Part shown: piece by piece, positions 1 through 64,000 of the stretch
How positions within the stretch are numbered: the stretch's first letter is position 1
How the letters are laid out: every line of letters begins with the position of its first letter
Assembly: GCF_914271545.1 (NCBI RefSeq)
Contig: NZ_CAJZAH010000004.1
Coordinates: forward strand, 62,001 to 126,000
Origin: Cupriavidus respiraculi
GTDB lineage: Bacteria > Pseudomonadota > Gammaproteobacteria > Burkholderiales > Burkholderiaceae
Reading direction: 5' to 3'
DNA length: 64,000 nucleotides
The notes under the pieces: model-generated
Seen by the model: the letters and a program-made list of their open reading frames with translations, nothing else
Databases searched by the model: none
What the model was told of the DNA's origin: nothing
Translations under genes and position numbers: made by a program

Positions 1-642
1 AAGGCCGCGCTGGAACGGCGCGGCCTGCGCATCCTGCTGAACGCCAACACCGCCGAGCTGACAGGCGAGGCGCGTGTAACGGGCGTGCGGCTGGAGGACG
101 GCACGGCCATTCCCGCCGACCTGGTCGTGATGGCGGCCGGCGTGCGCCCCAACATCGATCTGGCGCGCGCAGCCGGCCTGCATTGCGAACGCGCCATCGT
201 GGTGGACGACACCATGCAGACCTTCGATCCGCGCATCTACGCCGTGGGCGAATGCGTGCAGCACCGCCGCGCCACCTTCGGCCTCGTCGCTCCCATCTGG
301 GACCAGGCGCGCGTGTGCGCCGCGCATCTGGCCGGTGCCGGCCATCGCCGCTATGTGCAGCAGGCCACCGCGACCAAGCTCAAGGTGACCGGCCTGGACC
401 TGTACTCGGCGGGCGACTTCATCGGCGGCAAGGACAGCGAGGACCTGGTGCTGCGCGATCCCCGCCGCGGCGTCTACAAGCGGCTGGTGCTGCAGGGCGA
501 CCAGCTGGTGGGCGCCGTGCTGTACGGCGATGTGCGCGACGGCCCCTGGTATTTCGATCTGATCCAGTCCGGCGCCCCGGTGTCGGCCTGGCGCAGCCGC
601 CTGCTGTTCGGCAAGGCCCAATGCGAGGCGCTCGCCGCGTGA
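1..642 (+). CDS. NirB-like NAD(P)H/FAD-dependent oxidoreductase, C-terminal part (partial)
   Basis: The frame is open from the first base, so the N-terminus lies outside the window; 213 residues are visible. They contain the typical end of an FAD-binding domain (VYAVGEC, the GxxxxGD-like FAD contact) and a C-terminal domain resembling the first part of NirB (GAVLYGDVRDGPWYFDLIQSG). The stop lies 46 bases before nasA. Proteins of this class pass electrons from NAD(P)H to assimilatory nitrate or nitrite reductase, and the adjacency to nasA suggests that role (inference). Because the protein ends after this domain, it is probably a stand-alone flavoprotein rather than full-length NirB, which would continue into ferredoxin-like and sirohaem domains. 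Confidence 0.8.
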   Translation, partial: KAALERRGLRILLNANTAELTGEARVTGVRLEDGTAIPADLVVMAAGVRPNIDLARAAGLHCERAIVVDDTMQTFDPRIYAVGECVQHRRATFGLVAPIWDQARVCAAHLAGAGHRRYVQQATATKLKVTGLDLYSAGDFIGGKDSEDLVLRDPRRGVYKRLVLQGDQLVGAVLYGDVRDGPWYFDLIQSGAPVSAWRSRLLFGKAQCEALAA

Positions 643-688
643 CCGCCGCGTCCGGCCGCCCATTCTCCCGACTTAGCAGAGCGCAACC

Positions 689-3433
689 GTGAACCTGTCC
701 GATATTCCCGTCATCGCCGCCGACGCCGCCGCGCGCCCGCCCGTCGTATCGACCACCGACACCACCTGCCCCTACTGCGGCGTGGGCTGCGGCGTCACGG
801 CCTCGGTGCGCGCCGATGGCAGCGTCGAGGTAGCCGGCGACGCGCGCCACCCGTCGAACGAAGGCCGGCTGTGCGTCAAGGGCTCGGCGCTGGCCGAGAC
901 CATCGGCCTGGACGGGCGCCTGCTGCATCCGCAGGTGCGCGAGGCGGACGGCGCGCTGCGCCGCGTATCGTGGGACGACGCCCTGGACCGCGTCGCCGGC
1001 GGCCTGCGCGACATCATCGCCAGGCACGGGCCGGATGCCGTGGCGCTCTATGTCTCGGGCCAGCTGCTGACCGAGGACTACTACGTCGCCAACAAGCTGA
1101 TGAAGGGTTTTATCGGGAGCGCCAACATCGACACCAATTCGCGGCTGTGCATGTCCTCGGCAGTGGCCGGACACAAGCGCGCCTTCGGCGAGGACCTGGT
1201 GCCGGTGTGCTACGACGATCTCGACCACGCCGACATGGTGGTGCTGTCGGGCTCCAACGCGGCATGGTGCCACCCGATCCTGTTCCAGCGCCTCACGCGT
1301 GCCAAGGAAGCCCGCCCCGCGATGAAGATCGTGGTGATCGACCCGCGCCGCACGGCCACGTGCGAACTGGCCGACCTGCACCTGCCGCTCAAGCCCGGCA
1401 CGGATGTGTGGCTGTTCAATGGCCTGCTGCGACATCTGGCCGAACACGGCCATGCCGACGAAGCCTTCGTCGCCGCGCATACCGCGGGGCTGGACGGCGC
1501 GCTGGCGTCCGCCGCCGGCGAACTGGATCCCGCCGCGGTGGCACGGGCCTGCAAGCTCAAGGTGGACGACGTGCTGGCGTTCTACCAGTTGTTCGCGCAG
1601 ACCGAACGCGTGGTGACCGCGTTCTCGCAGGGCGTCAACCAGTCGTCCGCGGGCACCGACAAGGTCAACAGCATCATCAACTGCCACCTGCTCACCGGAC
1701 GCATCGGCAAGCCGGGCATGGGCCCGTTCTCGCTGACGGGGCAGCCCAACGCGATGGGCGGCCGCGAGGTGGGCGGCCTGGCCAACATGCTCGCGGCCCA
1801 TATGGAGCTGGCCGAGCCGGCGCATCGCGAACTGGTGCAGACCTTCTGGCAGTCGCCCGCCATCGCCGACAAGCCCGGCCTGAAGGCGGTCGAACTGTTC
1901 CAGGCGATCGAGGAGGGCCGCGTCAAGGCGGTGTGGGTCATCGCCACCAATCCGGTGGTCAGCCTGCCCGACGCCGACCAGGCCCGGCGCGCGCTGGCGC
2001 AATGCGAACTGGTGGTCAGCTCCGACATCGTCACCCATACCGATACCAATGCCGCCGCGCACGTGCTGCTCCCCGCGCTGGGGTGGGGCGAGAAGGACGG
2101 CACGGTCACCAACACCGAGCGGCGCATCTCGCGCCAGCGCGCCTTCCTGCCGGCGCCGGGCGAGGCGCGCGCCGACTGGTGGATCCTGTGCGAGGTGGCA
2201 CGGCGCATGGGCTTTGCGGGCTTCGACTACGCCGGCCCGCATGCCATCTTCGACGAGCATGCCAGGCTGTCGGCCTACCGCAACGGCGACGCGCCCGGCG
2301 CCGTGCGGCGCGCCTTCGACCTGGCCGACCTCGCGGGACTGGACGCCGCGCGCTACGACGCGCTGCAACCGGTGCAATGGCCGCTGCGGGGCAACGCCGG
2401 CACGCCGCGGCTGTTCGCCGACGGACGCTATGCGCACGCGGACGGGAAGGCGCGCTTCGTCGCCACCCCGCCCCGCGCGCCCGTGCACGCCACGGACGAC
2501 GACTTCCCGCTGGTGCTCAACACCGGCCGCGTGCGCGACCAGTGGCACACCATGACGCGCACCGGCAAGTCCGCGCGTCTGGCCGCGCATATCGCCGAAC
2601 CGTTCGTGGACATGCATCCGCAGGACGCGCTGCTGTGCGGCGTGGCCGACGGCAAGCTGGCGCGGGTGGCCACCCGTTGGGGCGCGATGATCGCGCGCGC
2701 GCGGCATGGCGGCGGCATTCCGCGCGGCAGCGTGTTCGTGCCGATCCACTGGAACGCGCAGTTCAGCTCCGACGCACGCGTCGGCGCGCTGGTCAACCCG
2801 GCGGTGGACCCGGTCTCCGGCGAGCCCGAGTTCAAGCACACGCCGGTGCGGGTCGATGCCTTCCCCGTGTCGTGGCACGGCTTCGCGTTGAGCCGGGACA
2901 AGTTGCACTGCGATGCGCTGACTTACTGGACGCGCGTCACCGGTGCGCAATTCCAGCGCCATGAATTCGCCGGACGGGAGACCGTCGCCGATCGGAGCAC
3001 CTGGGCCAGGGAGATGCTGGGGGTGACCGACCCGGACGCCGACTGGATCGAATACGAGGACCGCGCCGCCGGCCTGTATCACGCCGCCTGGCTGGTGGAC
3101 GACCGCGTGCACGCCTGCGTCTTCGTCTCGGCTCGCGCCAGCCTGCCCGCGCGCGAATGGCTGGCGGGCCTGTTCGCCAAGCCGCGGCTGGAGGAGGCCG
3201 ACCGCATCGGCCTGCTGGTCGGGCAGGCCGCGGAGCCCACCGCCGACGCGGGCCCCGTGGTGTGCGCGTGTTTCGGCGTGGGCCGCAATACGATCTGCGA
3301 CGCGATCCGCAAGCACGACCTGAAGACCGCCTCGGACATCACGGCCTGCGTGAAGGCCGGCGGCAACTGCGGTTCGTGCGTGCCGGAGCTCAAGACGCTG
3401 CTGGTGGCGATGCAGCTGGAAGCGGCGGTTTGA
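689..3433 (+). CDS. nasA: Assimilatory nitrate reductase, catalytic subunit
   Basis: This 914-residue molybdopterin oxidoreductase reduces nitrate to nitrite in the cytoplasm for nitrogen assimilation. An N-terminal [4Fe-4S] motif has cysteines at about 27, 30, 34 and 62 (CPYCGVGC and RLC). The segment SRLCMSSAV has Cys154, the expected molybdenum ligand of Nas/Nap enzymes. The C-terminal 60 residues carry a BFD-like [2Fe-2S] domain (CACFGVGRNTICDAI, then GGNCGSC), seen in NasA proteins that take electrons from a flavoprotein. The GTG start is chosen because it gives a normal-length N-terminus before the first iron-sulfur motif. It probably forms an operon with the flavoprotein gene just upstream. 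Confidence 0.95.
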   Translation: MNLSDIPVIAADAAARPPVVSTTDTTCPYCGVGCGVTASVRADGSVEVAGDARHPSNEGRLCVKGSALAETIGLDGRLLHPQVREADGALRRVSWDDALDRVAGGLRDIIARHGPDAVALYVSGQLLTEDYYVANKLMKGFIGSANIDTNSRLCMSSAVAGHKRAFGEDLVPVCYDDLDHADMVVLSGSNAAWCHPILFQRLTRAKEARPAMKIVVIDPRRTATCELADLHLPLKPGTDVWLFNGLLRHLAEHGHADEAFVAAHTAGLDGALASAAGELDPAAVARACKLKVDDVLAFYQLFAQTERVVTAFSQGVNQSSAGTDKVNSIINCHLLTGRIGKPGMGPFSLTGQPNAMGGREVGGLANMLAAHMELAEPAHRELVQTFWQSPAIADKPGLKAVELFQAIEEGRVKAVWVIATNPVVSLPDADQARRALAQCELVVSSDIVTHTDTNAAAHVLLPALGWGEKDGTVTNTERRISRQRAFLPAPGEARADWWILCEVARRMGFAGFDYAGPHAIFDEHARLSAYRNGDAPGAVRRAFDLADLAGLDAARYDALQPVQWPLRGNAGTPRLFADGRYAHADGKARFVATPPRAPVHATDDDFPLVLNTGRVRDQWHTMTRTGKSARLAAHIAEPFVDMHPQDALLCGVADGKLARVATRWGAMIARARHGGGIPRGSVFVPIHWNAQFSSDARVGALVNPAVDPVSGEPEFKHTPVRVDAFPVSWHGFALSRDKLHCDALTYWTRVTGAQFQRHEFAGRETVADRSTWAREMLGVTDPDADWIEYEDRAAGLYHAAWLVDDRVHACVFVSARASLPAREWLAGLFAKPRLEEADRIGLLVGQAAEPTADAGPVVCACFGVGRNTICDAIRKHDLKTASDITACVKAGGNCGSCVPELKTLLVAMQLEAAV

Positions 3434-3548
3434 CCGGCCCGCCGCCAGCAGCCATCGGTCCACATGCCCGTCGTTTGTGCGAACGCCGGAATGACGGGCG
3501 CGCGTGGCTCATCCACGCCTGCAACGGAATTCCAGCGTCGCGTATTAA

Positions 3549-3575
3549 ATCGCTTGCTATTTAATTTCGAGCGAT
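3549..3575. promoter_or_regulatory. Candidate OhrR operator upstream of ohrR
   Basis: An AT-rich island in GC-rich DNA contains the dyad ATCGCT-N15-AGCGAT. Its core CTTGCTATTTAATTT recurs, slightly changed (CTCGCTATGTAATTG), before ohr at 4096-4110. It ends 14 bases before the ohrR start, as expected for autoregulation. Confidence 0.6.
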
Positions 3576-3589
3576 ATATAGTTCGAGCC

Positions 3590-4054
3590 ATGGACAAGAC
3601 GCAACCTTCCCGACCCGATCCGGCAGCCGCCCTGCTGCTCGATCACCAGTTCTGCTTCTCGGTCTATTCGACGTCGCTGGCGCTGAACAAGCTGTACCGC
3701 AAGCTGCTCGCCCCGCTCGGCCTGACCTATCCGCAGTATCTGGTGATGATGGTGCTGTGGGAGAACGACGATCTGACCGTGTCGGACATCGGCCGGCGCC
3801 TGAGCCTGGATTCGGCAACGCTGACGCCGCTGCTCAAGCGCATGGAAGCGCAGGGCCTGGTGGCACGGGCTCGCGCGGCGGCAGACGAGCGGCAGGTGAT
3901 CGTCTCGCTGACCGATGCGGGCCGCGCGCTGAAGCAACGGGCGAAGAAGGTGCCGGAGTCCGTGTTGTGCGCCTCGGCATGCAGCATGGACGAGCTGACC
4001 GCCATCAAGCAGCAGCTGGACAGCTTGCGGGACCGCTTCACCGAGGGTCTGTAG
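3590..4054 (+). CDS. ohrR: Organic hydroperoxide sensor, MarR-family repressor OhrR
   Basis: This 154-residue winged-helix regulator represses ohr and releases DNA when a cysteine is oxidised by organic hydroperoxides. The start MDKTQP places the peroxidatic cysteine at Cys22 ([12 protein letters not shown]) and a second cysteine at Cys127, the positions of the 2-Cys OhrR of Xanthomonas. The helix-turn-helix region ([24 protein letters not shown]) is clear. An in-frame upstream extension to 3464 exists, but the operator-like dyad lies inside it and it lacks family similarity, so I chose 3590. ohr follows on the same strand after 156 bases. Confidence 0.93.
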
Positions 4055-4089
4055 GACGGACGGCGAAGTCGGCCGCCGCCGCGACGCAT

Positions 4090-4119
4090 ATATCGCTCGC
4101 TATGTAATTGCTCGCTATC
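4090..4119. promoter_or_regulatory. Candidate OhrR operator upstream of ohr
   Basis: AT-rich segment with two repeats of the type TCGCTCGCTAT and TGCTCGCTAT. It shares the core CTNGCTATNTAATT with the site upstream of ohrR. It lies about 90 bases before the ohr start, consistent with repression of ohr by OhrR. Confidence 0.55.
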
Positions 4120-4210
4120 TTTTCCGGGGCGTCCGCGTCTCGTTGGCAGTATCGCAGTCACACGCAGTCTCTAACCTTAACCTCTGATTCACCCAACCAA
4201 GGAGTCTTCC

Positions 4211-4636
4211 ATGTCGATCGAAAAAGTCCTGTACCGCGCCCAAGCTCAAGCCACCGGTGGCCGTGATGGCCGTGCCGTCTCGTCCGACAACGTGCTGGAT
4301 GTAAAGCTGGCCACTCCGAAGGAACTCGGCGGCGCCGGCGGTGCCGGCACCAATCCCGAGCAGCTGTTCGCCGCCGGCTACTCGGCCTGTTTCCTCGGCG
4401 CGCTGAAGTACGTCGCCGGCCGTGAAAAAGTCGCCCTGCCCGCCGACACGACGGTGACCGGCAATGTCGGTATCGGCCAGATTCCCACGGGCTTCGGCAT
4501 CGAGGTGGATCTGCAGATCTCGATTCCCGGCGTCGAGCGCGAGGTGGCGCAGGGTCTGGTCGACAAGGCCCATATCGTCTGCCCGTACTCGAACGCGACG
4601 CGCGGCAACATCGACGTGCGCCTGACCGTTCTGTAA
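4211..4636 (+). CDS. ohr: Organic hydroperoxide reductase Ohr
   Basis: A 141-residue OsmC/Ohr-family thiol peroxidase that detoxifies organic and lipid hydroperoxides in the cytoplasm using lipoylated proteins. The catalytic pair is Cys60 ([10 protein letters not shown]) and Cys124 ([13 protein letters not shown]). The family's conserved arginine and glutamate are present at Arg18 and Glu50. The length is normal. A good ribosome site (AAGGAG) lies 5 to 10 bases before the ATG. It is the target gene of the adjacent ohrR. Confidence 0.96.
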
Positions 4637-4697
4637 GCGGCAAAGCCCCGGGGGTCGGGTGAATGTGCAGCACCCGTCCCCCCTCTTCAGGGGAGGC

Positions 4698-4724
4698 TAC
4701 ATAACGGCGTCACAATGCCGTTAG
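4698..4724 (+). promoter_or_regulatory. Possible FliA (sigma-28) promoter for the chemoreceptor
   Basis: TACA, 15 bases, then GCCGTTAG resembles the flagellar consensus TAAA-N15-GCCGATAA with exact spacing, about 105 bases before the receptor start. The same stretch contains a dyad TAACGGC-N8-GCCGTTA (4702-4723), so a repressor site is an alternative reading. Confidence 0.3.
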
Positions 4725-4828
4725 CCCGGGCAAGCCGGGCGACGCGACCGACACCGCCACCCCATTCGTCCTCGGCCACACCAATACACGACCGCGCGCG
4801 CCGCGTGGCGACACCGAGGGGGAACATC

Positions 4829-6475
4829 GTGCACCTGAAGAATCTTTCGATCCAGACCAAGCTGCTGCTGAGTTTCGGCGCGCTTGCCTTCATCACCCTG
4901 CTGATTTCCGTCGTGTCCCTGCGTGCGCTTGGCGACACGAGCGAGGGCTTCAAGCGCTACCTGAGCGGCATCAACGCGCGCGCCGAAATGGCCTCGCAGG
5001 TGCGTACCGCCGTCGACCGGCGCGCCATCTCGGCGCGCAACCTCGTGCTCGTGACCGCGCAGGCGGATCACGACCTCGAAAAAGCCGAGGTATTGAAGGC
5101 CCACGACGACGTGCAACAGCGCCTGAAGACGCTGCGCGAGATGATCGAGAGCGCGGCCCGCGCTGGCGACGACATGGAAGCCGCGCGCAAGCTCGTCATG
5201 GACATGGAGCGCATCGAGGGCCAGTATGGTCCGGTGGCGAACGACATCCTGTCCCTCGCGCTCGCCAACCAGCGCGAACAGGCCATCGACAAAATGAACC
5301 GGGAATGCCGTCCCCTGCTGGCGGCCCTGGTCAAGGCTACCGACGCCTATGCCGACTTCACGCGCACGCGTCAGAGCGGGATCATTGCCGGCATCGAGGA
5401 CAGCTACACCGCGCAGCGCAATCTGCTGATCGTGATTTCCATCGCCGCCGTCGCGCTGGCCGCCATCGGCGGGCTGCTGATCACCCGTTCGATCACCCGC
5501 CCGATCCAGCGCGCGGTCGAGATCGCGCAGAAGGTGTCCCAGGGCGACCTGACCACGCGCATCGTCGTCACCACACGCGACGAGACCGGCAAGCTGCTCC
5601 AGGCGCTGGCCAACATGAACGCTCAACTGAGCGATATCGTCTCGCGCGTGCGGGACGGCAGCGGCAACGTGGCAAGCGCGTCGACGCAGATCGCGACCGG
5701 CAATGCGGACCTGAGCCAGCGCACCGAGGAGCAGGCCGCCTCGCTGGAGGAAACGGCCGCCAGCATGGAGCAGCTGACGGCCACCGTGAAGCAGAGCAAC
5801 GACAACGCCCGCCAGGCCAATGAACTGGCGCGCGAGGCGGCCGGCATCGCGGAAACCGGCAGTGCGGCGGTCGGGCGCGTCGTCGACACGATGCAGGACA
5901 TCAGCGGCAGCTCGGCGAAGATCGCCGACATCACCGGCATGATCGAGGGCATTGCCTTCCAGACCAACATCCTCGCGCTGAACGCCGCGGTGGAAGCGGC
6001 CCGCGCAGGCGAACAGGGACGCGGCTTCGCCGTGGTGGCGAGCGAAGTGCGCAGCCTCGCGCAGCGCTCCTCTTCCGCCGCCAAGGAGATCAAGGATCTG
6101 ATCGCCGCCTCGCTGGTGCAGGTGCAGACCGGCACGACGCTCGCCGGCGAAGCGGGCGACACCATGGCCGCGGTGACGCGCGCGGTGTCCCGGGTCACCG
6201 GCATGGTGGGGGAAATCGCCAGCGCCTCGGTCGAACAGGCTCGTGGCATCGAGCAGGTCAACCAGGCCATCGCGCAGATCGACCAGGTGACCCAGCAGAA
6301 CGCCACGCTGGTCGAGCAGGCGGCGGCCGCATCGCTGTCGCTGCAGGAACAGGGCCAACAGTTGCGCGAGGCGGTAGCGTTCTTCCGCCTGAACGGCACG
6401 GCGGGCCGATCCTCCGCGCGCCTTGCCGCGGACGACGGCGCGATGCCGCTTCGCATCGAAGCGACGCCGGCCTAG
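4829..6475 (+). CDS. Methyl-accepting chemotaxis protein
   Basis: A 548-residue chemoreceptor of the Tsr/Tar topology. The first membrane segment is at about residues 8-30, followed by a periplasmic four-helix-type sensor region (31-195), a second segment ([19 protein letters not shown], about 198-216), a HAMP linker (215-270) and the cytoplasmic signalling coiled coil. The highly conserved hairpin tip ([20 protein letters not shown]) lies near residue 378. The ligand is unknown. The C-terminus lacks a CheR/CheB-binding NWETF pentapeptide. The GTG start is preferred over upstream in-frame codons because it follows GAGGGGG and begins the standard [14 protein letters not shown]-terminus. Confidence 0.93.
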
Positions 6476-6498
6476 CGGGGCCCATGCCGCACCGGCCG

Positions 6499-6524
6499 GA
6501 CGCCCGCGAGGGCGTCTTTTTTTT
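6499..6524 (+). terminator. Rho-independent terminator after the chemoreceptor
   Basis: Perfect stem GACGCCC-loop-GGGCGTC followed by eight T residues, 23 bases after the stop codon. Confidence 0.9.
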
Positions 6525-6668
6525 GCGCCACGCAGCCCATCGCGACATTGTGTTCGGAGGGCGCGAACACTAAGCTCGTCGTAACCGTGCTTCTTATCCT
6601 GCGGCGCTCACACGCGTAGCGATGCGCGACGCCGCTGTGCCAATTGATAAGACATTGGAGACGACGAC

Positions 6669-8918
6669 ATGAGCATCCTCGACGGATTTCGTGGGAGGAC
6701 GCGCCTTGCGTCCATCGCGCCCCTCGCGGCCATGGCCCTGCTGGCCGGCGCGCTGTCCGGATGCGGCGGCAACGACGGGGACGACGATCCCGACCTCGCG
6801 CCCACCATTCAGTTGCTCTCCTCCAAACCCGAGTACGTGACCGGCGGCAACGCCCTGATCGATATTGCGCTGCCGCGCGAGATCAACCTGGACACGCGGC
6901 CGTTGAAGGTCACCGTCAACGGCAACGAGATCACCTCGCAGTTCCGGCCGGTCCTGGACGACCCCCGCCACCTGCAGGCGGTGGTGAGCGGACTGGCCGA
7001 AGGCGCCAACACGATGGTCGCCAGCATGGGCCGCGCCTCCGCCTCGCTGGTCATGACCAACTATCCCATTACCGGACCGGTCATCTCGGGGCCCTGGCAG
7101 AGCCCATACATCTGCCAGACCGAAAGCTTCGTGCTGCCGGACGGCTCGCGTCTGGGGCCGCCGCTCGATGCCAACTGCTCGGTGCAGACGCGCGTGCAAT
7201 ACCTCTATCGGCCCGCCGCGGGCGGTGCGCTGCTGCCTCTGGCGGACACCAGTGCCCTGCCCGCCGACGTGGCGGAAGTCACCACCCTCGACGGGCGCAC
7301 TGTGCCGTTCGTGGTGCGCGTGGAGACCGGTACGGTCAACCGCGGCATCTACCAGAATGCCGTGCTGCACGATCCGACCAAGGAATCCAGCCCCACGCCG
7401 CTCAAGCCGCCGAAGGCATGGAACCGCCGGCTGATCGCCGTCGAAGGATTCGGCTGCACGGGCGGCTGGTATGTGCAGGGCGCCGCGCAGGGCAATATCG
7501 CGGTCGCCGATTTCGACTTCAGCCTGCTCAACGTGCAGCGGCTGGCCGAAGGCTATGCGATGTTCACCAACACGCTGCAGCATGCGTCGAACAACTGCAA
7601 TGCCGTGCTGGCCAGCGAGGCCGCGATGATGTCCAAGGAGGCGGTGATCGAATCGTTCGGCGTGCCGGTCTTTACGGTCAGCGCCGGCTGCTCCGGCGGC
7701 TCCTATGGCAGCGCCCAGCCGGCGGACCGCATTCCCGGCCTGTTCGACGGCGTGCTGATCGCCTGCACGTTTCCCGATCCGCTGTCGATCGCCTTCTCCG
7801 GGTCGGACGGCCACCTGATCACGCACTACATCACCCTCAATCCCGGCGCCTTCACCGACGCGCAGATCGCCGCGCTGACCGGCTACAAGAGCCGCAAGGC
7901 GTTCGAGGACGCGGCCAACCAGGCCGGCCGCACCGATCCCGTGCCGGGCCGCGTGGACTACGCCGGCTATGTCTCCGGGGTCTTCCGCGACGTGGTGCCG
8001 GCCGGCGTGCGCTATCACCCGGTCAACAATCCGACCGGCGTGCGGCCCACCGTGTACGACGCCGCAAGGAATATCTACGGCGTCGACCGCAACACCGGCT
8101 TCGCCCTCCGGCCCTTCGACAACGTGGGCGTGCAATACGGCCTGGCCGCGCTCAACGCGGGGCAGATCACCGCCGCGCAGTTCCTGGACCTGAACGAGCG
8201 CATCGGGGGCTACGACCAGGATGCCAACTATGTGCCGGCCCGCTCCAGCGGCGACCTCGGCGCGATCCTGCGGGCCCAGCAGTCCGGCCTGCAGATCACC
8301 GGCAATGGCGGACTCGCGGCCATTCCGGTGTTCGACGTGTCGGGGATCTACAACGAGGACACGGCCTATCACTACCAGTGGTTCCACTTCGCATTGCGCG
8401 AACGGATGCTGCGCGTGAACGGGGACACCGCCAATCACGTGATGTGGCGCGGCAACCCGGTGCCGGCGGCCACCGCGTGGGACACCTTCATCCGCTGGGT
8501 GCAGGCCTATACCGCCGACAAGTCCGGCGCCACGCAAAAGCAGAAGGTGGTCAGCCACAAACCCGCGGAGGCCGTGGACGGCTGCTGGGACAGCCCCACC
8601 GAATTCATCGCCGAGACGCAGACGCTGAGCAGCGAGCCGGACACGGCGTGCAATACGCGCTTCCCGTCGTGGACCGCGCCACGCATCGTGGCGGGCGGGC
8701 CGGTGGCGGCGGACATCATCAAATGCGCGCTCAAGCCGGTCAATGCGGCCGACTACGCGGTGCCCTTCCCGGGGCCGGACCTGGCCCGGCTGCAGGCGAT
8801 CTTCCCGCAGGGCGTCTGCGACTGGTCGCAGCCGGGCATCAACCAGACAGGCGTGGTGCCGAACGGCTCGTTCGGGCCTTCGCCCGTGAACCTGGTGTTC
8901 GATGTGAACGAGGGGTAG
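6669..8918 (+). CDS. Secreted lipoprotein, predicted alpha/beta hydrolase (DUF6351-like)
   Basis: A 749-residue protein with a signal peptide ending in a lipobox (LAGALSGC), so it is probably a lipid-anchored envelope protein. The segment SAGCSGGSYGS holds a G-C-S-G-G nucleophile elbow with Ser342, as in serine alpha/beta hydrolases; tannase and feruloyl esterase proteins use a similar GCSxGG. The N-terminus (SSKPEYVTGGNALIDI) resembles what I recall of DUF6351 proteins. The substrate is unknown; an ester, a polymer or 3-hydroxybutyrate oligomers are all possible (inference). An ATG preceded by TTGGAGACGACGAC sets the start. It stands alone after a strong terminator. Confidence 0.75.
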   Translation: MSILDGFRGRTRLASIAPLAAMALLAGALSGCGGNDGDDDPDLAPTIQLLSSKPEYVTGGNALIDIALPREINLDTRPLKVTVNGNEITSQFRPVLDDPRHLQAVVSGLAEGANTMVASMGRASASLVMTNYPITGPVISGPWQSPYICQTESFVLPDGSRLGPPLDANCSVQTRVQYLYRPAAGGALLPLADTSALPADVAEVTTLDGRTVPFVVRVETGTVNRGIYQNAVLHDPTKESSPTPLKPPKAWNRRLIAVEGFGCTGGWYVQGAAQGNIAVADFDFSLLNVQRLAEGYAMFTNTLQHASNNCNAVLASEAAMMSKEAVIESFGVPVFTVSAGCSGGSYGSAQPADRIPGLFDGVLIACTFPDPLSIAFSGSDGHLITHYITLNPGAFTDAQIAALTGYKSRKAFEDAANQAGRTDPVPGRVDYAGYVSGVFRDVVPAGVRYHPVNNPTGVRPTVYDAARNIYGVDRNTGFALRPFDNVGVQYGLAALNAGQITAAQFLDLNERIGGYDQDANYVPARSSGDLGAILRAQQSGLQITGNGGLAAIPVFDVSGIYNEDTAYHYQWFHFALRERMLRVNGDTANHVMWRGNPVPAATAWDTFIRWVQAYTADKSGATQKQKVVSHKPAEAVDGCWDSPTEFIAETQTLSSEPDTACNTRFPSWTAPRIVAGGPVAADIIKCALKPVNAADYAVPFPGPDLARLQAIFPQGVCDWSQPGINQTGVVPNGSFGPSPVNLVFDVNEG

Positions 8919-8949
8919 GTGGGATGGGGATGCCGGTGTTTGGAGGATG

Positions 8950-9086
8950 GCTGGCGGTCACCCTCACCCCCAGCCCCTCTCCCGCGGGCGGGAGAGGGGG
9001 GAACACCCGCGGCGACGCAAATGCTGTCGGTTTGCTCCCCTCTCCCGCGAGCGGGAGAGGGGCCAGGGGTGAGGGTGACCGCCAGC
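8950..9086. repeat. Inward-facing inverted repeat with two GC-rich hairpins
   Basis: A 137-base intergenic element. The outer arms are perfect inverted copies (GCTGGCGGTCACCCTCACCC and its complement). Inside, each half holds a hairpin, CCCCTCTCCCGC-GGGAGAGGGG, at 8974-8999 and 9037-9062. This looks like two oppositely oriented copies of a REP-like palindromic element common in GC-rich proteobacteria. The rest of the 433-base gap to 9352 holds an A-run (9113-9120) beside a weak hairpin and no gene I can support. Confidence 0.8.
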
Positions 9087-9351
9087 AACCGCGACACCGC
9101 CCGGCAAACCCCAAAAAAAATACCCACAGCCGGGAGGGTGCGGGTAACAAGAGTGATGTGAGTGCGTCGCAGGACCACTCACGGCGGCGATAGTCTCATC
9201 GCGCCAGCGCGGCGCCAATAATCTTTCTGGACTACCTTGGTGCGGCGCACGCACCGTTGGACATTCGCGCCGGAATCGAGTCCAATCATCGCCCATGAGA
9301 TCCCGGCCGCGCCGCCGGGGCTGCCGCAATCCTTCCGTTTTCCAAGGCGCC

Positions 9352-9981
9352 ATGGCCCGAGCCAACCTGCTACTCGTCGACGACCACACCCTGTTCCGCA
9401 CCGGCCTGCGCCTGCTGCTGGCCGATAGCCCGAGCGTGGCGTCCATCGTCGAGGCCGGCGCGGTCATGGAAGCGGTGCAGGCGCACGGCGGCGCGGACAT
9501 CGACGTAATCCTGCTCGATATCCAGATGCCCGGCCTGAACGGCATCGAGGGCGTGCGGGTATTGCGCCGGCATTTTCCGGCGGCGCGCATCCTGATCGTG
9601 TCGGGCACGTCCGGCAGCGACGCCATCCCGCCCGCCGCGCGCAAGGACATCGCAGGCTTCCTGCCCAAATCCTCCGAGGCGCAGCAGATCGAGCTGGCCA
9701 TCGCGCGCTGCCTGGAAGGTGGCACCTGGTTCGCCGACGACAGCCCGGCCTCGGCGCACACGCAGGCCTACGAAGTCAGCATGCTGACCGCGCGCCAGCT
9801 CGAGGTGCTGAGCCAGCTCAATCTCGGCCGATCGAACAAGGTCATTGCCCACCATCTCGGCTTGTCGGAGAATACCGTGCGCGTGCATGTCGCGGCGATC
9901 CTGGACCACCTCGGCGTGGTCAGCCGGGTCGAAGCCATTCTCGAAGCACAGCGGCGCGGATTGGTGCAGAGCGCCCGCTGA
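9352..9981 (+). CDS. LuxR/NarL-family response regulator
   Basis: A 209-residue two-component regulator. The receiver domain (1-120) has the acidic pair in LLVDDHTLF and phospho-acceptor Asp56 (VILLDIQMPG). The C-terminal LuxR-type helix-turn-helix (LTARQLEVLSQL...NKVIAHHLGLSENTVRVHV) spans about 145-200. ATG 9352 follows an AAGG site and begins directly at the receiver fold; an in-frame ATG 57 bases upstream would add an unlikely arginine-rich extension. The hybrid kinase gene begins 13 bases downstream and is the probable partner. Confidence 0.92.
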   Translation: MARANLLLVDDHTLFRTGLRLLLADSPSVASIVEAGAVMEAVQAHGGADIDVILLDIQMPGLNGIEGVRVLRRHFPAARILIVSGTSGSDAIPPAARKDIAGFLPKSSEAQQIELAIARCLEGGTWFADDSPASAHTQAYEVSMLTARQLEVLSQLNLGRSNKVIAHHLGLSENTVRVHVAAILDHLGVVSRVEAILEAQRRGLVQSAR

Positions 9982-9994
9982 CGACCATCCGCCC

Positions 9995-11833
9995 ATGGAG
10001 CCAGGCCTCCCACGGGCGGCGCCAGTGCCGGCCCCCATGAAGACCGCCTTCCTCCTATTTCCGCGTTTCGACCGGGGCCAGCTGCTGGCCGCGCAGATGC
10101 AACTGCTCGACGACAGCTTCGGCGTGGCCATGCTCGGCTGCGCGCTGGCCGCGTGGATCCTCGCCACCGGGCTGACCATGCATGGCGGACACCTCGACGC
10201 GCTGGCATGGGCGCTGGTCATGTCGATCGCCTGCGCGGCCGGGCATTACGGCCGGCGCCTGCTGCCGGAGCGCACCAGCGAGGCGCACGCGGGCCGCTAC
10301 GCGCGCGGCATGACCGCGCTGCTGACGCTGATCGGCACGCTGTGGGGCCTCGCCGCCTGGACCTACCTGGACATCCGGTCGGCGCCCAACGTGATCACCG
10401 TGCTGTCGCTGATCGCCGGCATGAGCGCCGCCGCGCTGGCCGTGTTCTCCGCCTGCCTGCCGGTCGCCGTGGGCTTCTTCGTGCCGGCCATCGTACCGGT
10501 GTGGGCCCGCTTCATCGCCACGCGCGACCTGGACTTCCTGCCGATGGTGCTGGCCACCCCCCTCTACCTGGTGGTGCTGATCGTCTTCGCGCGCAACTAC
10601 GCCCGGATGGCGCGCCACTCGATCGCGCTGCGTTTCGAGAATATCGACCTGATCTCCCAGTTGCGCGAGCAGACCGTGCGCGCCGAACAGGCGCAGCGTG
10701 CAGCCGAGCAGGCCAGCCGCGCCAAGTCGGTATTCCTCGCCTCCGCCAGCCACGACCTGCGCCAGCCGCTGCATGCGCTGGGCCTGTTCCTGGTCTCGCT
10801 GGGGCGCACCGCGCTGGACGACAAGCAGCGCCAGTTGCTCGCGCATATCGATGCCTCGTCCGGCGCCGCCCGCGAGATGCTCAATACCCTGCTCGACTTC
10901 TCCAAGCTGGAGGCGGGCGTGGTCAAGTCCCACCCCATCGCATTCCGCCTGCAGCCGCTGCTGCACAAGCTCGAGGCGGAATTCGCGCCCCAGGCCAACG
11001 CCCGCGGGCTCGTCTATCGCACCCGCGACACCACGGCCACGGTGTTCGCCGACCCCGCGCTGGTCGAACTGATCCTGCGCAACCTGCTGGCCAATGCCAT
11101 CCGCTACACGCGCAAGGGCGGCCTGCTGCTGGGCTGCCGGCAGCACGCGCGGCATATCGTGGTGGAGGTCTGGGATACCGGCATCGGCGTGCCAGCGGAC
11201 CAGCACGAGGCGATCTTCCGGGAGTTCCATCAGCTGGGCAATCCCGAACGGGATCAGCGCAAGGGGCTGGGGCTTGGCCTTGCCATCGTCGATGGACTGG
11301 CGCGCACCATTTCGACACGGGTCACGATGGCGTCGCGCCCCGAGCGCGGTTCGGTGTTCCGTTTCGCCCTGCCGCGCGTGAGCGGCGGCGCGGTGCGCCC
11401 GACTCCCAGGCCGGCGGTGGGCTCGGGCGGTCCGCAGGACATGACGCCGCTGCCGGGCCTGCGCGTGATGATCGTCGACGACGACCCGCAGATCCTGATC
11501 GCCATGGCCGATCTGCTGGAAAGCCTGCAATGCGAATGCCGCACGGCGGAATCGGAGGACGACGCACTGATCGAGCTGGAAGGCTTCACGCCCGACCTGA
11601 TCGTCGCGGACTACCGCCTGCGCGGCAATCGCGACGGGGTCCAGGCGATCGCGGCGCTGCGCGCGGCGCTGGGCCACGCGGTACCCGCCATCGTCATCAC
11701 GGGCGACACGGCGCGTGACCGCCTGCGCAGCGTGCATGCCAGCGGGGCGGTGCTGCTGCACAAGCCGGTGGTCGCCCACGAGTTGCATGCCGCGATGGTG
11801 GCGCTGCTGTCGCCCTGGACCGAAGGCACGTAG
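9995..11833 (+). CDS. Hybrid sensor histidine kinase with C-terminal receiver
   Basis: 612 residues from the ATG at 9995; an ATG at 10037 is an equally possible start. The N-terminal third has about six hydrophobic segments and no obvious extracellular domain. It is followed by a short coiled coil, the dimerisation domain with His253 (SHDLRQPLHALG), an ATPase domain (DTGIGVP, then GLGLGLAIVDGL) and a receiver with Asp539 (LIVADYRLRG). This architecture matches RpfC/FsrR-like hybrid kinases that sense membrane or redox state and work with NarL-type regulators. It is 13 bases downstream of such a regulator, suggesting one operon. Confidence 0.9.
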   Translation: MEPGLPRAAPVPAPMKTAFLLFPRFDRGQLLAAQMQLLDDSFGVAMLGCALAAWILATGLTMHGGHLDALAWALVMSIACAAGHYGRRLLPERTSEAHAGRYARGMTALLTLIGTLWGLAAWTYLDIRSAPNVITVLSLIAGMSAAALAVFSACLPVAVGFFVPAIVPVWARFIATRDLDFLPMVLATPLYLVVLIVFARNYARMARHSIALRFENIDLISQLREQTVRAEQAQRAAEQASRAKSVFLASASHDLRQPLHALGLFLVSLGRTALDDKQRQLLAHIDASSGAAREMLNTLLDFSKLEAGVVKSHPIAFRLQPLLHKLEAEFAPQANARGLVYRTRDTTATVFADPALVELILRNLLANAIRYTRKGGLLLGCRQHARHIVVEVWDTGIGVPADQHEAIFREFHQLGNPERDQRKGLGLGLAIVDGLARTISTRVTMASRPERGSVFRFALPRVSGGAVRPTPRPAVGSGGPQDMTPLPGLRVMIVDDDPQILIAMADLLESLQCECRTAESEDDALIELEGFTPDLIVADYRLRGNRDGVQAIAALRAALGHAVPAIVITGDTARDRLRSVHASGAVLLHKPVVAHELHAAMVALLSPWTEGT

Positions 11834-11858
11834 CGCCGGGAATGCCGTTTGGCAATGG

Positions 11859-12491
11859 TCAGAACTTGGGGATGCGCAGCGTCTTGCTGATCATCAGCGA
11901 GCCCGACAGCACGAACAGCAGCGACAGGGGATGCAGCTCGGCCGGGCCGATGGTCCACACCCCGCCGTACAGGTCGTCGCCCAGCCTGCCCTGCCATGCG
12001 CACACGGCCAGCACGCCGGTCAGCAGCACGCTGGAGGGGATCGGCGTGCCTTCGAAATACTTCACCTTGTCGCCGCCTTCGGACAGGCTCTCCGCCGTGA
12101 CATTGAAGCGCGCCAGCCGGCTCACGCCGCAGCAGACGAAGTAGATCAGCGCCGCCAGATCCCAGCCGCCGCGCATGCCGGCGGCGAACGCCAGCGTGGC
12201 CGGACCGACGCCGAACGAGATGATGTCCGACAGCGAATCGAGCTCGCGCCCCAGCGCCGAATGCGCGTGCCGCCAGCGCGCGACGCGGCCGTCGACCACG
12301 TCGAAGAAGAAGGCCGCCGGGGCCAGCGCGGCGGCGATATAGAAATCCCTCAGATCCTGGCTGACCAGATAGAACATCGCGTAGAACACCGAACCCATGC
12401 CGCAGGCCGCGTTGGCCAGGGTAAAGACATCGGCCAGCGCGAGTTCGCGGATCATCGAGAAATGCCGGGGGCGTTCCTGGGAAATGGGCAT
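11859..12491 (-). CDS. pssA: CDP-diacylglycerol--serine O-phosphatidyltransferase-like enzyme
   Basis: A 210-residue integral membrane enzyme of the CDP-alcohol phosphatidyltransferase family. The catalytic signature DG-x2-AR-x8-G-x3-D-x3-D is complete at Asp67-Gly68, Ala71-Arg72, Gly81, Asp85 and Asp89. The motif context (FFFDVVDGRVARW) and size fit the short PssA forms that make phosphatidylserine, the precursor of phosphatidylethanolamine; another head-group specificity cannot be excluded. It is co-directional with the DUF2127 gene 15 bases upstream. Confidence 0.85.
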   Translation of the reverse strand: MPISQERPRHFSMIRELALADVFTLANAACGMGSVFYAMFYLVSQDLRDFYIAAALAPAAFFFDVVDGRVARWRHAHSALGRELDSLSDIISFGVGPATLAFAAGMRGGWDLAALIYFVCCGVSRLARFNVTAESLSEGGDKVKYFEGTPIPSSVLLTGVLAVCAWQGRLGDDLYGGVWTIGPAELHPLSLLFVLSGSLMISKTLRIPKF

Positions 12492-12506
12492 GGCGATCGT
12501 CTCTTG

Positions 12507-13028
12507 TTATGGGTCGGTTGGCTCGGACAGCGAATCCTCGGTCCTGACACGCGAGGGCGCGGCGGCGCGGCGGCGTCGCGCGAGGCTCATCACAAGATAC
12601 GCCACGATGGCCGCGTTCGCGATGGCAAGACCGATGTGGATGAAAGTCGGATGCGCAATCGCTTCGTAAAGTTCCACGGGGATATAGATGGCGCCCGACC
12701 ATACGCCCAGCCAGCTGGCCCAGGCGCGCTGGTGCCACAGGCCATACGCCTCGGTGAGCCGCATGCCGGCGTACACCAGCGCCGAGGCGCCGATGGCCCA
12801 CAGCCGCGGGTCATTGGGATGGGCGGCCAGGGACAGGAAGATGGTCGGATAGCGGCTGGCCGGATTGAGGTGGTAGCGGCTGACGATGGCTTCGGCGATG
12901 GCCTGCGCATCGCGGTGCAGCAGCGCGACCAGCCCCAGGCCGGCCACGATCACCAGCAGGCCCTTGGCCGCCTCGAACATCGCAATGCCCCGAAGCCCCT
13001 TGTCCGTGCCGGCCGCGCGCCCTGTCAT
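12507..13028 (-). CDS. DUF2127 integral membrane protein
   Basis: A 173-residue protein with about four membrane segments (for example LLVIVAGLGLVALL, IGASALVYAGMRL, IGLAIANAAIVAYLVM). The opening GLRGIAMFEAAKGLL and the central YAGMRLTEAYGLWHQRAWASWLG pattern are typical of DUF2127. The function of the family is unknown. It is immediately upstream of pssA on the same strand, so the two are probably co-transcribed. The 298 bases upstream, shared with the divergent Bug gene, hold no further gene. Confidence 0.8.
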   Translation of the reverse strand: MTGRAAGTDKGLRGIAMFEAAKGLLVIVAGLGLVALLHRDAQAIAEAIVSRYHLNPASRYPTIFLSLAAHPNDPRLWAIGASALVYAGMRLTEAYGLWHQRAWASWLGVWSGAIYIPVELYEAIAHPTFIHIGLAIANAAIVAYLVMSLARRRRAAAPSRVRTEDSLSEPTDP

Positions 13029-13326
13029 CGTGTCTCCCCTTCGCGCCGTGGCGCCTCAGGCGCGATCGTAACGTACCGCGGCAGCGCCGGGACGCCGGCG
13101 CCGGCGTCGGCCGGCCGGCCGACGGACTTCGCGCCTCATGTCTCATACATGTACCGCCATGCAGGACGCCGGGCACCCGCGCCCCTAGGGAATAACCCGG
13201 CTCGATGCACCGCCGCAAACGCGGCGCGGCATACTGCTGCCAGCGGCCGCAGTCCTGCACCGCGACCACACGACAACGCCGGACGATCCGACATCGGACG
13301 ATCCGGCCCGCCCATCCGGAGACACC

Positions 13327-14304
13327 ATGCAACGACGTCATTTCATCCGCTTCGTCGCGGCCGCGGCCTGCACGGCCACCGCCCTCGGCCCGCTCGCCGC
13401 GACCGCGCAGGATTTTCCCAACCGCCCGATCCGGCTGATCGTGCCCTATGGCGCGGGCGGCGTGACCGACCAGGTCGCGCGCGCACTGGCCGACGCCGCC
13501 GGCCGCGAGCTGGGCCAGACCATCGTGGTCGAGAACAAGCCCGGCGTCAGCGGCACGCTGGGCGCCACGCAGATGGTCACCACCGAGCCGGACGGCTATA
13601 CGCTGTCGATGGCGCCGGTCGTGATCTTCCGCCTGCCGCACGTGCAGAAGATGCGCTACGACCCGCTGAAGGACCTGACCTATATCTCGATGGTGGCGGA
13701 CTACAACTTCGCCGTGGCGGTCAAGACCGATGCCAAGTGGCAGACCATGCAGGAGCTGATGGCCGACGCCAAGGCATCGAAGAAGGGCATCTCCTACGGC
13801 ACCACCGGCATCTACGGCAGCCAGCACCTGACCATCTCGGAACTGGCGCGCGTGACGCAGTCGAACTGGACCCACGTGCCGTACAAGGGCGACGCCGAAG
13901 CGATCACCGCATTGCTGGGCGGCTCCACCGATGTCGCCGTGCTGTCGAACACCCTGCTGCCCTACGTGCAGAACGGGCAGCTGCGCGTGCTCGCCACGCT
14001 GTCTGAAAAGCGCGCGGCGGACTTCCCCAACGCCCCGACGCTCAAGGAGATCGGCTACAACGTCTGGTCCAACTCGCCCTTCGGCATCGTCGGCCCGGCC
14101 GGCATGAAGCCCGAGGTGGTCAAGCGGCTGGACGACGCCTTCCGCAATGCGCTGAAGGACCAGCGGCTGCTGAACGTGACCGGCCAGTTCGGCATGGTCA
14201 CCAACTACATGGGCCCGCAGCAATACGACGCCTATGCGCAAAAAGCCTTCAAGAGCGAGGGCGAGATCATCAAGCGCCTGTCCGAGGCGATGAAGAACCA
14301 GTAA
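13327..14304 (+). CDS. Bug-family (TctC-like) periplasmic substrate-binding protein
   Basis: A 325-residue extracytoplasmic solute receptor. The signal peptide begins MQRRHFIRFV, with a twin arginine that could mean Tat export, and ends near ATAQDFP. The mature start PNRPIRLIVPYGAGGVTD is the classic Bug signature, and the family's later motif GYTLSMAPVV is present. Bug proteins bind carboxylates or aromatic acids, sometimes for tripartite tricarboxylate transporters; the large majority in Burkholderiales are orphans, as here, with no TctA/TctB nearby. The ligand cannot be predicted. Confidence 0.92.
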   Translation: MQRRHFIRFVAAAACTATALGPLAATAQDFPNRPIRLIVPYGAGGVTDQVARALADAAGRELGQTIVVENKPGVSGTLGATQMVTTEPDGYTLSMAPVVIFRLPHVQKMRYDPLKDLTYISMVADYNFAVAVKTDAKWQTMQELMADAKASKKGISYGTTGIYGSQHLTISELARVTQSNWTHVPYKGDAEAITALLGGSTDVAVLSNTLLPYVQNGQLRVLATLSEKRAADFPNAPTLKEIGYNVWSNSPFGIVGPAGMKPEVVKRLDDAFRNALKDQRLLNVTGQFGMVTNYMGPQQYDAYAQKAFKSEGEIIKRLSEAMKNQ

Positions 14305-14325
14305 GGGTTGCCGCGGCGCAAAAGG

Positions 14326-14352
14326 AAAGGGCGGCCTTGCGGCCGCCCTTTT
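14326..14352. terminator. Bidirectional terminator between convergent genes
   Basis: Stem AAAGGGCGGCC-TTGC-GGCCGCCCTTT with T-rich sequence on the plus side and A-rich complement on the other. It sits between the convergent Bug and TM2 genes. Confidence 0.85.
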
Positions 14353-14370
14353 CCGTCCATGCGCGCAAGA

Positions 14371-14775
14371 TCAGGCGAACATGCCGGCGCGGTTCTTGTC
14401 CGAGACCTGCTCGTTCAGCGTCCAGAAGTCGTACAGCACGCCCACCAGGAACAGGCCGCCGGTCAGCAGGTACAGCAGGCCGGTCAGCCATTTGCCCATG
14501 TACATGCGATGCAGGCCGAAGATGCCCAGGAACGTCAGCAGGATCCAGGCGATGTTGTAGTCCACGCGGCCCGATGCGAAGCGGCGATCGGCGGCGCGGT
14601 CCATGCCCGGGATCAGGAACAGGTCGATCAGCCAGCCCACGCCAAGCAGGCCGAGCGTGAAGAACCAGATCGTGCCGGTCACGGGCTTGCCGTAATAGAA
14701 GCGGTGCGAGCCCGTAAAGCCGAAAATCCACAACAGGTATCCAATGACTTTGCTGTGCGTATCCTGCAGTTGCAT
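14371..14775 (-). CDS. TM2 domain-containing membrane protein
   Basis: 134 residues with two TM2-like units. The first is IFGFTGSHRFYYGKPVTG followed by hydrophobic helices, ending DLFLIPGM. The second is FGLHRMYMGKWLTGLLYL, ending VLYDFWTLNEQV. TM2 proteins are small inner-membrane proteins of unknown function. The start MQLQDTHSK is preferred over upstream codons because a GAGG site precedes it and the long extension to 14907 lacks similarity. A T-rich terminator follows the gene. Confidence 0.85.
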   Translation of the reverse strand: MQLQDTHSKVIGYLLWIFGFTGSHRFYYGKPVTGTIWFFTLGLLGVGWLIDLFLIPGMDRAADRRFASGRVDYNIAWILLTFLGIFGLHRMYMGKWLTGLLYLLTGGLFLVGVLYDFWTLNEQVSDKNRAGMFA

Positions 14776-14935
14776 CTTGGTGGCCTCTAGTCGAATGATT
14801 GCGTGATGATGCCATACGCGCCGGCGGCATCCGCCCGAACGGGGGCAGGACAAATTTTCTTCCCACCGCAAAAAAACGGCGTTATACTTGCGCCCCTCGC
14901 GACGCAAAACAGCGCGTCAGCGCGAGACAGTTTTA

Positions 14936-15011
14936 GTCCCCTTCGTCTAGAGGCCTAGGACATCACCCTTTCACGGTGAGTACAGGGGTTCGAATCCCCT
15001 AGGGGACGCCA
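14936..15011 (+). tRNA. tRNA-Glu (TTC)
   Basis: A 76-base cloverleaf with acceptor stem GTCCCCT/AGGGGAC, D-arm, anticodon stem ACCCTTTCACGGT with TTC anticodon, TTCGAAT T-loop and encoded CCA. A TATACT -10-like element lies at 14883-14888. It is followed after 65 bases by tRNA-Asp. Confidence 0.97.
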
Positions 15012-15076
15012 GATATCTGAGCGTGATGCACGTTCAGTCGCTGACCCGGCAGCCAAGCCGGGCGGCAAGCCGACAA

Positions 15077-15153
15077 GGAGTGGTAGTTCAGTCGGTTAGA
15101 ATACCGGCCTGTCACGCCGGGGGTCGCGGGTTCGAGTCCCGTCCACTCCGCCA
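15077..15153 (+). tRNA. tRNA-Asp (GTC)
   Basis: A 77-base tRNA with acceptor stem GGAGTGG/CCACTCC, D-loop TTCAGTCGGTTAGAA, anticodon loop CTGTCAC with GTC anticodon, TTCGAGT T-loop and encoded CCA. It is nearly identical to the standard bacterial tRNA-Asp. Its 3' end seeds the repeat described downstream. Confidence 0.98.
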
Positions 15154-15159
15154 AATAGG

Positions 15160-15184
15160 AAAGCCTGCGCAAGCAGGCTTTTTT
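15160..15184 (+). terminator. Terminator of the tRNA unit, first copy
   Basis: Stem AAAGCCTGC-GCAA-GCAGGCTTT followed by T residues, 6 bases after tRNA-Asp. It is nested inside a longer inverted repeat: TCCACTCCGCCAAAT at 15142-15156 pairs with ATTTGGCGGAGTGGA at 15185-15199. Confidence 0.9.
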
Positions 15185-15304
15185 ATTTGGCGGAGTGGAG
15201 TGAGCCGCCTGCGCGGCTCACGCGCGGGGCGAGAAGGGATTCGCTTGCAAGCGAATCCGCGGCCTGCGGCACGTAGGCGAGTCCCGTCCACTCCGCCAAA
15301 TAGG

Positions 15305-15330
15305 AAAGCCTGCGCGAGCAGGCTTTTTTA
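15305..15330 (+). terminator. Terminator, second copy in the tandem repeat
   Basis: Stem AAAGCCTGC-GCGA-GCAGGCTTT followed by a T-run, 145 bases after the first copy. One loop base differs from the first. Confidence 0.8.
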
Positions 15331-15501
15331 TTTGGCCGAGTGGAGTGAGCCGCCTGCGCGGCTCACGCACGCGACGAGAAGGGATTCGCTTGCAAGCGAA
15401 TCCGCGGCCTGCGGCACGTAGGCCGGACCAAACGGCATTGGCGGACCGCCACGAAAGTCCCCGGTGTATCCTTAGCGAAAATACCATCAGGTTAAAGCGC
15501 C

Positions 15502-17481
15502 ATGACACCGGAAGAATCGGCCCCCGAAGGCCACGCCGGGACGCCCCCAGCAACCGCCTCCTCCCAGCCCCGTCAACTGATCCAGTCCGACGTTACCCAA
15601 CTGACCTACCAGGCCCTGGTCGCCGCCGTCGAGGACTACGCCATCTTCACGCTGGATGCCAACGGCTATATCAGCAGTTGGAACCTGGGCGCCAGCAAGA
15701 TGAAGGGCTATGCCGAGCACGAAATCATCGGCGAGCACTTCTCGCGCTTTTATACGCCAACCGCGGTGGAGAGCGGCTGGCCGGACTACGAGCTGCGCGT
15801 CGCCGCCGCGCAGGGCCGCTTCGAGGACGAAGGCTGGCGCGTGCGCAAGGACGGCTCGCATTTCTGGGCCAACGTCATCATCACCGCGCTGCGCAACGAC
15901 GCCGGCGAGCTGATCGGCTTCCTGAAGATCACCCGCGACCTGACGGAGCGGCGCCGCGCCGAATATGCGCTGCGCCAGAGCGAGGAAGTCCTCCGCCTGC
16001 TGGTGGAAGGCGTCAAGGACTACGCCATCTTCATGCTCGACCCGGCCGGCAACGTGATGAGCTGGAACGCCGGCGCGGCCTCCATCAAGGGTTACCCGCG
16101 GGACGAGGTGATAGGCCGCCCCGCGTCGATCTTCTACACGGCGGAAGACGTGGCGGCCGGACGGCCGGCGCGCGAACTGGCCGTGGCCCGCGAAACGGGC
16201 CGCATGGAGTACGAGGGCTGGCGCGTCAGGAAGGACGGCACGCTGTTCTGGGCCAGCGTTACCATTACCGCGGTGTACGACGACGCCAACGAACTGCGCG
16301 GGTTTGCCAAGGTGACGCGCGACATGAGCGAGCGCAAGCGGCTCGTCGAGTTGGAGGAGTCCAGCCAGCGCATGAGCGAATTCCTCGCCACCCTGTCGCA
16401 CGAGTTGCGCAATCCCCTCGCGCCGGTGCGCAACGCGATCAACACGCTGCGGCTGGAGCCGGCGCTGAGCACCACCATGGCCTATTGCCGGGACGTGATC
16501 GACCGGCAGATCGGCCACCTGACGCGGCTGGTCGACGATCTGCTCGACGTGGGCCGCATCACCTCCGGCAAGATCGAATTGCGGCTGGCCTCCGTCGAGG
16601 TGGCCGAGTTCGTGATGCGCGGCATCGAAGCCGCGCATGTCGCCATCCAGAGCCGCGAGCAGGAGGTGGAGGTAGACCTGCCACCCGGACCCATCCAGTT
16701 GCGCGGGGATATGACACGGCTCGTGCAGGTGGTGCAGAACCTGCTGCAGAACGCTTCCAAGTTCTCGCCGGTAGGCAGCACCATCCTGATCCGCGGCGTG
16801 GTGGAGGAGCGGGCCGTGCTGCTCCATGTGACCGACCACGGCCGCGGCATCTCGCACAACGCGCTGGATTCCATCTTCAATCTCTTCGTCCAGGAGCGGC
16901 GCTGGCAGGACCCCGGCGAAGGCGGCCTGGGTATCGGCCTGTCGCTGTGCCGCTCGCTGGTGGAGCTGCATGGCGGCAGCATCTCCGCGCACAGCGCGGG
17001 GCCCGGCCACGGCAGCACGTTTACGGTCCGCCTGCCGCTGCCCCTGGCCACGCGAACCGGCATGCACGCGGGCTCCAAGGCCGGCGCACGGGAGCCCATT
17101 TCGATGTTGAACGTACTGGTGGTGGACGACAACCGCGACTCCGCGGACAGCCTGGGCATGCTGCTGGAGCTCAAGGGCCATCAGGTGCGGATCGCCTACG
17201 ACGGCGAGGCAGCGCTGGACATCGCCAGCGACTTCGTCCCCCATGTCGCGCTGATCGACCTTGCCATGCCTATCATCGACGGCTTCGCGGTGATGCGATC
17301 GCTGCGGGCGAAGCCGCGCCTGTCCGACACCCTGTTCGCCGCGATGACAGGCTTCGGCCAACAGGGCGACCTGGAGCGCACCCGCCAGGCGGGTTTCCAT
17401 TGCCATCTGGTCAAGCCGCTCGACCTGCCCGCGCTGGAAGCGGTGCTCGCGCGCGCGCAGTCTGGCGACATGCCCAAATAG
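15502..17481 (+). CDS. PAS-PAS hybrid sensor histidine kinase
   Basis: A 659-residue soluble kinase without membrane segments. Two PAS domains (about 35-150 and 165-285) each contain the near-identical core AIFxLDxxGxxxSWNxGA and end in a PAC motif (GFLKITRDLTERR, GFAKVTRDMSERK). Next come the phospho-acceptor His300 (SHELRNPLAPVRNAI), the ATPase domain (DHGRGIS, GGLGIGLSLCRSLVE) and a C-terminal receiver with Asp586 (VALIDLAMP). The strong similarity of the two PAS domains suggests an internal duplication. No partner regulator is adjacent. Confidence 0.93.
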   Translation: MTPEESAPEGHAGTPPATASSQPRQLIQSDVTQLTYQALVAAVEDYAIFTLDANGYISSWNLGASKMKGYAEHEIIGEHFSRFYTPTAVESGWPDYELRVAAAQGRFEDEGWRVRKDGSHFWANVIITALRNDAGELIGFLKITRDLTERRRAEYALRQSEEVLRLLVEGVKDYAIFMLDPAGNVMSWNAGAASIKGYPRDEVIGRPASIFYTAEDVAAGRPARELAVARETGRMEYEGWRVRKDGTLFWASVTITAVYDDANELRGFAKVTRDMSERKRLVELEESSQRMSEFLATLSHELRNPLAPVRNAINTLRLEPALSTTMAYCRDVIDRQIGHLTRLVDDLLDVGRITSGKIELRLASVEVAEFVMRGIEAAHVAIQSREQEVEVDLPPGPIQLRGDMTRLVQVVQNLLQNASKFSPVGSTILIRGVVEERAVLLHVTDHGRGISHNALDSIFNLFVQERRWQDPGEGGLGIGLSLCRSLVELHGGSISAHSAGPGHGSTFTVRLPLPLATRTGMHAGSKAGAREPISMLNVLVVDDNRDSADSLGMLLELKGHQVRIAYDGEAALDIASDFVPHVALIDLAMPIIDGFAVMRSLRAKPRLSDTLFAAMTGFGQQGDLERTRQAGFHCHLVKPLDLPALEAVLARAQSGDMPK

Positions 17482-17520
17482 CGCCCGCGCACAGCGGACG
17501 GCAGGCGCGCAGCGGCTCCG

Positions 17521-18915
17521 CTAGCGGCGCGCGCCGAGCGGGCCCGCCCCGGCGGCATCCATTGCCGCATCCAACAGCACCGCGTCCCGCTCCCGCACCG
17601 GGCCAGTGTCCCGTTCCGCGCGCCGTGGCGCCTCGTCGGCAGGGCAGAACATGGCCTCGGCGATTTCCTGCGATCGCATCGACAAGACCGACAGCAGCGT
17701 GTCGCTCAACCCATGGCTGTCCTCGCACGAGCCTTGCAGGAAGATCTGCGGCAGGCACAGCGCCGAGGTATGCAGGCGGTAGTGCCGGTCCACATGGAAC
17801 GCGCCGGAGAGCAGCGGCGCGAGCGGCGCCAGCACCCGCTCGTGCGCATCGCGGCAGTATCCGGTGGCCAGCACCACCATGTCGAACACATGGCGCTCGA
17901 TGCCACCACCGGTGCGCTCGCGCAGCGCGCAGGCAATGCCGTCGTCCTGCGCGGCCGCCTGGTCCACCTCCCGCATGGTCAGCAGCGCGTGCCGCGCTTC
18001 ACCCGTGACCTTCTGCTGGTAGAACAGCTGGTAGATGCGCTCGATCAGGTCCAGGTCCACCACCGAATAGTTCGTATTGCGGTATTCGCGCAGCAGCTGG
18101 CGGCGCTGGTCCAGCGGCCGTCCATAGATGTAGTCGGTGAAACCGGGGCTGAAGATCTCGTTGACGAAGGGGCTGTCGTCCGACGGCTTGAGCGCCCCGC
18201 CGCGCATCACCAGCGACACCTGCGAGCCGGGGAAACGGCGCACCAGGTCCATGAAGACCTCGGCGGCGCTCTGGCCCCCTCCCACCACGGCGATCCGCCG
18301 CGGCGCGCTGCCGGCATCGATAGACGCGACCCGGTCCAGATAGCCCGAGGAATGCAGCACGCGCGGATCGCGCCATCCCGCGAAGGCCGGCGGCACCTGC
18401 GGCTCGCCGCCGACGCCGATCACCAGGTTGCGGGCCATGCGTTCGTGGCTGCGCCCGTGCGCGTCGCGCGAGCGCACCCGCAGCCGGCGCACCACGCCAT
18501 CGGCCGGCTCCGGCAATACTTCGGTCACTTCCTCGCCGTAATGGCAGCGGTCCACAAAATGCGACGCGACCCATGACAGATAGTCGTTGAATTCCAGACG
18601 GCTCGGAAAAAATGTCTTCAGATTGATAAATGCCTCGAGGCGGCCCTTGCTATGAAGGTAATTGATAAACGTGTACGCGCTCTTCGGATTGCGCAGCGTG
18701 GCCAGATCCTTCAGGAAGGAAATCTGCATATCGGTGTCTTCCAGCAGCATGCCGCCATGCCAGACGAACCCGGGCTTGCGCTCGATAAACGCGAACGTGG
18801 GACGGGGCGACGCGGGGCGCGCGCCACTGCGTTCTTCCATCGCCACTGCCAGCGCGAGGTTGGAGGGCCCGAATCCGATGCCAAGAAAGTCGTATTCCAA
18901 AGCGCTGCTGTTCAT
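17521..18915 (-). CDS. L-ornithine (or lysine) N-monooxygenase for hydroxamate siderophore synthesis
   Basis: 464 residues of the SidA/IucD/PvdA flavoprotein family, which N-hydroxylates ornithine or lysine to make the hydroxamate precursor. Visible motifs are the FAD-binding FLGIGFGPSNLALAVA near residue 10, the substrate/FAD region GGMLLEDTDMQISFLKDLATLRNP, the NADPH-binding VVGGGQSAAEVFMDL, and the C-terminal DMVVLATGY. MNSSALEYDF is chosen as the start because the longer frame to 19026 runs through the divergent promoters. It is divergent from the mbtH-like operon and shares its iron-starvation control region. Confidence 0.93.
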   Translation of the reverse strand: MNSSALEYDFLGIGFGPSNLALAVAMEERSGARPASPRPTFAFIERKPGFVWHGGMLLEDTDMQISFLKDLATLRNPKSAYTFINYLHSKGRLEAFINLKTFFPSRLEFNDYLSWVASHFVDRCHYGEEVTEVLPEPADGVVRRLRVRSRDAHGRSHERMARNLVIGVGGEPQVPPAFAGWRDPRVLHSSGYLDRVASIDAGSAPRRIAVVGGGQSAAEVFMDLVRRFPGSQVSLVMRGGALKPSDDSPFVNEIFSPGFTDYIYGRPLDQRRQLLREYRNTNYSVVDLDLIERIYQLFYQQKVTGEARHALLTMREVDQAAAQDDGIACALRERTGGGIERHVFDMVVLATGYCRDAHERVLAPLAPLLSGAFHVDRHYRLHTSALCLPQIFLQGSCEDSHGLSDTLLSVLSMRSQEIAEAMFCPADEAPRRAERDTGPVRERDAVLLDAAMDAAGAGPLGARR

Positions 18916-19007
18916 CTGTGCCTCGTGCTTGCGGTTGGATTCCGTTGGAGCGGCGACGCCGTGGCGCGCAGCCAGCCATGCCCGTCGTTTCGCGGGAATT
19001 CCCCTGT

Positions 19008-19032
19008 GACGAACCGGCAGCCGCAATATTTA
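19008..19032 (-). promoter_or_regulatory. Iron-starvation ECF sigma promoter (PvdS/OrbS type) for the N-monooxygenase
   Basis: Read on the minus strand: TAAAT, 16 bases, CGT (equivalently TAAA-N17-CGTC). This exactly matches the iron-starvation box recognised by PvdS- and OrbS-like sigma factors. It lies about 93 bases before the monooxygenase start. Confidence 0.7.
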
Positions 19033-19072
19033 GCCGGCCGCGGCCATTACCTTGTTGGCCATCGCAAATCAT

Positions 19073-19097
19073 TAAATTCGCCCCACCGCCATTCGTC
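19073..19097 (+). promoter_or_regulatory. Iron-starvation ECF sigma promoter (PvdS/OrbS type) for the mbtH operon
   Basis: TAAAT, 16 bases, CGTC. This is a second perfect match to the PvdS/OrbS-type box, 30 bases before the mbtH-like start and on the opposite strand from the first. An AATCATTA half-site at 19067-19074 could add Fur control, but this is weak. Confidence 0.7.
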
Positions 19098-19127
19098 CTC
19101 CGGATATATCCCAACCGGAAGACCACC

Positions 19128-19367
19128 ATGAGCCTCGACAGCGACACGATCCAGTTTCACGTTGTCATCAACCCGGAACAGCAGTATTCGATCTGGCCGG
19201 CCTACCGCGATATTCCCGCCGGCTGGCAGACCGTCGGTGTCAGCGGCACGCGCGCGCAGTGCCTGGCATATATCGACGCCAACTGGACGGATATGCGTCC
19301 GGCGAGCCTGCGCGCCCATCTGGATGGCGGCGCGGGCAACGACGCGAGCGCGGTCCGCGCGCAATGA
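19128..19367 (+). CDS. MbtH-family protein
   Basis: A 79-residue chaperone-like partner of nonribosomal peptide synthetase adenylation domains. The family pattern is complete: NPEQQYSIWP, PAGW, then CLAYIDANWTDMRPASLR with its conserved tryptophans. The start MSLDSDTIQF follows GGAAGACCACC. The stop overlaps the thioesterase start by 4 bases (ATGA), so the two are translationally coupled. It implies a cognate synthetase somewhere in the genome, since none is in the window. Confidence 0.95.
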   Translation: MSLDSDTIQFHVVINPEQQYSIWPAYRDIPAGWQTVGVSGTRAQCLAYIDANWTDMRPASLRAHLDGGAGNDASAVRAQ

Positions 19368-20131
19368 GCGCGTCCGCGCCGATGACGCTGTGGTGCCTGC
19401 CGAACGCGGGCGCGGGCGCGGCGGCCTACGCGCGCTGGCGCCGGCTCGCCCCGCCCGGCCTCATGGTGGAAGCCATGGAGCTGCCAGGGCGCGGCACGCG
19501 CATGCGCGAACCGCTGCTGGTGTCGTTCGACGCGCTGTGTGACGACCTCGAACACCGGCTGCGCCAATGGCTCTCGCGTGGCGGCGCCTATGCGCTGTTC
19601 GGCCACAGCATGGGCGCCCTGCTGGCCTTCGAGCTGGCGCAGCGGCTGCGCTCGCACCGCTGCCCGCCGCGCGCGCTGCTGGTGTCGGGCTCGCCCGCGC
19701 CGCGGCTGCGCGATCCCGCCCGCTTCGCGGAACCGCTCGATGACCGGACCCTGGCGCGGCATTTGCGGGAGCTCGGGGGCACGCCCGCCGAGTTGATGGA
19801 CAACGCCGAGATGATGCAGTTGACCCTGCCGGTGCTGCGCGCGGATTTTCAGGTATGCGGCAGCTATCGGCACCGTGCGCGCGCGCCGCTGGACTGCGCG
19901 GTCCACGCCTTCGGAGGCCGGACCGACCGCGCCGTCGGCGACACGGTGGCCGGCTGGCGGCAGGAGGCGGGCGGCGCCTTCACGCTCGACTGGTATGACG
20001 GCGGCCACTTCTTCCTGCACGATCATGCGGGACCCATGCTGTCCCGCATCGCCGCGCTGCTGTCGGGCGCCGCAAACACGGCAGCCGCCCCGGCCGCGCA
20101 AGATCCGGAGGTATCGGCATGCCCGCCGTAA
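19364..20131 (+). CDS. Type II thioesterase for nonribosomal peptide synthesis
   Basis: A 255-residue alpha/beta hydrolase of the GrsT/RifR family, which removes misprimed groups from synthetase carrier domains. The opening LWCLPNAGAGAAAYARW is a family signature. The catalytic serine is Ser82 (FGHSMGALLAFELAQRL) and the catalytic histidine is His215 (GGHFFLH). The start is fixed by a 4-base overlap with the mbtH-like gene. The 3' end overlaps the next gene by 13 bases, indicating one operon. Confidence 0.93.
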   Translation: MSASAPMTLWCLPNAGAGAAAYARWRRLAPPGLMVEAMELPGRGTRMREPLLVSFDALCDDLEHRLRQWLSRGGAYALFGHSMGALLAFELAQRLRSHRCPPRALLVSGSPAPRLRDPARFAEPLDDRTLARHLRELGGTPAELMDNAEMMQLTLPVLRADFQVCGSYRHRARAPLDCAVHAFGGRTDRAVGDTVAGWRQEAGGAFTLDWYDGGHFFLHDHAGPMLSRIAALLSGAANTAAAPAAQDPEVSACPP

Positions 20132-20964
20132 GGCTCGCGCCGGCAGCAATGCGGCCGCTCGCGGTGCCCGCCGCCATCGCTCAGGCGGGCGTCGAACTGT
20201 GGCGCGTGACGGTGCCGCTCGAACGGGAGCCGGACCACGCGCAATTGGCCGCGCTCGACGAGCCCGAGCGCCTTCGCGTCGGCGCGTACCGGCAGCGTGC
20301 CGACCGCGCCCGCTTCGCCGCCGTACGTGGCGCCTTGCGGCGGCGGCTGGGCGTGCGCCTGGGCATGGCGCCCGCGTCGGTGCCGCTCGGCATCGACGCG
20401 CACGGCAAACCCGCCCTCCGCCTGCCCGGACCGCAGTTGGTCTTCAACGTGTCGCACAGTGACGACGCGGGCCTGATCGCGCTCGCGCCCGCGCGCCAGG
20501 TCGCGGACATCGGCGTGGACATCGAACGCTGCCGCCCGGTCGATGCGCTGGCACTGGCGGCCACCGCGTTTTCGCGGCCCGAATGCGCGTGGCTCGACGC
20601 CTGCGACGACGACGAGCGGCTGGATCGCTTCTACGCGCTGTGGACCGCCCGCGAAGCGCTTGCCAAGGCGACCGGGCTGGGCATCGCCGAGCCGGCATGG
20701 CGCGAGGCGGTCTTCGTCACCTGCCGCTGCGGCGCCTGGCATGTGCGCACGCCGCGCGGCGACCTGCCCGCCCGCACCGATGCGGGCAACGCTTGGCGCA
20801 CCGACGCGGCCACCGTGCTGACCTTGCCGCTGGAGCCGGACCAGCCTTACCGCGCGGCGCTGGCCGTGGTCCGCGCCCGCGCACCCCGGACGGCGCTGCC
20901 GGCCAGCGCCGGAGTGCTTGCGCCCACCCTTCCCCCGATGGTTTCCGACGCGAGAATCGCATGA
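20119..20964 (+). CDS. Sfp-type 4'-phosphopantetheinyl transferase
   Basis: 281 residues. It converts apo carrier domains of peptide synthetases to the holo form using coenzyme A. The two signature motifs are present: the magnesium-binding IGVDIERC and the downstream FYALWTAREALAKATG. Basic residues in the N-terminal half (RVGAYRQRADRARFAAVRGALRR) fit CoA binding, and the length fits the Sfp group rather than AcpS. It overlaps the thioesterase gene upstream by 13 bases and the oxygenase gene downstream by 4. Confidence 0.93.
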   Translation: MPAVRLAPAAMRPLAVPAAIAQAGVELWRVTVPLEREPDHAQLAALDEPERLRVGAYRQRADRARFAAVRGALRRRLGVRLGMAPASVPLGIDAHGKPALRLPGPQLVFNVSHSDDAGLIALAPARQVADIGVDIERCRPVDALALAATAFSRPECAWLDACDDDERLDRFYALWTAREALAKATGLGIAEPAWREAVFVTCRCGAWHVRTPRGDLPARTDAGNAWRTDAATVLTLPLEPDQPYRAALAVVRARAPRTALPASAGVLAPTLPPMVSDARIA

Positions 20965-21941
20965 CCGACCTGTCCCTGCCCGACCGCCAGACCCTGATGC
21001 GGTCCGAACTGCCGCACGTGATCGACGCCCCTGCGCCCGGAACGCCTTTGATCGAGGCGTTGCCCGGCCTGCGCGAGCAGATCGACGCCCGCCTGCTGAC
21101 GACCGGCGCCGTGCTGTTCCGCGGCTTCGGCGTCGATGGCGCCGCCGGCTTTCGCGCATTCGCCGCGGCCTTCGGCCATCCGCTGCTCAACTACGAGTTC
21201 GGCTCCACCCCGCGCAGCAAGGTGACGCAGGGCGTCTACACCTCCACCGAATATCCTGCCCACCAGTCCATTCCGCTGCACAACGAGCAGGCGTACACAC
21301 GCGAGTGGCCGATGAAAATCTGGTTCTATTGCGAGATCGCCGCGCCCAAGGGCGGCGAAACGCCGATCGCCGACAGCCGCGCCATCTACCGCGCGGTCGA
21401 CCCCGCCACGCGCGAGCGCTTCGCCAGCCGCGGGCTGATGTACGTGCGCAACTACGGCAACGGGCTCGATGTGCCGTGGCAACAGGTGTTCAACACCGAC
21501 GAGCGCGCGCAGGTCGAGGCCTACTGCGCGCGGCACGGCATCGACTACGAGTGGAAGGACGACGGTGAACTGCGCACGCGCCAGCGCGTGCAGGGCGTGG
21601 CAACCCATCCGGTCACCGGCGAGGCGGTCTGGTTCAACCAGGCCCACCTGTTCCACGTCTCCGGCCTTGCGCCCGAGATGCGCGAGGTGCTGCTCGACGC
21701 CGTCGGCGAGGAAGACCTGCCGCGCAACGTCTGCTACGGCGATGGCGCACCGATTCCCGATGCCGAACTCGATGCGGTGCGTGCGGTCCTCGACGAACAG
21801 AAGGTCGTGTTTCCCTGGCTGCAGGGCGACATCCTGATGCTCGACAACATGCTGACCGCCCACGCCCGCGAGCCCTTCAGCGGCCCGCGCAAGGTGGTGG
21901 TGGCGATGGCGCAGGGGCATGGGTCGGGGGATTTGGGCTAG
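20961..21941 (+). CDS. TauD/TfdA (SyrP-like) Fe(II)/2-oxoglutarate dioxygenase
   Basis: A 326-residue non-haem iron oxygenase. The metal triad is His107-x-Glu109 (PLHNEQAYTREWP) and His301 (NMLTAHAREPFSG), followed by the 2-oxoglutarate-binding arginine (RKVVVAM). The motif PLHNEQAY and the GxxxPLLNYEFGSTPRSKV region are characteristic of SyrP-like aspartyl beta-hydroxylases of siderophore and lipopeptide pathways. The likely role is beta-hydroxylation of a peptide-bound aspartate to give an iron-binding group (inference). An ATGA overlap with the transferase gene makes it the last gene of this operon. Confidence 0.85.
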   Translation: MTDLSLPDRQTLMRSELPHVIDAPAPGTPLIEALPGLREQIDARLLTTGAVLFRGFGVDGAAGFRAFAAAFGHPLLNYEFGSTPRSKVTQGVYTSTEYPAHQSIPLHNEQAYTREWPMKIWFYCEIAAPKGGETPIADSRAIYRAVDPATRERFASRGLMYVRNYGNGLDVPWQQVFNTDERAQVEAYCARHGIDYEWKDDGELRTRQRVQGVATHPVTGEAVWFNQAHLFHVSGLAPEMREVLLDAVGEEDLPRNVCYGDGAPIPDAELDAVRAVLDEQKVVFPWLQGDILMLDNMLTAHAREPFSGPRKVVVAMAQGHGSGDLG

Positions 21942-22200
21942 GGCCCAACCACACCCTATTGCTGGCAGCCCGGCAGCTGCCCCGGCCTCTTCGACAACGC
22001 CTGCAATCCCTCGCGGGCCCTGCCGGCCCGCCTGTCACCCCTCCCTTTGCGGGTTGCCTACCGATACCCCTGTCTTCATACTCGCGTGCGCGCGTCGTCC
22101 GGCCGGCTTCGGTCTGGAGCGCGCGCAACAAAAACAATGACACGAGCCGGGCGACGGCAGCGGATACGCTGCGTCCCGGCAAGACAGGGAAATCGACGGG

Positions 22201-23820
22201 ATGAATACAAGACTTGTTCTGGCCGGCCTGACGGCGGCCATGCTCGCGGCCTGTGGTGGCGGCGACGACTCGGCGCAGGCGCCGGCACCGGCTCCTGCCA
22301 CGCCAGTCGTCACGACGAATATCAGCGGCACCGCCGCCGTGGGCGTCGCGCTGGCCAATGCCACCGTGCAAGCGACGTGCGCAGTGGGCAGCGGCACCGC
22401 TACCACCGCCGCTGACGGCACCTTCACGGTTGGCATTGCCAACGCCACGCGCCCCTGCGTGCTGAGCGTGCCGGCACCGGGGGGCGTGATGCTGCATTCC
22501 GTCGTCGAAGGTGGCACGGATCTGAACGCCGTTGCCAACATCACGCCGTTTACCGAGCTGATGATGGCGTCGATGGTCAAGGGCGACACGACGGCGTTCT
22601 TCAAGCAGTTCGGCACCGCCCCCGACAACACCGTCACGCCGGCGAACATCGCGGCAGCCATCCAGGCATTGCGGGACGTGCTGAACGGGCTGGTGGACCT
22701 GAACGGCGTCGATCCCATCAAGGACCCGCTGCAGGCGGCGTACGGCAATACGGCCGGCAATGCACTGGACAAGAAGCTCGATGCGCTGATGGCCCTGCTC
22801 GCCGCATCGAAGACCACGCTGGCGGAACTGTCCGCGGCCATCGCCGTGAACGCCGGCCCGACCGCGATCCAGACGGCGCTCAAGCCGGCCTCCGCAAGCT
22901 GCGCGGGGCTGCGCTCGGGTAACTATCGCGGTGTCCTGCAAGCGCCGATCGACGTGAGTCCCATGCTGACGATCGATGCGGAGGCCATGACGGCGACGTC
23001 CCCCCTCGATCCGGGCACGCCCCTGCCGATCACGGCCGACCCGTCGCAAGCGTGCCGCTTCGCCGTGACCGGCGGGACGTTGCTGATGGCCAAATCGGGC
23101 CTCGGCGTGCTGCTGGCACCCTCGGGACCGACATCGCCCCCCGCCTTCCTCGTACCCGCGCAAACCATCCCCTTGAGCGAAATGACCGGCAACTGGAACG
23201 GCCTCGGCTTCCAGATCGACATGGGGACGTACGAGTTGGGTCCGCGCCGCCTGACGATGACCATTGATGCCACGGGCAAGGTCACGGCCGGCGCCGACTG
23301 CAACAGCCTGGGATGCAAGGACTGGGACGAGGACGGCCGCCCGGTGGTCACCGCCAACGCCGATGGCAGCTTCGACCTGACCAACTGGCAGGGCACGCAG
23401 CGCGCCTACGCGTTCAAGGGCACCGATGGCCAGCTGAGCGCGTTCATCGTCAGCCCGATCGGCATCATCGTGGCCACCAAACAGGCACCCGCCACGCTGC
23501 CGGCACTCGGTTCGACCAACGCATACTGGGACATGACCTTGTCGGCATCGAACGGCATTTCGCCGCTGGAATCGTTCTCCACCAACATCGTGGGCGTCGA
23601 TGCGCAAGCAGGAACCTACACCCGCAAGCGAGACGACGGACGGATCGATAGCTGGAAGATCAACTCGCCCGTTACCGGCCTGCGCTATCGGGCTCTGAGT
23701 GACGCCGCGGCCGAGACCATCTCGATGAGTCTGGGCAATTCCGGCCTGACCGTCGCGGTAGGAGCGAATCCGGCCAACCAGTATTTCGGCGTCTCGGTCA
23801 CGCGGCCCCAACCGAACTAG
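22201..23820 (+). CDS. Putative lipoprotein of unknown function
   Basis: A 539-residue protein with a short signal peptide ending in a lipobox (TAAMLAAC, Cys18), then a serine/alanine/proline linker. Residues about 35-110 resemble a small beta-sandwich of the carboxypeptidase-regulatory type (ISGTAAVGVALANATVQATC...GTFTVGI). The rest is not recognised and contains several beta-rich repeats. It is preceded by 259 bases without a gene and followed by a strong terminator, so it is probably monocistronic. Confidence 0.75.
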   Translation: MNTRLVLAGLTAAMLAACGGGDDSAQAPAPAPATPVVTTNISGTAAVGVALANATVQATCAVGSGTATTAADGTFTVGIANATRPCVLSVPAPGGVMLHSVVEGGTDLNAVANITPFTELMMASMVKGDTTAFFKQFGTAPDNTVTPANIAAAIQALRDVLNGLVDLNGVDPIKDPLQAAYGNTAGNALDKKLDALMALLAASKTTLAELSAAIAVNAGPTAIQTALKPASASCAGLRSGNYRGVLQAPIDVSPMLTIDAEAMTATSPLDPGTPLPITADPSQACRFAVTGGTLLMAKSGLGVLLAPSGPTSPPAFLVPAQTIPLSEMTGNWNGLGFQIDMGTYELGPRRLTMTIDATGKVTAGADCNSLGCKDWDEDGRPVVTANADGSFDLTNWQGTQRAYAFKGTDGQLSAFIVSPIGIIVATKQAPATLPALGSTNAYWDMTLSASNGISPLESFSTNIVGVDAQAGTYTRKRDDGRIDSWKINSPVTGLRYRALSDAAAETISMSLGNSGLTVAVGANPANQYFGVSVTRPQPN

Positions 23821-23895
23821 GCGCCACGCCTTCCGGCGCCGCGCTGCTTCGCACCCGCACGGCGGGCCGGCGCGGCGGATCGGCAAGCCGGAGTG

Positions 23896-23943
23896 AACCC
23901 GCCGCCTTCGCTGCAACGCCCGTAGCGAAGGCGGCGGGTTTTT
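23896..23943 (+). terminator. Strong rho-independent terminator after the lipoprotein gene
   Basis: A 17-base perfect stem (AACCCGCCGCCTTCGCT and its complement), an 11-base loop, then TTTTT. The remaining 270 bases to 24218 hold no gene I can support. Confidence 0.92.
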
Positions 23944-24217
23944 ACTTTTGGGGCCGGCAATTCGTGCGATCCGCCGCAGGCTGCGCTTTGCTTGCGCTGG
24001 CCATCGGCAGCGGTTTACTTTGACCCCCGGCGCGCCTTAAATGGTCCGCACCAGCGTCCTCCGCCGATCCCCACCGCCCTCCTCCCTTCGTCGCCGTAAC
24101 GTTGCCAAGCCTTGCCCGTGCCGGCCATCGCCCACGGGCGCCACGGCATCCCGCCTCGGGGGCCGCGCTTCCAGGACGGCCAGTCGAGCACGCTGATCCA
24201 ACCGCGTGAGGTGCGCC

Positions 24218-25624
24218 ATGACGACTGTGACGAAGCAGACCATCGACGACTGGAAGGCAACGTTGCGAGGCACCGTGTTCCAGCCCGGCGACGACGGCTA
24301 CGAGCAAGCCCGACGAATCTGGAACGCCACCGTGGACCGCCACCCGGCCTTGATCGTGCGCTGCGCGGGCGTGGCCGATATCGTGGCCGCGCTGCGCTTT
24401 GCGCAGGGCAACGGGCTGCGGCTGGCCGTGCGCGGCGGCGGCCACAACATCGCCGGCACCGCGCTGTGCGACGACGGATTGGTGATCGACCTGTCGGCCA
24501 TGCGCTCGGTACGAGTCGATCCGGCATCACGCATGGCGTGGGTGGAGCCCGGCGCCCTGCTGGCGGACCTCGATCACGAGACCCAGGCCTTCGGCCTTGC
24601 CGTGCCCCTGGGCATCAATTCCACCACCGGCGTGGCGGGCCTGACACTGGGCGGTGGGTTCGGGTGGCTCAGCCGCAAGCTGGGTACGACGGTGGACAGC
24701 CTGGTCGCCGCCGAGATCGTGACCGCCGACGGCGCCTGGCACCGGGTGGATGCCGACAACGAGCCGGAGCTGTTCTGGGCCATCCGCGGCGGCGGCGGCA
24801 ACTTCGGCATCGTGACGCTGTTCCAGTTCGCGCTGCATGCGGTGGGACCGGAAATCTATGGCGGGCTGGTTATCTATCCGCTGGAACAGGCGGCCGAAGT
24901 GCTGCCGCGCTATCGGGCATTCATCGACGCCGCGCCGGACGACGTGACGGTGTGGGCCGTGCTGCGCCTGGCCCCGCCCCTGCCGTTCCTGCCGCCCGAG
25001 GTGCATGGCAAACCGGTCATCGCGCTCGCATCGTGCTATGCGGGCGACCCGGCCAACGGCGCGCAGGCACTCGATCCAATCCGCCATTTCGCCAAGCCGC
25101 ATGGGGAGCATCTTGGCCCGATGCCCTATACCGCGTGGCAGAAGGCGTTCGATCCGCTGCTGACGCCCGGCGGCCGCAACTACTGGAAGTCGCACAATTT
25201 CGCGCGGCTCGACGACGGGCTGTTTCGCGTCGTGGCCGACGCCATCGCCTCGCCGCCTTCGCCGGAGTGCGAGATATTCATCGGCGCGCTGGGAGGCCAG
25301 GTGGGGCGCGTGGCGCGCGACGCCACCGCCTATGCGCATCGCGACGCCAACTTCGTAATGAACATCCACGGGCGCTGGGCCGATGCAGCCGACGATCAGC
25401 GCTGCATCGCATGGACGCGCGGCATGTTCGACGCGCTGTCGCCGTTCGCGCTGGGCACCGTGTACGTCAACTTCCTGACCGAGGATGAGGGCGCCCGGGT
25501 CAATGCCGCGTATGGCGAGAATTACGGCCGGCTGGCCGAAGTCAAGCGCCGGTACGACCCGGACAACCGCTTCTGCGGCAACCAGAACATCCGGCCCGCA
25601 TCGGCGGCCGGGGCCACGGCGTGA
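24218..25624 (+). CDS. FAD-linked oxidase (6-hydroxynicotine oxidase-like, BBE family)
   Basis: A 468-residue flavoprotein of the vanillyl-alcohol-oxidase fold. The FAD domain starts near residue 40, and RGGGHNIAG contains His76, the covalent FAD attachment residue of this family. The second region, where bicovalent enzymes carry a cysteine, reads INSTTGVAGLTLGGGFG here, so only single covalent attachment is expected. The C-terminal BBE segment (AYGENYGRLAEVKRRYDPDNRF) is complete. The substrate is unknown. ATG 24218 follows GTGAGGTGC, which is preferable to a GTG four codons upstream. Confidence 0.88.
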   Translation: MTTVTKQTIDDWKATLRGTVFQPGDDGYEQARRIWNATVDRHPALIVRCAGVADIVAALRFAQGNGLRLAVRGGGHNIAGTALCDDGLVIDLSAMRSVRVDPASRMAWVEPGALLADLDHETQAFGLAVPLGINSTTGVAGLTLGGGFGWLSRKLGTTVDSLVAAEIVTADGAWHRVDADNEPELFWAIRGGGGNFGIVTLFQFALHAVGPEIYGGLVIYPLEQAAEVLPRYRAFIDAAPDDVTVWAVLRLAPPLPFLPPEVHGKPVIALASCYAGDPANGAQALDPIRHFAKPHGEHLGPMPYTAWQKAFDPLLTPGGRNYWKSHNFARLDDGLFRVVADAIASPPSPECEIFIGALGGQVGRVARDATAYAHRDANFVMNIHGRWADAADDQRCIAWTRGMFDALSPFALGTVYVNFLTEDEGARVNAAYGENYGRLAEVKRRYDPDNRFCGNQNIRPASAAGATA

Positions 25625-25649
25625 TGCCAAGGCGCGAGAGTCCGCCGCG

Positions 25650-27440
25650 TCAGGCCACGGCAGATACCGTGGCCGGCGCCGGCGCAGCGCTCTTGGGTTC
25701 TCCCGGCGTGGCAATCCACGGGGCGAAGCCGCTTCCGGCCTCATGTGAAAAGGGCCTGATCGCGGCGGAGTCCACGACCGCCATCGCGTCCGCTGGCACG
25801 TTGGCGCCGAGGTCGGTGACCGGGGCACTGCCGGCCTGCCCGGATGGAAGAGGATCGGCGGCATCGGGCTCGGCCGCCGGGCCGCTGACGCGTGGCACGC
25901 TGTCCGCGGACGGGCCAAGGGCGGTGCTCGCGAGGCGAGCGCCCGCGAGGTCCGCGCTGGTGACGAGCGCACCGTTGATGGTCGCGCCGCGCAGATCCGT
26001 TCCCGTCAACGTCGCGCCATGGAACATCGCACCGTCGAGGATCGCACCCGCGAGATTCGCGTCCGCCAGGCTGATGTAGCGGAAGTCGAAGCCGTGCAGG
26101 TCTTGTCCCGCCAGGTCCACGCCGTACAGGTCGTGCGGAAGATGCGGAGGATACTTTTCGTCCAGCGCCGCATGCCGTTCGGCCGGCGTGGGGAATGTTC
26201 TGGCATACGCCACGGCTTGCCGGAGGCGGCGCCGATCCTGCTCCTCCATCCCCGGAATGCCCCGCGTCAATGGAGGCTTGCGCAGCGATGCCAGCGCCGT
26301 CCTGTCGAGCCGCGCGCCGGCGAGGGTCCGCCAGCCGAGACGGACGCGTGCCAGATCCGCTTGGTGCAGTTCCGCCTTGCGCAGCGTGGCGCATTGCAGA
26401 TTGGCTTGCAGCAGGCACGCGCCCTTCAGGTTCGCCCCTGCGAGATCGGCGGCCCCGAAGTCGAGCCCGCGCAGGTTCAGGCCGTGCAGGTCCGCACCGC
26501 GCAGATCGACGCCGGCACGGATCAGCCTGCGCAGGTGCGCGCCATCGCAGGCCTGCCCCCGCTGCGGCGTCCATTGAACCCTGGTGCCGCGCACGTCCAC
26601 ACGCTGCCCGATCAGCGCCAGCAGGTCCGGCAATGCAAGCGTGGCACCCTCCAGCCGGGCCCCGTGCAGCCTGGCTCCGGTCAATGCGGTGCCTGTCAGA
26701 TCCAGGCCACGCAGGTCGGCCTTGCGCAGATCGGCGCCGCGCAGGTCGGCATCGTGCAGCCGGGCGCCGGCGAGTATCGCTTCCCGCAGCCGCGCCCCGC
26801 GCAGCGCGGCGCCTCGCAGGTCGGCGCGCCGCAGATCGGCGCGGTGCAGATCGGATTCATTGAGGATCGTGCGTTGCAGATTGCGCTCGCGCAGGTCGAT
26901 GCCCGCGAGCCTGCCGCGGCGGAAGTTCTGTCCCTGGGCGTCGAACCGGTCCTGGCGGAACAGCAACTCGGCGCCGGATCGGTCGATGCCGCGCGTATGG
27001 AAGCGGGGGCGGTAAAGGGCCGCATCCTGCCCTTCGGAAAGCGGGGCGTTGAGGATGATGCGGTGGCGTGCCACCTCCTCGTGCAGCGCCGCGGCGCGCC
27101 GCCTGGACCATGCCGGGACCGGGCCCATGAAGGACGGTGCGCCGGTCCGGTCGACAGACTGCTCCAGATGCGCGCGCAGGCTGTCGCCGAATAGCGTGCG
27201 GACAAGCCATTGCCATGGCGTCTGCCGCGCGGCGTCGATGAACCGTGCGCGATCGGGAAGGAGTTCGACGTGGAAGGCGCGGCCCTCGATCACCAGGGTG
27301 GGAACATTGCCGGCGCGGATCGCGTCGCGCCACGCCGGCGCGGTGTCCGGGTCTTCGATGCTGCGGGTGAAGGCATGCCGCGTGGCGTACCGGAGGATGG
27401 GGGAGGACGAGACGATGTCGGGGGAGTTTCCGGACGGCAT
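25650..27440 (-). CDS. Large pentapeptide-repeat protein
   Basis: 596 residues. The first 150 or so are unique. Three blocks of A(D/N)LxG-type pentapeptides follow, at about 160-270 (for example DLRRADLRGAALRGARL), 305-385 and 465-520, separated by non-repeat insertions. Such repeats fold as right-handed quadrilateral beta helices. Known members mimic DNA (Qnr, MfpA), are secreted effectors (PipB) or have no known role. A proline/alanine-rich tail follows the last block. It lies 126 bases downstream of imuB on the same strand, with no evident terminator between. I see no signal peptide or good ribosome site, so the start is uncertain. Confidence 0.8.
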   Translation of the reverse strand: MPSGNSPDIVSSSPILRYATRHAFTRSIEDPDTAPAWRDAIRAGNVPTLVIEGRAFHVELLPDRARFIDAARQTPWQWLVRTLFGDSLRAHLEQSVDRTGAPSFMGPVPAWSRRRAAALHEEVARHRIILNAPLSEGQDAALYRPRFHTRGIDRSGAELLFRQDRFDAQGQNFRRGRLAGIDLRERNLQRTILNESDLHRADLRRADLRGAALRGARLREAILAGARLHDADLRGADLRKADLRGLDLTGTALTGARLHGARLEGATLALPDLLALIGQRVDVRGTRVQWTPQRGQACDGAHLRRLIRAGVDLRGADLHGLNLRGLDFGAADLAGANLKGACLLQANLQCATLRKAELHQADLARVRLGWRTLAGARLDRTALASLRKPPLTRGIPGMEEQDRRRLRQAVAYARTFPTPAERHAALDEKYPPHLPHDLYGVDLAGQDLHGFDFRYISLADANLAGAILDGAMFHGATLTGTDLRGATINGALVTSADLAGARLASTALGPSADSVPRVSGPAAEPDAADPLPSGQAGSAPVTDLGANVPADAMAVVDSAAIRPFSHEAGSGFAPWIATPGEPKSAAPAPATVSAVA

Positions 27441-27566
27441 GGCAGGACGGTGTGGCGCGCTCGATGGCGCGGCATTGTCCAGTCATGGCTTTCTTTCGTC
27501 TTGCGAAAAAGTCACAGCCTGACATATTTGCCGCTTCGGAACCGAAGCCGCGTCCTGGCGCCAGGG

Positions 27567-29144
27567 TCAGGCGAACAAGCCATGCAGGAACCAGCGGTAC
27601 TCCCCGCCCTCTTCCCGCCCGGGGCGTTCTCGATAGACCCAGCAGCGCAGGCCATCGGCCCGTTCGGCGACAAAGTAGTCGCGCGTGGCCAGGCCCCCGT
27701 CCCACCATCCCGCCTCGATCCGCTCGGGCCGCGACAGCAAGGTCAAGGGGCCGCCATGGCAGGGCCGGTGACGCTGCACGGGCAAGGGCCGCGGCGGCTC
27801 CAGCAGCCATAGCGGGCGCTCGGGCTGGGTGCCGGCCGGGCCGGATGCCGGCGGCGCGGAGCGCGGCCGGGGTTCGTCGACCGCCTGCCATCGATTGGCG
27901 CATTCGGGACGATGATCCGGCACGGGCGTAGGCTGGAGCACGTTGTCCCGGCCCAGCCGGGCCACCAGCGTATCGAGCAGGCGGCCCAGTTCGGCGGGTC
28001 CGCCCCCGGGCTCGGGGAACAGCGACTCGCTTTGCGGCAGGCAGGCTTCGATGCCTTCGACCTCCAGCGCGAGGCCCGTCACGGGGGCGTCAAATTGCAC
28101 CCGGTCGAGCTTTTCCTGCAGCAGTTTCGACAGGTGGGCGGCATCGCGGCTGGGTTGTGCGAGGCCGATCTGGACCGGGGTGGCCGCGATGTCCGCGCCC
28201 AACCGGTAGCGCTCGTGCTCCATCCTGAGCACGAAGCGCGTCACGCCCGCCTGCTGGACGGCGAGCCATCCGGCCAGCGCCAGCAGCAGGCGCTGGGCAC
28301 CGGCCAGCACGCCGGCGGCGGACTCTATCCGGCCCGGCAGTTCCATGCGCTGCGCAAACGAGGGCGGCGCGACGAACCAGACGAAGCGCGCGGGGGCTTC
28401 GCCGCAGGCCTGGTCCAGCCGGGCGAGCAAGGCGGGACCAAGCCGGCGCTTCAGACCGGCGCGCGGCAGGCGCCGCACCTCGCCCACGGTGCGGCAGCCG
28501 ATGCCATCGAGCCAGGCCGCATCGACCAGGCCATCGAGCATGGCCACCGGCATGCGATCGAGCAGGCGCACCATGCGCGCCTCGCGCACCGCCCGCCGCA
28601 GCGGCCGTTCCACGGCACCGCGCCGGTTCAGCCGCAGCGGCACCGCCGCCAGCCAGGCGGCACCATGCGCGGTGGTACCGCTGCCGATCTGCGGGAAGGC
28701 ACCGAGCCCGCGCACACAGGCGTACACGGCGCGGCACAGCGCGCGGTGGCCGCCGAACAGGCGCAGGCTGGCCGTGACATCGAGCATCACGGTGGCCGCG
28801 TCGGCCTCGGCATCGCACGTGACATGCGGGGTGAAATGCAGCAGCGCCAGCGACAGCGCCGTCATCAGCCGCGCCTCGGCGGCGAGGTCGCGCTCCAGCT
28901 GCACCACCTCGGCGGACAGCGCCTGCACGCCGCCGCGCCGCATGCCGGCCCGCACGCCCAGCGCCATCGCCGCACGGTTTGCCAGCACCACGCGCTCGTG
29001 CTCCAGCACCACCACGGGCACGGCATGGCGCAGCATGCCGGATACCGCCGCCGACCCCGCCCCGCCGCCGCCCGCCTCAGGCCAGCTCGGCTGCAGCGCG
29101 TCCAGCGACAGGCGCGGCAGATGCACCGCGATCCAGTACGGCAT
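27567..29144 (-). CDS. imuB: ImuB, Y-family polymerase-like mutasome protein
   Basis: 525 residues of the inactive Y-family polymerase group that scaffolds damage-induced mutagenesis with ImuA and DnaE2 at the beta clamp. The N-terminus MPYWIAVHLPRLSLDALQ has the ImuB form, in which the acidic DxDxFFA polymerase motif is lost. The helix-hairpin-helix and little-finger regions follow (VGEVRRLPRAGLKRRLGPALLARLDQA; RFVLRMEHERYRLG). The C-terminus ends in the family motif RDYFVAERADGLRCWVYRER. The start within the imuA reading frame gives a 68-base overlap, implying coupled translation. Confidence 0.93.
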   Translation of the reverse strand: MPYWIAVHLPRLSLDALQPSWPEAGGGGAGSAAVSGMLRHAVPVVVLEHERVVLANRAAMALGVRAGMRRGGVQALSAEVVQLERDLAAEARLMTALSLALLHFTPHVTCDAEADAATVMLDVTASLRLFGGHRALCRAVYACVRGLGAFPQIGSGTTAHGAAWLAAVPLRLNRRGAVERPLRRAVREARMVRLLDRMPVAMLDGLVDAAWLDGIGCRTVGEVRRLPRAGLKRRLGPALLARLDQACGEAPARFVWFVAPPSFAQRMELPGRIESAAGVLAGAQRLLLALAGWLAVQQAGVTRFVLRMEHERYRLGADIAATPVQIGLAQPSRDAAHLSKLLQEKLDRVQFDAPVTGLALEVEGIEACLPQSESLFPEPGGGPAELGRLLDTLVARLGRDNVLQPTPVPDHRPECANRWQAVDEPRPRSAPPASGPAGTQPERPLWLLEPPRPLPVQRHRPCHGGPLTLLSRPERIEAGWWDGGLATRDYFVAERADGLRCWVYRERPGREEGGEYRWFLHGLFA

Positions 29145-29976
29145 GGTCGTGCCCTCCCTCGACAACAGGGGTAGCAGGAACGGATGGAGTGGCCGGCACA
29201 GTGGCCGGCCGGGCGCGTCCCGGCACGGCCGGCATCTCGTCCAGCGGCAGCACCAGCGGCGTCTCGCGCACGGGGCCGCGCCGCTTGTGGAAGGTAATGG
29301 ACAGGGCATTGCCGGGCACCGGCGACAGCAGCAGGCGCAGCACCGCCGGCGAGGATTCGCGCAGCGCGGTGGCCGGCCGCGAGACCCATACCGCCGCCTC
29401 GCTGGCCTGGGCCAGCACCTGCAGCCGCCTGACCGCCTCGGGCCGCGCGCCGGGCAGCCACACCAGCACGCCGCCGAAGGCCTGGCTGCGCAGCACCTGT
29501 TCGGCGGCCCACAGGATATCGGCCTGGGCCTGGCGCGCGGTACGGGCCGCGGCCGGGCTTCCGGACTGCCCCGCGCGCACCCAGTACACCTGCGGCGCCG
29601 GCAAACCCCAGGTGGCCAGCCCCATCGCGTTGGGCGCATAAGGCGGCCCGACCAGCACCAGCCGGCGTCCGTCCCGCGCCAGCGCCCGCAGCGCCGGACG
29701 CAGCAGGCGCACCTCGCCCATCCCGCTGTCGGCGTGCAGCAGCTCGGTCAGCGCGCCAACGGGCCAGCCGCCACCGGGCAGTTCCGCCGACAGTGCGTCA
29801 TAGCCGGTGGGCAGCACGGGCAGGTTGGCCGCCTGACCAAGCTGCCCGGCGCGCCACAGGCCGGGATAGCGTTGTTCCAGTTCGGTCAGCGCCTCCTGCC
29901 GGTCCGCCGGGGACAGGGGCGAAGAACGCCGGGCGCCCTCGTCCAATGCCGGGGCGGCGTGCGGTTGCGCAGTCAT
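29077..29976 (-). CDS. imuA: ImuA, translesion synthesis-associated RecA-like protein
   Basis: 299 residues of the ImuA/SulA-related family, distantly similar to RecA. The pattern LPTGYDALSAELPGGGWPVGALTELLHADSGMGEVRLL near residue 60 and RRLVLVGPPYAPNAMGLATWGL near 105 are typical. It acts with ImuB in SOS mutagenesis. A perfect LexA box lies 47 bases upstream of the ATG. The usual third gene, dnaE2, does not follow imuB in this window. Confidence 0.92.
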   Translation of the reverse strand: MTAQPHAAPALDEGARRSSPLSPADRQEALTELEQRYPGLWRAGQLGQAANLPVLPTGYDALSAELPGGGWPVGALTELLHADSGMGEVRLLRPALRALARDGRRLVLVGPPYAPNAMGLATWGLPAPQVYWVRAGQSGSPAAARTARQAQADILWAAEQVLRSQAFGGVLVWLPGARPEAVRRLQVLAQASEAAVWVSRPATALRESSPAVLRLLLSPVPGNALSITFHKRRGPVRETPLVLPLDEMPAVPGRARPATVPATPSVPATPVVEGGHDHAVLDRGASAAPVAGRAAAELA

Positions 29977-30022
29977 GTGCTTTGTGTGCCTCGTCCTAAA
30001 AGGACAAGGTTTGATTTCCTGG

Positions 30023-30042
30023 TACTGTATGTTTATACAGTA
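30023..30042. promoter_or_regulatory. LexA (SOS) box upstream of imuA
   Basis: TACTGTATGTTTATACAGTA is a near-perfect palindrome with the CTGT-N8-ACAG core of the gammaproteobacterial and betaproteobacterial SOS box. It is placed for repression of imuA-imuB. Confidence 0.93.
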
Positions 30043-30219
30043 TTTCGGAAGAACACAATAGCTTGAAAAGCTGCGCGATTTCTGCCTGTGGTCACCCTGC
30101 CAGCATCACCGCAGATCGGTGCCACGCGTTCGGACACATGCGTAACACGGGTGCGACGACATGCTCGACACGTGCGCGGTCGCCACACCCCGCGGAAAGC
30201 CTCCGCGACAGGACGCTCC

Positions 30220-31461
30220 TCAGCCCGCCTTCTTGTGCGTATTGGGCAGGAGCGCGGTGGCCAGGCCCAGCAGCGGCAGGAACGATGTGACGCCGTACAC
30301 CCACACGATGCCCTTGATATCGGCAAGCTCGCCCAGCCCGGCCGCGCCGATGCCGCCGATGCCGAACATCAGTCCGAACATCAGGCCGGACACCAGGCCC
30401 ACGCGCCCCGGAACGGCCTCCTGGGCGTAGACCACCAGCGCGGCGAAGGCCGACGACATCACCAGGCCGATGACGATGGCCAGCGCGCCCGTCCAGAACA
30501 GGTTCGCATAGGGCAGCGCCAGGGCGAACGGCGCGACGCCCAGGAAGGAAATCCAGATCACCGCCTTGCGTCCGATCCGGTCGCCGACCGGCCCGCCCGC
30601 GAAGGTACCGGCGGCGACGGCGGCGAGGAACAGGAACAGGAACATCTGGCTGTGCTGCACGCTCAGGCCGAAGCGCTGGATCAGGTAGAAGGTGAAGTAG
30701 TTCGTGAACGCCGCGATATAGACGAACTTCGCGAACATCAGGACGCAGATGACCGCCACCGCCTGCACCACCTGCCTGCGGCCCAACCCCGCGCCGCCAT
30801 GGCTCTTCGCAAGGCTCCTGGCCTTGGCCTGGCCATGCCGGCGGACCCAGCCCGTCAGGCGCACGAGCACCACGATGGCGATCAGGGCGACCACCATGAA
30901 CCACGCCGCGGCGTGCTGGCCATGGGGAATGATGATGGCGGCCGCGAGCAGGGGCCCGATGGCGCTGCCCGTGTTCCCGCCGACCTGGAACGTGGACTGC
31001 GCGGTACCGAAGCGCCCGCCCGAGGCCAGCCGGGCGATGCGGGATGCCTCGGGATGGAACGTGGCCGAGCCCACGCCAACCACGGCCGACGCCACCAGCA
31101 GCATGCCGAACGAGTTCGCAACGGCAAGCAGCCCGATGCCGACCAGGGTCATGACCATCCCCGCGGGCAGCAGGTAGGGCTTGGGATGCTTGTCCGTGTA
31201 CATCCCGATCCAGGGCTGCAGCAGGGACGCCGTCGCCTGGTACACCAGGGCCAGCAGCCCGATCTGGCCGAAGCTCAGCGCAAAATTTGTCTTGAGCAAC
31301 GGGTAGATGGACGGCAGCATCGCCTGGATCAGGTCGTTGAGCAGGTGGGCGAAGGCCGCACCGCCAACCACCGGCAGCAGGAAGCCGTGGCTCTGGGAAT
31401 CAGAGGCGGACGGAACGGCGGCAGCCGCCGTGGAGTCGAGCGTCGTAGAGTGGGCAGACAT
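30220..31461 (-). CDS. MFS exporter, fosmidomycin-resistance (Fsr) type
   Basis: A 413-residue, 12-segment major facilitator. The N-terminal FAHLLNDLIQAMLPSIYPLLK and the first cytoplasmic loop (YTDKHPKPYLLPAGM) match the Fsr family, members of which export fosmidomycin and other small compounds. An equivalent loop GGPVGDRIGRKAV lies between segments 8 and 9. The start at MSAHSTT or at MPDSTSM 18 bases upstream is uncertain. It is divergent from an AraC-type regulator with a 175-base shared region, so that regulator probably controls it. Confidence 0.88.
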   Translation of the reverse strand: MSAHSTTLDSTAAAAVPSASDSQSHGFLLPVVGGAAFAHLLNDLIQAMLPSIYPLLKTNFALSFGQIGLLALVYQATASLLQPWIGMYTDKHPKPYLLPAGMVMTLVGIGLLAVANSFGMLLVASAVVGVGSATFHPEASRIARLASGGRFGTAQSTFQVGGNTGSAIGPLLAAAIIIPHGQHAAAWFMVVALIAIVVLVRLTGWVRRHGQAKARSLAKSHGGAGLGRRQVVQAVAVICVLMFAKFVYIAAFTNYFTFYLIQRFGLSVQHSQMFLFLFLAAVAAGTFAGGPVGDRIGRKAVIWISFLGVAPFALALPYANLFWTGALAIVIGLVMSSAFAALVVYAQEAVPGRVGLVSGLMFGLMFGIGGIGAAGLGELADIKGIVWVYGVTSFLPLLGLATALLPNTHKKAG

Positions 31462-31636
31462 AGAGGTCGAGTCGGGCATGCGCGGGCGGCGGGAAATGTC
31501 CGCCATGCCGCGGGAGTGCAGAAAGTCCGGTAGAGCGGGCGCGTGGCAGGAAAAGGCGTTCCACGGAGCCGCAAGGATACGGCGGGGCGGCACGGCAGTC
31601 GCTCGCCAGTCTGCCAGTTACTGTAGAGTTCCTGCC

Positions 31637-32413
31637 ATGCAGAGCGCCCACCCCTCCCACAAGCACAAGCATTTCGACAACCACCCGCGACCGCTCGTAG
31701 TCATGGAAAACCGCTGGCCCTCGGGCTCGTCCACCGGCTGGCACTCCCACCCGCGCGGCCAGCTGTTGTATGCGACCAATGGGGTGATGGTGGTGCATTC
31801 CGACGCCGGTTCGTGGGTCGTGCCGCCCAACCGGGCGCTATGGATGGTAACGGGGCTGCCGCACAATGTGACGATGTCCGGCGACGTCGTGATGCGCACG
31901 GCCTATATCGACTCGGAGCGCGTGCCCAGCCTGCCGGCCGACAGCGGGGTCATCAATGTCTCGCCCCTGCTGCGCGAACTCCTCGTCGAGGCGGTCCGGA
32001 TCCCGCCCGCGGGCGAGGTCACAAGCCGCGACGCCCTGCTGCTGGACCTGCTGATCTGCGAGCTGCGGATGTCCAGCACCATCCCGCTTCATCTGCCGAT
32101 GCCCGTGGACCCGCGGCTGCGGTCCATCTGCGAGGCGCTGACCGTGCGTCCGTCCGACGCCTCCAACGCCGCGGACTGGGCGCAATCGATCGGCGTGGGC
32201 GAGCGGACGCTGCATCGCCTGTTCACCCGGGAAACCGGAATGACGTTCGCGCAATGGCGCGAGCAGGCGCGCCTGCTGCACGCGCTGCGCCGGATTGCCG
32301 AGGGCGGCAAGCTCATCGACGTGGCACTGGATTGCGGCTATTCGAGTCCGAGCGCGTTCGCCGCCATGTTCCGGCGGCACTTCGGCGTCGCGCCGTCCAG
32401 CTTTTACCGGTAG
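31637..32413 (+). CDS. AraC-family transcriptional regulator with cupin N-terminus
   Basis: 258 residues. The N-terminal half is a cupin-like sensor (SSTGWHSHPRGQLLYATNGVMVV, then VPPNRALWMVTGLPHNV). The C-terminal half holds two helix-turn-helix motifs (WAQSIGVGERTLHRLFTRETGMTFAQWREQARL and ALDCGYSSPSAFAAMFRRHFGVAPSSFYR). This is the NimR/YeaM-like architecture often found divergent from an MFS exporter, as here. The ATG is set by the start of the cupin domain. The inducing ligand is unknown. Confidence 0.92.
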   Translation: MQSAHPSHKHKHFDNHPRPLVVMENRWPSGSSTGWHSHPRGQLLYATNGVMVVHSDAGSWVVPPNRALWMVTGLPHNVTMSGDVVMRTAYIDSERVPSLPADSGVINVSPLLRELLVEAVRIPPAGEVTSRDALLLDLLICELRMSSTIPLHLPMPVDPRLRSICEALTVRPSDASNAADWAQSIGVGERTLHRLFTRETGMTFAQWREQARLLHALRRIAEGGKLIDVALDCGYSSPSAFAAMFRRHFGVAPSSFYR

Positions 32414-32443
32414 CGCAGCCGGTACGCCGCGGCCCCCTGAAAC

Positions 32444-33004
32444 CTAGCGCGGCGGGCCCAGCCGCGCCAGCAAGTCCAGCAGCGTCGCGCGTTGCTGCGC
32501 GGACAAGCCCGAGGCGATGCGGGCATCGTGCTCGCACACCGCCTGCGTGACGGCCTCCAGCGTCTTGCGGCCGGTCGGCGTCAGCGCCAGGCTGTGGGCG
32601 CGCCGGTCCGAGCGCGAAGCACGCCGCGCCACCAGCTTCATGTCCTCCAGCGCGTCGATCAGCAGCACGGCCCCGGAGCGCGCGATGCCCAGGATGCGCG
32701 CCAGCTCGGTGAGCTTCAGATCGGGGTTGTTGGCGATGATGGTCAGCGCGGAGAAGCGCGGCGGCGTGATGTTCCACGGCGCCAGCGAGCGCACGAAATC
32801 CTCGTAGATGCGGATCTGCGCGCGCCGGATGGCGTAGCCGGTCAGACCGTCCAGCACGCCGTATTCGACTTCGGGCAGGTGTGGATCGAAGGCGCCATCC
32901 GTGGCGGCCGCTCCCGTGTCGGGTTCGGCGGGGGCTGCCGCGACCGGCACGGGATCGGGCGACAGGGGTTCGTCGTGGCTGCCTGAGGAAGGGACTGCGG
33001 TCAT
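32444..33004 (-). CDS. MarR-family transcriptional regulator
   Basis: 186 residues. A disordered alanine/proline-rich N-terminus of about 45 residues is followed by a winged-helix domain (LTELARILGIARSGAVLLIDALEDMKLVARRASRSDRRAHSL). The recognition helix and the basic DRRAHSLALTPTGRK wing are typical. It lies 58 bases downstream of the DUF3237 gene on the same strand, at the end of the catabolic-like group 36087-32444, and probably senses an aromatic ligand of that pathway (inference). Confidence 0.88.
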   Translation of the reverse strand: MTAVPSSGSHDEPLSPDPVPVAAAPAEPDTGAAATDGAFDPHLPEVEYGVLDGLTGYAIRRAQIRIYEDFVRSLAPWNITPPRFSALTIIANNPDLKLTELARILGIARSGAVLLIDALEDMKLVARRASRSDRRAHSLALTPTGRKTLEAVTQAVCEHDARIASGLSAQQRATLLDLLARLGPPR

Positions 33005-33062
33005 CGGGATACTGTGTTGGGAGGGACGTTCGCGCGCGAGCGCTCGCACATTCGCGCGAGGC

Positions 33063-33578
33063 TCAGGTCACGCGAAAGTACCGCATTTCCACCCGGTCTG
33101 GAAACCGCGCGCCGCTGGCCACGAACAGATGCCGCATCAGCCAGCGATAGGCCGGGGCGGCGGTTTCGAAGCGCGGGGCGGTGCGGAAGTAGACCTCGGC
33201 CGGGTCCACCGGCTCGCCGGCGGCCAGCTTCGCCATCGCGTGCGCGCTGGCGCTGCGCACCCCCGCGTTGACGATATAGATGCGGGCGCCGTCGTCCGTC
33301 TCCAGCACGTAGCGCGCCTCGATATCGGCAACGCCGATGTCTTCGCCGGGCGCGTCGTGGCGGATCAGCTGGAAATCCGCTCCCCCCGGCAGGATGCGGC
33401 CATTGAGCCGCGGTCCCGTCACCACGCCGTCGACGATCGGGATCACGCGGCGGTTGCCCAGCGCGCTGCCGCCTACCTCCACCACCGGTGCGAGGCGGAA
33501 CACGAAGTCCGCCACATGTTCGAGCGCGGGCGTGGCGATGCGGGCGGGGTGCATGCCGGGGTCCATGCCGGCGCTCAT
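33063..33578 (-). CDS. DUF3237 (UPF0311) family protein
   Basis: 171 residues resembling the DUF3237 beta-barrel family: ALEHVADFVFRLAPVVEVG, IPIVDGVVTGPRLNGRILPGGADFQLIR, DIEARYVLETDDGARIYIVNAGVR, and the terminal YRWLMRHLFVASGAR. The function is unknown. Members occur in catabolic clusters, sometimes beside flavin monooxygenases. The start overlaps the binding-protein stop by 4 bases, so the two are co-translated. Confidence 0.85.
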   Translation of the reverse strand: MSAGMDPGMHPARIATPALEHVADFVFRLAPVVEVGGSALGNRRVIPIVDGVVTGPRLNGRILPGGADFQLIRHDAPGEDIGVADIEARYVLETDDGARIYIVNAGVRSASAHAMAKLAAGEPVDPAEVYFRTAPRFETAAPAYRWLMRHLFVASGARFPDRVEMRYFRVT

Positions 33579-34717
33579 TTGAGCAGCTTCCAGTTGCCGT
33601 TGTCGATGGTCAGCATCACGCGGCCGCGCGCGTCGAAGCCGAAGTGGTCCTGCGCGGTGTAGTTGATGACGCCATGCGAGACGACGATATTGCGCTCGGA
33701 CTCCAGCGCGCTCTTGAGCGCCTTGCGGAATTCCGCAGTGCCCGGCTTGGCCTGCTTCAACGCCACCGGCACGATCCGCTGCAGCACCAGCCCCGCGTCG
33801 TAGGGATGCGCGCCGAACTGCGTGCGGCTGTCGGGCCCGTATTGTTTTTCATAGCGGCCCACATAGTCCATGGCCGGCGCCTTGACCGGATTGCCGGGTG
33901 CAAGCTGCTCCGCCACGATCACCGGCCCGGCCGGCAGGATGGCGCCGTTGACCGCGCGCCCGCCGATGCGGATCAGGTCCTTGGTGGCCGCACCATGCGT
34001 GTGATACACCGGCCCGGTGTAGCCGCGCTCGCGCAGCGTGGTGTGCGGCAGCGCCGCGCCCGTGCCGGCGCCCGCGATCAGCACCGCATCGGGCCGCGCG
34101 GCGATCAGCTTGAGCACCTGCGCGGTAACGCTGGTGTCCGAGCGCGCATAGCGCTCCGAGGCCAGGATGCGGATGCCATTGGCGCCGGCCGCGGTGGTGA
34201 ATTCCTTGTGCCACGTCTCGCCATAGGCGTCGGCGAAGCCGATGAACGCAATGGTCTTGACGCCGTTGGCGCGCGCGGTGGCGGCCACCGCCTCGGCCAT
34301 CAGCTTCACGGGCTGGGCCAGCCGGTAGGTCCATTCCCCGCGCCCGGGCTTGAGCTCGATCGGCGAAAAGGCCAGCTGCACGGTCTGGCTTTCGTCGGCC
34401 ACCTCCGAGATGGCGATCGACGGTGCCACCGCCGACGAGCCCAGGATGATGTCGACCTTTTCTTCGCTGACGAAACGGCGCGCCACACGCGTGGCCTGCG
34501 TGGGATCGGAGCCATCGTCCAGCACGATGTAGCGGATCTTCTCGCCGCCGATGGACTCGGGCAGCCACGCCATCGAGTTTTTCTGCGGAATGCCGAGCGA
34601 GGCCGACGGTCCGGTCGAGGAAATGCTGACCCCGACGGTGACGTCGGCGAGGGCGAGAGCGGGCAGCAGCGCGGCGGTCAGGGACACGGCCAGGCGGGGC
34701 AGGATGGCGCGGGGCAT
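33575..34717 (-). CDS. Branched-chain amino acid-type ABC transporter substrate-binding protein
   Basis: A 380-residue periplasmic binding protein of the LivJ/LivK fold (Peripla_BP_6). The signal peptide is cleaved after ALALA, and the mature start DVTVGVSISSTGPSASLGIPQKN is typical. VEEKVDIILGSSAVAPSIAIS-like and FADAYGETWHKEF segments follow. In Burkholderiales such proteins often bind aromatic acids rather than amino acids. No permease or ATPase gene is present in the window, so it is an orphan here. It lies in an operon-like series with DUF3237 and, 92 bases upstream, the monooxygenase. Confidence 0.9.
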   Translation of the reverse strand: MPRAILPRLAVSLTAALLPALALADVTVGVSISSTGPSASLGIPQKNSMAWLPESIGGEKIRYIVLDDGSDPTQATRVARRFVSEEKVDIILGSSAVAPSIAISEVADESQTVQLAFSPIELKPGRGEWTYRLAQPVKLMAEAVAATARANGVKTIAFIGFADAYGETWHKEFTTAAGANGIRILASERYARSDTSVTAQVLKLIAARPDAVLIAGAGTGAALPHTTLRERGYTGPVYHTHGAATKDLIRIGGRAVNGAILPAGPVIVAEQLAPGNPVKAPAMDYVGRYEKQYGPDSRTQFGAHPYDAGLVLQRIVPVALKQAKPGTAEFRKALKSALESERNIVVSHGVINYTAQDHFGFDARGRVMLTIDNGNWKLLK

Positions 34718-34809
34718 GAGGTCTCCAGGAAAAAATGGCCGGCGCGGGACCGGCTTCTCGGCTGTGGAAAACGACGGTTGGAATGACGGTGAAAGGCGCG
34801 CCCGCTTCG

Positions 34810-36087
34810 TCAGCGTCCGCCGGATTGGGTCGATGGCGCGCCTTGCAGCGACTGCCGGTCGAAGCCGGCGAGCTGTTTGTAGCGCAGGGCGATCGCTTCC
34901 CGCTCGGCCAGCGGAATCACGCTGTCGATATCGGTAAAGCCTTGCGGCGCACGTTCCTCGGCGAGCTGCATGACCTGCTCGGGGCCGTTGAGCCGGTTGC
35001 GCAGCACGATGCCGGCGGTGCGCGGCAGCCGTTCGGCTTCGTACTCGCGCAGCGCGTAGCCGGTATCGGCGGTGCCCAGCAGGCAGTCGACCAGATAGCG
35101 CGCATCCAGGATGGCCTGCGCACTGCCGTTCGAACCGATCGGATACATCGGGTGCGCGGCGTCGCCCAGCAGCGTGACGCGGTCGAAGGTCCAGCGCGGC
35201 AGCGGGTCCTTGTCGACCATCGGGAATTCATAGATTGCCGCCGCGCCGTCGATCAGCGCGGGAATATCGATCCAGTCCCAGCGCCAGCCGGCGAAGGCGT
35301 CGCGGAACAGCGACTTGTCGACCTCGCGATTCCAGTCGCTGCGCGGCGGCGTGTCGGGCACGTCGTCCGGCACGCGCAGTTCGGCGATCCAGTTGACGAG
35401 CGACCTGCCCTGCCGCCGCAGCGGCTCGGAGATGGGATAGGCGACGAACTTCTGGTCCTGGTGGCCCGCCATGAACATCGAGCGACCGTCGAGATAGGGT
35501 GCGGCCTCGGTGGTGGCGCGCCAGATCATCCGGCGGGAGAAGCGCGGCGCGTCCCCGCTCGGATAGAAATGCCGGCGCACGGCCGAATGGATGCCATCGG
35601 CGCCGACCAGCACATCGGCCTGCGCCTGTACGGCGGCCCCATCGGCGCGCCGGCGCAGCGTGAAGCGCACCGGCTCGCCCCGGGCTCCGGTCGCCTCCAC
35701 CGATTCGAAGGCATGGCCGGTATGCACCCGCCCGGCGCCCAGGCGCTGCACCGCGGCGCGGTACAGCATCATCTGGAATTCGCCGCGATGCACGGAGAAC
35801 TGCGGCCAGTCATAGCCCGCCGCGCGCCCGCGCGGCTCATGCCAGATGCGCTGGCCGAACTTGTTGTAGTAGGACAGCGAGGCGGTCTCGATGGCCATGG
35901 CGGCCAGTTCGTCGGCAAGCCCGAGCGCGGCGAGCTCGCGCACGGCGTGCGGCAGCAGGTTGATGCCCACGCCCAGCGGGCGCAACGACTCGCTGGCCTC
36001 CCACACTTCCACGTCGATGCCGCGGCGCTGGCACAGCAGTGCCAGCGTCAGGCCGCCGATGCCGCCGCCGGCGATCGCGAGCTTCAT
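34810..36087 (-). CDS. FAD-dependent monooxygenase, PhzS/salicylate-hydroxylase-like
   Basis: A 425-residue class A flavoprotein hydroxylase. It has the N-terminal GxGxxG (IAGGGIGGLTLALLCQ), the GVGINLLPHAVREL segment, the DG motif VLVGADGIHSAVRRHF and the second FAD motif VTLLGDAAHPMYPIGSNGS. Long stretches (GVGIN, FSVHRGEFQM, YPISEPLRRQG...SLVNW) resemble PhzS, the 5-methylphenazine-1-carboxylate monooxygenase. The substrate is probably an aromatic acid (inference). It leads the minus-strand group with the binding protein, DUF3237 and MarR genes, and is divergent from the hydratase gene. Confidence 0.9.
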   Translation of the reverse strand: MKLAIAGGGIGGLTLALLCQRRGIDVEVWEASESLRPLGVGINLLPHAVRELAALGLADELAAMAIETASLSYYNKFGQRIWHEPRGRAAGYDWPQFSVHRGEFQMMLYRAAVQRLGAGRVHTGHAFESVEATGARGEPVRFTLRRRADGAAVQAQADVLVGADGIHSAVRRHFYPSGDAPRFSRRMIWRATTEAAPYLDGRSMFMAGHQDQKFVAYPISEPLRRQGRSLVNWIAELRVPDDVPDTPPRSDWNREVDKSLFRDAFAGWRWDWIDIPALIDGAAAIYEFPMVDKDPLPRWTFDRVTLLGDAAHPMYPIGSNGSAQAILDARYLVDCLLGTADTGYALREYEAERLPRTAGIVLRNRLNGPEQVMQLAEERAPQGFTDIDSVIPLAEREAIALRYKQLAGFDRQSLQGAPSTQSGGR

Positions 36088-36260
36088 GGTGTCTCCGTCT
36101 CGTTGTCGGGCCTGCTCCGGCGTTCCGTGCGCGGCAGGCTGCTTGATTGTTCAGTAGTATAACTAAAGCGCGCCGCGCCTTGAAAGGCCATTTCACCTGA
36201 GGTAAACGCGGATTCGTGCGCATACAATGCACGCTGCCTCACAGTTGCGGAAAACTGCAT

Positions 36261-37037
36261 ATGCATACGGAAATGGATGTCACGAAGGCGGCCGACCGGC
36301 TCGCCGCGGCATGGCGCGACGGCCGGCGCCTGGACGCGCTGCCGCAGGGCGAGCGCCCCGGCACGCTGGAACAGGCCTATGCGCTGCAGGCGCGGTTCGT
36401 GGCGCTGACCGGCGCAGGCACCGCCGGCTGGAAGATCGCCGGCGCCAGCCCGCGCGGCCTGCGCGAGGACGCGCCCACGCCGCCGGCGCTGGGGCGCCTG
36501 CTGAAGACCAGCATGTACGACTCTGGCGCAACCCTGCGTCTGCCCGCGGGTGCTACCTTCACGCTGGAGGTCGAGGCCGCCGTGGTATTCGCGCGCGACG
36601 TTGCGCCGGCGCGCGAGGCGTTCGATCCCGCCACCATGATCGCGGACGCCATGGTCGCGGTCGAAGTGGTCTGCAGCCGCTTCGTCGACCGCAAGGCCGT
36701 GGGCTTCCCCAGCTTCGTCGCGGACAACGCCGCCTTCCACGCCTTTGTCCGGGGCGATGCGCTGCCCGGCGGCGCGGCGTCTGCGTGGCTCGCGGCCCCC
36801 GCGGCGCTGTATCGCGATGGCGTGGCGGTGGCGGCCGCACTGACCGGCGACGCCCGCACCGATCCCCTGCTGGCGCTGGCTCACCTGTGGCAGGTGTTCG
36901 CCGCCAACGGCACCGCCATCGCCGCCGGCGAGACGGTGACGACCGGCACGCTGACGGTCCCGCTCGATACGGATACGCCGGGGGAATACGAAGCGCGGCT
37001 GGGCGAAGCGTCGCTGCGCTTTACCGTGAGCCGCTGA
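36261..37037 (+). CDS. 2-keto-4-pentenoate hydratase-like protein
   Basis: 258 residues of the fumarylacetoacetase-hydrolase/hydratase superfamily (MhpD, DmpE group). Visible signatures are GTAGWKIAGASPRG, PALGRLL, FTLEVEAAVVFARDV (metal-binding acidic residues) and ALAHLWQVFAANGTAIAAGETVTTGTL. These enzymes hydrate 2-hydroxypentadienoate in meta-cleavage of aromatics. It is divergent from the PhzS-like monooxygenase gene, fitting a small catabolic group, although no ring-cleavage dioxygenase is present in the window. The start MHTEMDV is chosen; MDV, four codons on, is an alternative. Confidence 0.87.
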   Translation: MHTEMDVTKAADRLAAAWRDGRRLDALPQGERPGTLEQAYALQARFVALTGAGTAGWKIAGASPRGLREDAPTPPALGRLLKTSMYDSGATLRLPAGATFTLEVEAAVVFARDVAPAREAFDPATMIADAMVAVEVVCSRFVDRKAVGFPSFVADNAAFHAFVRGDALPGGAASAWLAAPAALYRDGVAVAAALTGDARTDPLLALAHLWQVFAANGTAIAAGETVTTGTLTVPLDTDTPGEYEARLGEASLRFTVSR

Positions 37038-37100
37038 ACCAGGCCCGCGCCCGCCGCCGTGGCGGCGGTTGCGAAATGCGGCATCAGTCGGAGGTGTGCG

Positions 37101-38804
37101 ATGAACGCTGTCGGAGCACGAATCGCCGCGATGGCGCCCGGCCTGGGCGAACTGGCCCGGTACCGGTGGTCCGATTTCCGGGGCGACGGCATGGCCGGGC
37201 TGTCGGTGGCGGCCGTCACCATTCCGGTCGGCATGGCCTATGCCCAGCTCGCGGGGTTCAGCCCGGAGGTCGGACTCTATAGCGCGATCCTGCCCCTGCT
37301 GGTCTACGCACTGCTCGGCTCGTCGCCGCAGATGATCGTGGGGCCCGACGCCGCCACATCGGCGTTGGTAGCCGCGACCCTGCTTCCGCTGGCCACGCCC
37401 GGGTCAGAAGAATACCGGGCGCAGGCCATGTCGCTCACGCTGCTCGCCGGCCTGTTCGGCATGATCGCGGGCCGCCTGCGCTTCGGTTTCCTGGCGGACT
37501 TCCTGTCGCTGCCGATCCTGGCCGGCCTGATGAACGGCGTGGCCATCAACATCGTCGTCAGCCAGCTTGGCAAGGTCACCGGTCTCGCCCTGCAAGGCAG
37601 GGACCTGATCGGCCAGTTGCAGTCCTTCGCCGGACAGCTTTCGTCCATTCACCTGCCCACACTGGCGATCTCGGCGGCCACCCTCGGCACCTATTTCGCG
37701 CTCAAGCGGCTGTGGCCGCGCGGACCCGCGGTGCTGCTGGCGCTGCTGGGCGTGGCATTGGCGACCCGCCTGCTCGGCCTGCACCGGCTGGGCATCGCCA
37801 CCGTTGGCGCGCTGCCCGCTGGGCTGCCGGAGTGGGTGGGGCCCTCGCTGCCACACGAGACGCTGGGCACGCTGATTCCCGGCGCGGTCGGCATTGCGCT
37901 CGTGTCGTTCAGCAAGAGCATGCTCGCCGCCCGTACCTTCGCCACGCGCAACGGCTACGCGGTGGATGGCAATCAGGAGTTCTTCGCCGGCGGCGCGGCC
38001 ACCTTCGCCAGCGCGCTGTCGCAGGGCTTCGCCGTGGCAGGCTCCACCTCGCGCACGGCGCTCAGCGACGCAGCCAACGGACGCACACGCATGGTGTCGA
38101 TCGTCGCGGCGGCCACGATCCTGCTGGTGCTGCTGTTCTTCACCGACGCGCTGGCCGGCGTGCCCAGCGCCGCGCTCAGCGCCATCCTGATCGGGGTGGC
38201 GGTCGGCCTGATCGATCCCATCGGTTTCATGGACGTGCGCCGCTACAGCAAGGGCGAATACGGTATCGCGCTGGTGACGCTGCTGGGCGTGGTCCTGCTC
38301 GGCGTGATGCCGGGCATCCTGCTGGCCGTCGCGGTGGCGCTGATCCGCTTTCTCAAGCAGATGGCGCGCCCCACGGAACTGCTGTTCGGCATGGTGCCCG
38401 GACACGACGAGTTCTTCGAGCTGGCCCACTATCCCGATGCGCGGCCCGTGCCGGGCCTGCTGATCTACCGCTTCGAATCCCCGCTGACCTTCTTCAACGC
38501 CGGGTACTTCAAGACGCGGGTCATCGCTCTGGCGGCACAGCATCAGGCGCAGTGGGTGGTCATCGACGCCATCTCGATCGCGCAGTTCGACTACACCGGT
38601 GCCATGATGGTGCGCGAGCTGCAGCAGGCCCTGGCGGCCCGCGGGGTCCAGTTGGTCATCGCCGGGCGCACGGCACAACTGCTCGCCTGGCTGGGACGGC
38701 GCAAGATCGACCCTGCCACCACGGGAATCGTATTCCATCGCTCGCGACAGGAGGCGCTGCAGGCGTATCGCGCGCGTGGCGCCCAGGCCGTGGACGGCGC
38801 ATAA
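37101..38804 (+). CDS. SulP-family anion transporter with STAS domain
   Basis: A 567-residue inner-membrane transporter. The N-terminal signature DGMAGLSVAAVTIPVGMAYAQLAGFSPEVGLYSAILPL is that of SulP proteins. About 10-12 membrane segments run to residue 425, including AVAGSTSRTALSDAANGRT. A cytoplasmic STAS domain occupies about 450-555 (WVVIDAISIAQFDYTGAMMVREL). The substrate could be sulfate, bicarbonate or a dicarboxylate. The start follows CGGAGGTGTGCG. It is 63 bases after the hydratase gene and may be read with it. Confidence 0.93.
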   Translation: MNAVGARIAAMAPGLGELARYRWSDFRGDGMAGLSVAAVTIPVGMAYAQLAGFSPEVGLYSAILPLLVYALLGSSPQMIVGPDAATSALVAATLLPLATPGSEEYRAQAMSLTLLAGLFGMIAGRLRFGFLADFLSLPILAGLMNGVAINIVVSQLGKVTGLALQGRDLIGQLQSFAGQLSSIHLPTLAISAATLGTYFALKRLWPRGPAVLLALLGVALATRLLGLHRLGIATVGALPAGLPEWVGPSLPHETLGTLIPGAVGIALVSFSKSMLAARTFATRNGYAVDGNQEFFAGGAATFASALSQGFAVAGSTSRTALSDAANGRTRMVSIVAAATILLVLLFFTDALAGVPSAALSAILIGVAVGLIDPIGFMDVRRYSKGEYGIALVTLLGVVLLGVMPGILLAVAVALIRFLKQMARPTELLFGMVPGHDEFFELAHYPDARPVPGLLIYRFESPLTFFNAGYFKTRVIALAAQHQAQWVVIDAISIAQFDYTGAMMVRELQQALAARGVQLVIAGRTAQLLAWLGRRKIDPATTGIVFHRSRQEALQAYRARGAQAVDGA

Positions 38805-38919
38805 GCCGCCTCGCGGATTTACAAGGGGTGCAAGATAGCGTTGCCGGTTGGGAGCCCCGAGCAGTGCCATCCGGCATGCAAGCGCGCCCCCGCCCCCGGC
38901 AAACTCTCTCATGCAGATG

Positions 38920-38933
38920 GGCACGGTGCTTGC
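38920..38933 (+). promoter_or_regulatory. Candidate sigma-54 promoter before the DUF3008 gene
   Basis: GGCACG-N4-TTGC matches the -24/-12 consensus at every invariant position, with GG and GC 12 bases apart. The predicted transcript start is near 38945, 47 bases before the gene. Confidence 0.55.
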
Positions 38934-38991
38934 GTGCCTCGCTTGCGCGCCGTCCGCGCAATCCCTGTTCCCAACCGAATGGAGGTACACC

Positions 38992-39171
38992 ATGCCAGCA
39001 AAATCGAAGGCTCAGCAAATGGCCGCCGGCGCGGCACTTTCCGCCAAGCGGGGCGACAAGAAGGCCGGCGAACTCAAGGGCGCGTCCAAGTCGATGTACA
39101 AGTCCATGAGCGAGAAGGAATTGCACGACATGGCATCGACGAGCCAGAAGGGCAAGCCGGCGCACAAGTGA
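38992..39171 (+). CDS. DUF3008 small basic protein
   Basis: A 59-residue lysine-rich protein (MPAKSKAQQMAAGAALSAKRG, then SMYKSMSEKELHDMA) matching the DUF3008 family, whose function is unknown. Such small proteins are often induced in stationary phase or stress. The ATG follows GGAGGTACACC. It is preceded by a sigma-54-type promoter and followed after 65 bases by a BON-domain gene on the same strand. Confidence 0.88.
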   Translation: MPAKSKAQQMAAGAALSAKRGDKKAGELKGASKSMYKSMSEKELHDMASTSQKGKPAHK

Positions 39172-39236
39172 CGCGGGCCGGGCGGCCACTGTCCCGGGTC
39201 GCCGCTTCCCTTCCCCGACATTTCACGGAACAAGCC

Positions 39237-39581
39237 ATGACGGAACGCTCCTCCACCAATCTCGATACCGAAGCGGCCGGCGCCGACGGCGACCTGGCCA
39301 ACCTCGTGCGCGAGCAGATCGCGCAGGCCTTCGACGGCGAGCTGCCCACGGACGTGACCATCACGGTCGACGACAAGCGGGTGCGTCTGGTGGGCACGGT
39401 GGAGGATGTCGATACCGTCGAGCGCATCACCAAGGCCGCATCCGTGACGCCCGGCATTCTCGGCATCCATAACGAACTGCAGACCCGGGTGCCGGTGCCG
39501 CCGGTCAGCGACGAGCCCGCCCCGCAGTCGCAGGGCAAGCCGCTCGATCCGCCGTACGGCCAGATCAATCACAAGGTCTGA
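39237..39581 (+). CDS. BON-domain protein
   Basis: 114 residues with one BON domain (about 18-85; VTITVDDKRVRLVGTVEDVDTVERITKAASVTPGILGIHNEL). BON domains bind phospholipid or act in envelope stress proteins such as OsmY. No signal peptide is visible, so it appears cytoplasmic, which is unusual for OsmY-like proteins. It is probably co-transcribed with the DUF3008 gene and ends before a strong bidirectional terminator. Confidence 0.85.
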   Translation: MTERSSTNLDTEAAGADGDLANLVREQIAQAFDGELPTDVTITVDDKRVRLVGTVEDVDTVERITKAASVTPGILGIHNELQTRVPVPPVSDEPAPQSQGKPLDPPYGQINHKV

Positions 39582-39621
39582 GCGGCGCCAGCGAAGGTAC
39601 GCACCAAAGAAAGCAGCAGGA

Positions 39622-39659
39622 AAAAGCGCACGCGCGGATTGCTCCGCGCGTGCGCTTTT
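39622..39659. terminator. Bidirectional terminator after the BON gene
   Basis: A 16-base perfect stem AAAAGCGCACGCGCGG with a 6-base loop and a terminal T-run (A-run on the other strand). It serves the BON gene and possibly the convergent hemerythrin gene. Confidence 0.9.
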
Positions 39660-39699
39660 CCATTCGGACGATCAGCCGGATCCGACGGCCGGCCCAAAG

Positions 39700-39735
39700 C
39701 CACGGAGGCCGGCCCTCGCGAGCCGGCCTCCGTGG
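39700..39735. terminator. Hairpin at the 3' end of the hemerythrin gene
   Basis: A 14-base perfect stem CCACGGAGGCCGGC with an 8-base loop, lying 18 bases beyond the hemerythrin stop. It lacks a strong T-run on the minus strand, so it may stabilise RNA rather than terminate by itself. Confidence 0.5.
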
Positions 39736-39753
39736 CATGACACGCCTGGAGGA

Positions 39754-40218
39754 TCAGGCCATCGCCATCAGTTCTTCCTTGCGCGCCATCATCTGCTGCG
39801 CGGCTTCCTTCAGGTCCATGCCCGTCTTGATCACCTTCTTGAACAGCTCGTCCTCTTCTTCCTGGACGTGGTGGCTGACATACTCGGACAGCACCTTGTA
39901 GTTGGCCTCGAGCATCTCGCCGCCGAGATCGCCCTCGATGGCTGCGATCAGGTCCTTGGCGACCTGGTGCTCGACCTTCGCTTCGTCCAGCAGATCGTCG
40001 ATGTCGTCGGACTGGCCACGCACGCCGGGATAGAAGATTTCTTCCTCGATCTGGGCGTGCACGGTCAGCTCATGACAGGTCTGCTGCGCGATCTGTTCCT
40101 GCTGCGAGCGCTCCTTCGCGCCCTCGAACTCCTTGAACAGCTTCTTCACGGCGCGGTGGTCGTCCATCAGCATGCCGATGGCTTCTCGTTGCGCGGCGGG
40201 GATCTTCGACTTTTCCAT
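39754..40218 (-). CDS. Hemerythrin-domain protein
   Basis: A 154-residue four-helix protein with the histidine and acidic ligands of a diiron hemerythrin: His21 (DDHRAVKKLF), His49/His54 and Glu58 (CHELTVHAQIEEEIFYP), His84 (VEHQVAKDLI), and His116/His117 with Glu121 (SHHVQEEEDELF). The probable role is binding of oxygen, NO or peroxide, or iron handling under stress. The start MEKSKIPAAQ follows AGGAGAGCC. It faces the BON gene at 39237 convergently and lies 94 bases downstream of the second BON gene. Confidence 0.93.
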   Translation of the reverse strand: MEKSKIPAAQREAIGMLMDDHRAVKKLFKEFEGAKERSQQEQIAQQTCHELTVHAQIEEEIFYPGVRGQSDDIDDLLDEAKVEHQVAKDLIAAIEGDLGGEMLEANYKVLSEYVSHHVQEEEDELFKKVIKTGMDLKEAAQQMMARKEELMAMA

Positions 40219-40312
40219 GTGGCTCTCCTTTGTTTAATGGCCAACGATGCGTGGGGGCATCGGATAGTGGGGTAAATGTCGATGCGGTGATGCAGACCGG
40301 CAAGGCGGCAAA

Positions 40313-40753
40313 TCAGTGATGCTGCCCTGTCCGGTCGGGTTCTACTCGAATGCGGTTGGTGATATCGGCGACGCCGGCACACCGGTCAACACAGTCCTCG
40401 ATAGCGCGCCGCTCGTCGCGGCTGCCGACGGTGCCTTCCAGCGTCACGTAGCCGCCGGCCACATTGACGCTGACTTCGCTGACATCCAGGCCGGTGCGCC
40501 ACAGTTGCTCGCAGACGCGGTCGCGCAGCCGTTCGTCGCTACGCGCGCCGCCCTGCTGGCCGCCGGACTGCGTGCCGCCACCGGACGCATCGGCGCTCTG
40601 GTGCTGGAAGCGGGTGTCCTCGTTCTTGAAACCTCCATAGCTGCTCTGCCCCGGATCGGCGCTGCGGCTCTGGATCTGCGACTCACTGCGGTCGGAGCGC
40701 ACGCCCGGGCCCGGGTTCTGGCCTGCGGGGGTGCTCGTACTCTGTTCCGGCAT
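40313..40753 (-). CDS. BON-domain protein with disordered N-terminus
   Basis: 146 residues. The first 70 are rich in serine, glycine and glutamine (SDRSESQIQSRSADPGQSSYGG) and probably disordered. A BON domain follows at about 73-140 (LRDRVCEQLWRTGLDVSEVSVNVAGGYVTLEGTVGSRDERRAIEDCVDRCAGV). This resembles small BON proteins of Burkholderiales general-stress loci. It is upstream of and co-directional with the hemerythrin gene. Confidence 0.82.
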   Translation of the reverse strand: MPEQSTSTPAGQNPGPGVRSDRSESQIQSRSADPGQSSYGGFKNEDTRFQHQSADASGGGTQSGGQQGGARSDERLRDRVCEQLWRTGLDVSEVSVNVAGGYVTLEGTVGSRDERRAIEDCVDRCAGVADITNRIRVEPDRTGQHH

Positions 40754-40814
40754 GGTTGTGCTCCTTGCTGTTGGCTTGGGGTACCGCGTCGGGACGGCGA
40801 TGTCAGGGGACGAG

Positions 40815-40829
40815 GCAAATTCCGTACCT
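40815..40829 (-). promoter_or_regulatory. Possible sigma-54 promoter before the minus-strand BON gene
   Basis: On the minus strand AGGTACG-N4-TTGC, with GG and GC 12 bases apart and two departures from consensus in the -24 element. The predicted start is about 50 bases before the gene. Confidence 0.3.
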
Positions 40830-40994
40830 CCTGCAACTGGCGCCGCCAGGCCGCGCTTTCCGCGGGGCCCAGCGCGCGTTGGCAGCGCCCGGCGCTTGCG
40901 ACCACCGCGCGAAGTTGCCGGTCGTTGGCAAAATTACATACGTAGCGCGTGGCTCCCGATCCACCGGTAAAACTCGCAAACGGACGCGGTGCGT

Positions 40995-41009
40995 TGGCAC
41001 GGAACCTGC
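40995..41009 (+). promoter_or_regulatory. Candidate sigma-54 promoter before the CinA-like gene
   Basis: TGGCACG-N4-CTGC has a perfect -24 element and one change in the -12 element. The predicted start is near 41021, about 58 bases before the ATG. Apart from this and the divergent candidate site, the 325-base gap 40754-41078 holds nothing I can identify. Confidence 0.5.
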
Positions 41010-41078
41010 CAGCCATACGGGAATGACCCAGGGCGATTGCATCGCAACGGGATACACCGATACCGCAGGAGACGCCCC

Positions 41079-41591
41079 ATGAGCCCCATCGAAGAAGCCG
41101 CCAGATTCCTGATCCGACACGACCTGCGCCTGGCCACCGCCGAGTCGTGCACCGCAGGGCTGATCGCTTCGCGCGTGGCAGAGGTGCCCGGTTGCGGCGC
41201 CTCGCTGCGTTGCGCCATCGTGGCCTACGCGCCCGATATCAAGCAGAGTGTGCTCGGCGTGCCGGCCGAGACGATCCGCCGTTTCGGCCTGACCAGCGAA
41301 GAGGTATCGCTCGCGATGGCGCGCGGCGCGCTGTCGGTGGCCGCGGCCAACCTCGCCATCGCCAATACCGGCGTGGCCGACGATGGCGGCGACGACGACA
41401 CACCCGCGGGAACGCAGTGCTTTGCCTGGGTGTTCCGCAATGCCGGACGGACCGTGGAGTTTTCGGAGACGGTGCGCTTCGGCGGGGGGCGCAACGACGT
41501 GCGGGAGCAGGCGGCACTGTGGGCGCTCTCGCGCGTTGCCCACTATCACGAACTGGCGCAGCGCAGCTTCAGCGTCCCCGCCGCGACCTGA
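41079..41591 (+). CDS. CinA-family nicotinamide-nucleotide amidohydrolase (PncC-like)
   Basis: A 170-residue stand-alone CinA C-terminal domain. The TAESCTAGLIASRVAEVPG catalytic segment (family serine and lysine chemistry) and the NTGVADDGGDDDTPAGTQCFAW loop fit PncC, which deamidates NMN to nicotinic acid mononucleotide in NAD recycling. Some small CinA paralogues have no shown activity, and the acidic loop DDGGDDD differs from the usual GPGG form. An ATG after CAGGAGACG sets the start. It converges on the sensor kinase gene. Confidence 0.88.
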   Translation: MSPIEEAARFLIRHDLRLATAESCTAGLIASRVAEVPGCGASLRCAIVAYAPDIKQSVLGVPAETIRRFGLTSEEVSLAMARGALSVAAANLAIANTGVADDGGDDDTPAGTQCFAWVFRNAGRTVEFSETVRFGGGRNDVREQAALWALSRVAHYHELAQRSFSVPAAT

Positions 41592-41604
41592 GCCGGGCCG
41601 CCGG

Positions 41605-43371
41605 CTACCTGGGCACCACCACGTCCGCCCGCCCGCAAGCGCTGCCCGCGCCCGGCAGGTAGAGCCTGACCGTCGTGCCGACGCCAACCTGGGATTCGAT
41701 CGAGGCGGCCCCGCCCGCCTCCTCGCAGAAGTCGCTTACCTGGGTCAGGCCCAGGCCAGTGCCGCGGCTGCCCGGCTTGGTCGTGTACATCGCCTCGAGC
41801 GCGCGCCGGGACACCTCTGGCGGCATGCCCATGCCGTTGTCGCTGGCCTTCAGGCACACCAGCCGGCCCGCGAGCCCTTCGGGAAACTGCGCGCATTGCC
41901 GCTCGGCGGGTGCCACATTGGCCGCGCGCAGCTCGAAGATCCCGCCTTCCGGCATCGCGTCCCGCGCATTCGCCGCCAGATTGACCAGTGCCAGTTCCAG
42001 TTCGGACTTGTCCGCCAGAATATCGCGGCAGTCCGGCTCGATACGGCATTGCAGTGCCACGCGCGGCCCCAGCGCCGCGCGTATCAGCGACTCGCACTCG
42101 CGCAACGCGTCCCGCACGCAGATGCGCTCGCGACGATGCTCGCGCTTGGTGGCGAGTCCCAGCAGGCGGCCGGCCAGCGCCGTACCGCTGGCCACGCCCT
42201 TGCGGATGCCCGCGACAGCCGGCTCCACCGGCATGCCCGCGCGCAGCAGCAGCACGTCGGTGTGCGCCGAAATGATCGACAGCACGTTGCGAAAGTCGTG
42301 CGCCACCGACGCCATCAGGCGCCCCACCGCCTCGAGCTTGCGCGACTCGCGGTAGCGCTTCTCCAGGTCCTCGCGCCGGCCGCGCTCGCGCTGCCAGCTC
42401 AGGTACGCCAGTTCTTCGTCGCGCAGCCGGCGCAAGCTTTGCCAGCCCAGCAGCCACAACGCCGCGCAGGGCACCAGCGCGATCAGCGCGGCGGTGACCA
42501 TCTGGTGTCTCCATCCCGCCCGGATCGCGGCCAGGGGCACCAAGGTAGCCGCGTACAGCCGGCCAGCGGCAATGGGCCTGAGCGCCACGATGCTGTCGCG
42601 GCCATCGAGGCCCGCGGTGCGCAGCATGCGCTCGGAGCCGGCCGGGCCGCGCATCAGCTCGGCCAGCAGTTCGGGAGGCAGGACGCTCCGCGTCATCGGC
42701 GGATAGGCGGACAGCACAGCGCCATCACGGCGGACCAGCGCGGCGGTGTAGCCCTCGGCCTTGACCAGCACGTCCTGATAGAAATCGGCGAAATAGCCCG
42801 GGCGCAGGGACACCGAGACCATGCCGAGCAGTTCGTCCGCGACGCCGCGGCGGGGCATGCTGTCCTTGAACATCGGCTGCGGCGAGATGCTGCCGTGGAC
42901 GAGTGCCGAGATATGCGTGGCATTGCCCTCCGACACTACCGCGCGGAAATCCTCGCGCTGCGAAATGTCCACTGGCGGCACGGGGAAGTAGCGACTGCTG
43001 ACGAGCAGCGCACCGTGCACATCGAACACGGACAGCGCCAGCGCCTGGGGCAGGTCATCCGCGATCTGCGCCAGGCGCCGGTGGAATTCGCGCTCGCGCC
43101 GTTGCAGCTCCGTGTTGCCGATGCCGTGCGTCAGGTCGCAGATGCGGTTGTTCGCCAGCCGGTTGCTCTCCAGCACCTTGCTGGCCTGCTCCTGGACCAC
43201 GCGCGCCAGCAAGGCGGACTGCTCCTCGGCCTCGGCCATCGCGCTGTTCAGCGAGAGCCATCCCCACGCCGCCAGCAATGCGGCCGGCAACAGCACCGTG
43301 CCGACCAGCAGCAACGCCAATGTGCGTCTGCGCACGAAGAAATAGTGGTGGGTTCGGGAATCGGCGGGCAT
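41605..43371 (-). CDS. Membrane-bound sensor histidine kinase with periplasmic Cache-like domain
   Basis: 588 residues. Membrane segments at about 17-37 and 291-310 bracket a 250-residue periplasmic region resembling dCache sensors (VFDVHGALLVSSRYFPVPPVDISQREDFRAV; GAVLSAYPP). A coiled linker leads to His358 (MASVAHDFRNVLSIISAH) and an ATPase domain (NLAANARDAMPEGG, DNGMGM, GTGLGLTQV). There is no receiver domain and no adjacent response regulator. The AHDFRN H-box type is common in DctB/NtrB-related kinases that act on sigma-54 activators, which is suggestive given the nearby candidate sigma-54 promoters (inference). Confidence 0.9.
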   Translation of the reverse strand: MPADSRTHHYFFVRRRTLALLLVGTVLLPAALLAAWGWLSLNSAMAEAEEQSALLARVVQEQASKVLESNRLANNRICDLTHGIGNTELQRREREFHRRLAQIADDLPQALALSVFDVHGALLVSSRYFPVPPVDISQREDFRAVVSEGNATHISALVHGSISPQPMFKDSMPRRGVADELLGMVSVSLRPGYFADFYQDVLVKAEGYTAALVRRDGAVLSAYPPMTRSVLPPELLAELMRGPAGSERMLRTAGLDGRDSIVALRPIAAGRLYAATLVPLAAIRAGWRHQMVTAALIALVPCAALWLLGWQSLRRLRDEELAYLSWQRERGRREDLEKRYRESRKLEAVGRLMASVAHDFRNVLSIISAHTDVLLLRAGMPVEPAVAGIRKGVASGTALAGRLLGLATKREHRRERICVRDALRECESLIRAALGPRVALQCRIEPDCRDILADKSELELALVNLAANARDAMPEGGIFELRAANVAPAERQCAQFPEGLAGRLVCLKASDNGMGMPPEVSRRALEAMYTTKPGSRGTGLGLTQVSDFCEEAGGAASIESQVGVGTTVRLYLPGAGSACGRADVVVPR

Positions 43372-43680
43372 GGGATCGGGCTTGGCAGATGGCCCAACGT
43401 GCGACGGCACCGGCACGTTGGCGGGCTTCCAGCATAGGCAAGGCGCCATGCGCGCGGCGGGACGCGGAAAACGGCCCACGTCAATTCCAGAAATACGCGG
43501 AAAAATGTGATCGTTGTCGTGACAGCCGTCTACAGTAGTCACGAAGGGCCGCGATGCAGCGGTCGCACGGAAGAAACAGCGCACCGGAAAACTTACAAAA
43601 CGCACCACACGTGCGGTAAAAGCGACGCACGGCGCGCGCCGGAATTGCACGCCGCATCGCGGCCGCCGTCATTGCGTGGC

Positions 43681-43695
43681 TGGCATGGAAGCTGC
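43681..43695 (+). promoter_or_regulatory. Candidate sigma-54 promoter before the small hydrophilic protein gene
   Basis: TGGCATG-N4-CTGC, with GG and GC 12 bases apart. The predicted start is about 41 bases before the ATG at 43748. It lies in a 376-base divergent gap from the kinase gene that otherwise holds no gene. Confidence 0.42.
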
Positions 43696-43747
43696 TGATT
43701 CGCACCCAATCAGTGCCAACCTGTCAACGAGTGCAACAGAGAAACCT

Positions 43748-44005
43748 ATGGCGACCGAACCGAACAACGGGTCCAAGACGGAGCCCACCACCGAACCGCA
43801 GCGCCAGAGCGACCGCGGCAACGGCAAACCCCTGGACCAGCAGAGCCGGGAAGAACCGAACGCCGAGCGTGTCGAGCAGGCGACGGACCAGGAACGGGGC
43901 GCCGGTCAGGGACGCGATGTGCCCGACGAGAATGGCGAACCGCCATCGGTGAAGCAGCCCGGTGGCAACCCCGAAGAAAGTGAGCCGCCGGTCGAAAATA
44001 TCTGA
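43748..44005 (+). CDS. Small hydrophilic disordered protein
   Basis: An 85-residue, highly charged protein almost without hydrophobic residues (SDRGNGKPLDQQSREEPNAERVEQ). It is predicted to be disordered by composition. I do not recognise a family. Hydrophilic proteins of this kind are often desiccation- or osmotic-stress-induced, and the neighbourhood of stress genes fits (inference). There is a sigma-54-type site 41 bases upstream. Confidence 0.6.
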   Translation: MATEPNNGSKTEPTTEPQRQSDRGNGKPLDQQSREEPNAERVEQATDQERGAGQGRDVPDENGEPPSVKQPGGNPEESEPPVENI

Positions 44006-44270
44006 CGGCGGTACGCGGCGCCCGTGAATGGGGCCGCGAGCGATGGTTCAGGAGAGGAGTGGCAAGGAACGCGAGCGCCGGGGGGACACCACGCCAGAAC
44101 GTGGCCGTTCCAACCTGTCGCGGACGTATCGAGAGCGGCCCGGCGCGCCCGGATGCCGGATCCTCGCCCGGGTGCGGGCGGGGTCCGGTATCCGGCAAGA
44201 CCGGACCGGAACCAGCGTCCGCGGCCGGCGTTGCCGCGGATGAACCGGAGCGGCCGTCCGCCGCCATACC

Positions 44271-44765
44271 GTGACTACGAACACCAAAGCCGCCGTCGAC
44301 GATATCGCCATCCAGCTTTCGCGGTTGAGCCATCAGGCGTCGCTGTGCGCCGACGCGCTCGATACCGCCGCCGCCCGGGCGACGGACCCGCAATTGCGCG
44401 CTCTGCTGGCGCACCGCGCCTCCATGCAGCGCTGCGCCGCCTCAGAACTGGCGTACCGCGCCGGCCCGCAGGCCACCGCCGCTGCGGCGACGCGGGGGCG
44501 CGCGGTGCGCCGCGCCGAGGTCTCGCCGTCCACCGACGAGTGGCAGCTGCTGCAGGACGCCAGCCACCAGGCCGCCCGCGCGGTGGCGGGCTATGCGGTA
44601 ATGCTCAGGGCAGAGCTGACCGACCCTGCGCTGCGTCCACTGCTCGTGCGCTATTACGAGAGCAGCTTCGAACTGCAGCGCGTGCTGGAGCAGCGCGCCA
44701 GGGATGTGCCCCGGCCGCCGCCGCTGGCAGCCCCGCGCCGCCGCCTGCGCCAACCTTCACCGTGA
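44271..44765 (+). CDS. Conserved helical protein, possibly DUF2383/PA2169-like
   Basis: 164 residues from a GTG start. It is mainly helical, with two similar segments (about 8-60, AIQLSRLSHQASLCADALDTAAARATDPQLRALLAHRASMQ; and 88-140, LLQDASHQAARAVAGYAVMLRAELTDPALRPLLVRYYE). The duplicated helical-pair layout resembles ferritin-like DUF2383 proteins, but metal ligands are not clear. The proline/arginine-rich C-terminus is probably disordered. The start is uncertain. 68 bases separate it from the next small gene. Confidence 0.55.
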   Translation: MTTNTKAAVDDIAIQLSRLSHQASLCADALDTAAARATDPQLRALLAHRASMQRCAASELAYRAGPQATAAAATRGRAVRRAEVSPSTDEWQLLQDASHQAARAVAGYAVMLRAELTDPALRPLLVRYYESSFELQRVLEQRARDVPRPPPLAAPRRRLRQPSP

Positions 44766-44833
44766 TTTCCCAACCCACGCGCGACCCGCAGCGGCCGCCC
44801 CCCGCCAAGGCGCGCGCCTAAACCGGAACCGCC

Positions 44834-45094
44834 ATGGCAACACCATCTACCACCGACCACGGACTCAATCCCTCGCGCCCTCCCATGGCGCGCCTGCTCG
44901 ACGCGCTCGCACTGACCATCCTGGTGGTGGCCAGCGGCCACGAAGCCATGTTGTGGTTTCGCGGTGACGGCCTGCTGACCGTGGCGGCATGGGACGGTGC
45001 CAACCTGGGAGGCCGCATCGTCGGCATCGTGTGCGCGCTGGCGGCTGCGTACGGGGTATATCTGCTGGTGAGGACCTGGCGCAGGGTCGGCTGA
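44834..45094 (+). CDS. Small two-segment membrane protein
   Basis: 86 residues with two predicted membrane helices (LLDALALTILVVASGHEAMLW, about 20-40; GRIVGIVCALAAAYGVYLLV, about 60-79) and a basic C-terminus. No family is recognised. It follows the helical-protein gene on the same strand and converges on the membrane-protein gene 45810-45136 with 41 bases between and no clear terminator. Confidence 0.65.
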   Translation: MATPSTTDHGLNPSRPPMARLLDALALTILVVASGHEAMLWFRGDGLLTVAAWDGANLGGRIVGIVCALAAAYGVYLLVRTWRRVG

Positions 45095-45135
45095 CCCGGC
45101 TGTCGCGCGGTCGCCTTCCGCCGGCCGCGCTCCAC

Positions 45136-45810
45136 CTAGACCCGCTCGCGCGGCGCGGCCGTGGGCCCGGCGCGATCGGTCACCGCCCGGACCATGCCGT
45201 CCCCCGCCGCCCTGCGCTTGCGGCTCATCGTTCCCGCGAACCCGGGACCACCCGCAGCGGCGCCATGCCGGCGCTGCCACGACACGCAGCGCCAGAATTC
45301 CTCCGCGTACGGCAGCACCGCCAGCAGCAGCACGGCCGCCATCAGGCCGGCCAGGTACCAGCCCGGCAACGCCTCCGTCTTGAGCCGCAGGGCCAGGCTG
45401 GCGGGCTCGGCGCCCATGCCGAACAGCGCCAGGAACTGGTCCCAGTGCATCGCGACCACGAACAGCACCGCCGTCAGCGGCAGCACTTCGAGCAGGCTGT
45501 GCATGTGCTGCTCGAATGGCGGAATCTCGCGCCGGGCGCTGGCGTATTTCACGTCCCACCAGGCAGTGGCCTCGTGCACGGGGAGCATCACCAGCATGAA
45601 CGCGATCACCAGCGCGTTGATCTCGAAGAACAACGCGGCGAGCATCGGCAGGCCGACCTCGACCAGCATCAGCAGATGCAGGGCCGACTCTTTCGGGCCG
45701 GCGGTGCGTTCGATCCCGGTGCGCCGGTGACTGGCCCAGTCGCCGATGCCGGCGAGCAGCCACAGCGGCACCAGGAAGAACATCAGCAGCAGGGTGGCCG
45801 GATCTCGCAT
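45136..45810 (-). CDS. Multi-span membrane protein of unknown function
   Basis: 224 residues from MRDPATLLLMFFLVPLWLLAG, a start supported by the preceding GAGGGGGACG. About five hydrophobic segments are visible, with a histidine/aspartate-containing loop (ASHRRTGIERTAGPKESALHLL) after the first and VMLPVHEATAWWDVKYA after the third. Conserved histidines near the membrane suggest a metal or haem site, but I do not recognise the family. It lies 8 bases after the SDR gene and forms an operon with it. The basic C-terminus is cytoplasmic-like. Confidence 0.75.
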   Translation of the reverse strand: MRDPATLLLMFFLVPLWLLAGIGDWASHRRTGIERTAGPKESALHLLMLVEVGLPMLAALFFEINALVIAFMLVMLPVHEATAWWDVKYASARREIPPFEQHMHSLLEVLPLTAVLFVVAMHWDQFLALFGMGAEPASLALRLKTEALPGWYLAGLMAAVLLLAVLPYAEEFWRCVSWQRRHGAAAGGPGFAGTMSRKRRAAGDGMVRAVTDRAGPTAAPRERV

Positions 45811-45818
45811 CGTCCCCC

Positions 45819-46832
45819 TCAGCGCAAACGCGTGCGGCGCATCTGGTACGCGAAGGCCATCGCGACGGACGCGCCGATCAGCATCGCGCCGGTCATCAGC
45901 GGGTGCCGGGTGCTGGAGGTATAGGGGCACGTCTTGACCACGTGGCTGCGTCCGGCACGCTCGACCAGCATGTTGCCGCCGTTGTACAGCGCGTTGTCCT
46001 CGCGCGGGCCCGCCGGATGGTCGGTGCGCTGCGCCCGGCCCAGCACGCGCCGCATGACGCGGTCGAACGTGCGCGGCGTATGGTACGCCGCGGCCGACAT
46101 CGCCTTGGCGGCGCCGCCCACGAACATGTCACGCCGTGGATGCTCGGCCGCGTAAAGAATGGCGTCGGCCGCCATTTCCGGGTCGTACACCGGCGGCGGC
46201 AGATCGGGCTCCACGTCCAGGTAGTTCTTCGCATGCGTGACGAAGGGCGTGTCCAGGGCCGCCGGCTTGATCAGCGTGACGGACACCGGCACACGCTCCT
46301 GCTCCAACTCCATCCGCAGGGAATCGGTGAAGCCCTTGACCGCGTGCTTGGCGGCGGTATAAGCGCTTTGCAGCGGCAGCGGCACGTCGGACGCCTCGCT
46401 GCCCATGTTGATGATGGCGCCCCCATGGTCGCGCAGGTGCGCGGCGGCTACCAGCGAGCCGTGGACCACGCCCCAGTAGTTGGTATCGAACAAGCGGCGC
46501 TGGTCCTCGATCGGCACCTCGCTGTGGCGCCCGTAGATGGTCACGCCCGCGTTGTTGACCCAGGTATCGAAGCCGCCGAAGCGCTCGATTGCGGTCTGCG
46601 CGAGCGCCTTCATGTCCTCCAGCTTGCCGACATCCGCGGCCATGGAGGCAACCTCCGCGCCGTCTTCGCGCAATTGTTCGGCTAGCTTGTTCAGCGCCTC
46701 TTCGCTGCGGGCGGCAAGCACCAGCTTGGCTCCGCGCGCGGCGGCCTTGCGGGCGGCGAGCAGACCGACTCCGCTGGTGGCGCCCGTGATGACGATGACT
46801 TGCGACCCGATTTTCTTCAGCGACGTTTTCAT
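45819..46832 (-). CDS. Short-chain dehydrogenase with C-terminal extension
   Basis: 337 residues. A classical SDR domain occupies about 8-255: NAD(P)-binding TGATSGVGL (17-25), NNAGVT, and the catalytic SAYTAAKHAVKGF. An extra 80-residue C-terminus ends in a hydrophobic stretch (MTGAMLIGASVAMAFAY), so it may be membrane-anchored. This long SDR form is common in stress and stationary-phase gene clusters. The start MKTSLKKIG follows ACACAG without a strong ribosome site. The substrate is unknown. Confidence 0.88.
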   Translation of the reverse strand: MKTSLKKIGSQVIVITGATSGVGLLAARKAAARGAKLVLAARSEEALNKLAEQLREDGAEVASMAADVGKLEDMKALAQTAIERFGGFDTWVNNAGVTIYGRHSEVPIEDQRRLFDTNYWGVVHGSLVAAAHLRDHGGAIINMGSEASDVPLPLQSAYTAAKHAVKGFTDSLRMELEQERVPVSVTLIKPAALDTPFVTHAKNYLDVEPDLPPPVYDPEMAADAILYAAEHPRRDMFVGGAAKAMSAAAYHTPRTFDRVMRRVLGRAQRTDHPAGPREDNALYNGGNMLVERAGRSHVVKTCPYTSSTRHPLMTGAMLIGASVAMAFAYQMRRTRLR

Positions 46833-47129
46833 CTGTGTCCCACTCCGGCCCGGGTGATGTGGGAATGTCGCCGCGGCATCCCGGGACCATGCTGCCGGCG
46901 GCATTGTTAATGCGTCGCAAATTGCGTTCCCGCATACGCGGTGCAATGACCCGCAAAAGTAGCGGCCGCTGCCGGCCAAGATTACAAACCCGGGAAAAAA
47001 CGCCAAGTGGTTCGCCGTGCGGCGTGCCACCTGGGCAACGCGCCGCGTGGAACCGAAAGAGAAGCGTTATAACGGTTCTCCGCGATGTGCGCGTCCCGGC
47101 CTTCGCTTCTGCGACGCGCGCGCCACTGT

Positions 47130-47144
47130 TGGCATGCAAGCTGC
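47130..47144 (+). promoter_or_regulatory. Candidate sigma-54 promoter before the plus-strand glycan genes
   Basis: TGGCATG-N4-CTGC followed by A, with GG and GC 12 bases apart; nearly the same as the site at 43681. The predicted start is near 47156, 58 bases before the GT4 gene. The rest of the 381-base gap 46833-47213 shows no gene. Confidence 0.48.
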
Positions 47145-47213
47145 AGAAGTGTTCTCCAGAGGCGGGCGGAGTGCGGCTACCCCGGGCTGCGGCTCGACTC
47201 TTCGGAGCCAACT

Positions 47214-48485
47214 ATGCAGAAAATCGCGCTCATCAGCGAACATGCGTCGCCACTGGCAGGCCCAGGCAGTGTGGACAGCGGTGGACAGAATATCTACGTG
47301 GCGCAGTTGGCGCGGCATCTGGCAAAACGTGGTTACCCGGTCGACGTCTTCACCCGGCGCGACAAGGCCCTGCTTCCCGACATCGTGTGGATGGCGCCGA
47401 ATGTCCGCGTGATCCATGTTCCCGCAGGCCCCGCCGTGCACGTGCCCAAGGAGCAGCTGCTTCCCTATATGGAAGCGTTCGGCGACTTCCTTGCCGACTT
47501 CATGGGCCGCGACCGCGCGGGGTACATGGTGATGCACGCCAACTTCTTCATGTCCGGGCTGGCAGCATTGCGGGCGAAACAGACCCTGGGCACACCGCTG
47601 GTCACGACGTTCCATGCGCTGGGCAAGGTGCGGCGCCTGCACCAGGGCACGGCGGACGGCTTTCCCGACAGCCGCTTCGAGATCGAAGAGCGCCTCGTGC
47701 GCGAGTCGGACTGCGTGATTTCCGAATGCCCGCAGGACCGGCACGACCTGATCAAGCTCTACGAGGCGAAGCCGAGCTGCATCGAGACCATCCCCTGCGG
47801 CTTCGATGCCGACGAGTTCTCTCCGGTGCCGCGGGCCAAGGCACGCGAGGAACTGGGCTGGCAGCAGCGCGAGTTCTCCGTGCTGCAACTGGGCCGCATG
47901 GTTCCGCGCAAGGGCATCGACAACGTGGTGCAGGCCATCGGCAGCCTGCGCCGCGAGTACGGCATCAAGGCCCACCTGTATGTGGTCGGGGGCAATTCGG
48001 ATCAGCCCAGCGCCGAGGCCACGCCCGAGATCGGGCGCCTGCAGGGCATCGCGCGCGAGCAGGGCGTGGAGGACTGCGTGACCTTCGTCGGCCGCCGCGG
48101 CCGCGACATGCTGCGCCTGTACTACAGCGCGGCGAACGTCTTCGTCACCACGCCGTGGTACGAGCCCTTCGGCATCACGCCGGTCGAGGCCATGGCCTGC
48201 GGCATTCCGGTGGTGGGCGCATCGGTGGGCGGCATCCGCTCGACGGTGCTCAACGGGCGCACCGGCTACCTGGTGCCGCCGCGCGAACCCTCGGCGCTGG
48301 CCGCGCGGCTCGCCCGGCTGGCGACAGATCCCGCGCTGGCCGAGCGCATGGGCGCGGCGGGCCGCCGGCGCGCCCATGCGCATTTCACATGGGCCAGCGT
48401 CGCGCAGCGGATGGAAGCGGTCTACGCCCGGCTTGCCGGCCAGCAGGCCGACACCACGGCGCAGACGCCGCAGGCCGCCGCCTGA
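47214..48485 (+). CDS. GT4 glycosyltransferase (sucrose-phosphate-synthase/MshA-like)
   Basis: A 423-residue retaining glycosyltransferase of the GT-B fold. The N-terminal [42 protein letters not shown] is typical of the sucrose-synthase-like branch. The donor site contains [19 protein letters not shown] and the [19 protein letters not shown] motif (EX7E). The donor and acceptor are unknown. It is the first of four plus-strand glycan genes, with 13 bases before the epimerase-family gene. Confidence 0.92.
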
Positions 48486-48498
48486 GAGAGGAGTCGCC

Positions 48499-49608
48499 AT
48501 GAAGGAATCCCATCGCCGCCGCATCCTGGTGACCGGGGGCGCCGGCTTTCTCGGCTCCCACCTGTGCGACCGGCTGGTGCAGGCCGGCCACGACGTGCTG
48601 TGCGTCGACAACTTCTATACCGGCAGCAAGGACAATATCGCCCACCTGCTGCGCGAGCCGAACTTCGAGTTGATGCGGCACGACATCACGTTCCCGCTGT
48701 ACGTGGAAGTCGACGAGATCTACAACCTCGCCTGCCCCGCCTCGCCCGTGCACTACCAGAGCGACCCGGTGCAGACCACCAAGACCAGCGTGCACGGCGC
48801 CATCAACATGCTGGGACTGGCCAAGCGCGTGAAGGCGCGCATCCTGCAGGCCTCCACCAGCGAGGTCTATGGCGATCCGGAGATGCATCCGCAGCAGGAG
48901 TCCTACTGGGGCCATGTCAATCCCATCGGCCGCCGTTCGTGCTACGACGAGGGCAAGCGCTGCGCCGAGACGCTGTTCATGGACTACCATCGCCAGCACG
49001 CGGTGGATGTGCGCATCGCCCGCATCTTCAATACCTATGGTCCGCGCATGCATCCCAACGACGGGCGCGTGGTATCCAACTTCATCACGCAGGCGCTGGC
49101 GGGCGAGCCGCTGACCGTCTACGGCGATGGCGCGCAGACGCGCTCGTTCTGCTACGTGGACGATCTGATCGAGGGGCTGATCCGGCTGATGAACGCGCCG
49201 GCCGCGCGCGGCACGCCGATCAACCTGGGCAACCCGTGCGAGATGAGCATGCTGGACATCGCGCGCCAGGTGCTGCTGGCCACGGGCTCGCAGTCGCCCA
49301 TCGTGATGCGGCCGCTGCCGGAGGACGATCCGCGCCAGCGCTGCCCCGACATCACGGCGGCGGGCGAGATCCTCCAATGGACGCCCCGCGTGCCGCTGGC
49401 CGAAGGACTGCGCCGCACGGTGGCCTACTTCGCCGCGCGGCCGCGGGCCAACGTAGCCACGCGCGAGGGCAACACGACAATAGCCACCGTCCCGCCCGCG
49501 TCCAACGAGCCGGCGGTGGCGATCGGCCCGACGAACGCGGCGCCGGCCACACCGCTGCGCGCAAAAGGCGCGGGCGCGGCACGGCTCGCCACCGGGATGC
49601 CAAAATGA
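48499..49608 (+). CDS. UDP-glucuronate decarboxylase (UDP-xylose synthase-like)
   Basis: 369 residues of the extended SDR family. NAD binding is at [10 protein letters not shown] (12-21), and the catalytic Tyr149-x3-Lys153 is in [11 protein letters not shown]. The sequence [28 protein letters not shown] and [19 protein letters not shown] is characteristic of UXS, which converts UDP-glucuronate to UDP-xylose. The last 45 residues are an alanine/threonine/proline-rich extension not found in typical UXS. The start follows AGAGAGGAGTC. It would supply a pentose donor to the adjacent glycosyltransferases (inference). Confidence 0.92.
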
Positions 49609-49651
49609 CCGCCAGCGTTACCTATCTTTCCCAACGCGGCGATGCCCGGAG

Positions 49652-49673
49652 CCTGCCGCGTGCACGCGGCAGG
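49652..49673. repeat. 22-base perfect palindrome between the UXS and PIG-L genes
   Basis: CCTGCCGCGTG followed directly by its reverse complement, without a loop. It lies 100 bases before the candidate sigma-54 promoter of the deacetylase gene, where an activator could bind. It is not a terminator, since no T-run follows. Confidence 0.6.
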
Positions 49674-49772
49674 ACCCCCGGTGAAGCCATCGCTTCCCTT
49701 CCCTGCAAGATTTACTGGGCCGCGGACTGCTTCGCACACCGTTCCCGGCGCTCCCTCACGGTAGTGCCGGCG

Positions 49773-49787
49773 TGGCCCGATCCTTGC
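49773..49787 (+). promoter_or_regulatory. Candidate sigma-54 promoter before the PIG-L gene
   Basis: TGGCCCG-N4-TTGC has a perfect -12 element and one change in the -24 element. The predicted start near 49799 lies after the ATG at 49792, which favours the ATG at 49822 as the true deacetylase start. Confidence 0.42.
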
Positions 49788-49821
49788 GGCAATGAGGTCC
49801 GTCCAGACCCCAGCTGACGCC

Positions 49822-50556
49822 ATGCCTCTTTCGGTTTCCGTTCCGCTCGTGGTGGTATCGCCGCACCTCGACGATGCCGTGTTCAGTTGCGGCAACCTGC
49901 TGGCCGCCTGCCCCGGCTCCATCGTGATCACGGTCTTCGCCGGGATTCCCGACGCCGGCATGGCCGCGCCCGACTGGGACCGGCACGCCGGCTTCACTAC
50001 CGCGGCGCAGTCCATGCATGCACGCCGCGAGGAAGACCGGCGGGCGCTGGCCGCGCTCGACGCCACGCCGGTATGGCTCGATTTTTTCGACAGCCAGTAT
50101 GGCCGCCGCCACACCGCCTCGGAGATCGCCGCGCGCCTCGCCCCGGCCATCGCCGTGCACAACGCCTGCGCTGTGGTCGTGCCGTGCGGACTGTTCCACT
50201 CCGACCACGTACTGACCCACGATGCGTGCGCCCGCCTGTGGCAGGTGCGCGACCGCGACGGGCCGCCGTGGCTTTATTACGAAGAGGCCATTTACCGCCG
50301 CAAGCCCGGCATGCTGCACCAGTTGCTGGCGCGCTGGCACGACAACGGCATCGTCTCGACGCCCGTGGACCTGGCCATCGGTGAGCACACCGCCACCAAG
50401 GCGAGGGCCTGCAATGCCTACGAGTCCCAGCTGGCCATGTTCGACTCAGCCACGCTGAGCGACCTGAGCGCACCCGAGCGCTACTGGCAGTGGGAAAGCG
50501 TCTCGGACAAGCGTGAGGAGTGGCAGCCGGCGCTGGCGACCGAGGGTCACGAGTGA
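49822..50556 (+). CDS. PIG-L family N-acetylglucosaminyl deacetylase
   Basis: 244 residues. The zinc motif is SPHLDDAV (His15, Asp17, Asp18), with a further probable zinc ligand in GLFHSDHVLTH. The family removes acetyl groups from GlcNAc-type sugars or sugar conjugates. The start at 49822 puts the first beta strand (LSVSVPLVVVSPHLDD) at the N-terminus; an in-frame ATG at 49792 would add ten residues. The stop overlaps the GT2 start by 4 bases (GTGA). It belongs to the plus-strand half of the glycan cluster. Confidence 0.88.
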   Translation: MPLSVSVPLVVVSPHLDDAVFSCGNLLAACPGSIVITVFAGIPDAGMAAPDWDRHAGFTTAAQSMHARREEDRRALAALDATPVWLDFFDSQYGRRHTASEIAARLAPAIAVHNACAVVVPCGLFHSDHVLTHDACARLWQVRDRDGPPWLYYEEAIYRRKPGMLHQLLARWHDNGIVSTPVDLAIGEHTATKARACNAYESQLAMFDSATLSDLSAPERYWQWESVSDKREEWQPALATEGHE

Positions 50557-51524
50557 CGGACGACGCGATGCCGTCGGCGGGGGCCGGCGGCGACGGCGAC
50601 GGATTGGGAAGGAAGCAGCACGACCAGCGCGTCAGCGTCGTGGTGCTGACCCACAACCGGCGCGAGTGGCTGCGTGCGACACTGCAGCGGCTGCGCGGAC
50701 TGCCCGAACGGCCGGCCGTCGCGGTAGTCGACAATGGCTCCGAGGACGGCACGGCGCAAATGGTGCGGCGCGATTTCCGCGATTTCGCGCTGCTGCGTGT
50801 GCCGGTCAACCTCGGTGCCGCAGCACGCAATATCGGCGCAGACTGGGCCGCCACCCGCTACGTCGCATTCTGCGACGACGACACCTGGTGGCATCCCGGC
50901 GCACTGGCGAGAGCCGCCGACATCCTCGACCGCTATCCGGACGTGGGCGCGATGACCGCCCGGCTGATGGTGATGCGCGACGGCGGCCGCCTGGAGCCGG
51001 ATCCGACCAGCGAGGTGATGGCGTCCAGCCCCCTGCCCTCCGACGGCCTGCCCGGCCGCGCCATTCTCGGCCTGCTGGCGGGCGCCACGATCTTCCGCAC
51101 TTCGGCATTCCGCGCGGCCGGCGGCTACCACCCGCGCCTGTTCATCGGCGGCGAGGAAACACTGCTGGCGCTGGACCTCGCCTCGCGCGGCTGGCACCTC
51201 ATCTATTCGCCGCAGGTCCTGGCCTACCATCACCCGTGCCCTGTCCGCTCGCACCAGCTGCGCCGCAAGCTGATGGCGCGCAATGCGATCTGGTCGGCGT
51301 GGCTGCGGCTGCCGGCGGGCGCCGCCCTGCGCGAAACCATGCGTACCCTGCCGGCGCTACTGCGCGAGGGCGGCCTTGCCGGCTGCGTGGAACTGGCCAG
51401 CGCCTTGCCGTGGATCGTGCGGGAGCGGACGGTGATCCCTGCATCGGTGGAAAAGATGCGGCGGCGCGTCGTCGATGCCGATGCGCTGTATCGTCCCGGC
51501 CCCGACGCCGACTTCAGCCTCTAG
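50553..51524 (+). CDS. GT2 glycosyltransferase
   Basis: 323 residues from a GTG overlapping the deacetylase stop. The GT-A fold shows VSVVVLTHNRREWLRATL, VVDNGSEDG, NLGAAARNIGADWAA and the metal/nucleotide-binding DDD at 108-110 (AFCDDDTWW). The acceptor-side motif GGEETLLALDLASRGW follows. The family is inverting; the substrate is unknown. It ends 6 bases from the stop of the convergent glycosyltransferase gene, with no terminator between. Confidence 0.9.
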   Translation: MTDDAMPSAGAGGDGDGLGRKQHDQRVSVVVLTHNRREWLRATLQRLRGLPERPAVAVVDNGSEDGTAQMVRRDFRDFALLRVPVNLGAAARNIGADWAATRYVAFCDDDTWWHPGALARAADILDRYPDVGAMTARLMVMRDGGRLEPDPTSEVMASSPLPSDGLPGRAILGLLAGATIFRTSAFRAAGGYHPRLFIGGEETLLALDLASRGWHLIYSPQVLAYHHPCPVRSHQLRRKLMARNAIWSAWLRLPAGAALRETMRTLPALLREGGLAGCVELASALPWIVRERTVIPASVEKMRRRVVDADALYRPGPDADFSL

Positions 51525-51530
51525 CCGGCC

Positions 51531-52478
51531 TCAGCCCGCTACCATTCGCAGCGCGCGGTCCCAGTCGTCGACGAAGCGCTCGATCGCAAAGCGCTCGCGC
51601 GCCGTGCGGCGCGCCTGCTCGCCCCACTGCACGGCCAGGGCCGGATCGGCGAGCAGCGCCTTCATGATCTCGACGAGGCGGTCCACCCGCGTATCGACGA
51701 AGCCGTTGCGGCCGTTGGAAATGGCCGTGCTCATCTCCGTGGTAGCAAGACCGATCACCGGCATGCCGATCGCCATCGCCTCGACCACGGCAAGGCCCAG
51801 GCTGGTATAGCGGATCGGGTTGAAGAAGAAGCGGTAGCGCGAGACGAAACCGGCCAGTTCCGGATTGGGAACCTCGCCCAGCCCCCCGGCCTCCTCGGCC
51901 GCCATGCCGACCAGATCGAGCGGCACCTGCTCTCTCGCCTGTGCGAACACGTCGGCACCGAGCCTGCGTCCGCGCCGGGTCAGATTGTTGACGACGCTGA
52001 TGCCGCGCTCGAGTTCGCCCGTGTAGCGCACCTGCGGATCGACCAGCACGCCATGCTCGATCACGCGCGTCGGCGTGACGCCGTTGTCCCACATCAGCGC
52101 GTTGAACGGCGTCACGTGCACGAGCAGCACGCGGGGATCCTGCACCGGGTGCAGGGTCGCGGTCGGATGCTGCTGGGGCGGGTCGTGTTCGATGAAGACC
52201 GTCGGCAGTTGCCGTTGCGCCTCGCTCAGCAACTCGTGCCGGTCGCGTTCGTAGTGGCTGTGGTGCTGGTACAGCACGCAGTCGAACTGCGTGTCGCGCA
52301 CCTGCTCGTAAGGTACCTCGCGCACGTTGGGCCCCCAGGGCAAGGCGCCGCCGGCGCCGGCATAGCCGGGGGGCGAGCCGGGCTTGGTGACCAGATACAG
52401 CTCGTGTGGCATCTGCGACAGGTAGTACAGATAGTTGCCGTGCACGTGCCAGGTAAGGATGCGCAAACGCTCAGGCAT
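51531..52478 (-). CDS. GT4-like glycosyltransferase
   Basis: 315 residues of the GT-B type. The C-terminal donor region is clear (RYRFFFNPIRYTSLGLAVVEAMAIGMPVIGLATTEM, with the E of the EX7E site in VEAMAIG). The N-terminal half is shorter than in typical GT4 enzymes and starts RILTWHVHGNYLYYLSQMPHELYLV. This form is found in glycan clusters with GT9 enzymes. It is the last gene of the minus-strand operon and its start overlaps the GT9 stop by 8 bases. Confidence 0.85.
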   Translation of the reverse strand: MPERLRILTWHVHGNYLYYLSQMPHELYLVTKPGSPPGYAGAGGALPWGPNVREVPYEQVRDTQFDCVLYQHHSHYERDRHELLSEAQRQLPTVFIEHDPPQQHPTATLHPVQDPRVLLVHVTPFNALMWDNGVTPTRVIEHGVLVDPQVRYTGELERGISVVNNLTRRGRRLGADVFAQAREQVPLDLVGMAAEEAGGLGEVPNPELAGFVSRYRFFFNPIRYTSLGLAVVEAMAIGMPVIGLATTEMSTAISNGRNGFVDTRVDRLVEIMKALLADPALAVQWGEQARRTARERFAIERFVDDWDRALRMVAG

Positions 52479-53571
52479 GGACCGACTCCTTGGCCGCCAC
52501 GCGCCGCGCCGCGGCGATCACGGCGTCCACCGTGATGCGCTGCGCGCAGACATGGCCGATGGGGCATTCTTGATGGAAGCACGGGCGGCACGAAGGATGG
52601 TCCGCCAGCACGATATGGCGCCGTGCATCCAGCGGCGCCCAGCGGGCACTGTCGCTGCCGCAGGACACCACCACGCTGGGGGTGCGCACGGCCGCGGCGA
52701 TATGCGAGGCGCCGGTGTCGTTGCACAGCACGAGGCGCGCATGCGCGACCACCGCGGCCATGGTGCCGAGCGTGGTCTGTCCGCACAGGTCGACCACCGG
52801 CGCGCCGAACGCCTCGCAGAAGCGCCGCGCCAGCGGCATCTCGTCGGTGGAGCCGGTCAGCACGATGCGCCAGTCCTCGCCCAGCACCCTGGCCGCCGCG
52901 GCGAAGCGCTCGACCGGCCAGCGCCGCGACAGCATGCGCGCGCCCGGATGGATGCAGACATAGCGGCCCGCTTCCAGGCCATGCCGCGCGGCCAGTTCGC
53001 GCCAGCCGGCTTCATCGGCCGGCCTCAGCGGGAAGTCCAGATGCGTCCCCGCGGCGGGATAGCCCAGCGCGGTGATCAGCGACAGCAGACGCTCCACCTC
53101 GTTGCCGCCAGGCCAGTCGATCAGCGTCTCGTTGCCGTGCGCGCCGGCGCCGGACGGCTGCGCGGACCCGATCGGCCGAAAGCCCGCCATGCGCCGCGCG
53201 CCGAGCCGGCGCGTGACCTCGTTGCTCACCAGCCCGCTGCCATGCAGCTGGATCGCCAGATCGAAGCGGCGCTCCCGGGCGCCGGCGTAGAACGCTTCGC
53301 TCTCGTCCTCGCGCCAGGGCTGCTCGGGCATGCCGGGCGCCCCCGGGAAGACCATCAGTTCGTCGACCATGGGCGCGAAGCGGTCCACGAACGCCTGCGC
53401 CCACGGCAGGCCGATCAGCGTGATATGCGCGTCCGGTTCGCCCTGGCGCAGCGCGCGCAGCGCCGGTACCGCGACCAGCATGTCGCCAAGCTGCAGCGCG
53501 CGGAACACGGCGATGCGCCGCCGCCCGGACGATGAAGAAGACGGCACGGCCGGCACGGTGGCGTCCGTCAT
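52471..53571 (-). CDS. GT9 (heptosyltransferase-family) glycosyltransferase
   Basis: 366 residues. The N-terminal RIAVFRALQLGDMLVAVPALRAL and the GT9 motifs VCIHPGARMLSRRWPVERFAAAA and LCNDTGASHIAAAVRTPSVVV are characteristic. The cysteine cluster CRPCFHQECPIGHVC resembles that of LPS heptosyltransferases. A serine-rich leader of about 15 residues precedes the fold. It probably adds a heptose or related sugar (inference). Its start overlaps the stop of the GT2 gene upstream by 4 bases, and its stop overlaps the next gene. Confidence 0.92.
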   Translation of the reverse strand: MTDATVPAVPSSSSSGRRRIAVFRALQLGDMLVAVPALRALRQGEPDAHITLIGLPWAQAFVDRFAPMVDELMVFPGAPGMPEQPWREDESEAFYAGARERRFDLAIQLHGSGLVSNEVTRRLGARRMAGFRPIGSAQPSGAGAHGNETLIDWPGGNEVERLLSLITALGYPAAGTHLDFPLRPADEAGWRELAARHGLEAGRYVCIHPGARMLSRRWPVERFAAAARVLGEDWRIVLTGSTDEMPLARRFCEAFGAPVVDLCGQTTLGTMAAVVAHARLVLCNDTGASHIAAAVRTPSVVVSCGSDSARWAPLDARRHIVLADHPSCRPCFHQECPIGHVCAQRITVDAVIAAARRVAAKESVHA

Positions 53572-54554
53572 AGGAAGGCCACCCGGAAGTCGAGCGCGCC
53601 GCGCAGCCGCCAGTACATCGACAGCGGCGGGATCAGGATCGAGGTGACGAACATCTCCGCCACATGCGCGGGTGTCAGCGCCGCGCCGCGCAGCCGCCGC
53701 AGCCAGAACCACAGCGTAAAGGCCGCCCACACGCCAAGCGCCGGCACGGCGACCGACGGCTCGCCGGCCAGGCCCGCGCCCAGCGACACGAGCAGCGCCA
53801 GCACGGTCACGTAGTAGTTCCAGGGCGGTACCGGCCGGATGCGCGTGCGATACAGCCGCGGATGCTTCTTGTAGAGCAGCGCGTCGTAATACACCTTGGC
53901 CTGCGCCGCGATGCTGCTGCCCCAGCGCGCGGGCCGCACCGGATGCGTGACCACCGCCCGCTCCGCGCGGCCGATGGGACCGGCCAACTCCATCAGACGG
54001 AACTGCAGGTCCGAATCCTCGCGCCACGCGCGGGTAAAGCGTTCGTCGAAGCCGCCGATGCGCAGCAGCGCCTCCCGGCGCACGAAGCAGTTCGCGGTGA
54101 CGAACTCCGCCGTGGCGAGTCCGCCGGTATCGCGCTCGTGGTCGGTCGGCCGCGCCGGCAGCGGCACCACCACGCGGCCGGACATCCCGCTGGACTGCGG
54201 CGATGCGGCCATCGCCGCGAGGCCTTCGCGCAACCAGTGCCGGTCCGGGATGGTGTCGTCGTCGGTGAATGCCACCACGGGGCTTCTGGCCATGCGCCAG
54301 CCGAGATTGCGCGCGCCCGCCGGGCCCTGCGTCTCGGGCACCGGCGTGTAGCGCAGCACACCATGCACGCTGGCCGAAGCCAGCTCGCGCACGACGTCTT
54401 CCACTTCGCGCTGGCAGCCGTCGTCGCAGACGATCACCTCGTACGGCTGCCCCTCCAGGTCCTGGGCGCACAGCGCCTCAAGGCAGCGGCGCAACAGGTC
54501 GGGCCGCCGGTAGGTGGGCACGACCACCGAGATGACGGGCTCAGGCGCGTGCAC
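53568..54554 (-). CDS. GT2 glycosyltransferase with C-terminal membrane segments
   Basis: 328 residues. The GT-A catalytic domain has VISVVVPTYRRPDLLRRCLEALCAQD, VCDDG and the DDD motif at 98-100 (AFTDDDTIPD), with WREDSDLQFRLMELAG in the acceptor region. Two hydrophobic segments follow (VTVLALLVSLGAGLAG and ALGVWAAFTLWFWL), so it is probably membrane-associated. It overlaps the carbamoyltransferase gene upstream by 14 bases and the GT9 gene downstream by 4, indicating tight coupling. Confidence 0.9.
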   Translation of the reverse strand: MHAPEPVISVVVPTYRRPDLLRRCLEALCAQDLEGQPYEVIVCDDGCQREVEDVVRELASASVHGVLRYTPVPETQGPAGARNLGWRMARSPVVAFTDDDTIPDRHWLREGLAAMAASPQSSGMSGRVVVPLPARPTDHERDTGGLATAEFVTANCFVRREALLRIGGFDERFTRAWREDSDLQFRLMELAGPIGRAERAVVTHPVRPARWGSSIAAQAKVYYDALLYKKHPRLYRTRIRPVPPWNYYVTVLALLVSLGAGLAGEPSVAVPALGVWAAFTLWFWLRRLRGAALTPAHVAEMFVTSILIPPLSMYWRLRGALDFRVAFL

Positions 54555-56301
54555 GGTTGTCCTCCGGCCGCGACTTCTCCAGCAGGAACGGGCCGATCAC
54601 CAGCGCGTCCAGCGGCGAGGTCCAGAAGCACTCGACCGCGTCGCGCGGCGTGCACACGATGGGCTCGCCCCGTGTATTGAACGACGTGTTGACCAGCACG
54701 GGCACACCCGTGCGCCGCTCGAACGCCGCCAGCAGGTCGTAGTAGGCGGGATTTTGCTCGCGCCTGACGGTCTGCACGCGCGCGGTGCCGTCCACGTGGC
54801 GCACCGCCGGAATCAGGCTCTCGCGCCCCGGGCGGACGTCGAAGATGAAGAGCATGAACGGCGCACGCCAGTCGCCCGGCTTGGTCGCGTCGAACCAGTC
54901 CGCCACGCGTTCTTCCATCACCACCGGCGCCACCGGACGGAAGTCCTCGCGATCCTTGATCTCGTTCAGGCGCTGCTGCATGGTCGGGTCGATCGGCGAG
55001 GCCAGGATCGAGCGAGCGCCGAGCGCGCGCGGGCCGAACTCCATCCGGCCCTGGAACCAGCCGATGATCTTGTTCTCCGCCAGCAGCGCCGCGGTTTCCT
55101 CGGCCACGTCGTCCATCCGGCGGTAGGACAGCTTGGCCTGGTCCAGGAAGGCGGCAATATCCTGCTCCGAATACTCGGGGCCCAGGTACGCGTGCTCCAT
55201 CGACCAGTTCCGCGAGGGGCGGCCGCGCTGCTGGTAGTCGATCCACAGCGCCGCGCCCAGCGCCGTGCCCGCATCGCCCGCGGCGGGCTGGACCCACACC
55301 CCGTCGAACGGGCTGCGGTCGCGCACGCGAGCGTTCATCACGCAGTTCAGCGCGACACCTCCGGCCATGGCGAGATTGCGCTCGCCGGTCTCGTTGGCCA
55401 GCCACTCCGTCATGGTGAGCACGGTTTCCTCGAGTACCGCCTGCAGGGAGCGCGCGATATTGAAGTGCTCGGCCTCGAACGCGCTGCCGCGCACCCGTGC
55501 CGGCCCGAGCACGCTCTCCAGGTCGAACTGCGCCACGCGATAGCCACCCTCGCGGTCGGTGCGCACCATGTCGCGGAACACGTCGATGCGCGTGGGCTCG
55601 CCATACGAGGCGAGCGCCATCACCTTGTACTCGTCGGACGAATGCAGGAAGCCGAGATGGCGCGTGACGCGCTCGTACAACAGGCCCAGCGAATCGGGCA
55701 GGTCGATCTGCTTGATGCGGCGATACTCCCGCCCGTCGAAGACGCCATAGCTGGTGGTGGCGCGCTCGCCGCGGCCGTCCATCGTCAGCACCGCGCAGCG
55801 GTCGAAGGGCGCGGCGAGAAAGGCGCTGGCCTCGTGGGACATATGGTGCTCGACGAAATGCCAACGGAAGGGGCCGTCCGCGGTCACGCCGGCGAAGCGG
55901 CGCGACAGATGATGCGGCACGCCGGAGGTCAGCAGGCGCGGAGCGTTGACCACGTAGGACAGGAACAGCGGGTCCCATGGCGACCCGGTGGCGGTGGGCC
56001 GCGCGTGCCGGGACGGCTCCAGCGGCAGGGTCAGTGTCTCGTCCCCGCGCCGCTCCCCGAGCTGGATGGCGGGGTCGTAGGAGTAGGCGATATGGTCCAC
56101 GTCGGCCAGCGTGATGCCCGCCTGCGCGAGGCAATAGTCGATCGCGTGGTAAGGCAGCTCCCAGGCACTGAACGGCACCGGCCGCTTGCCATGTTTGATG
56201 TGCGTGAAGCGCTCGTCTTCCGCGGCGGCGATCACGACGCCGTCGCGCACCAGACAGGCTGCCGTGTCATGAAATGCCGCATTGATTCCAAGGGTGTACA
56301 T
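54541..56301 (-). CDS. Carbamoyltransferase (NodU/CmcH family)
   Basis: 586 residues. The N-terminal ASKHA-like domain begins TLGINAAFHDTAACLVRDG, contains HHMSHEASAFLAAPFDRCAVLTMDG and has the LAMAGGVALNCVMN motif. The C-terminal domain includes FGPRALGARSILASP and VLVNTSFNTRGEPIVCTPRDAVECF. These enzymes transfer carbamoyl from carbamoyl phosphate to a hydroxyl of a sugar or antibiotic, for example in Nod factors. It therefore predicts a carbamoylated product of this cluster. The start MYTLGINA follows a GATCGGTCC leader without a strong ribosome site; the GT9 gene upstream ends 22 bases away. Confidence 0.93.
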   Translation of the reverse strand: MYTLGINAAFHDTAACLVRDGVVIAAAEDERFTHIKHGKRPVPFSAWELPYHAIDYCLAQAGITLADVDHIAYSYDPAIQLGERRGDETLTLPLEPSRHARPTATGSPWDPLFLSYVVNAPRLLTSGVPHHLSRRFAGVTADGPFRWHFVEHHMSHEASAFLAAPFDRCAVLTMDGRGERATTSYGVFDGREYRRIKQIDLPDSLGLLYERVTRHLGFLHSSDEYKVMALASYGEPTRIDVFRDMVRTDREGGYRVAQFDLESVLGPARVRGSAFEAEHFNIARSLQAVLEETVLTMTEWLANETGERNLAMAGGVALNCVMNARVRDRSPFDGVWVQPAAGDAGTALGAALWIDYQQRGRPSRNWSMEHAYLGPEYSEQDIAAFLDQAKLSYRRMDDVAEETAALLAENKIIGWFQGRMEFGPRALGARSILASPIDPTMQQRLNEIKDREDFRPVAPVVMEERVADWFDATKPGDWRAPFMLFIFDVRPGRESLIPAVRHVDGTARVQTVRREQNPAYYDLLAAFERRTGVPVLVNTSFNTRGEPIVCTPRDAVECFWTSPLDALVIGPFLLEKSRPEDNRARA

Positions 56302-56323
56302 GGGACCGATCCTCCGGGGGTGA

Positions 56324-57634
56324 TCACGTTGCCAGCGAGGTGGCGATTGCCGCGTAGGCCGTGCCTGCCGGGCCGGCGGCGTTCTCATGCACGGGGGGCC
56401 GCGTCAGCGCGAGCGCGGATGCATCGATCCTGCGTTCGACGCCGGCAGCCAGCGCCGGCCGCAGCGGCACCGTGGCGAGATCGGACGCGACCATCCCGCC
56501 CGTGCCCGCGTCGGCGCGCGCGGCGGCCAGCAATGCCAGCGTGGCGTCGATGGCTTCCTGCGGCGTCACGTCCGCCAGGCAGCGATGGTGCTGCTGTGGG
56601 CAGACGCTCTTGTAGCAGTAGCGGCACGGCACGTCCGCAAACAGCGTGCGGTGGGGCACCTGCCACGGCGTGTGCTGCGGGTTGGTCAGCGCATACAGAT
56701 CCACCACGGGCGTGCCCAGCGCGGCTGCCAGATGCACCGGCCCGCTGTTGTTCGATACCAGCACGTCGGCACTCTGGATGAGCGCCCCCATCTCGCCCAG
56801 CGTCAGGGCGCCGGCCTGGCCCAGCACGCGCGGATGGGCGGCCAGCTTGCGCACCGCCTCGACCAGCGGCGCCTCGCCGTTGCTGCCGGTGACCAGCACC
56901 AGCGCGCCGGTGCGGCTTGCCAGCGCGCGCGCCACCTCGGCGAAGCGCTCTGGCGGCCAGCGGCGCGAGGCCGCGGTGGCGCCGGGATGGACCACCACGC
57001 AGGGCGGCATCGGGCCTGCGCCCGGCATGCGCAACGGATCCAGCGCGAGGAGCCGGCGTGCGACATTGTCCTGGTCCGCGGGCTGGACCTGGAAGCGCAG
57101 GCGCGTATCCGCAACGTCCGCGCCCACGGTGGCGACCAGGTCCAGTTGCCGCTGCACCTCGTGGCGGACCTGCTCGTGCGGCTCGGTCTCGCGGACCCAG
57201 TCGGTCAGCAGGTCATAGGGGTTCTCGCGGCAATGCGCCAGGCGCAGCGGAATGCCGGCCGTCGTACACAGCAGCGCCGCGGGCAGCGGACTCTGGCTAT
57301 AGACGGTAAAGATGACCGCGGCGTCGAAGCGTCCCGCCGCGATGCGCTGCACCCACTGCATCATCGCCGTGTCGGCGCGGTCCGCGCCATCGCCACCGCG
57401 CTGGCGGGAGACGCCGCTGCCGTGCTTGACCCACGGCGCATCCCAGGCCCACACCATGTCCACCATCGGCAGATGGCGCGCCAGGCTGGCGGCGCCATGC
57501 GAAGTGAGCAGCGTGATATGCCGGCCGGGGGCCGACTCCTTCAGGGCCTGCATCGCCGGCGTGCTCATCAGCACGTCGCCCATATTGTCCAGCCGGATGC
57601 ACAGGATGCGCCGTGCGGCGCTCCACGCGCTCAT
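56324..57634 (-). CDS. GT9 (heptosyltransferase-family) glycosyltransferase, long form
   Basis: 436 residues. The N-terminus RILCIRLDNMGDVLMSTPAMQAL, the donor-site VVHPGATAASRRWPPERFAEVARAL and VSNNSGPVHLAAALGTPVVDLYALTNP define GT9. The cysteine motif CRYCYKSVCPQQHHRC matches heptosyltransferases. About 65 C-terminal residues form an alanine-rich extension absent from WaaC/WaaF. The start overlaps the HAD phosphatase stop by 4 bases. It is the second GT9 enzyme of the operon. Confidence 0.92.
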   Translation of the reverse strand: MSAWSAARRILCIRLDNMGDVLMSTPAMQALKESAPGRHITLLTSHGAASLARHLPMVDMVWAWDAPWVKHGSGVSRQRGGDGADRADTAMMQWVQRIAAGRFDAAVIFTVYSQSPLPAALLCTTAGIPLRLAHCRENPYDLLTDWVRETEPHEQVRHEVQRQLDLVATVGADVADTRLRFQVQPADQDNVARRLLALDPLRMPGAGPMPPCVVVHPGATAASRRWPPERFAEVARALASRTGALVLVTGSNGEAPLVEAVRKLAAHPRVLGQAGALTLGEMGALIQSADVLVSNNSGPVHLAAALGTPVVDLYALTNPQHTPWQVPHRTLFADVPCRYCYKSVCPQQHHRCLADVTPQEAIDATLALLAAARADAGTGGMVASDLATVPLRPALAAGVERRIDASALALTRPPVHENAAGPAGTAYAAIATSLAT

Positions 57635-58278
57635 GACGCCACCGCCTCGGACAGCGCGGTGCGGGCCGCGCCCATCACTGCGTCCGCCGCGACGATGCGG
57701 GCCGCGGCATCCAGGTCGGCCACCACATAGTCCGGCGTGCGCAGCGGCGAGCGCACCCATTCGGTCTCGTTGCCGCAGTCCACGAGGATGGCGCGGCAGC
57801 CGGCGGCGCGGCCGGCCTCCACGTCGTCGAGGATGTCGCCCACCATCCACGAGCGGCGCAAATCCAGCCCATGCCTCACGGCTGCCTCCTCGAGCATCGC
57901 GGTGCCGGGCTTGCGGCAGCGGCAACGGCCCGCGTACGCGAGGACCTGGCCCTCGGGATGGTGCGGGCAGTACAGGAAGTCGGCCAGCACCGCGCCGTTG
58001 GCTTCGAACAGTTCGGCCAGGCGCTGCCGCACCGCCTCCAGCGCCTGCGGCGCGAAGCGGCCCAGCGCGATACCCGGCTGGTTCGACACCACGATCAGCG
58101 GCAGGCCCAGCTCGCCAAGGCGGCGCAGCGCCTCGGCGGCCTGCGGGGCCAGCCGCATATGCGCCGGGTCGACGTTGTACGGCACGTTGACCAGCAGCGT
58201 GCCGTCCTTGTCGAGCAGCACGCCGGGGCGGCGCCCGGCGTCCGCGGCCGCCGGCGCGGTGCGTGCGATTACGGCCAT
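57631..58278 (-). CDS. HAD-IIIA phosphatase, D-glycero-manno-heptose 1,7-bisphosphatase-like (GmhB)
   Basis: 215 residues. The nucleophile and acid/base are Asp23 and Asp25 (LLDKDGTLLVN). The GmhB-type zinc motif is present: Cys104-Pro-His106-His, then Cys119-x-Cys121-Arg-Lys-Pro. MVGDILDDVEAGRAAGC closes the active site. GmhB dephosphorylates heptose bisphosphate on the way to ADP- or GDP-heptose. With two GT9 enzymes it suggests heptose in the product (inference). It overlaps the SDR gene by 10 bases and the GT9 gene by 4. Confidence 0.9.
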   Translation of the reverse strand: MAVIARTAPAAADAGRRPGVLLDKDGTLLVNVPYNVDPAHMRLAPQAAEALRRLGELGLPLIVVSNQPGIALGRFAPQALEAVRQRLAELFEANGAVLADFLYCPHHPEGQVLAYAGRCRCRKPGTAMLEEAAVRHGLDLRRSWMVGDILDDVEAGRAAGCRAILVDCGNETEWVRSPLRTPDYVVADLDAAARIVAADAVMGAARTALSEAVAS

Positions 58279-59006
58279 GAGGTTTCCTTCATCGGCAGCA
58301 CCATCACCTCCGGAATCACCGTTTCCTCGGGCTGGGTCAGCACGAAGCGCACCGCGCGCGCCACGCTGGCCGGGTCTTGCAGCGTCGATTCGTCGATATC
58401 GGGAAAGCGGTCCAGCAGGAACGGCGTGCGCATGCCGCCGGCCACGATGGCGGACACCTTGATGCCATGGGGCCGCAGTTCGGCATGCAATGCATGCGAC
58501 AGGCCCAGCAGGCCCCACTTGGTGGCGTGGTAGGCCGACGCATTGGGCCAGGCGCGCTTGGATGCCGTCGAAGCGATATTGACGATATGCCCGCTGCCCT
58601 GGGCCTTCATCATCGGGACCACGGCGCTCGACATCAGATACGGGCCATAGAGGTTGACCATCAGTACGCGGTGCCACTGCTCGTTGTCCACCTCGTCCAC
58701 GGGCAGCGTGATATCGATGGCCGCGTTATTGACGATGCCGTCGATGCGGCCGGTGCGCTCGCGCACCTGGTCCAGCGCGGCGCGCACCGCGGCCGGATCG
58801 GCCACGTCGAAGCCGAGCGCGTAGGTGTGCTCGCTGCCCTGTCCCAACCGCTCGGCGCAGTCGCGCGCGCGGCGCTCGTTCACGTCGGCGACCACCAGGT
58901 TCGCACCGGCTTCGGCCAGCATCTGGCAAATCGCCGCGCCGAGCCCCTGCCCGCCACCGGTCACCAGAAAGGCCTTGCCTTGCAGGCCTTGCGTCGCATC
59001 GTTCAT
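58269..59006 (-). CDS. Short-chain dehydrogenase/reductase
   Basis: A 245-residue classical SDR: NAD(P)-binding TGGGQGLGAAIC (16-27), NNAAIDI, and the catalytic serine and SAYHATKWG tyrosine/lysine motif. As first gene of the glycan operon it may modify a sugar or nucleotide sugar, for example by keto-reduction. The start MNDATQGLQG is preceded by a GGGATCTCAGCC leader. The operon downstream overlaps at nearly every junction. Confidence 0.92.
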   Translation of the reverse strand: MNDATQGLQGKAFLVTGGGQGLGAAICQMLAEAGANLVVADVNERRARDCAERLGQGSEHTYALGFDVADPAAVRAALDQVRERTGRIDGIVNNAAIDITLPVDEVDNEQWHRVLMVNLYGPYLMSSAVVPMMKAQGSGHIVNIASTASKRAWPNASAYHATKWGLLGLSHALHAELRPHGIKVSAIVAGGMRTPFLLDRFPDIDESTLQDPASVARAVRFVLTQPEETVIPEVMVLPMKETSWP

Positions 59007-59114
59007 GGCTGAGATCCCTTGTTCGCTGATGGGTGAATGGAGGAATGCGTGATGCGGCCGCCCTGTGTGGACGGCGCGGGGCCGTCCGGGTTCGTTTGCC
59101 GCATCACCGGTTCA

Positions 59115-59129
59115 GCGAATTGCATGCCA
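59115..59129 (-). promoter_or_regulatory. Candidate sigma-54 promoter of the minus-strand glycan operon
   Basis: On the minus strand TGGCATG-N4-TCGC followed by T, with GG and GC 12 bases apart. The -24 half equals that of the plus-strand glycan promoter at 47130; the -12 half has one change. The predicted start is near 59103, about 97 bases before the SDR start. Confidence 0.38.
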
Positions 59130-59241
59130 GCCGGGGCGCCGTGATAACGCGTTGATTCAAAAGCGACTTCTAAGGCAGCAGCAGTTTTTTCCGGTATGGC
59201 GCTGCCGTTTGTGCCGGTAGTGGTAAAAACTGCAGCGCCGC

Positions 59242-59745
59242 TCAGCCGGCGAGCGCCTGGCGCAGGCGCGATTGCGCGATGCCGCGCATCAGCGACGCCA
59301 CGCATTCGGCGAATGCCTCGTCGAACCAGGGATTGGCGCCGCTGACCGCTACCACGATGCCGTGATGGACGGCGGCGCCGCCGAGCATCGACTCGCCTTC
59401 GCGCAACAGATGGGGAAAGCGCGCCTGCACGTGGTCGCTGGCGAGGCCGGTGCGCCAGCTCACCCGGGCCTTCTCGCGCGCATACCACGCATAGTCGGCA
59501 TCCCAGCGCTCGCGGCCCGGGGTCGAGAACTCATGCAGGATCGCCTCCTCGAACGTGCACTCCGACGGATGCCTGGCGGGGTCCATCACCACCACGTGCA
59601 GAAAGCCGCTTTCACCCACGTCGCGGTCGCGCACGGCGGCCTCGAGCATGGGCAGCGCCATCTGGACGGCGCGGCGGGCACAGTGAAGGTTGGCGAATCG
59701 GCTGGCGCCCGCGGCGCGGTTCGGTTCCGACGACAGATGCTCCAT
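59242..59745 (-). CDS. Conserved hypothetical protein
   Basis: A 167-residue soluble protein without signal peptide or membrane segments. The centre contains VGESGFLHVVVMDPARHPSECTFEEAILHEFS and GGAAVHHGIVVAVSGANPWFDEAFAECVAS. I do not recognise the family; some features recall small-molecule-binding heme-degrading-like (HbpS/GlcG) proteins, but weakly. It begins 54 bases after the ABC-receiver fusion gene on the same strand and is probably co-transcribed. Confidence 0.65.
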   Translation of the reverse strand: MEHLSSEPNRAAGASRFANLHCARRAVQMALPMLEAAVRDRDVGESGFLHVVVMDPARHPSECTFEEAILHEFSTPGRERWDADYAWYAREKARVSWRTGLASDHVQARFPHLLREGESMLGGAAVHHGIVVAVSGANPWFDEAFAECVASLMRGIAQSRLRQALAG

Positions 59746-59799
59746 GGTGACTCCTGGAAGAATGAAAAACGGGGGATGGGGGACAGGTATTGCGGAAAA

Positions 59800-62514
59800 T
59801 CAGTTCGGCGGCCGGGTCGGCGCCAACGCGTCGGGGTCGCGCATGCGGGCGAGCGAGCGGATCGCCGCCACCAGTTCGCCGACCTGCACCGGCTTGGACA
59901 GATACAGCTGGAAGCCGGCCATCATCGCGCGGATGCGGTCCTGCGCCTCGGCATGCCCGGACAGCGCGATGGCCGTCAGGCGCCGCGACAGTGGCACGTT
60001 GCACTCGGTCTCCAGCCGGCGCACGCGGCGCAGCACCGTATAGCCGTCTTCGTCATCGAGCGCGATATCGCAAAGTAGCACCGGCGGCCAGTCCGCGGGC
60101 GACTCCGCGCGCAGCGTCGCGATCAGCTCGTCGCCGCGGGCGAAGGCGGTGGCCTGCGCGCCGAAGTCGCCCAGCGCGGCGGTCAGCACCTCGCGCGTGG
60201 GCTCGTCGTCGTCCAGTACCAGAATGCGCAATCCCTGCAAGGCATTGGACTCCAGCAAGGGGGCGCTCTCGGTGGGCACGACCGGCGGCAGTGCCGGCGT
60301 TTCGCGCACCGGCCGCAGCGGCATGCTGAGCAGGAAGGCGTGCGCGGCCGGGTCCGCGGTGAGCGCGATGCCGTGCTCGCCAAGCCAGGCCTGCATGCCC
60401 TGCACGTCCTGCAGCGGCATCTCGCGGCCGGGCGCGGACACGCGCATGCAGGCCTCGCCGCCCTGCCGCTCCAGCCGCAGCTCCACCCGGCCGCCCGGTT
60501 CGATGCCGTCGATGATCAGGTTGCACAGGTCCCAGATCGCCTTCTGCAGCATGCCGGGATCGCCGGTAATGCTCAGCTCGGTCTCGCTGGAGACGGTAAA
60601 CAGATTGACCTGGCGCTCGGCGATGGTCTCGCGCAGGCCGTCGATGACGCCGGCCACGATCAGCTCCAGGCGGATGGGTTGCAGCGCCAGCCGCTGCTCG
60701 GTGCGCTCCAGTTCGCGCTGCTGCTGTTGCAGGCGCCACATCTGCGCGTAGACGCCGCGCTTTTCCAGCAGCGTCTGGTGGTCGCCCTCCTCCACGATGC
60801 GGCCGTGCTCCATCACGAGGATATGGTCGGCATCCGCGATGGTGGACAGACGGTGCGCGATGATCAGCGCGGTGCGCTCCTTGGCGACCTCGGCCAGCTC
60901 CTGCTGGATCGCCCGCTCCGAGCGCGTATCCAGCGCGGAGGTGGCCTCGTCGAAGACCACGATGGGCGGCTTCTTCAGCAGGGCGCGGGCGATGGCCACG
61001 CGCTGGCGCTCACCGCCGGACAGGCGCACGCCACGCTCGCCCACCGGCGTCTCGTAGGTATCGGGCAGGCGGTCGACAAACGATTCGAGCTGCGCCGCGC
61101 GCGCCGCCGCGACGATGTCCGAGCGCGTCGCGCCCTCGCGCCCATAGCCGATGTTGTAGGCGATGGTGTCGTTGAACAGGATGGTGTCCTGCGGCACGAT
61201 GCCGATCACTTCGCGCAGGCTGGACTGCGTCACCAGGCGCAGGTCCTGGCCATCGATCTTGATCGCGCCGCTGTCGGGTTGATAGAGACGGAACAGCAGC
61301 CGCGCCAGCGTCGATTTGCCCGAGCCGCTGCCCCCGACCACGGCCACCGTCTGGCCGGCGCCGACCTTGAAGCTCACATCCCACAGCGTCTGCCGGCTGG
61401 GGTCGTAGCTGAAGTTGACGTGGTCGAACACGATTTCGCCGCGCGTGATCACCAGCGGCCGCGCCCCTGGCGCGTCGTGGTCCTCGCCCGGCGCGCCATG
61501 GGCGTCGAGCAGCGCGAACAGGCGCTCGACCTGGGTCATGGCGTCGTTCGACTCGCGGAAGATGAAGCCCAGCGTATTGAGCGGCAGCACCACCTGGATG
61601 ATGTACGCGTTGATCAGCACCAGGTCGCCCACCGTCAGCGCGCCCTGCACGACGCGTTGCGTCGCCAGCAGCATGACCATCGCCACGCCCACCGCGATGC
61701 ACGCGCTCTGGCCGATATGCAGCGACGACAGCGCGTACTGGTTCTCCACGCTGACGCCAACCCAGCGGTCCAGCAGCGTCGACAGGCGCCGCGTCTCGAA
61801 CGACTCGCGCGCGAAGAACTTGACCGTGTCGTAGTTCAGCAGGCTGTCTACCACCCGGCTGTTGGTCTGGGCCTCCACCGCGTTGACCTTGCGCTGGATG
61901 CGGGTGCGCCGCCGTGTCAGCACGAAGGTGTAGCTCGCGTACAGCACGAAGGTGCCGAGAATGATCAGCGCGAAGCTGGCCCCGTAGGCGGCGATCATGA
62001 TGACCAGCACCGAGGCGATCTCCATCAGCGTCGGCACGATGGTGAAGACCGCCACGCCCAGCAGGAAGCCGATCGCGGCCGTGCCCTTCTCCAGATCGCG
62101 GATCACGCCGCCGGTTTCGCGGCGCGAATGGAAGCGCGCGCCCAGCGCATGCAGATGCGCGAAGGTGCGCTCCATGAAGGTGGCGACGGTGCGCTGCGTG
62201 ACGAAGGCGAATACCACGTCCCGCAGTTCGTTGAAGGCGTTGCCGAGCAGCCGCAGGATGGCGTACGCCAGCACGAGGAAGACCGGCATCGAGATCGCCG
62301 CGCCGGCCATGGCGGCCGCCCCCGTGGCCACCGGCGCGACCTCGTCGACGATGTGCTTGAGGACCAGCGGCACGCCGATCGCCGCGGCCTTGGCCAGCAG
62401 CAGCAAGGCGATGGCGATGCCCACGCGCAGGCGGTAGCGCCAGATGGCGCGCCAAAGCTCCGCGGCGATCCGGCGCTTGGAGGCGGGTGGTGGCGCGGCG
62501 TGCGTACCGGGCAT
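59800..62514 (-). CDS. Atm1-type ABC exporter fused to a degenerate kinase ATPase region and a receiver domain
   Basis: 904 residues in one frame. The transmembrane part (20-330, about six helices) carries the Atm1/HMT1 pattern SLLNYDTVKFFARE. The nucleotide-binding domain (355-590) is complete: Walker A GGSGSGKST (394-402), signature LSGGERQ (498-504), Walker B IVVFDE (518-523) and switch His554. A glutamine-rich helix (594-612) leads to about 615-735, resembling a histidine-kinase ATPase domain that lacks an H-box, has Asp669 in place of the N-box asparagine, and lacks DxGxG. The last 130 residues form a full receiver: acidic Asp768-770, phospho-acceptor Asp816, Ser852 and Lys874. Atm1 proteins export glutathione or sulfur compounds; the receiver suggests phosphorylation-controlled transport (inference). 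Confidence 0.9.
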   Translation of the reverse strand: MPGTHAAPPPASKRRIAAELWRAIWRYRLRVGIAIALLLLAKAAAIGVPLVLKHIVDEVAPVATGAAAMAGAAISMPVFLVLAYAILRLLGNAFNELRDVVFAFVTQRTVATFMERTFAHLHALGARFHSRRETGGVIRDLEKGTAAIGFLLGVAVFTIVPTLMEIASVLVIMIAAYGASFALIILGTFVLYASYTFVLTRRRTRIQRKVNAVEAQTNSRVVDSLLNYDTVKFFARESFETRRLSTLLDRWVGVSVENQYALSSLHIGQSACIAVGVAMVMLLATQRVVQGALTVGDLVLINAYIIQVVLPLNTLGFIFRESNDAMTQVERLFALLDAHGAPGEDHDAPGARPLVITRGEIVFDHVNFSYDPSRQTLWDVSFKVGAGQTVAVVGGSGSGKSTLARLLFRLYQPDSGAIKIDGQDLRLVTQSSLREVIGIVPQDTILFNDTIAYNIGYGREGATRSDIVAAARAAQLESFVDRLPDTYETPVGERGVRLSGGERQRVAIARALLKKPPIVVFDEATSALDTRSERAIQQELAEVAKERTALIIAHRLSTIADADHILVMEHGRIVEEGDHQTLLEKRGVYAQMWRLQQQQRELERTEQRLALQPIRLELIVAGVIDGLRETIAERQVNLFTVSSETELSITGDPGMLQKAIWDLCNLIIDGIEPGGRVELRLERQGGEACMRVSAPGREMPLQDVQGMQAWLGEHGIALTADPAAHAFLLSMPLRPVRETPALPPVVPTESAPLLESNALQGLRILVLDDDEPTREVLTAALGDFGAQATAFARGDELIATLRAESPADWPPVLLCDIALDDEDGYTVLRRVRRLETECNVPLSRRLTAIALSGHAEAQDRIRAMMAGFQLYLSKPVQVGELVAAIRSLARMRDPDALAPTRPPN

Positions 62515-62596
62515 GTCGTGCTACCGGCTCGCCGGAGCCCGAGGTGGCAGGCCGGAGAGACCCCCGGCGCGCGGCCTCAAGGAAATCCGCATCGGA

Positions 62597-63493
62597 TCAG
62601 GAGCGGTTGTCCACGGGCGGCGCCCCCGGCGTCGCGTTGCCGGGGTCGCGCAACTGCTGCTCGCCCACCCCCGGAGGCGACTCGCCGCGCCGTACCTTGC
62701 GGTCGATGTCCTTGTCGTCCTGCGGTTCCGGCGTGGTGGTGGCGCCGCGCACGAGGTTCGGCCCCGTATCGCGCTCCTCCGGTGGCCGGTACGACGCGGC
62801 CTGCTCCCAGTCCTCGCGGCGGCTGCCAGTGCCCTGTCCGTCCTCTTGCCCCTGCTGCACCTGGTTGGCCCCCTGTCCCTGCTGCGTGCCCTTGGCCGCG
62901 TCGTCGTTGCCTGTTGCCACGGTGTCGTCCTTTCGTTGAAACGATGTCGATGGTTGTGATGGCGCCGATGGTTCCGCCGCACGCTCGCCCACCGCCTGGT
63001 CGATCTCCGCGCCCGGATCTTCGTTGCCGGTAAATTCCACGGCCGCCGCGCCGAACTGGCCGGAGCGGGCGTTATCCGGGCCCGTGGTACCGGTGGCTTC
63101 GCTGTCGTAGGCGCGGCCGGGCCGCTGAGAGCCCTGGGCGGTGCCGCCAGTGTCGGTGCCGCGCGGGGCACTCTGCTGCGCCACTGGCATCGGCACGGTG
63201 AGCGCGGCGGGGTCGAAGTCGGTCCAGCGGCCGTTCTCCCAGCGCCCTTCCGCGCGTTCGACATCGCGCGCGCCGGCGGCGTTGAGAATGTCGGCGGCCT
63301 GCGTCATCGCCTCGCCCTCGGCCCGGGCGGAAAGCAGCACGCCCGCGGGGCGGTTGCCGCGCGCGGTGCCGGCATCGCCGCCCACGCTGAAGATCGATAC
63401 GTCCCACACCGAGAATCCCCGCGCGTAGAGTTCGCGGGCCGCCCGCTCGGCATCGGGCAACGTCGGAAAACGTCCTGCCACTATGGACGACAT
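62597..63493 (-). CDS. Stress-type protein with folded N-terminus and long disordered tail
   Basis: 298 residues. The first 80 (VAGRFPTLPDAERAARELYARGFSVWDVSIFSV) look like the ferredoxin-like fold of general-stress proteins of the 17M type, where a short alpha/beta domain binds or senses at the envelope. From about 110 on, the sequence is glutamine-, glycine- and acid-rich and probably disordered (TQQGQGANQVQQGQEDGQGTG). It lies 82 bases upstream of the ABC-receiver gene on the same strand and may be its operon partner. I do not assign a function. Confidence 0.7.
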   Translation of the reverse strand: MSSIVAGRFPTLPDAERAARELYARGFSVWDVSIFSVGGDAGTARGNRPAGVLLSARAEGEAMTQAADILNAAGARDVERAEGRWENGRWTDFDPAALTVPMPVAQQSAPRGTDTGGTAQGSQRPGRAYDSEATGTTGPDNARSGQFGAAAVEFTGNEDPGAEIDQAVGERAAEPSAPSQPSTSFQRKDDTVATGNDDAAKGTQQGQGANQVQQGQEDGQGTGSRREDWEQAASYRPPEERDTGPNLVRGATTTPEPQDDKDIDRKVRRGESPPGVGEQQLRDPGNATPGAPPVDNRS

Positions 63494-63530
63494 GATTTGC
63501 CTCCGTTATCAGGCGGTGCCGGGTACGCTT

Positions 63531-63545
63531 GCAAGGTCCGCGCCG
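63531..63545 (-). promoter_or_regulatory. Possible sigma-54 promoter before the stress protein and ABC-receiver genes
   Basis: On the minus strand CGGCGCG-N4-TTGC followed by A. The -12 element is perfect, the -24 element has two changes, and GG and GC are 12 bases apart. The predicted start is about 26 bases before the stress-protein gene. Confidence 0.3.
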
Positions 63546-63700
63546 GGCTGCCCTTGTCCCGCCGATACGAGCACACCCCTGCCCACGCCCGGGTTACGGC
63601 GGCGCCACCCTCCATGAAACGCGCGGCATCGCCATGTGAAAATTTCACGGAATGCTCGCTTCTACAAATGCGGCGACAGAATGGCTGGCCGCCACGACAG

Positions 63701-64000
63701 TCAGGGGCGCGGCGCCGAGGGCTCGACCGCGTCCTCGTCGACCTTGGCCAGCCGATCCGCCAGCCGGCTCGCTTCGCGCTTGATCGCCTGGTTGGCGTGG
63801 GCGTCCTCCACATCGTGCGTTTCGTCGATGCCGCCGTCGCGCTCGGACAGCTCGGACAGCCGCCGGTAGAACACCGCCAGCTTCTTCAGCTCTTCCTCGT
63901 CCAGGTCTTCGATGGCCACCAGCCGGTTGCTCGCCAGCTTGTGCGACGCAAGCAACTCGTTCAGCTTCAGATGAATGGCCAGGGAGTCCTTGTTCTGCGA
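63701..64000 (-). CDS. Low-affinity iron permease-family protein, C-terminal part (partial)
   Basis: The frame stays open to the end of the window, so the N-terminus and membrane segments are missing. The visible residues start QNKDSLAIHLKLNELLASHK, matching the cytoplasmic QNxDxxAIHLKLDEL motif that follows the last membrane helix of Fet4-like low-affinity iron permease proteins. An acidic helical tail follows (EDLDEEELKKLAVFYRRL). About 100 residues are seen. In bacteria this family often lies in stress loci and its transport role is not proven. Confidence 0.75.
   Translation of the reverse strand, partial: SQNKDSLAIHLKLNELLASHKLASNRLVAIEDLDEEELKKLAVFYRRLSELSERDGGIDETHDVEDAHANQAIKREASRLADRLAKVDEDAVEPSAPRP

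Follow-up and report, generated by a model that had tools for sequence, protein, structure and literature searches.

The window, a 64,000-nucleotide stretch of a Cupriavidus respiraculi contig, carries a single uninterrupted frame of 904 codons whose product we confirmed to be an Atm1-type ABC exporter followed by a helix, a histidine-kinase ATPase (CA) domain without ATP-binding motifs, and a response-regulator receiver (Table 1). The initial annotation had read an exporter joined to a receiver in this frame, and the motifs on which it relied, namely Walker A, the signature, Walker B, His554, Asp768-770, Asp816, Ser852 and Lys874, lie at the positions it gave. In the 904-residue protein Pfam left only a trace of HATPase_c below its cut-off (residues 651-705, E 0.079). 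The neighbouring genes follow a conserved order, ABC-o167-SDR-HAD-GT9-CAR-GT2-GT9-GT4, that places the fusion beside a set of sugar-building enzymes.

Table 1 Features of the fusion gene and the adjoining glycan cluster, in window coordinates.
Feature	Position	Strand	Remarks
Whole fused protein, 904 aa (P0001)	59800..62514	-	uninterrupted frame
ABC exporter transmembrane domain, residues 32-311	61582..62421	-	Pfam ABC_membrane, E 6e-35
ABC nucleotide-binding domain, residues 379-526	60937..61380	-	Pfam ABC_tran, E 9e-34; signature and Walker B intact
Joining helix, residues 588-610 (VYAQMWRLQQQQRELERTEQRLA)	60685..60753	-	occupies the place of a kinase DHp
Pseudo-CA domain, residues about 611-735	60310..60684	-	fold of a histidine-kinase ATPase; G1, ATP lid and G2 missing, N-box altered
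Receiver domain, residues 764-886	59857..60225	-	Pfam Response_reg, E 5e-16; conservation
Asp816, predicted phosphorylation site	60067..60069	-	invariant in 34/34 distinct fused proteins
Gln207, position of NaAtm1 Arg210 (glutathione site)	61894..61896	-	site list from excerpts of PMC9000953
His266, position of NaAtm1 Asn269 (glutathione site)	61717..61719	-	site list from excerpts of PMC9000953
o167, small conserved neighbour, 167 aa	59242..59745	-	54 bases downstream of fusion; weakly HbpS-like as a family
SDR oxidoreductase of conserved cluster	58269..59006	-
Frame with GmhB-like HAD phosphatase (domain residues 152-329; approximate start)	57631..58677	-
Frame with GT9 heptosyltransferase-like enzyme (approximate start)	56324..57925	-
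Carbamoyltransferase (CAR)	54541..56388	-
GT2 glycosyltransferase	53568..54554	-
Frame with second GT9 heptosyltransferase-like enzyme (approximate start)	52471..54471	-
GT4 glycosyltransferase	51531..52478	-

A sequencing or assembly artefact joining two genes is vanishingly improbable, and we reject it because the fusion recurs across Burkholderiales genera: the same continuous frame is present in independent assemblies of Cupriavidus, Paraburkholderia, Burkholderia, Caballeronia and other Burkholderiales, and complete replicons of Burkholderia multivorans and Paraburkholderia sprentiae have it annotated as one CDS; nothing was found in favour of an artefact. Full-span matches were found in 97 of 398 Burkholderiaceae genomes, and two further families of Burkholderiales supplied another four. 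The domain order that the initial annotation proposed to trace across genomes is conserved in Burkholderiales, and homologues do not consistently stop near residue 610 with the receiver as its own gene. The exceptions among exporter-branch rows read in Burkholderiaceae are five receiver-less proteins and the shortened exporter L190, of genus g34, alongside broken or lost copies; the receiver-less g34 exporters still have the pseudo-CA domain, and L190 has neither part. Outside Burkholderiales no fusion was seen in 321 genomes drawn from the class at E <= 1e-45, a threshold at which a very divergent fusion could be passed over; one of the three matches was the window itself, and the other two, frames of 749 and 2259 residues, start at profile positions 25 and 21, as kinases do. 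Near-identical DNA in a plasmid collection was confined to one Cupriavidus record, which covers most of the gene.

The fusion gene usually lies within or beside a carbamoyltransferase/heptosyltransferase glycan cluster. CAR is present in 95 of the 97 Burkholderiaceae genomes with the fusion, and 271 of the 398 have neither, a co-occurrence test that shared ancestry inflates. The full-span fusion is missing from 30 of 125 CAR genomes; given these and the g34 exceptions, the cluster does not depend on either the switch or the exporter. One genome (G775) has the exporter and o167, but the 20 kb read there contains no sugar gene of the cluster; in another (G064) the fusion and CAR lie on different contigs. 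HbpS-like character was detected in 5 of 18 rows of o167 (best E 2.7e-4), the window's own copy not being among them, and a comparison of o167 with PDB sequences gave nothing noteworthy (best E 0.45). We also considered and dropped the idea of a low-oxygen (lxa) locus: this genome has 15 universal stress protein matches, none of which is on this contig. A sigma-70 promoter scan of positions 58900-63000 found no site, a result that carries no weight in this GC-rich genome.

The exporter half has ABC_membrane and ABC_tran domains and intact Walker A/B, signature and H-loop, as in the Atm1 type, and G394, K400, S499, D522, E523 and H554 are kept in all 34 distinct fused proteins. NaAtm1, plant Atm3 and ABCB7/ABCB6 are its nearest solved relatives by sequence among the best 60 of 599 matches (E about 1e-148 over residues 16-599); identity as the MsbA lipid A exporter was rejected, with TIGR02203 scoring 417 bits against an equivalog cut-off of 602. 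We compared eight glutathione-site residues by position rather than by measured ligand, taking the site list from excerpts of PMC9000953, and found that the branch keeps six but departs from the conserved set (T,R,R,N,Q,L,G,R), reading TRQHQLGR in 31 fused, 6 shorter and 3 unfused rows. The changes from R to Q207 and from N to H266 occur in 40 of 40 exporter-branch rows versus 0 of 38 other Atm1-type rows; 16 extra frames agree, with both changes in 11 more branch frames and in none of 5 more others. Among those 38 relatives the second R position also varies in 15 (Y in 14, H in 1), and the N position is constant. An unfused paralogue in the same genome has the full canonical set, TRRNQLGR.

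Between the exporter and the receiver, the suspected absence of a phospho-acceptor histidine and alteration of the N-box and G-box was borne out: no H-box, G1 or G2 pattern was found in any of 34 distinct fused proteins, nor in 10 further Cupriavidus frames that a span filter had initially excluded. Aligned against intact hybrid kinases, of which L142 is an example (HELRTP, LLSNAVKF, DDGEGI, GLGLG), the fused proteins have other residues in place of the N-box and G1, and their ATP lid and G2 are missing, a loss of about 25 residues; an N-box-like Asn remains in a few fused lineages. The structure prediction that the initial annotation had recommended gave, with AlphaFold, a confident CA domain plus receiver (model pLDDT 88), and the best PDB match in a fold search was the hybrid kinase ShkA, others including CusS, DivL, ThkA and MprB. 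The kinase ATPase is thus dead by motif although the CA fold is retained, and we reject an active kinase because H-box, G1 and G2 are all absent from the 34 proteins.

The receiver presents the opposite picture. All 34 distinct fused proteins retain Asp768, Asp769, Asp816, Ser/Thr852 and Lys874, leaving the response-regulator active site (DD/D/(S,T)/K) intact throughout, as it is in the 10 further Cupriavidus frames. Across nine Cupriavidus pairs, dN/dS of 0.00-0.42 for the receiver and 0.04-0.48 for the pseudo-CA domain indicate purifying selection on both. The receiver looks phosphorylatable by its residues, and since the fusion is conserved and the kinase ATPase dead, control of transport through Asp816 can reasonably be inferred.

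In a tree of CA-receiver sequences (69 different rows among 72), one branch with support 100/100 split 33 fused rows from 39 kinase rows, and in the exporter tree one branch held all fused rows and three unfused ones. Both trees fit one fusion origin with losses afterwards. The nearest unfused relatives of the fused exporters are two Oxalobacteraceae proteins, and because the node uniting the fused lineages apart from this pair is weak (84), one origin of the fusion is probable but not established. Most probably on a single occasion, an Atm1-type exporter in Burkholderiales would have gained the CA domain and receiver that make up the C-terminal half of a hybrid histidine kinase; the kinase histidine and ATP-binding motifs would then have been lost and the receiver retained.

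We wondered which kinase might serve this receiver. The frame at 41605-43371, one of two orphan kinases named initially, is a poor general partner. Of 60 Cupriavidus genomes, 7 gave a match to it at E <= 1e-60; such matches do not tell orthologue from paralogue, and a paralogue at 50% is present in genome G000 itself. At least 26 of the 60 have the fusion, and in 19 of these 26 the kinase is missing at that threshold. All seven genomes with the kinase also carry the fusion, so it may have a lineage-specific role. At the second proposed kinase, 15502-17481, a minus-strand Pfam scan gave no match, and a receiver was placed there on the plus strand. A universal adjacent kinase was likewise rejected: in a CA-receiver profile search of the available flanks of 69 loci, whether a kinase-like frame borders the gene varied with the lineage. 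Hybrid-kinase-like frames lie near the gene or cluster at L031, L033, L034, L036, L165, L170, L174 and L192-L194, the neighbour's H-box and CA motifs having been inspected for L034; the flanks read of L021-L026, the window's nearest relatives, held no kinase.

We propose that a separate kinase or phosphotransfer protein would phosphorylate Asp816, whereupon the receiver would pair differently, or pack differently against the pseudo-CA domain and the helix leaving the nucleotide-binding domain, and so promote or block closure of the two ATPase domains; a two-component signal would then control export by acting on the protein and not through transcription. As the fused form is conserved beside sugar-building genes, export may be switched directly by the signalling phosphate. 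Less surely, the cargo would be the product of the adjoining pathway, a carbamoylated heptose-containing glycan or a lipid-linked or small precursor, rather than glutathione. Judged from sequence, a phospho-gated exporter linked to a carbamoylated heptose-type glycan and driven by a separate kinase has about an even chance of being correct. Counting against it are the want of a consistently adjacent kinase, the g34 exporters and CAR genomes that do without the full fusion, the arrangements in G775 and G064, and an exporter that is by sequence of Atm1 rather than MsbA type and keeps six glutathione-site residues. The broader idea, that ABC exporters gated by a His-Asp phosphorelay form a new class of primary transporter controlling export of such glycans across Burkholderiales, is somewhat more tentative.

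Three other accounts deserve weight. An ordinary Atm1/HMT1 exporter that moves glutathione conjugates or sulphur compounds, its switch incidental, would suit the closest solved structures (among the best 60 of 599 matches) and the six retained site residues; the initially proposed glutathione or sulphur substrate sits badly, however, with the R210-to-Q and N269-to-H changes in all branch rows read, the canonical site on the unfused paralogue and the conserved context of glycan genes, and we regard it as rather unlikely. Somewhat less probable still is that the pseudo-CA domain and receiver form a structural tail that only stabilises the exporter dimer or binds a partner, phosphorylation being irrelevant. 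The kinase part is already dead, dN/dS of both domains exceeds that of the transporter domains in most of the nine pairs, and g34 lost the receiver and retained the pseudo-CA domain, yet all five phosphorylation positions are intact in all 34 distinct fused proteins.

Equally unlikely, in our judgement, is that the transporter acts as a sensor, the exporter reporting its own flux and the receiver either drawing off phosphate from a separate kinase or giving that kinase a place to dock, with signalling rather than export gating as the outcome. Transporter-linked kinases are described in the accessible portions of published work (BceAB-BceS, and the fusions Ks-Amt5 and CrbS; PMC8534201, PMC9100948, PMC5715377), and the hybrid-kinase-like frames of several lineages would fit. 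Against this, the fused CA domain has no ATP motifs, which leaves the role of kinase to another protein, and no single kinase is always nearby, even in the window's nearest relatives.

How the gated exporter that we favour relates to known systems differs by part. It shares with NaAtm1, AtAtm3, ABCB7 and ABCB6 the fold, all ABC motifs and most of the glutathione site, but has about 300 extra residues in addition to its two substitutions and glycan-cluster context. With hybrid histidine kinases it shares the order of CA then receiver, the two being homologous by profile, fold and tree, and a C-terminal receiver with a phospho-acceptor site; it differs in having neither an H-box DHp nor an ATP-binding CA domain, and its membrane part is an ABC exporter. 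Ks-Amt5 and the SLC5/STAC kinases CrbS and CbrA also link a transporter fold covalently to two-component domains, but are described as sensor kinases; only the receiver is intact in the fused exporter, so here the transporter would be the target of the signal. MetN, ModC and MalK are ABC transporters with C-terminal regulatory domains that bind a small molecule or protein; they too have a domain after the nucleotide-binding domain that could gate closure, whereas the fused exporter has a phospho-receiver there. The usual targets of two-component receivers are DNA, second-messenger enzymes and protein partners; if our reading is correct, a receiver at the ATPase end of an ABC exporter, its chemistry conserved and its kinase dead, would gate a primary transporter directly through phosphorylation.

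In the open-licence PMC literature, as far as its searchable excerpts extend, we found no description of ABC exporters with receivers or of a glycan cluster of this kind. The Pseudomonas LPS-core locus, in the accessible part of PMC8005017, offers a similar toolkit of a carbamoyltransferase (WapO), a PIG-L gene, heptosyl- and other glycosyltransferases and a lipid A-core transporter; the exporter here is instead of Atm1 type, and the carbamoyltransferases are likened by description, not by homology. The gene cluster beside the fusion indicates an apparently uncharacterised carbamoyl-heptose glycan pathway in many Burkholderiales.

The fusion of an Atm1-type ABC exporter to a receiver, through a joining helix and a histidine-kinase ATPase-like (pseudo-CA) domain, is conserved and is not an artefact. 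The single frame held up, as did the motif positions in the initial annotation; its exporter and receiver domains score far over the Pfam cut-offs (see table). The genome (5.59 Mb, 18 contigs, 90 Response_reg matches) has Cupriavidus species as its nearest named relatives, at 80–82% identity. A sequencing or assembly error at the join, one of two outcomes named beforehand as fatal to this reading, is contradicted by the same fusion in other genomes and by its annotation as one CDS in Burkholderia multivorans and Paraburkholderia sprentiae, on complete replicons; plasmid-collection records from Caballeronia and Cupriavidus match across 97% of it, and one from B. cenocepacia across 54% only.

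Coordinates of the fused gene, its domains and neighbouring features
Feature	Position	Strand	Remarks
Fused gene	59800-62514	-	single uninterrupted 904-codon frame
ABC_membrane	residues 32-311 of fusion		Pfam, far over cut-off
ABC_tran	residues 379-526 of fusion		Pfam, far over cut-off
HATPase_c trace	residues 651-705 of fusion		Pfam, sub-threshold, E 0.079
Response_reg	residues 764-886 of fusion		Pfam, far over cut-off
o167	59242-59745	-	54 bases downstream of fusion; conserved; this copy without Pfam match
Second glycan operon (GT4, NAD epimerase, PIG-L, GT2)	47085-51524	+	converges on carbamoyltransferase cluster

The domain order recurs across genomes, the check that had been proposed for it. 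Among 60 genomes including its own, 13 others match the whole protein at about full length (73–81% identity), and the remainder match the exporter half only, at best at 53%. A C-terminal profile gave full-span matches (position 1 or 2 through at least 274) in 97 of 398 Burkholderiaceae genomes, the ABC half being checked by alignment in the loci read, a subset of the 97. Short frames hold two of these matches (G410, 530 aa; G261, 322 aa); every other frame reaches 891 aa or more, and seven of the 97 have one stop within the matched stretch. Seven further genomes of genus g48 match the second part of the profile, and both g48 loci read (L127, L128) are fused with a longer linker, about 90 extra residues separating pseudo-CA from receiver. 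An order-level search of 399 genomes added G775, G714, G494 and G740, from two other families; none was seen outside Burkholderiales among 321 genomes of the class at E ≤ 1e-45. One genome (G283, locus L117) carries two full-span copies, and broken or mostly lost copies occur at L129 (G153), L130, L134 (G287), L039, L181, L182 and L194.

The region suspected of being a degenerate kinase ATPase is just that: H-box, G1 and G2 patterns were found in none of 34 distinct fused proteins, and in an alignment to intact hybrid kinases other residues stand in for the N-box and G1, and a stretch of about 25 residues, comprising the lid and G2, is missing. An N-box-like Asn survives in a few lineages (for example, LVSNEIAC), and of 29 aligned members, 8 give a HATPase_c match at E ≤ 1, the best at 9.5e-4. 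An AlphaFold2 model of the C-terminal piece, built with 22 relatives, keeps the CA fold (mean pLDDT 88.2, pTM 0.58). ShkA, a hybrid kinase, is its best PDB match when the whole piece is run through Foldseek (E 1.5e-12, 301 columns, rmsd 16), so the CA domain and receiver are placed differently in the two; CA domains of CusS, DivL, ThkA and MprB are also matched. Motif absence and fold matches together indicate that the middle domain is a real CA fold lacking ATP chemistry. A model of the full-length protein is less confident (pLDDT 75, pTM 0.53) and gives no basis for domain packing.

The receiver, by contrast with this dead domain, looks live, as first described: Asp768, Asp769, Asp816 and Lys874 are invariant across 34 of 34 fused rows and residue 852 is Ser in 20 and Thr in 14. 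Ten Cupriavidus frames outside the original span filter gave the same result, the tails of L008 and L030 being identical. Over nine Cupriavidus pairs, dN/dS was 0.00–0.42 for the receiver, 0.04–0.48 for pseudo-CA, 0.12–0.71 for the linker and 0.02–0.15 for the transporter domains, values that are rough because several dS are high; in a few pairs of close relatives the transmembrane part exceeded the receiver or pseudo-CA.

PMC9000953 lists eight glutathione-pocket residues as conserved across AtAtm3, NaAtm1, ScAtm1, ABCB7 and ABCB6; subtracting 118 from the listed positions (our own conversion) puts them on NaAtm1 numbering and recovers the set T, R, R, N, Q, L, G, R. These positions read TRQHQLGR in all 31 fused rows, in six of six shorter branch rows (five from genus g34 plus frame-broken L129) and in the three unfused branch rows (L038, L073, L190). 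Other Atm1-type rows keep the Asn in 38 of 38, with R (23), Y (14) or H (1) at the third position; among frames added from outside the span filter, 11 of 11 branch members have TRQHQLGR and five of five others the Asn. TRQHQLGR in the branch against the Asn kept elsewhere argues for a changed substrate, without proving it, and the glutathione or sulfur cargo initially proposed sits poorly with it, the unfused paralogue in the same genome being canonical (TRRNQLGR).

Every fused protein falls inside one branch (support 100) of a 79-row exporter tree. That branch also includes two unfused Oxalobacteraceae proteins, L038 and L073, and the fork uniting the fused lineages apart from them has a support of only 84. 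In a CA-receiver tree (72 rows, 69 different; its kinases are a narrow sample of best profile matches and neighbours), a branch with 100/100 support separates 33 fused rows from 39 kinase rows. Within g34, G184, G155, G162, G211 and G147 retain pseudo-CA and stop short of the receiver, and G251 has neither. From these sequences, the history reads as a single gain followed by losses.

Downstream of the fusion lie, in order, o167 (a small 167-aa protein), an SDR, a GmhB-like HAD phosphatase, GT9, a carbamoyltransferase (CAR), GT2, a second GT9 and GT4. Relatives of o167 have an HbpS-like match in 5 of 18 (best E 2.7e-4). Among the loci read, those of g31, g35 (L170) and g48 show the same genes in this order; so do those of g34, behind a receiver-less form, and, as far as they were read, those of Cupriavidus, where the ABC-to-o167 gap reaches about 4 kb in some. 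Two genomes of family f4 keep the run without o167 and a third keeps it partially; an ABC gene in another orientation flanks the run in loci read from g33, g44 and g49 and in one from g35. Exceptions are G775, with ABC gene and o167 and zero sugar genes within the 20 kb read, and G064, with fusion and CAR on separate contigs.

CAR occurs in 125 of 398 family genomes (E ≤ 1e-150) and in 95 of the 97 fused ones; 30 of the 125 lack a full-span fusion, and both are missing from 271 genomes (Fisher p 6e-62, a value that common descent inflates). In the genus itself, CAR was matched in 27 genomes, 26 of them with the fusion. We searched 17 discordant genomes with a full-length profile at E ≤ 1e-150: 15 with CAR and no full-span fusion, and two fused without CAR (G261, G388). 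In 12 of the 15, the sole match is an exporter frame of 634–769 aa ending near profile position 590–600; in G115 a 931-aa frame matches as far as position 730, G248 has a 374-aa exporter fragment close to CAR, and G273 gave no match at this threshold. Apparent receiver remnants lie before o167 at L182 and L194, where the ABC gene is gone, and past GT4 at L181; the cluster is still nearby at these three and at L129. CAR is present twice in each of G283 and G176. At the cluster's far end, L189–L194 have a receiver-containing protein past GT4 (521–526 aa where complete, L191 and L194), a place occupied by two sigma-54 regulators in the B. multivorans record.

PIG-L is also close to the fusions of B. 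multivorans and P. sprentiae. CAR cluster and plus-strand operon would together make up an apparently uncharacterised glycan locus of the carbamoyl-heptose type. A Pseudomonas LPS-core locus (PMC8005017) likewise combines carbamoyltransferase, PIG-L gene, glycosyltransferases and exporter; by this analogy a carbamoylated heptose glycan would be the likeliest product.

Most likely, we infer, Asp816 would take its state from a separate phosphodonor, with the receiver then governing NBD closure, with either sign, through pseudo-CA and the joining helix. As precedent, PMC8534201 describes the transporter–kinase fusion Ks-Amt5 and the complex BceS–BceAB, and SLC5/STAC kinases are described as a further fusion; an ABC exporter with a receiver was not found described in the open-access literature as far as available, which is weak evidence. 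No consistently adjacent kinase was found around the fusion in the loci read; CA-receiver-matching frames lie near gene or cluster at L031, L033, L034, L036, L165, L170, L174 and L192–L194, among others. The kinase at 41605-43371, put forward as a possible partner, carries HATPase_c, along with a dCache match that falls below its cut-off, and is an improbable general partner given a match in only 7 of 60 genus genomes at E ≤ 1e-60 (6 of 59 without its own). Two related sensor kinases, 50% identical, lie on this contig, at 41605-43650 (-) of the window and at G000:C4:47621-49342.
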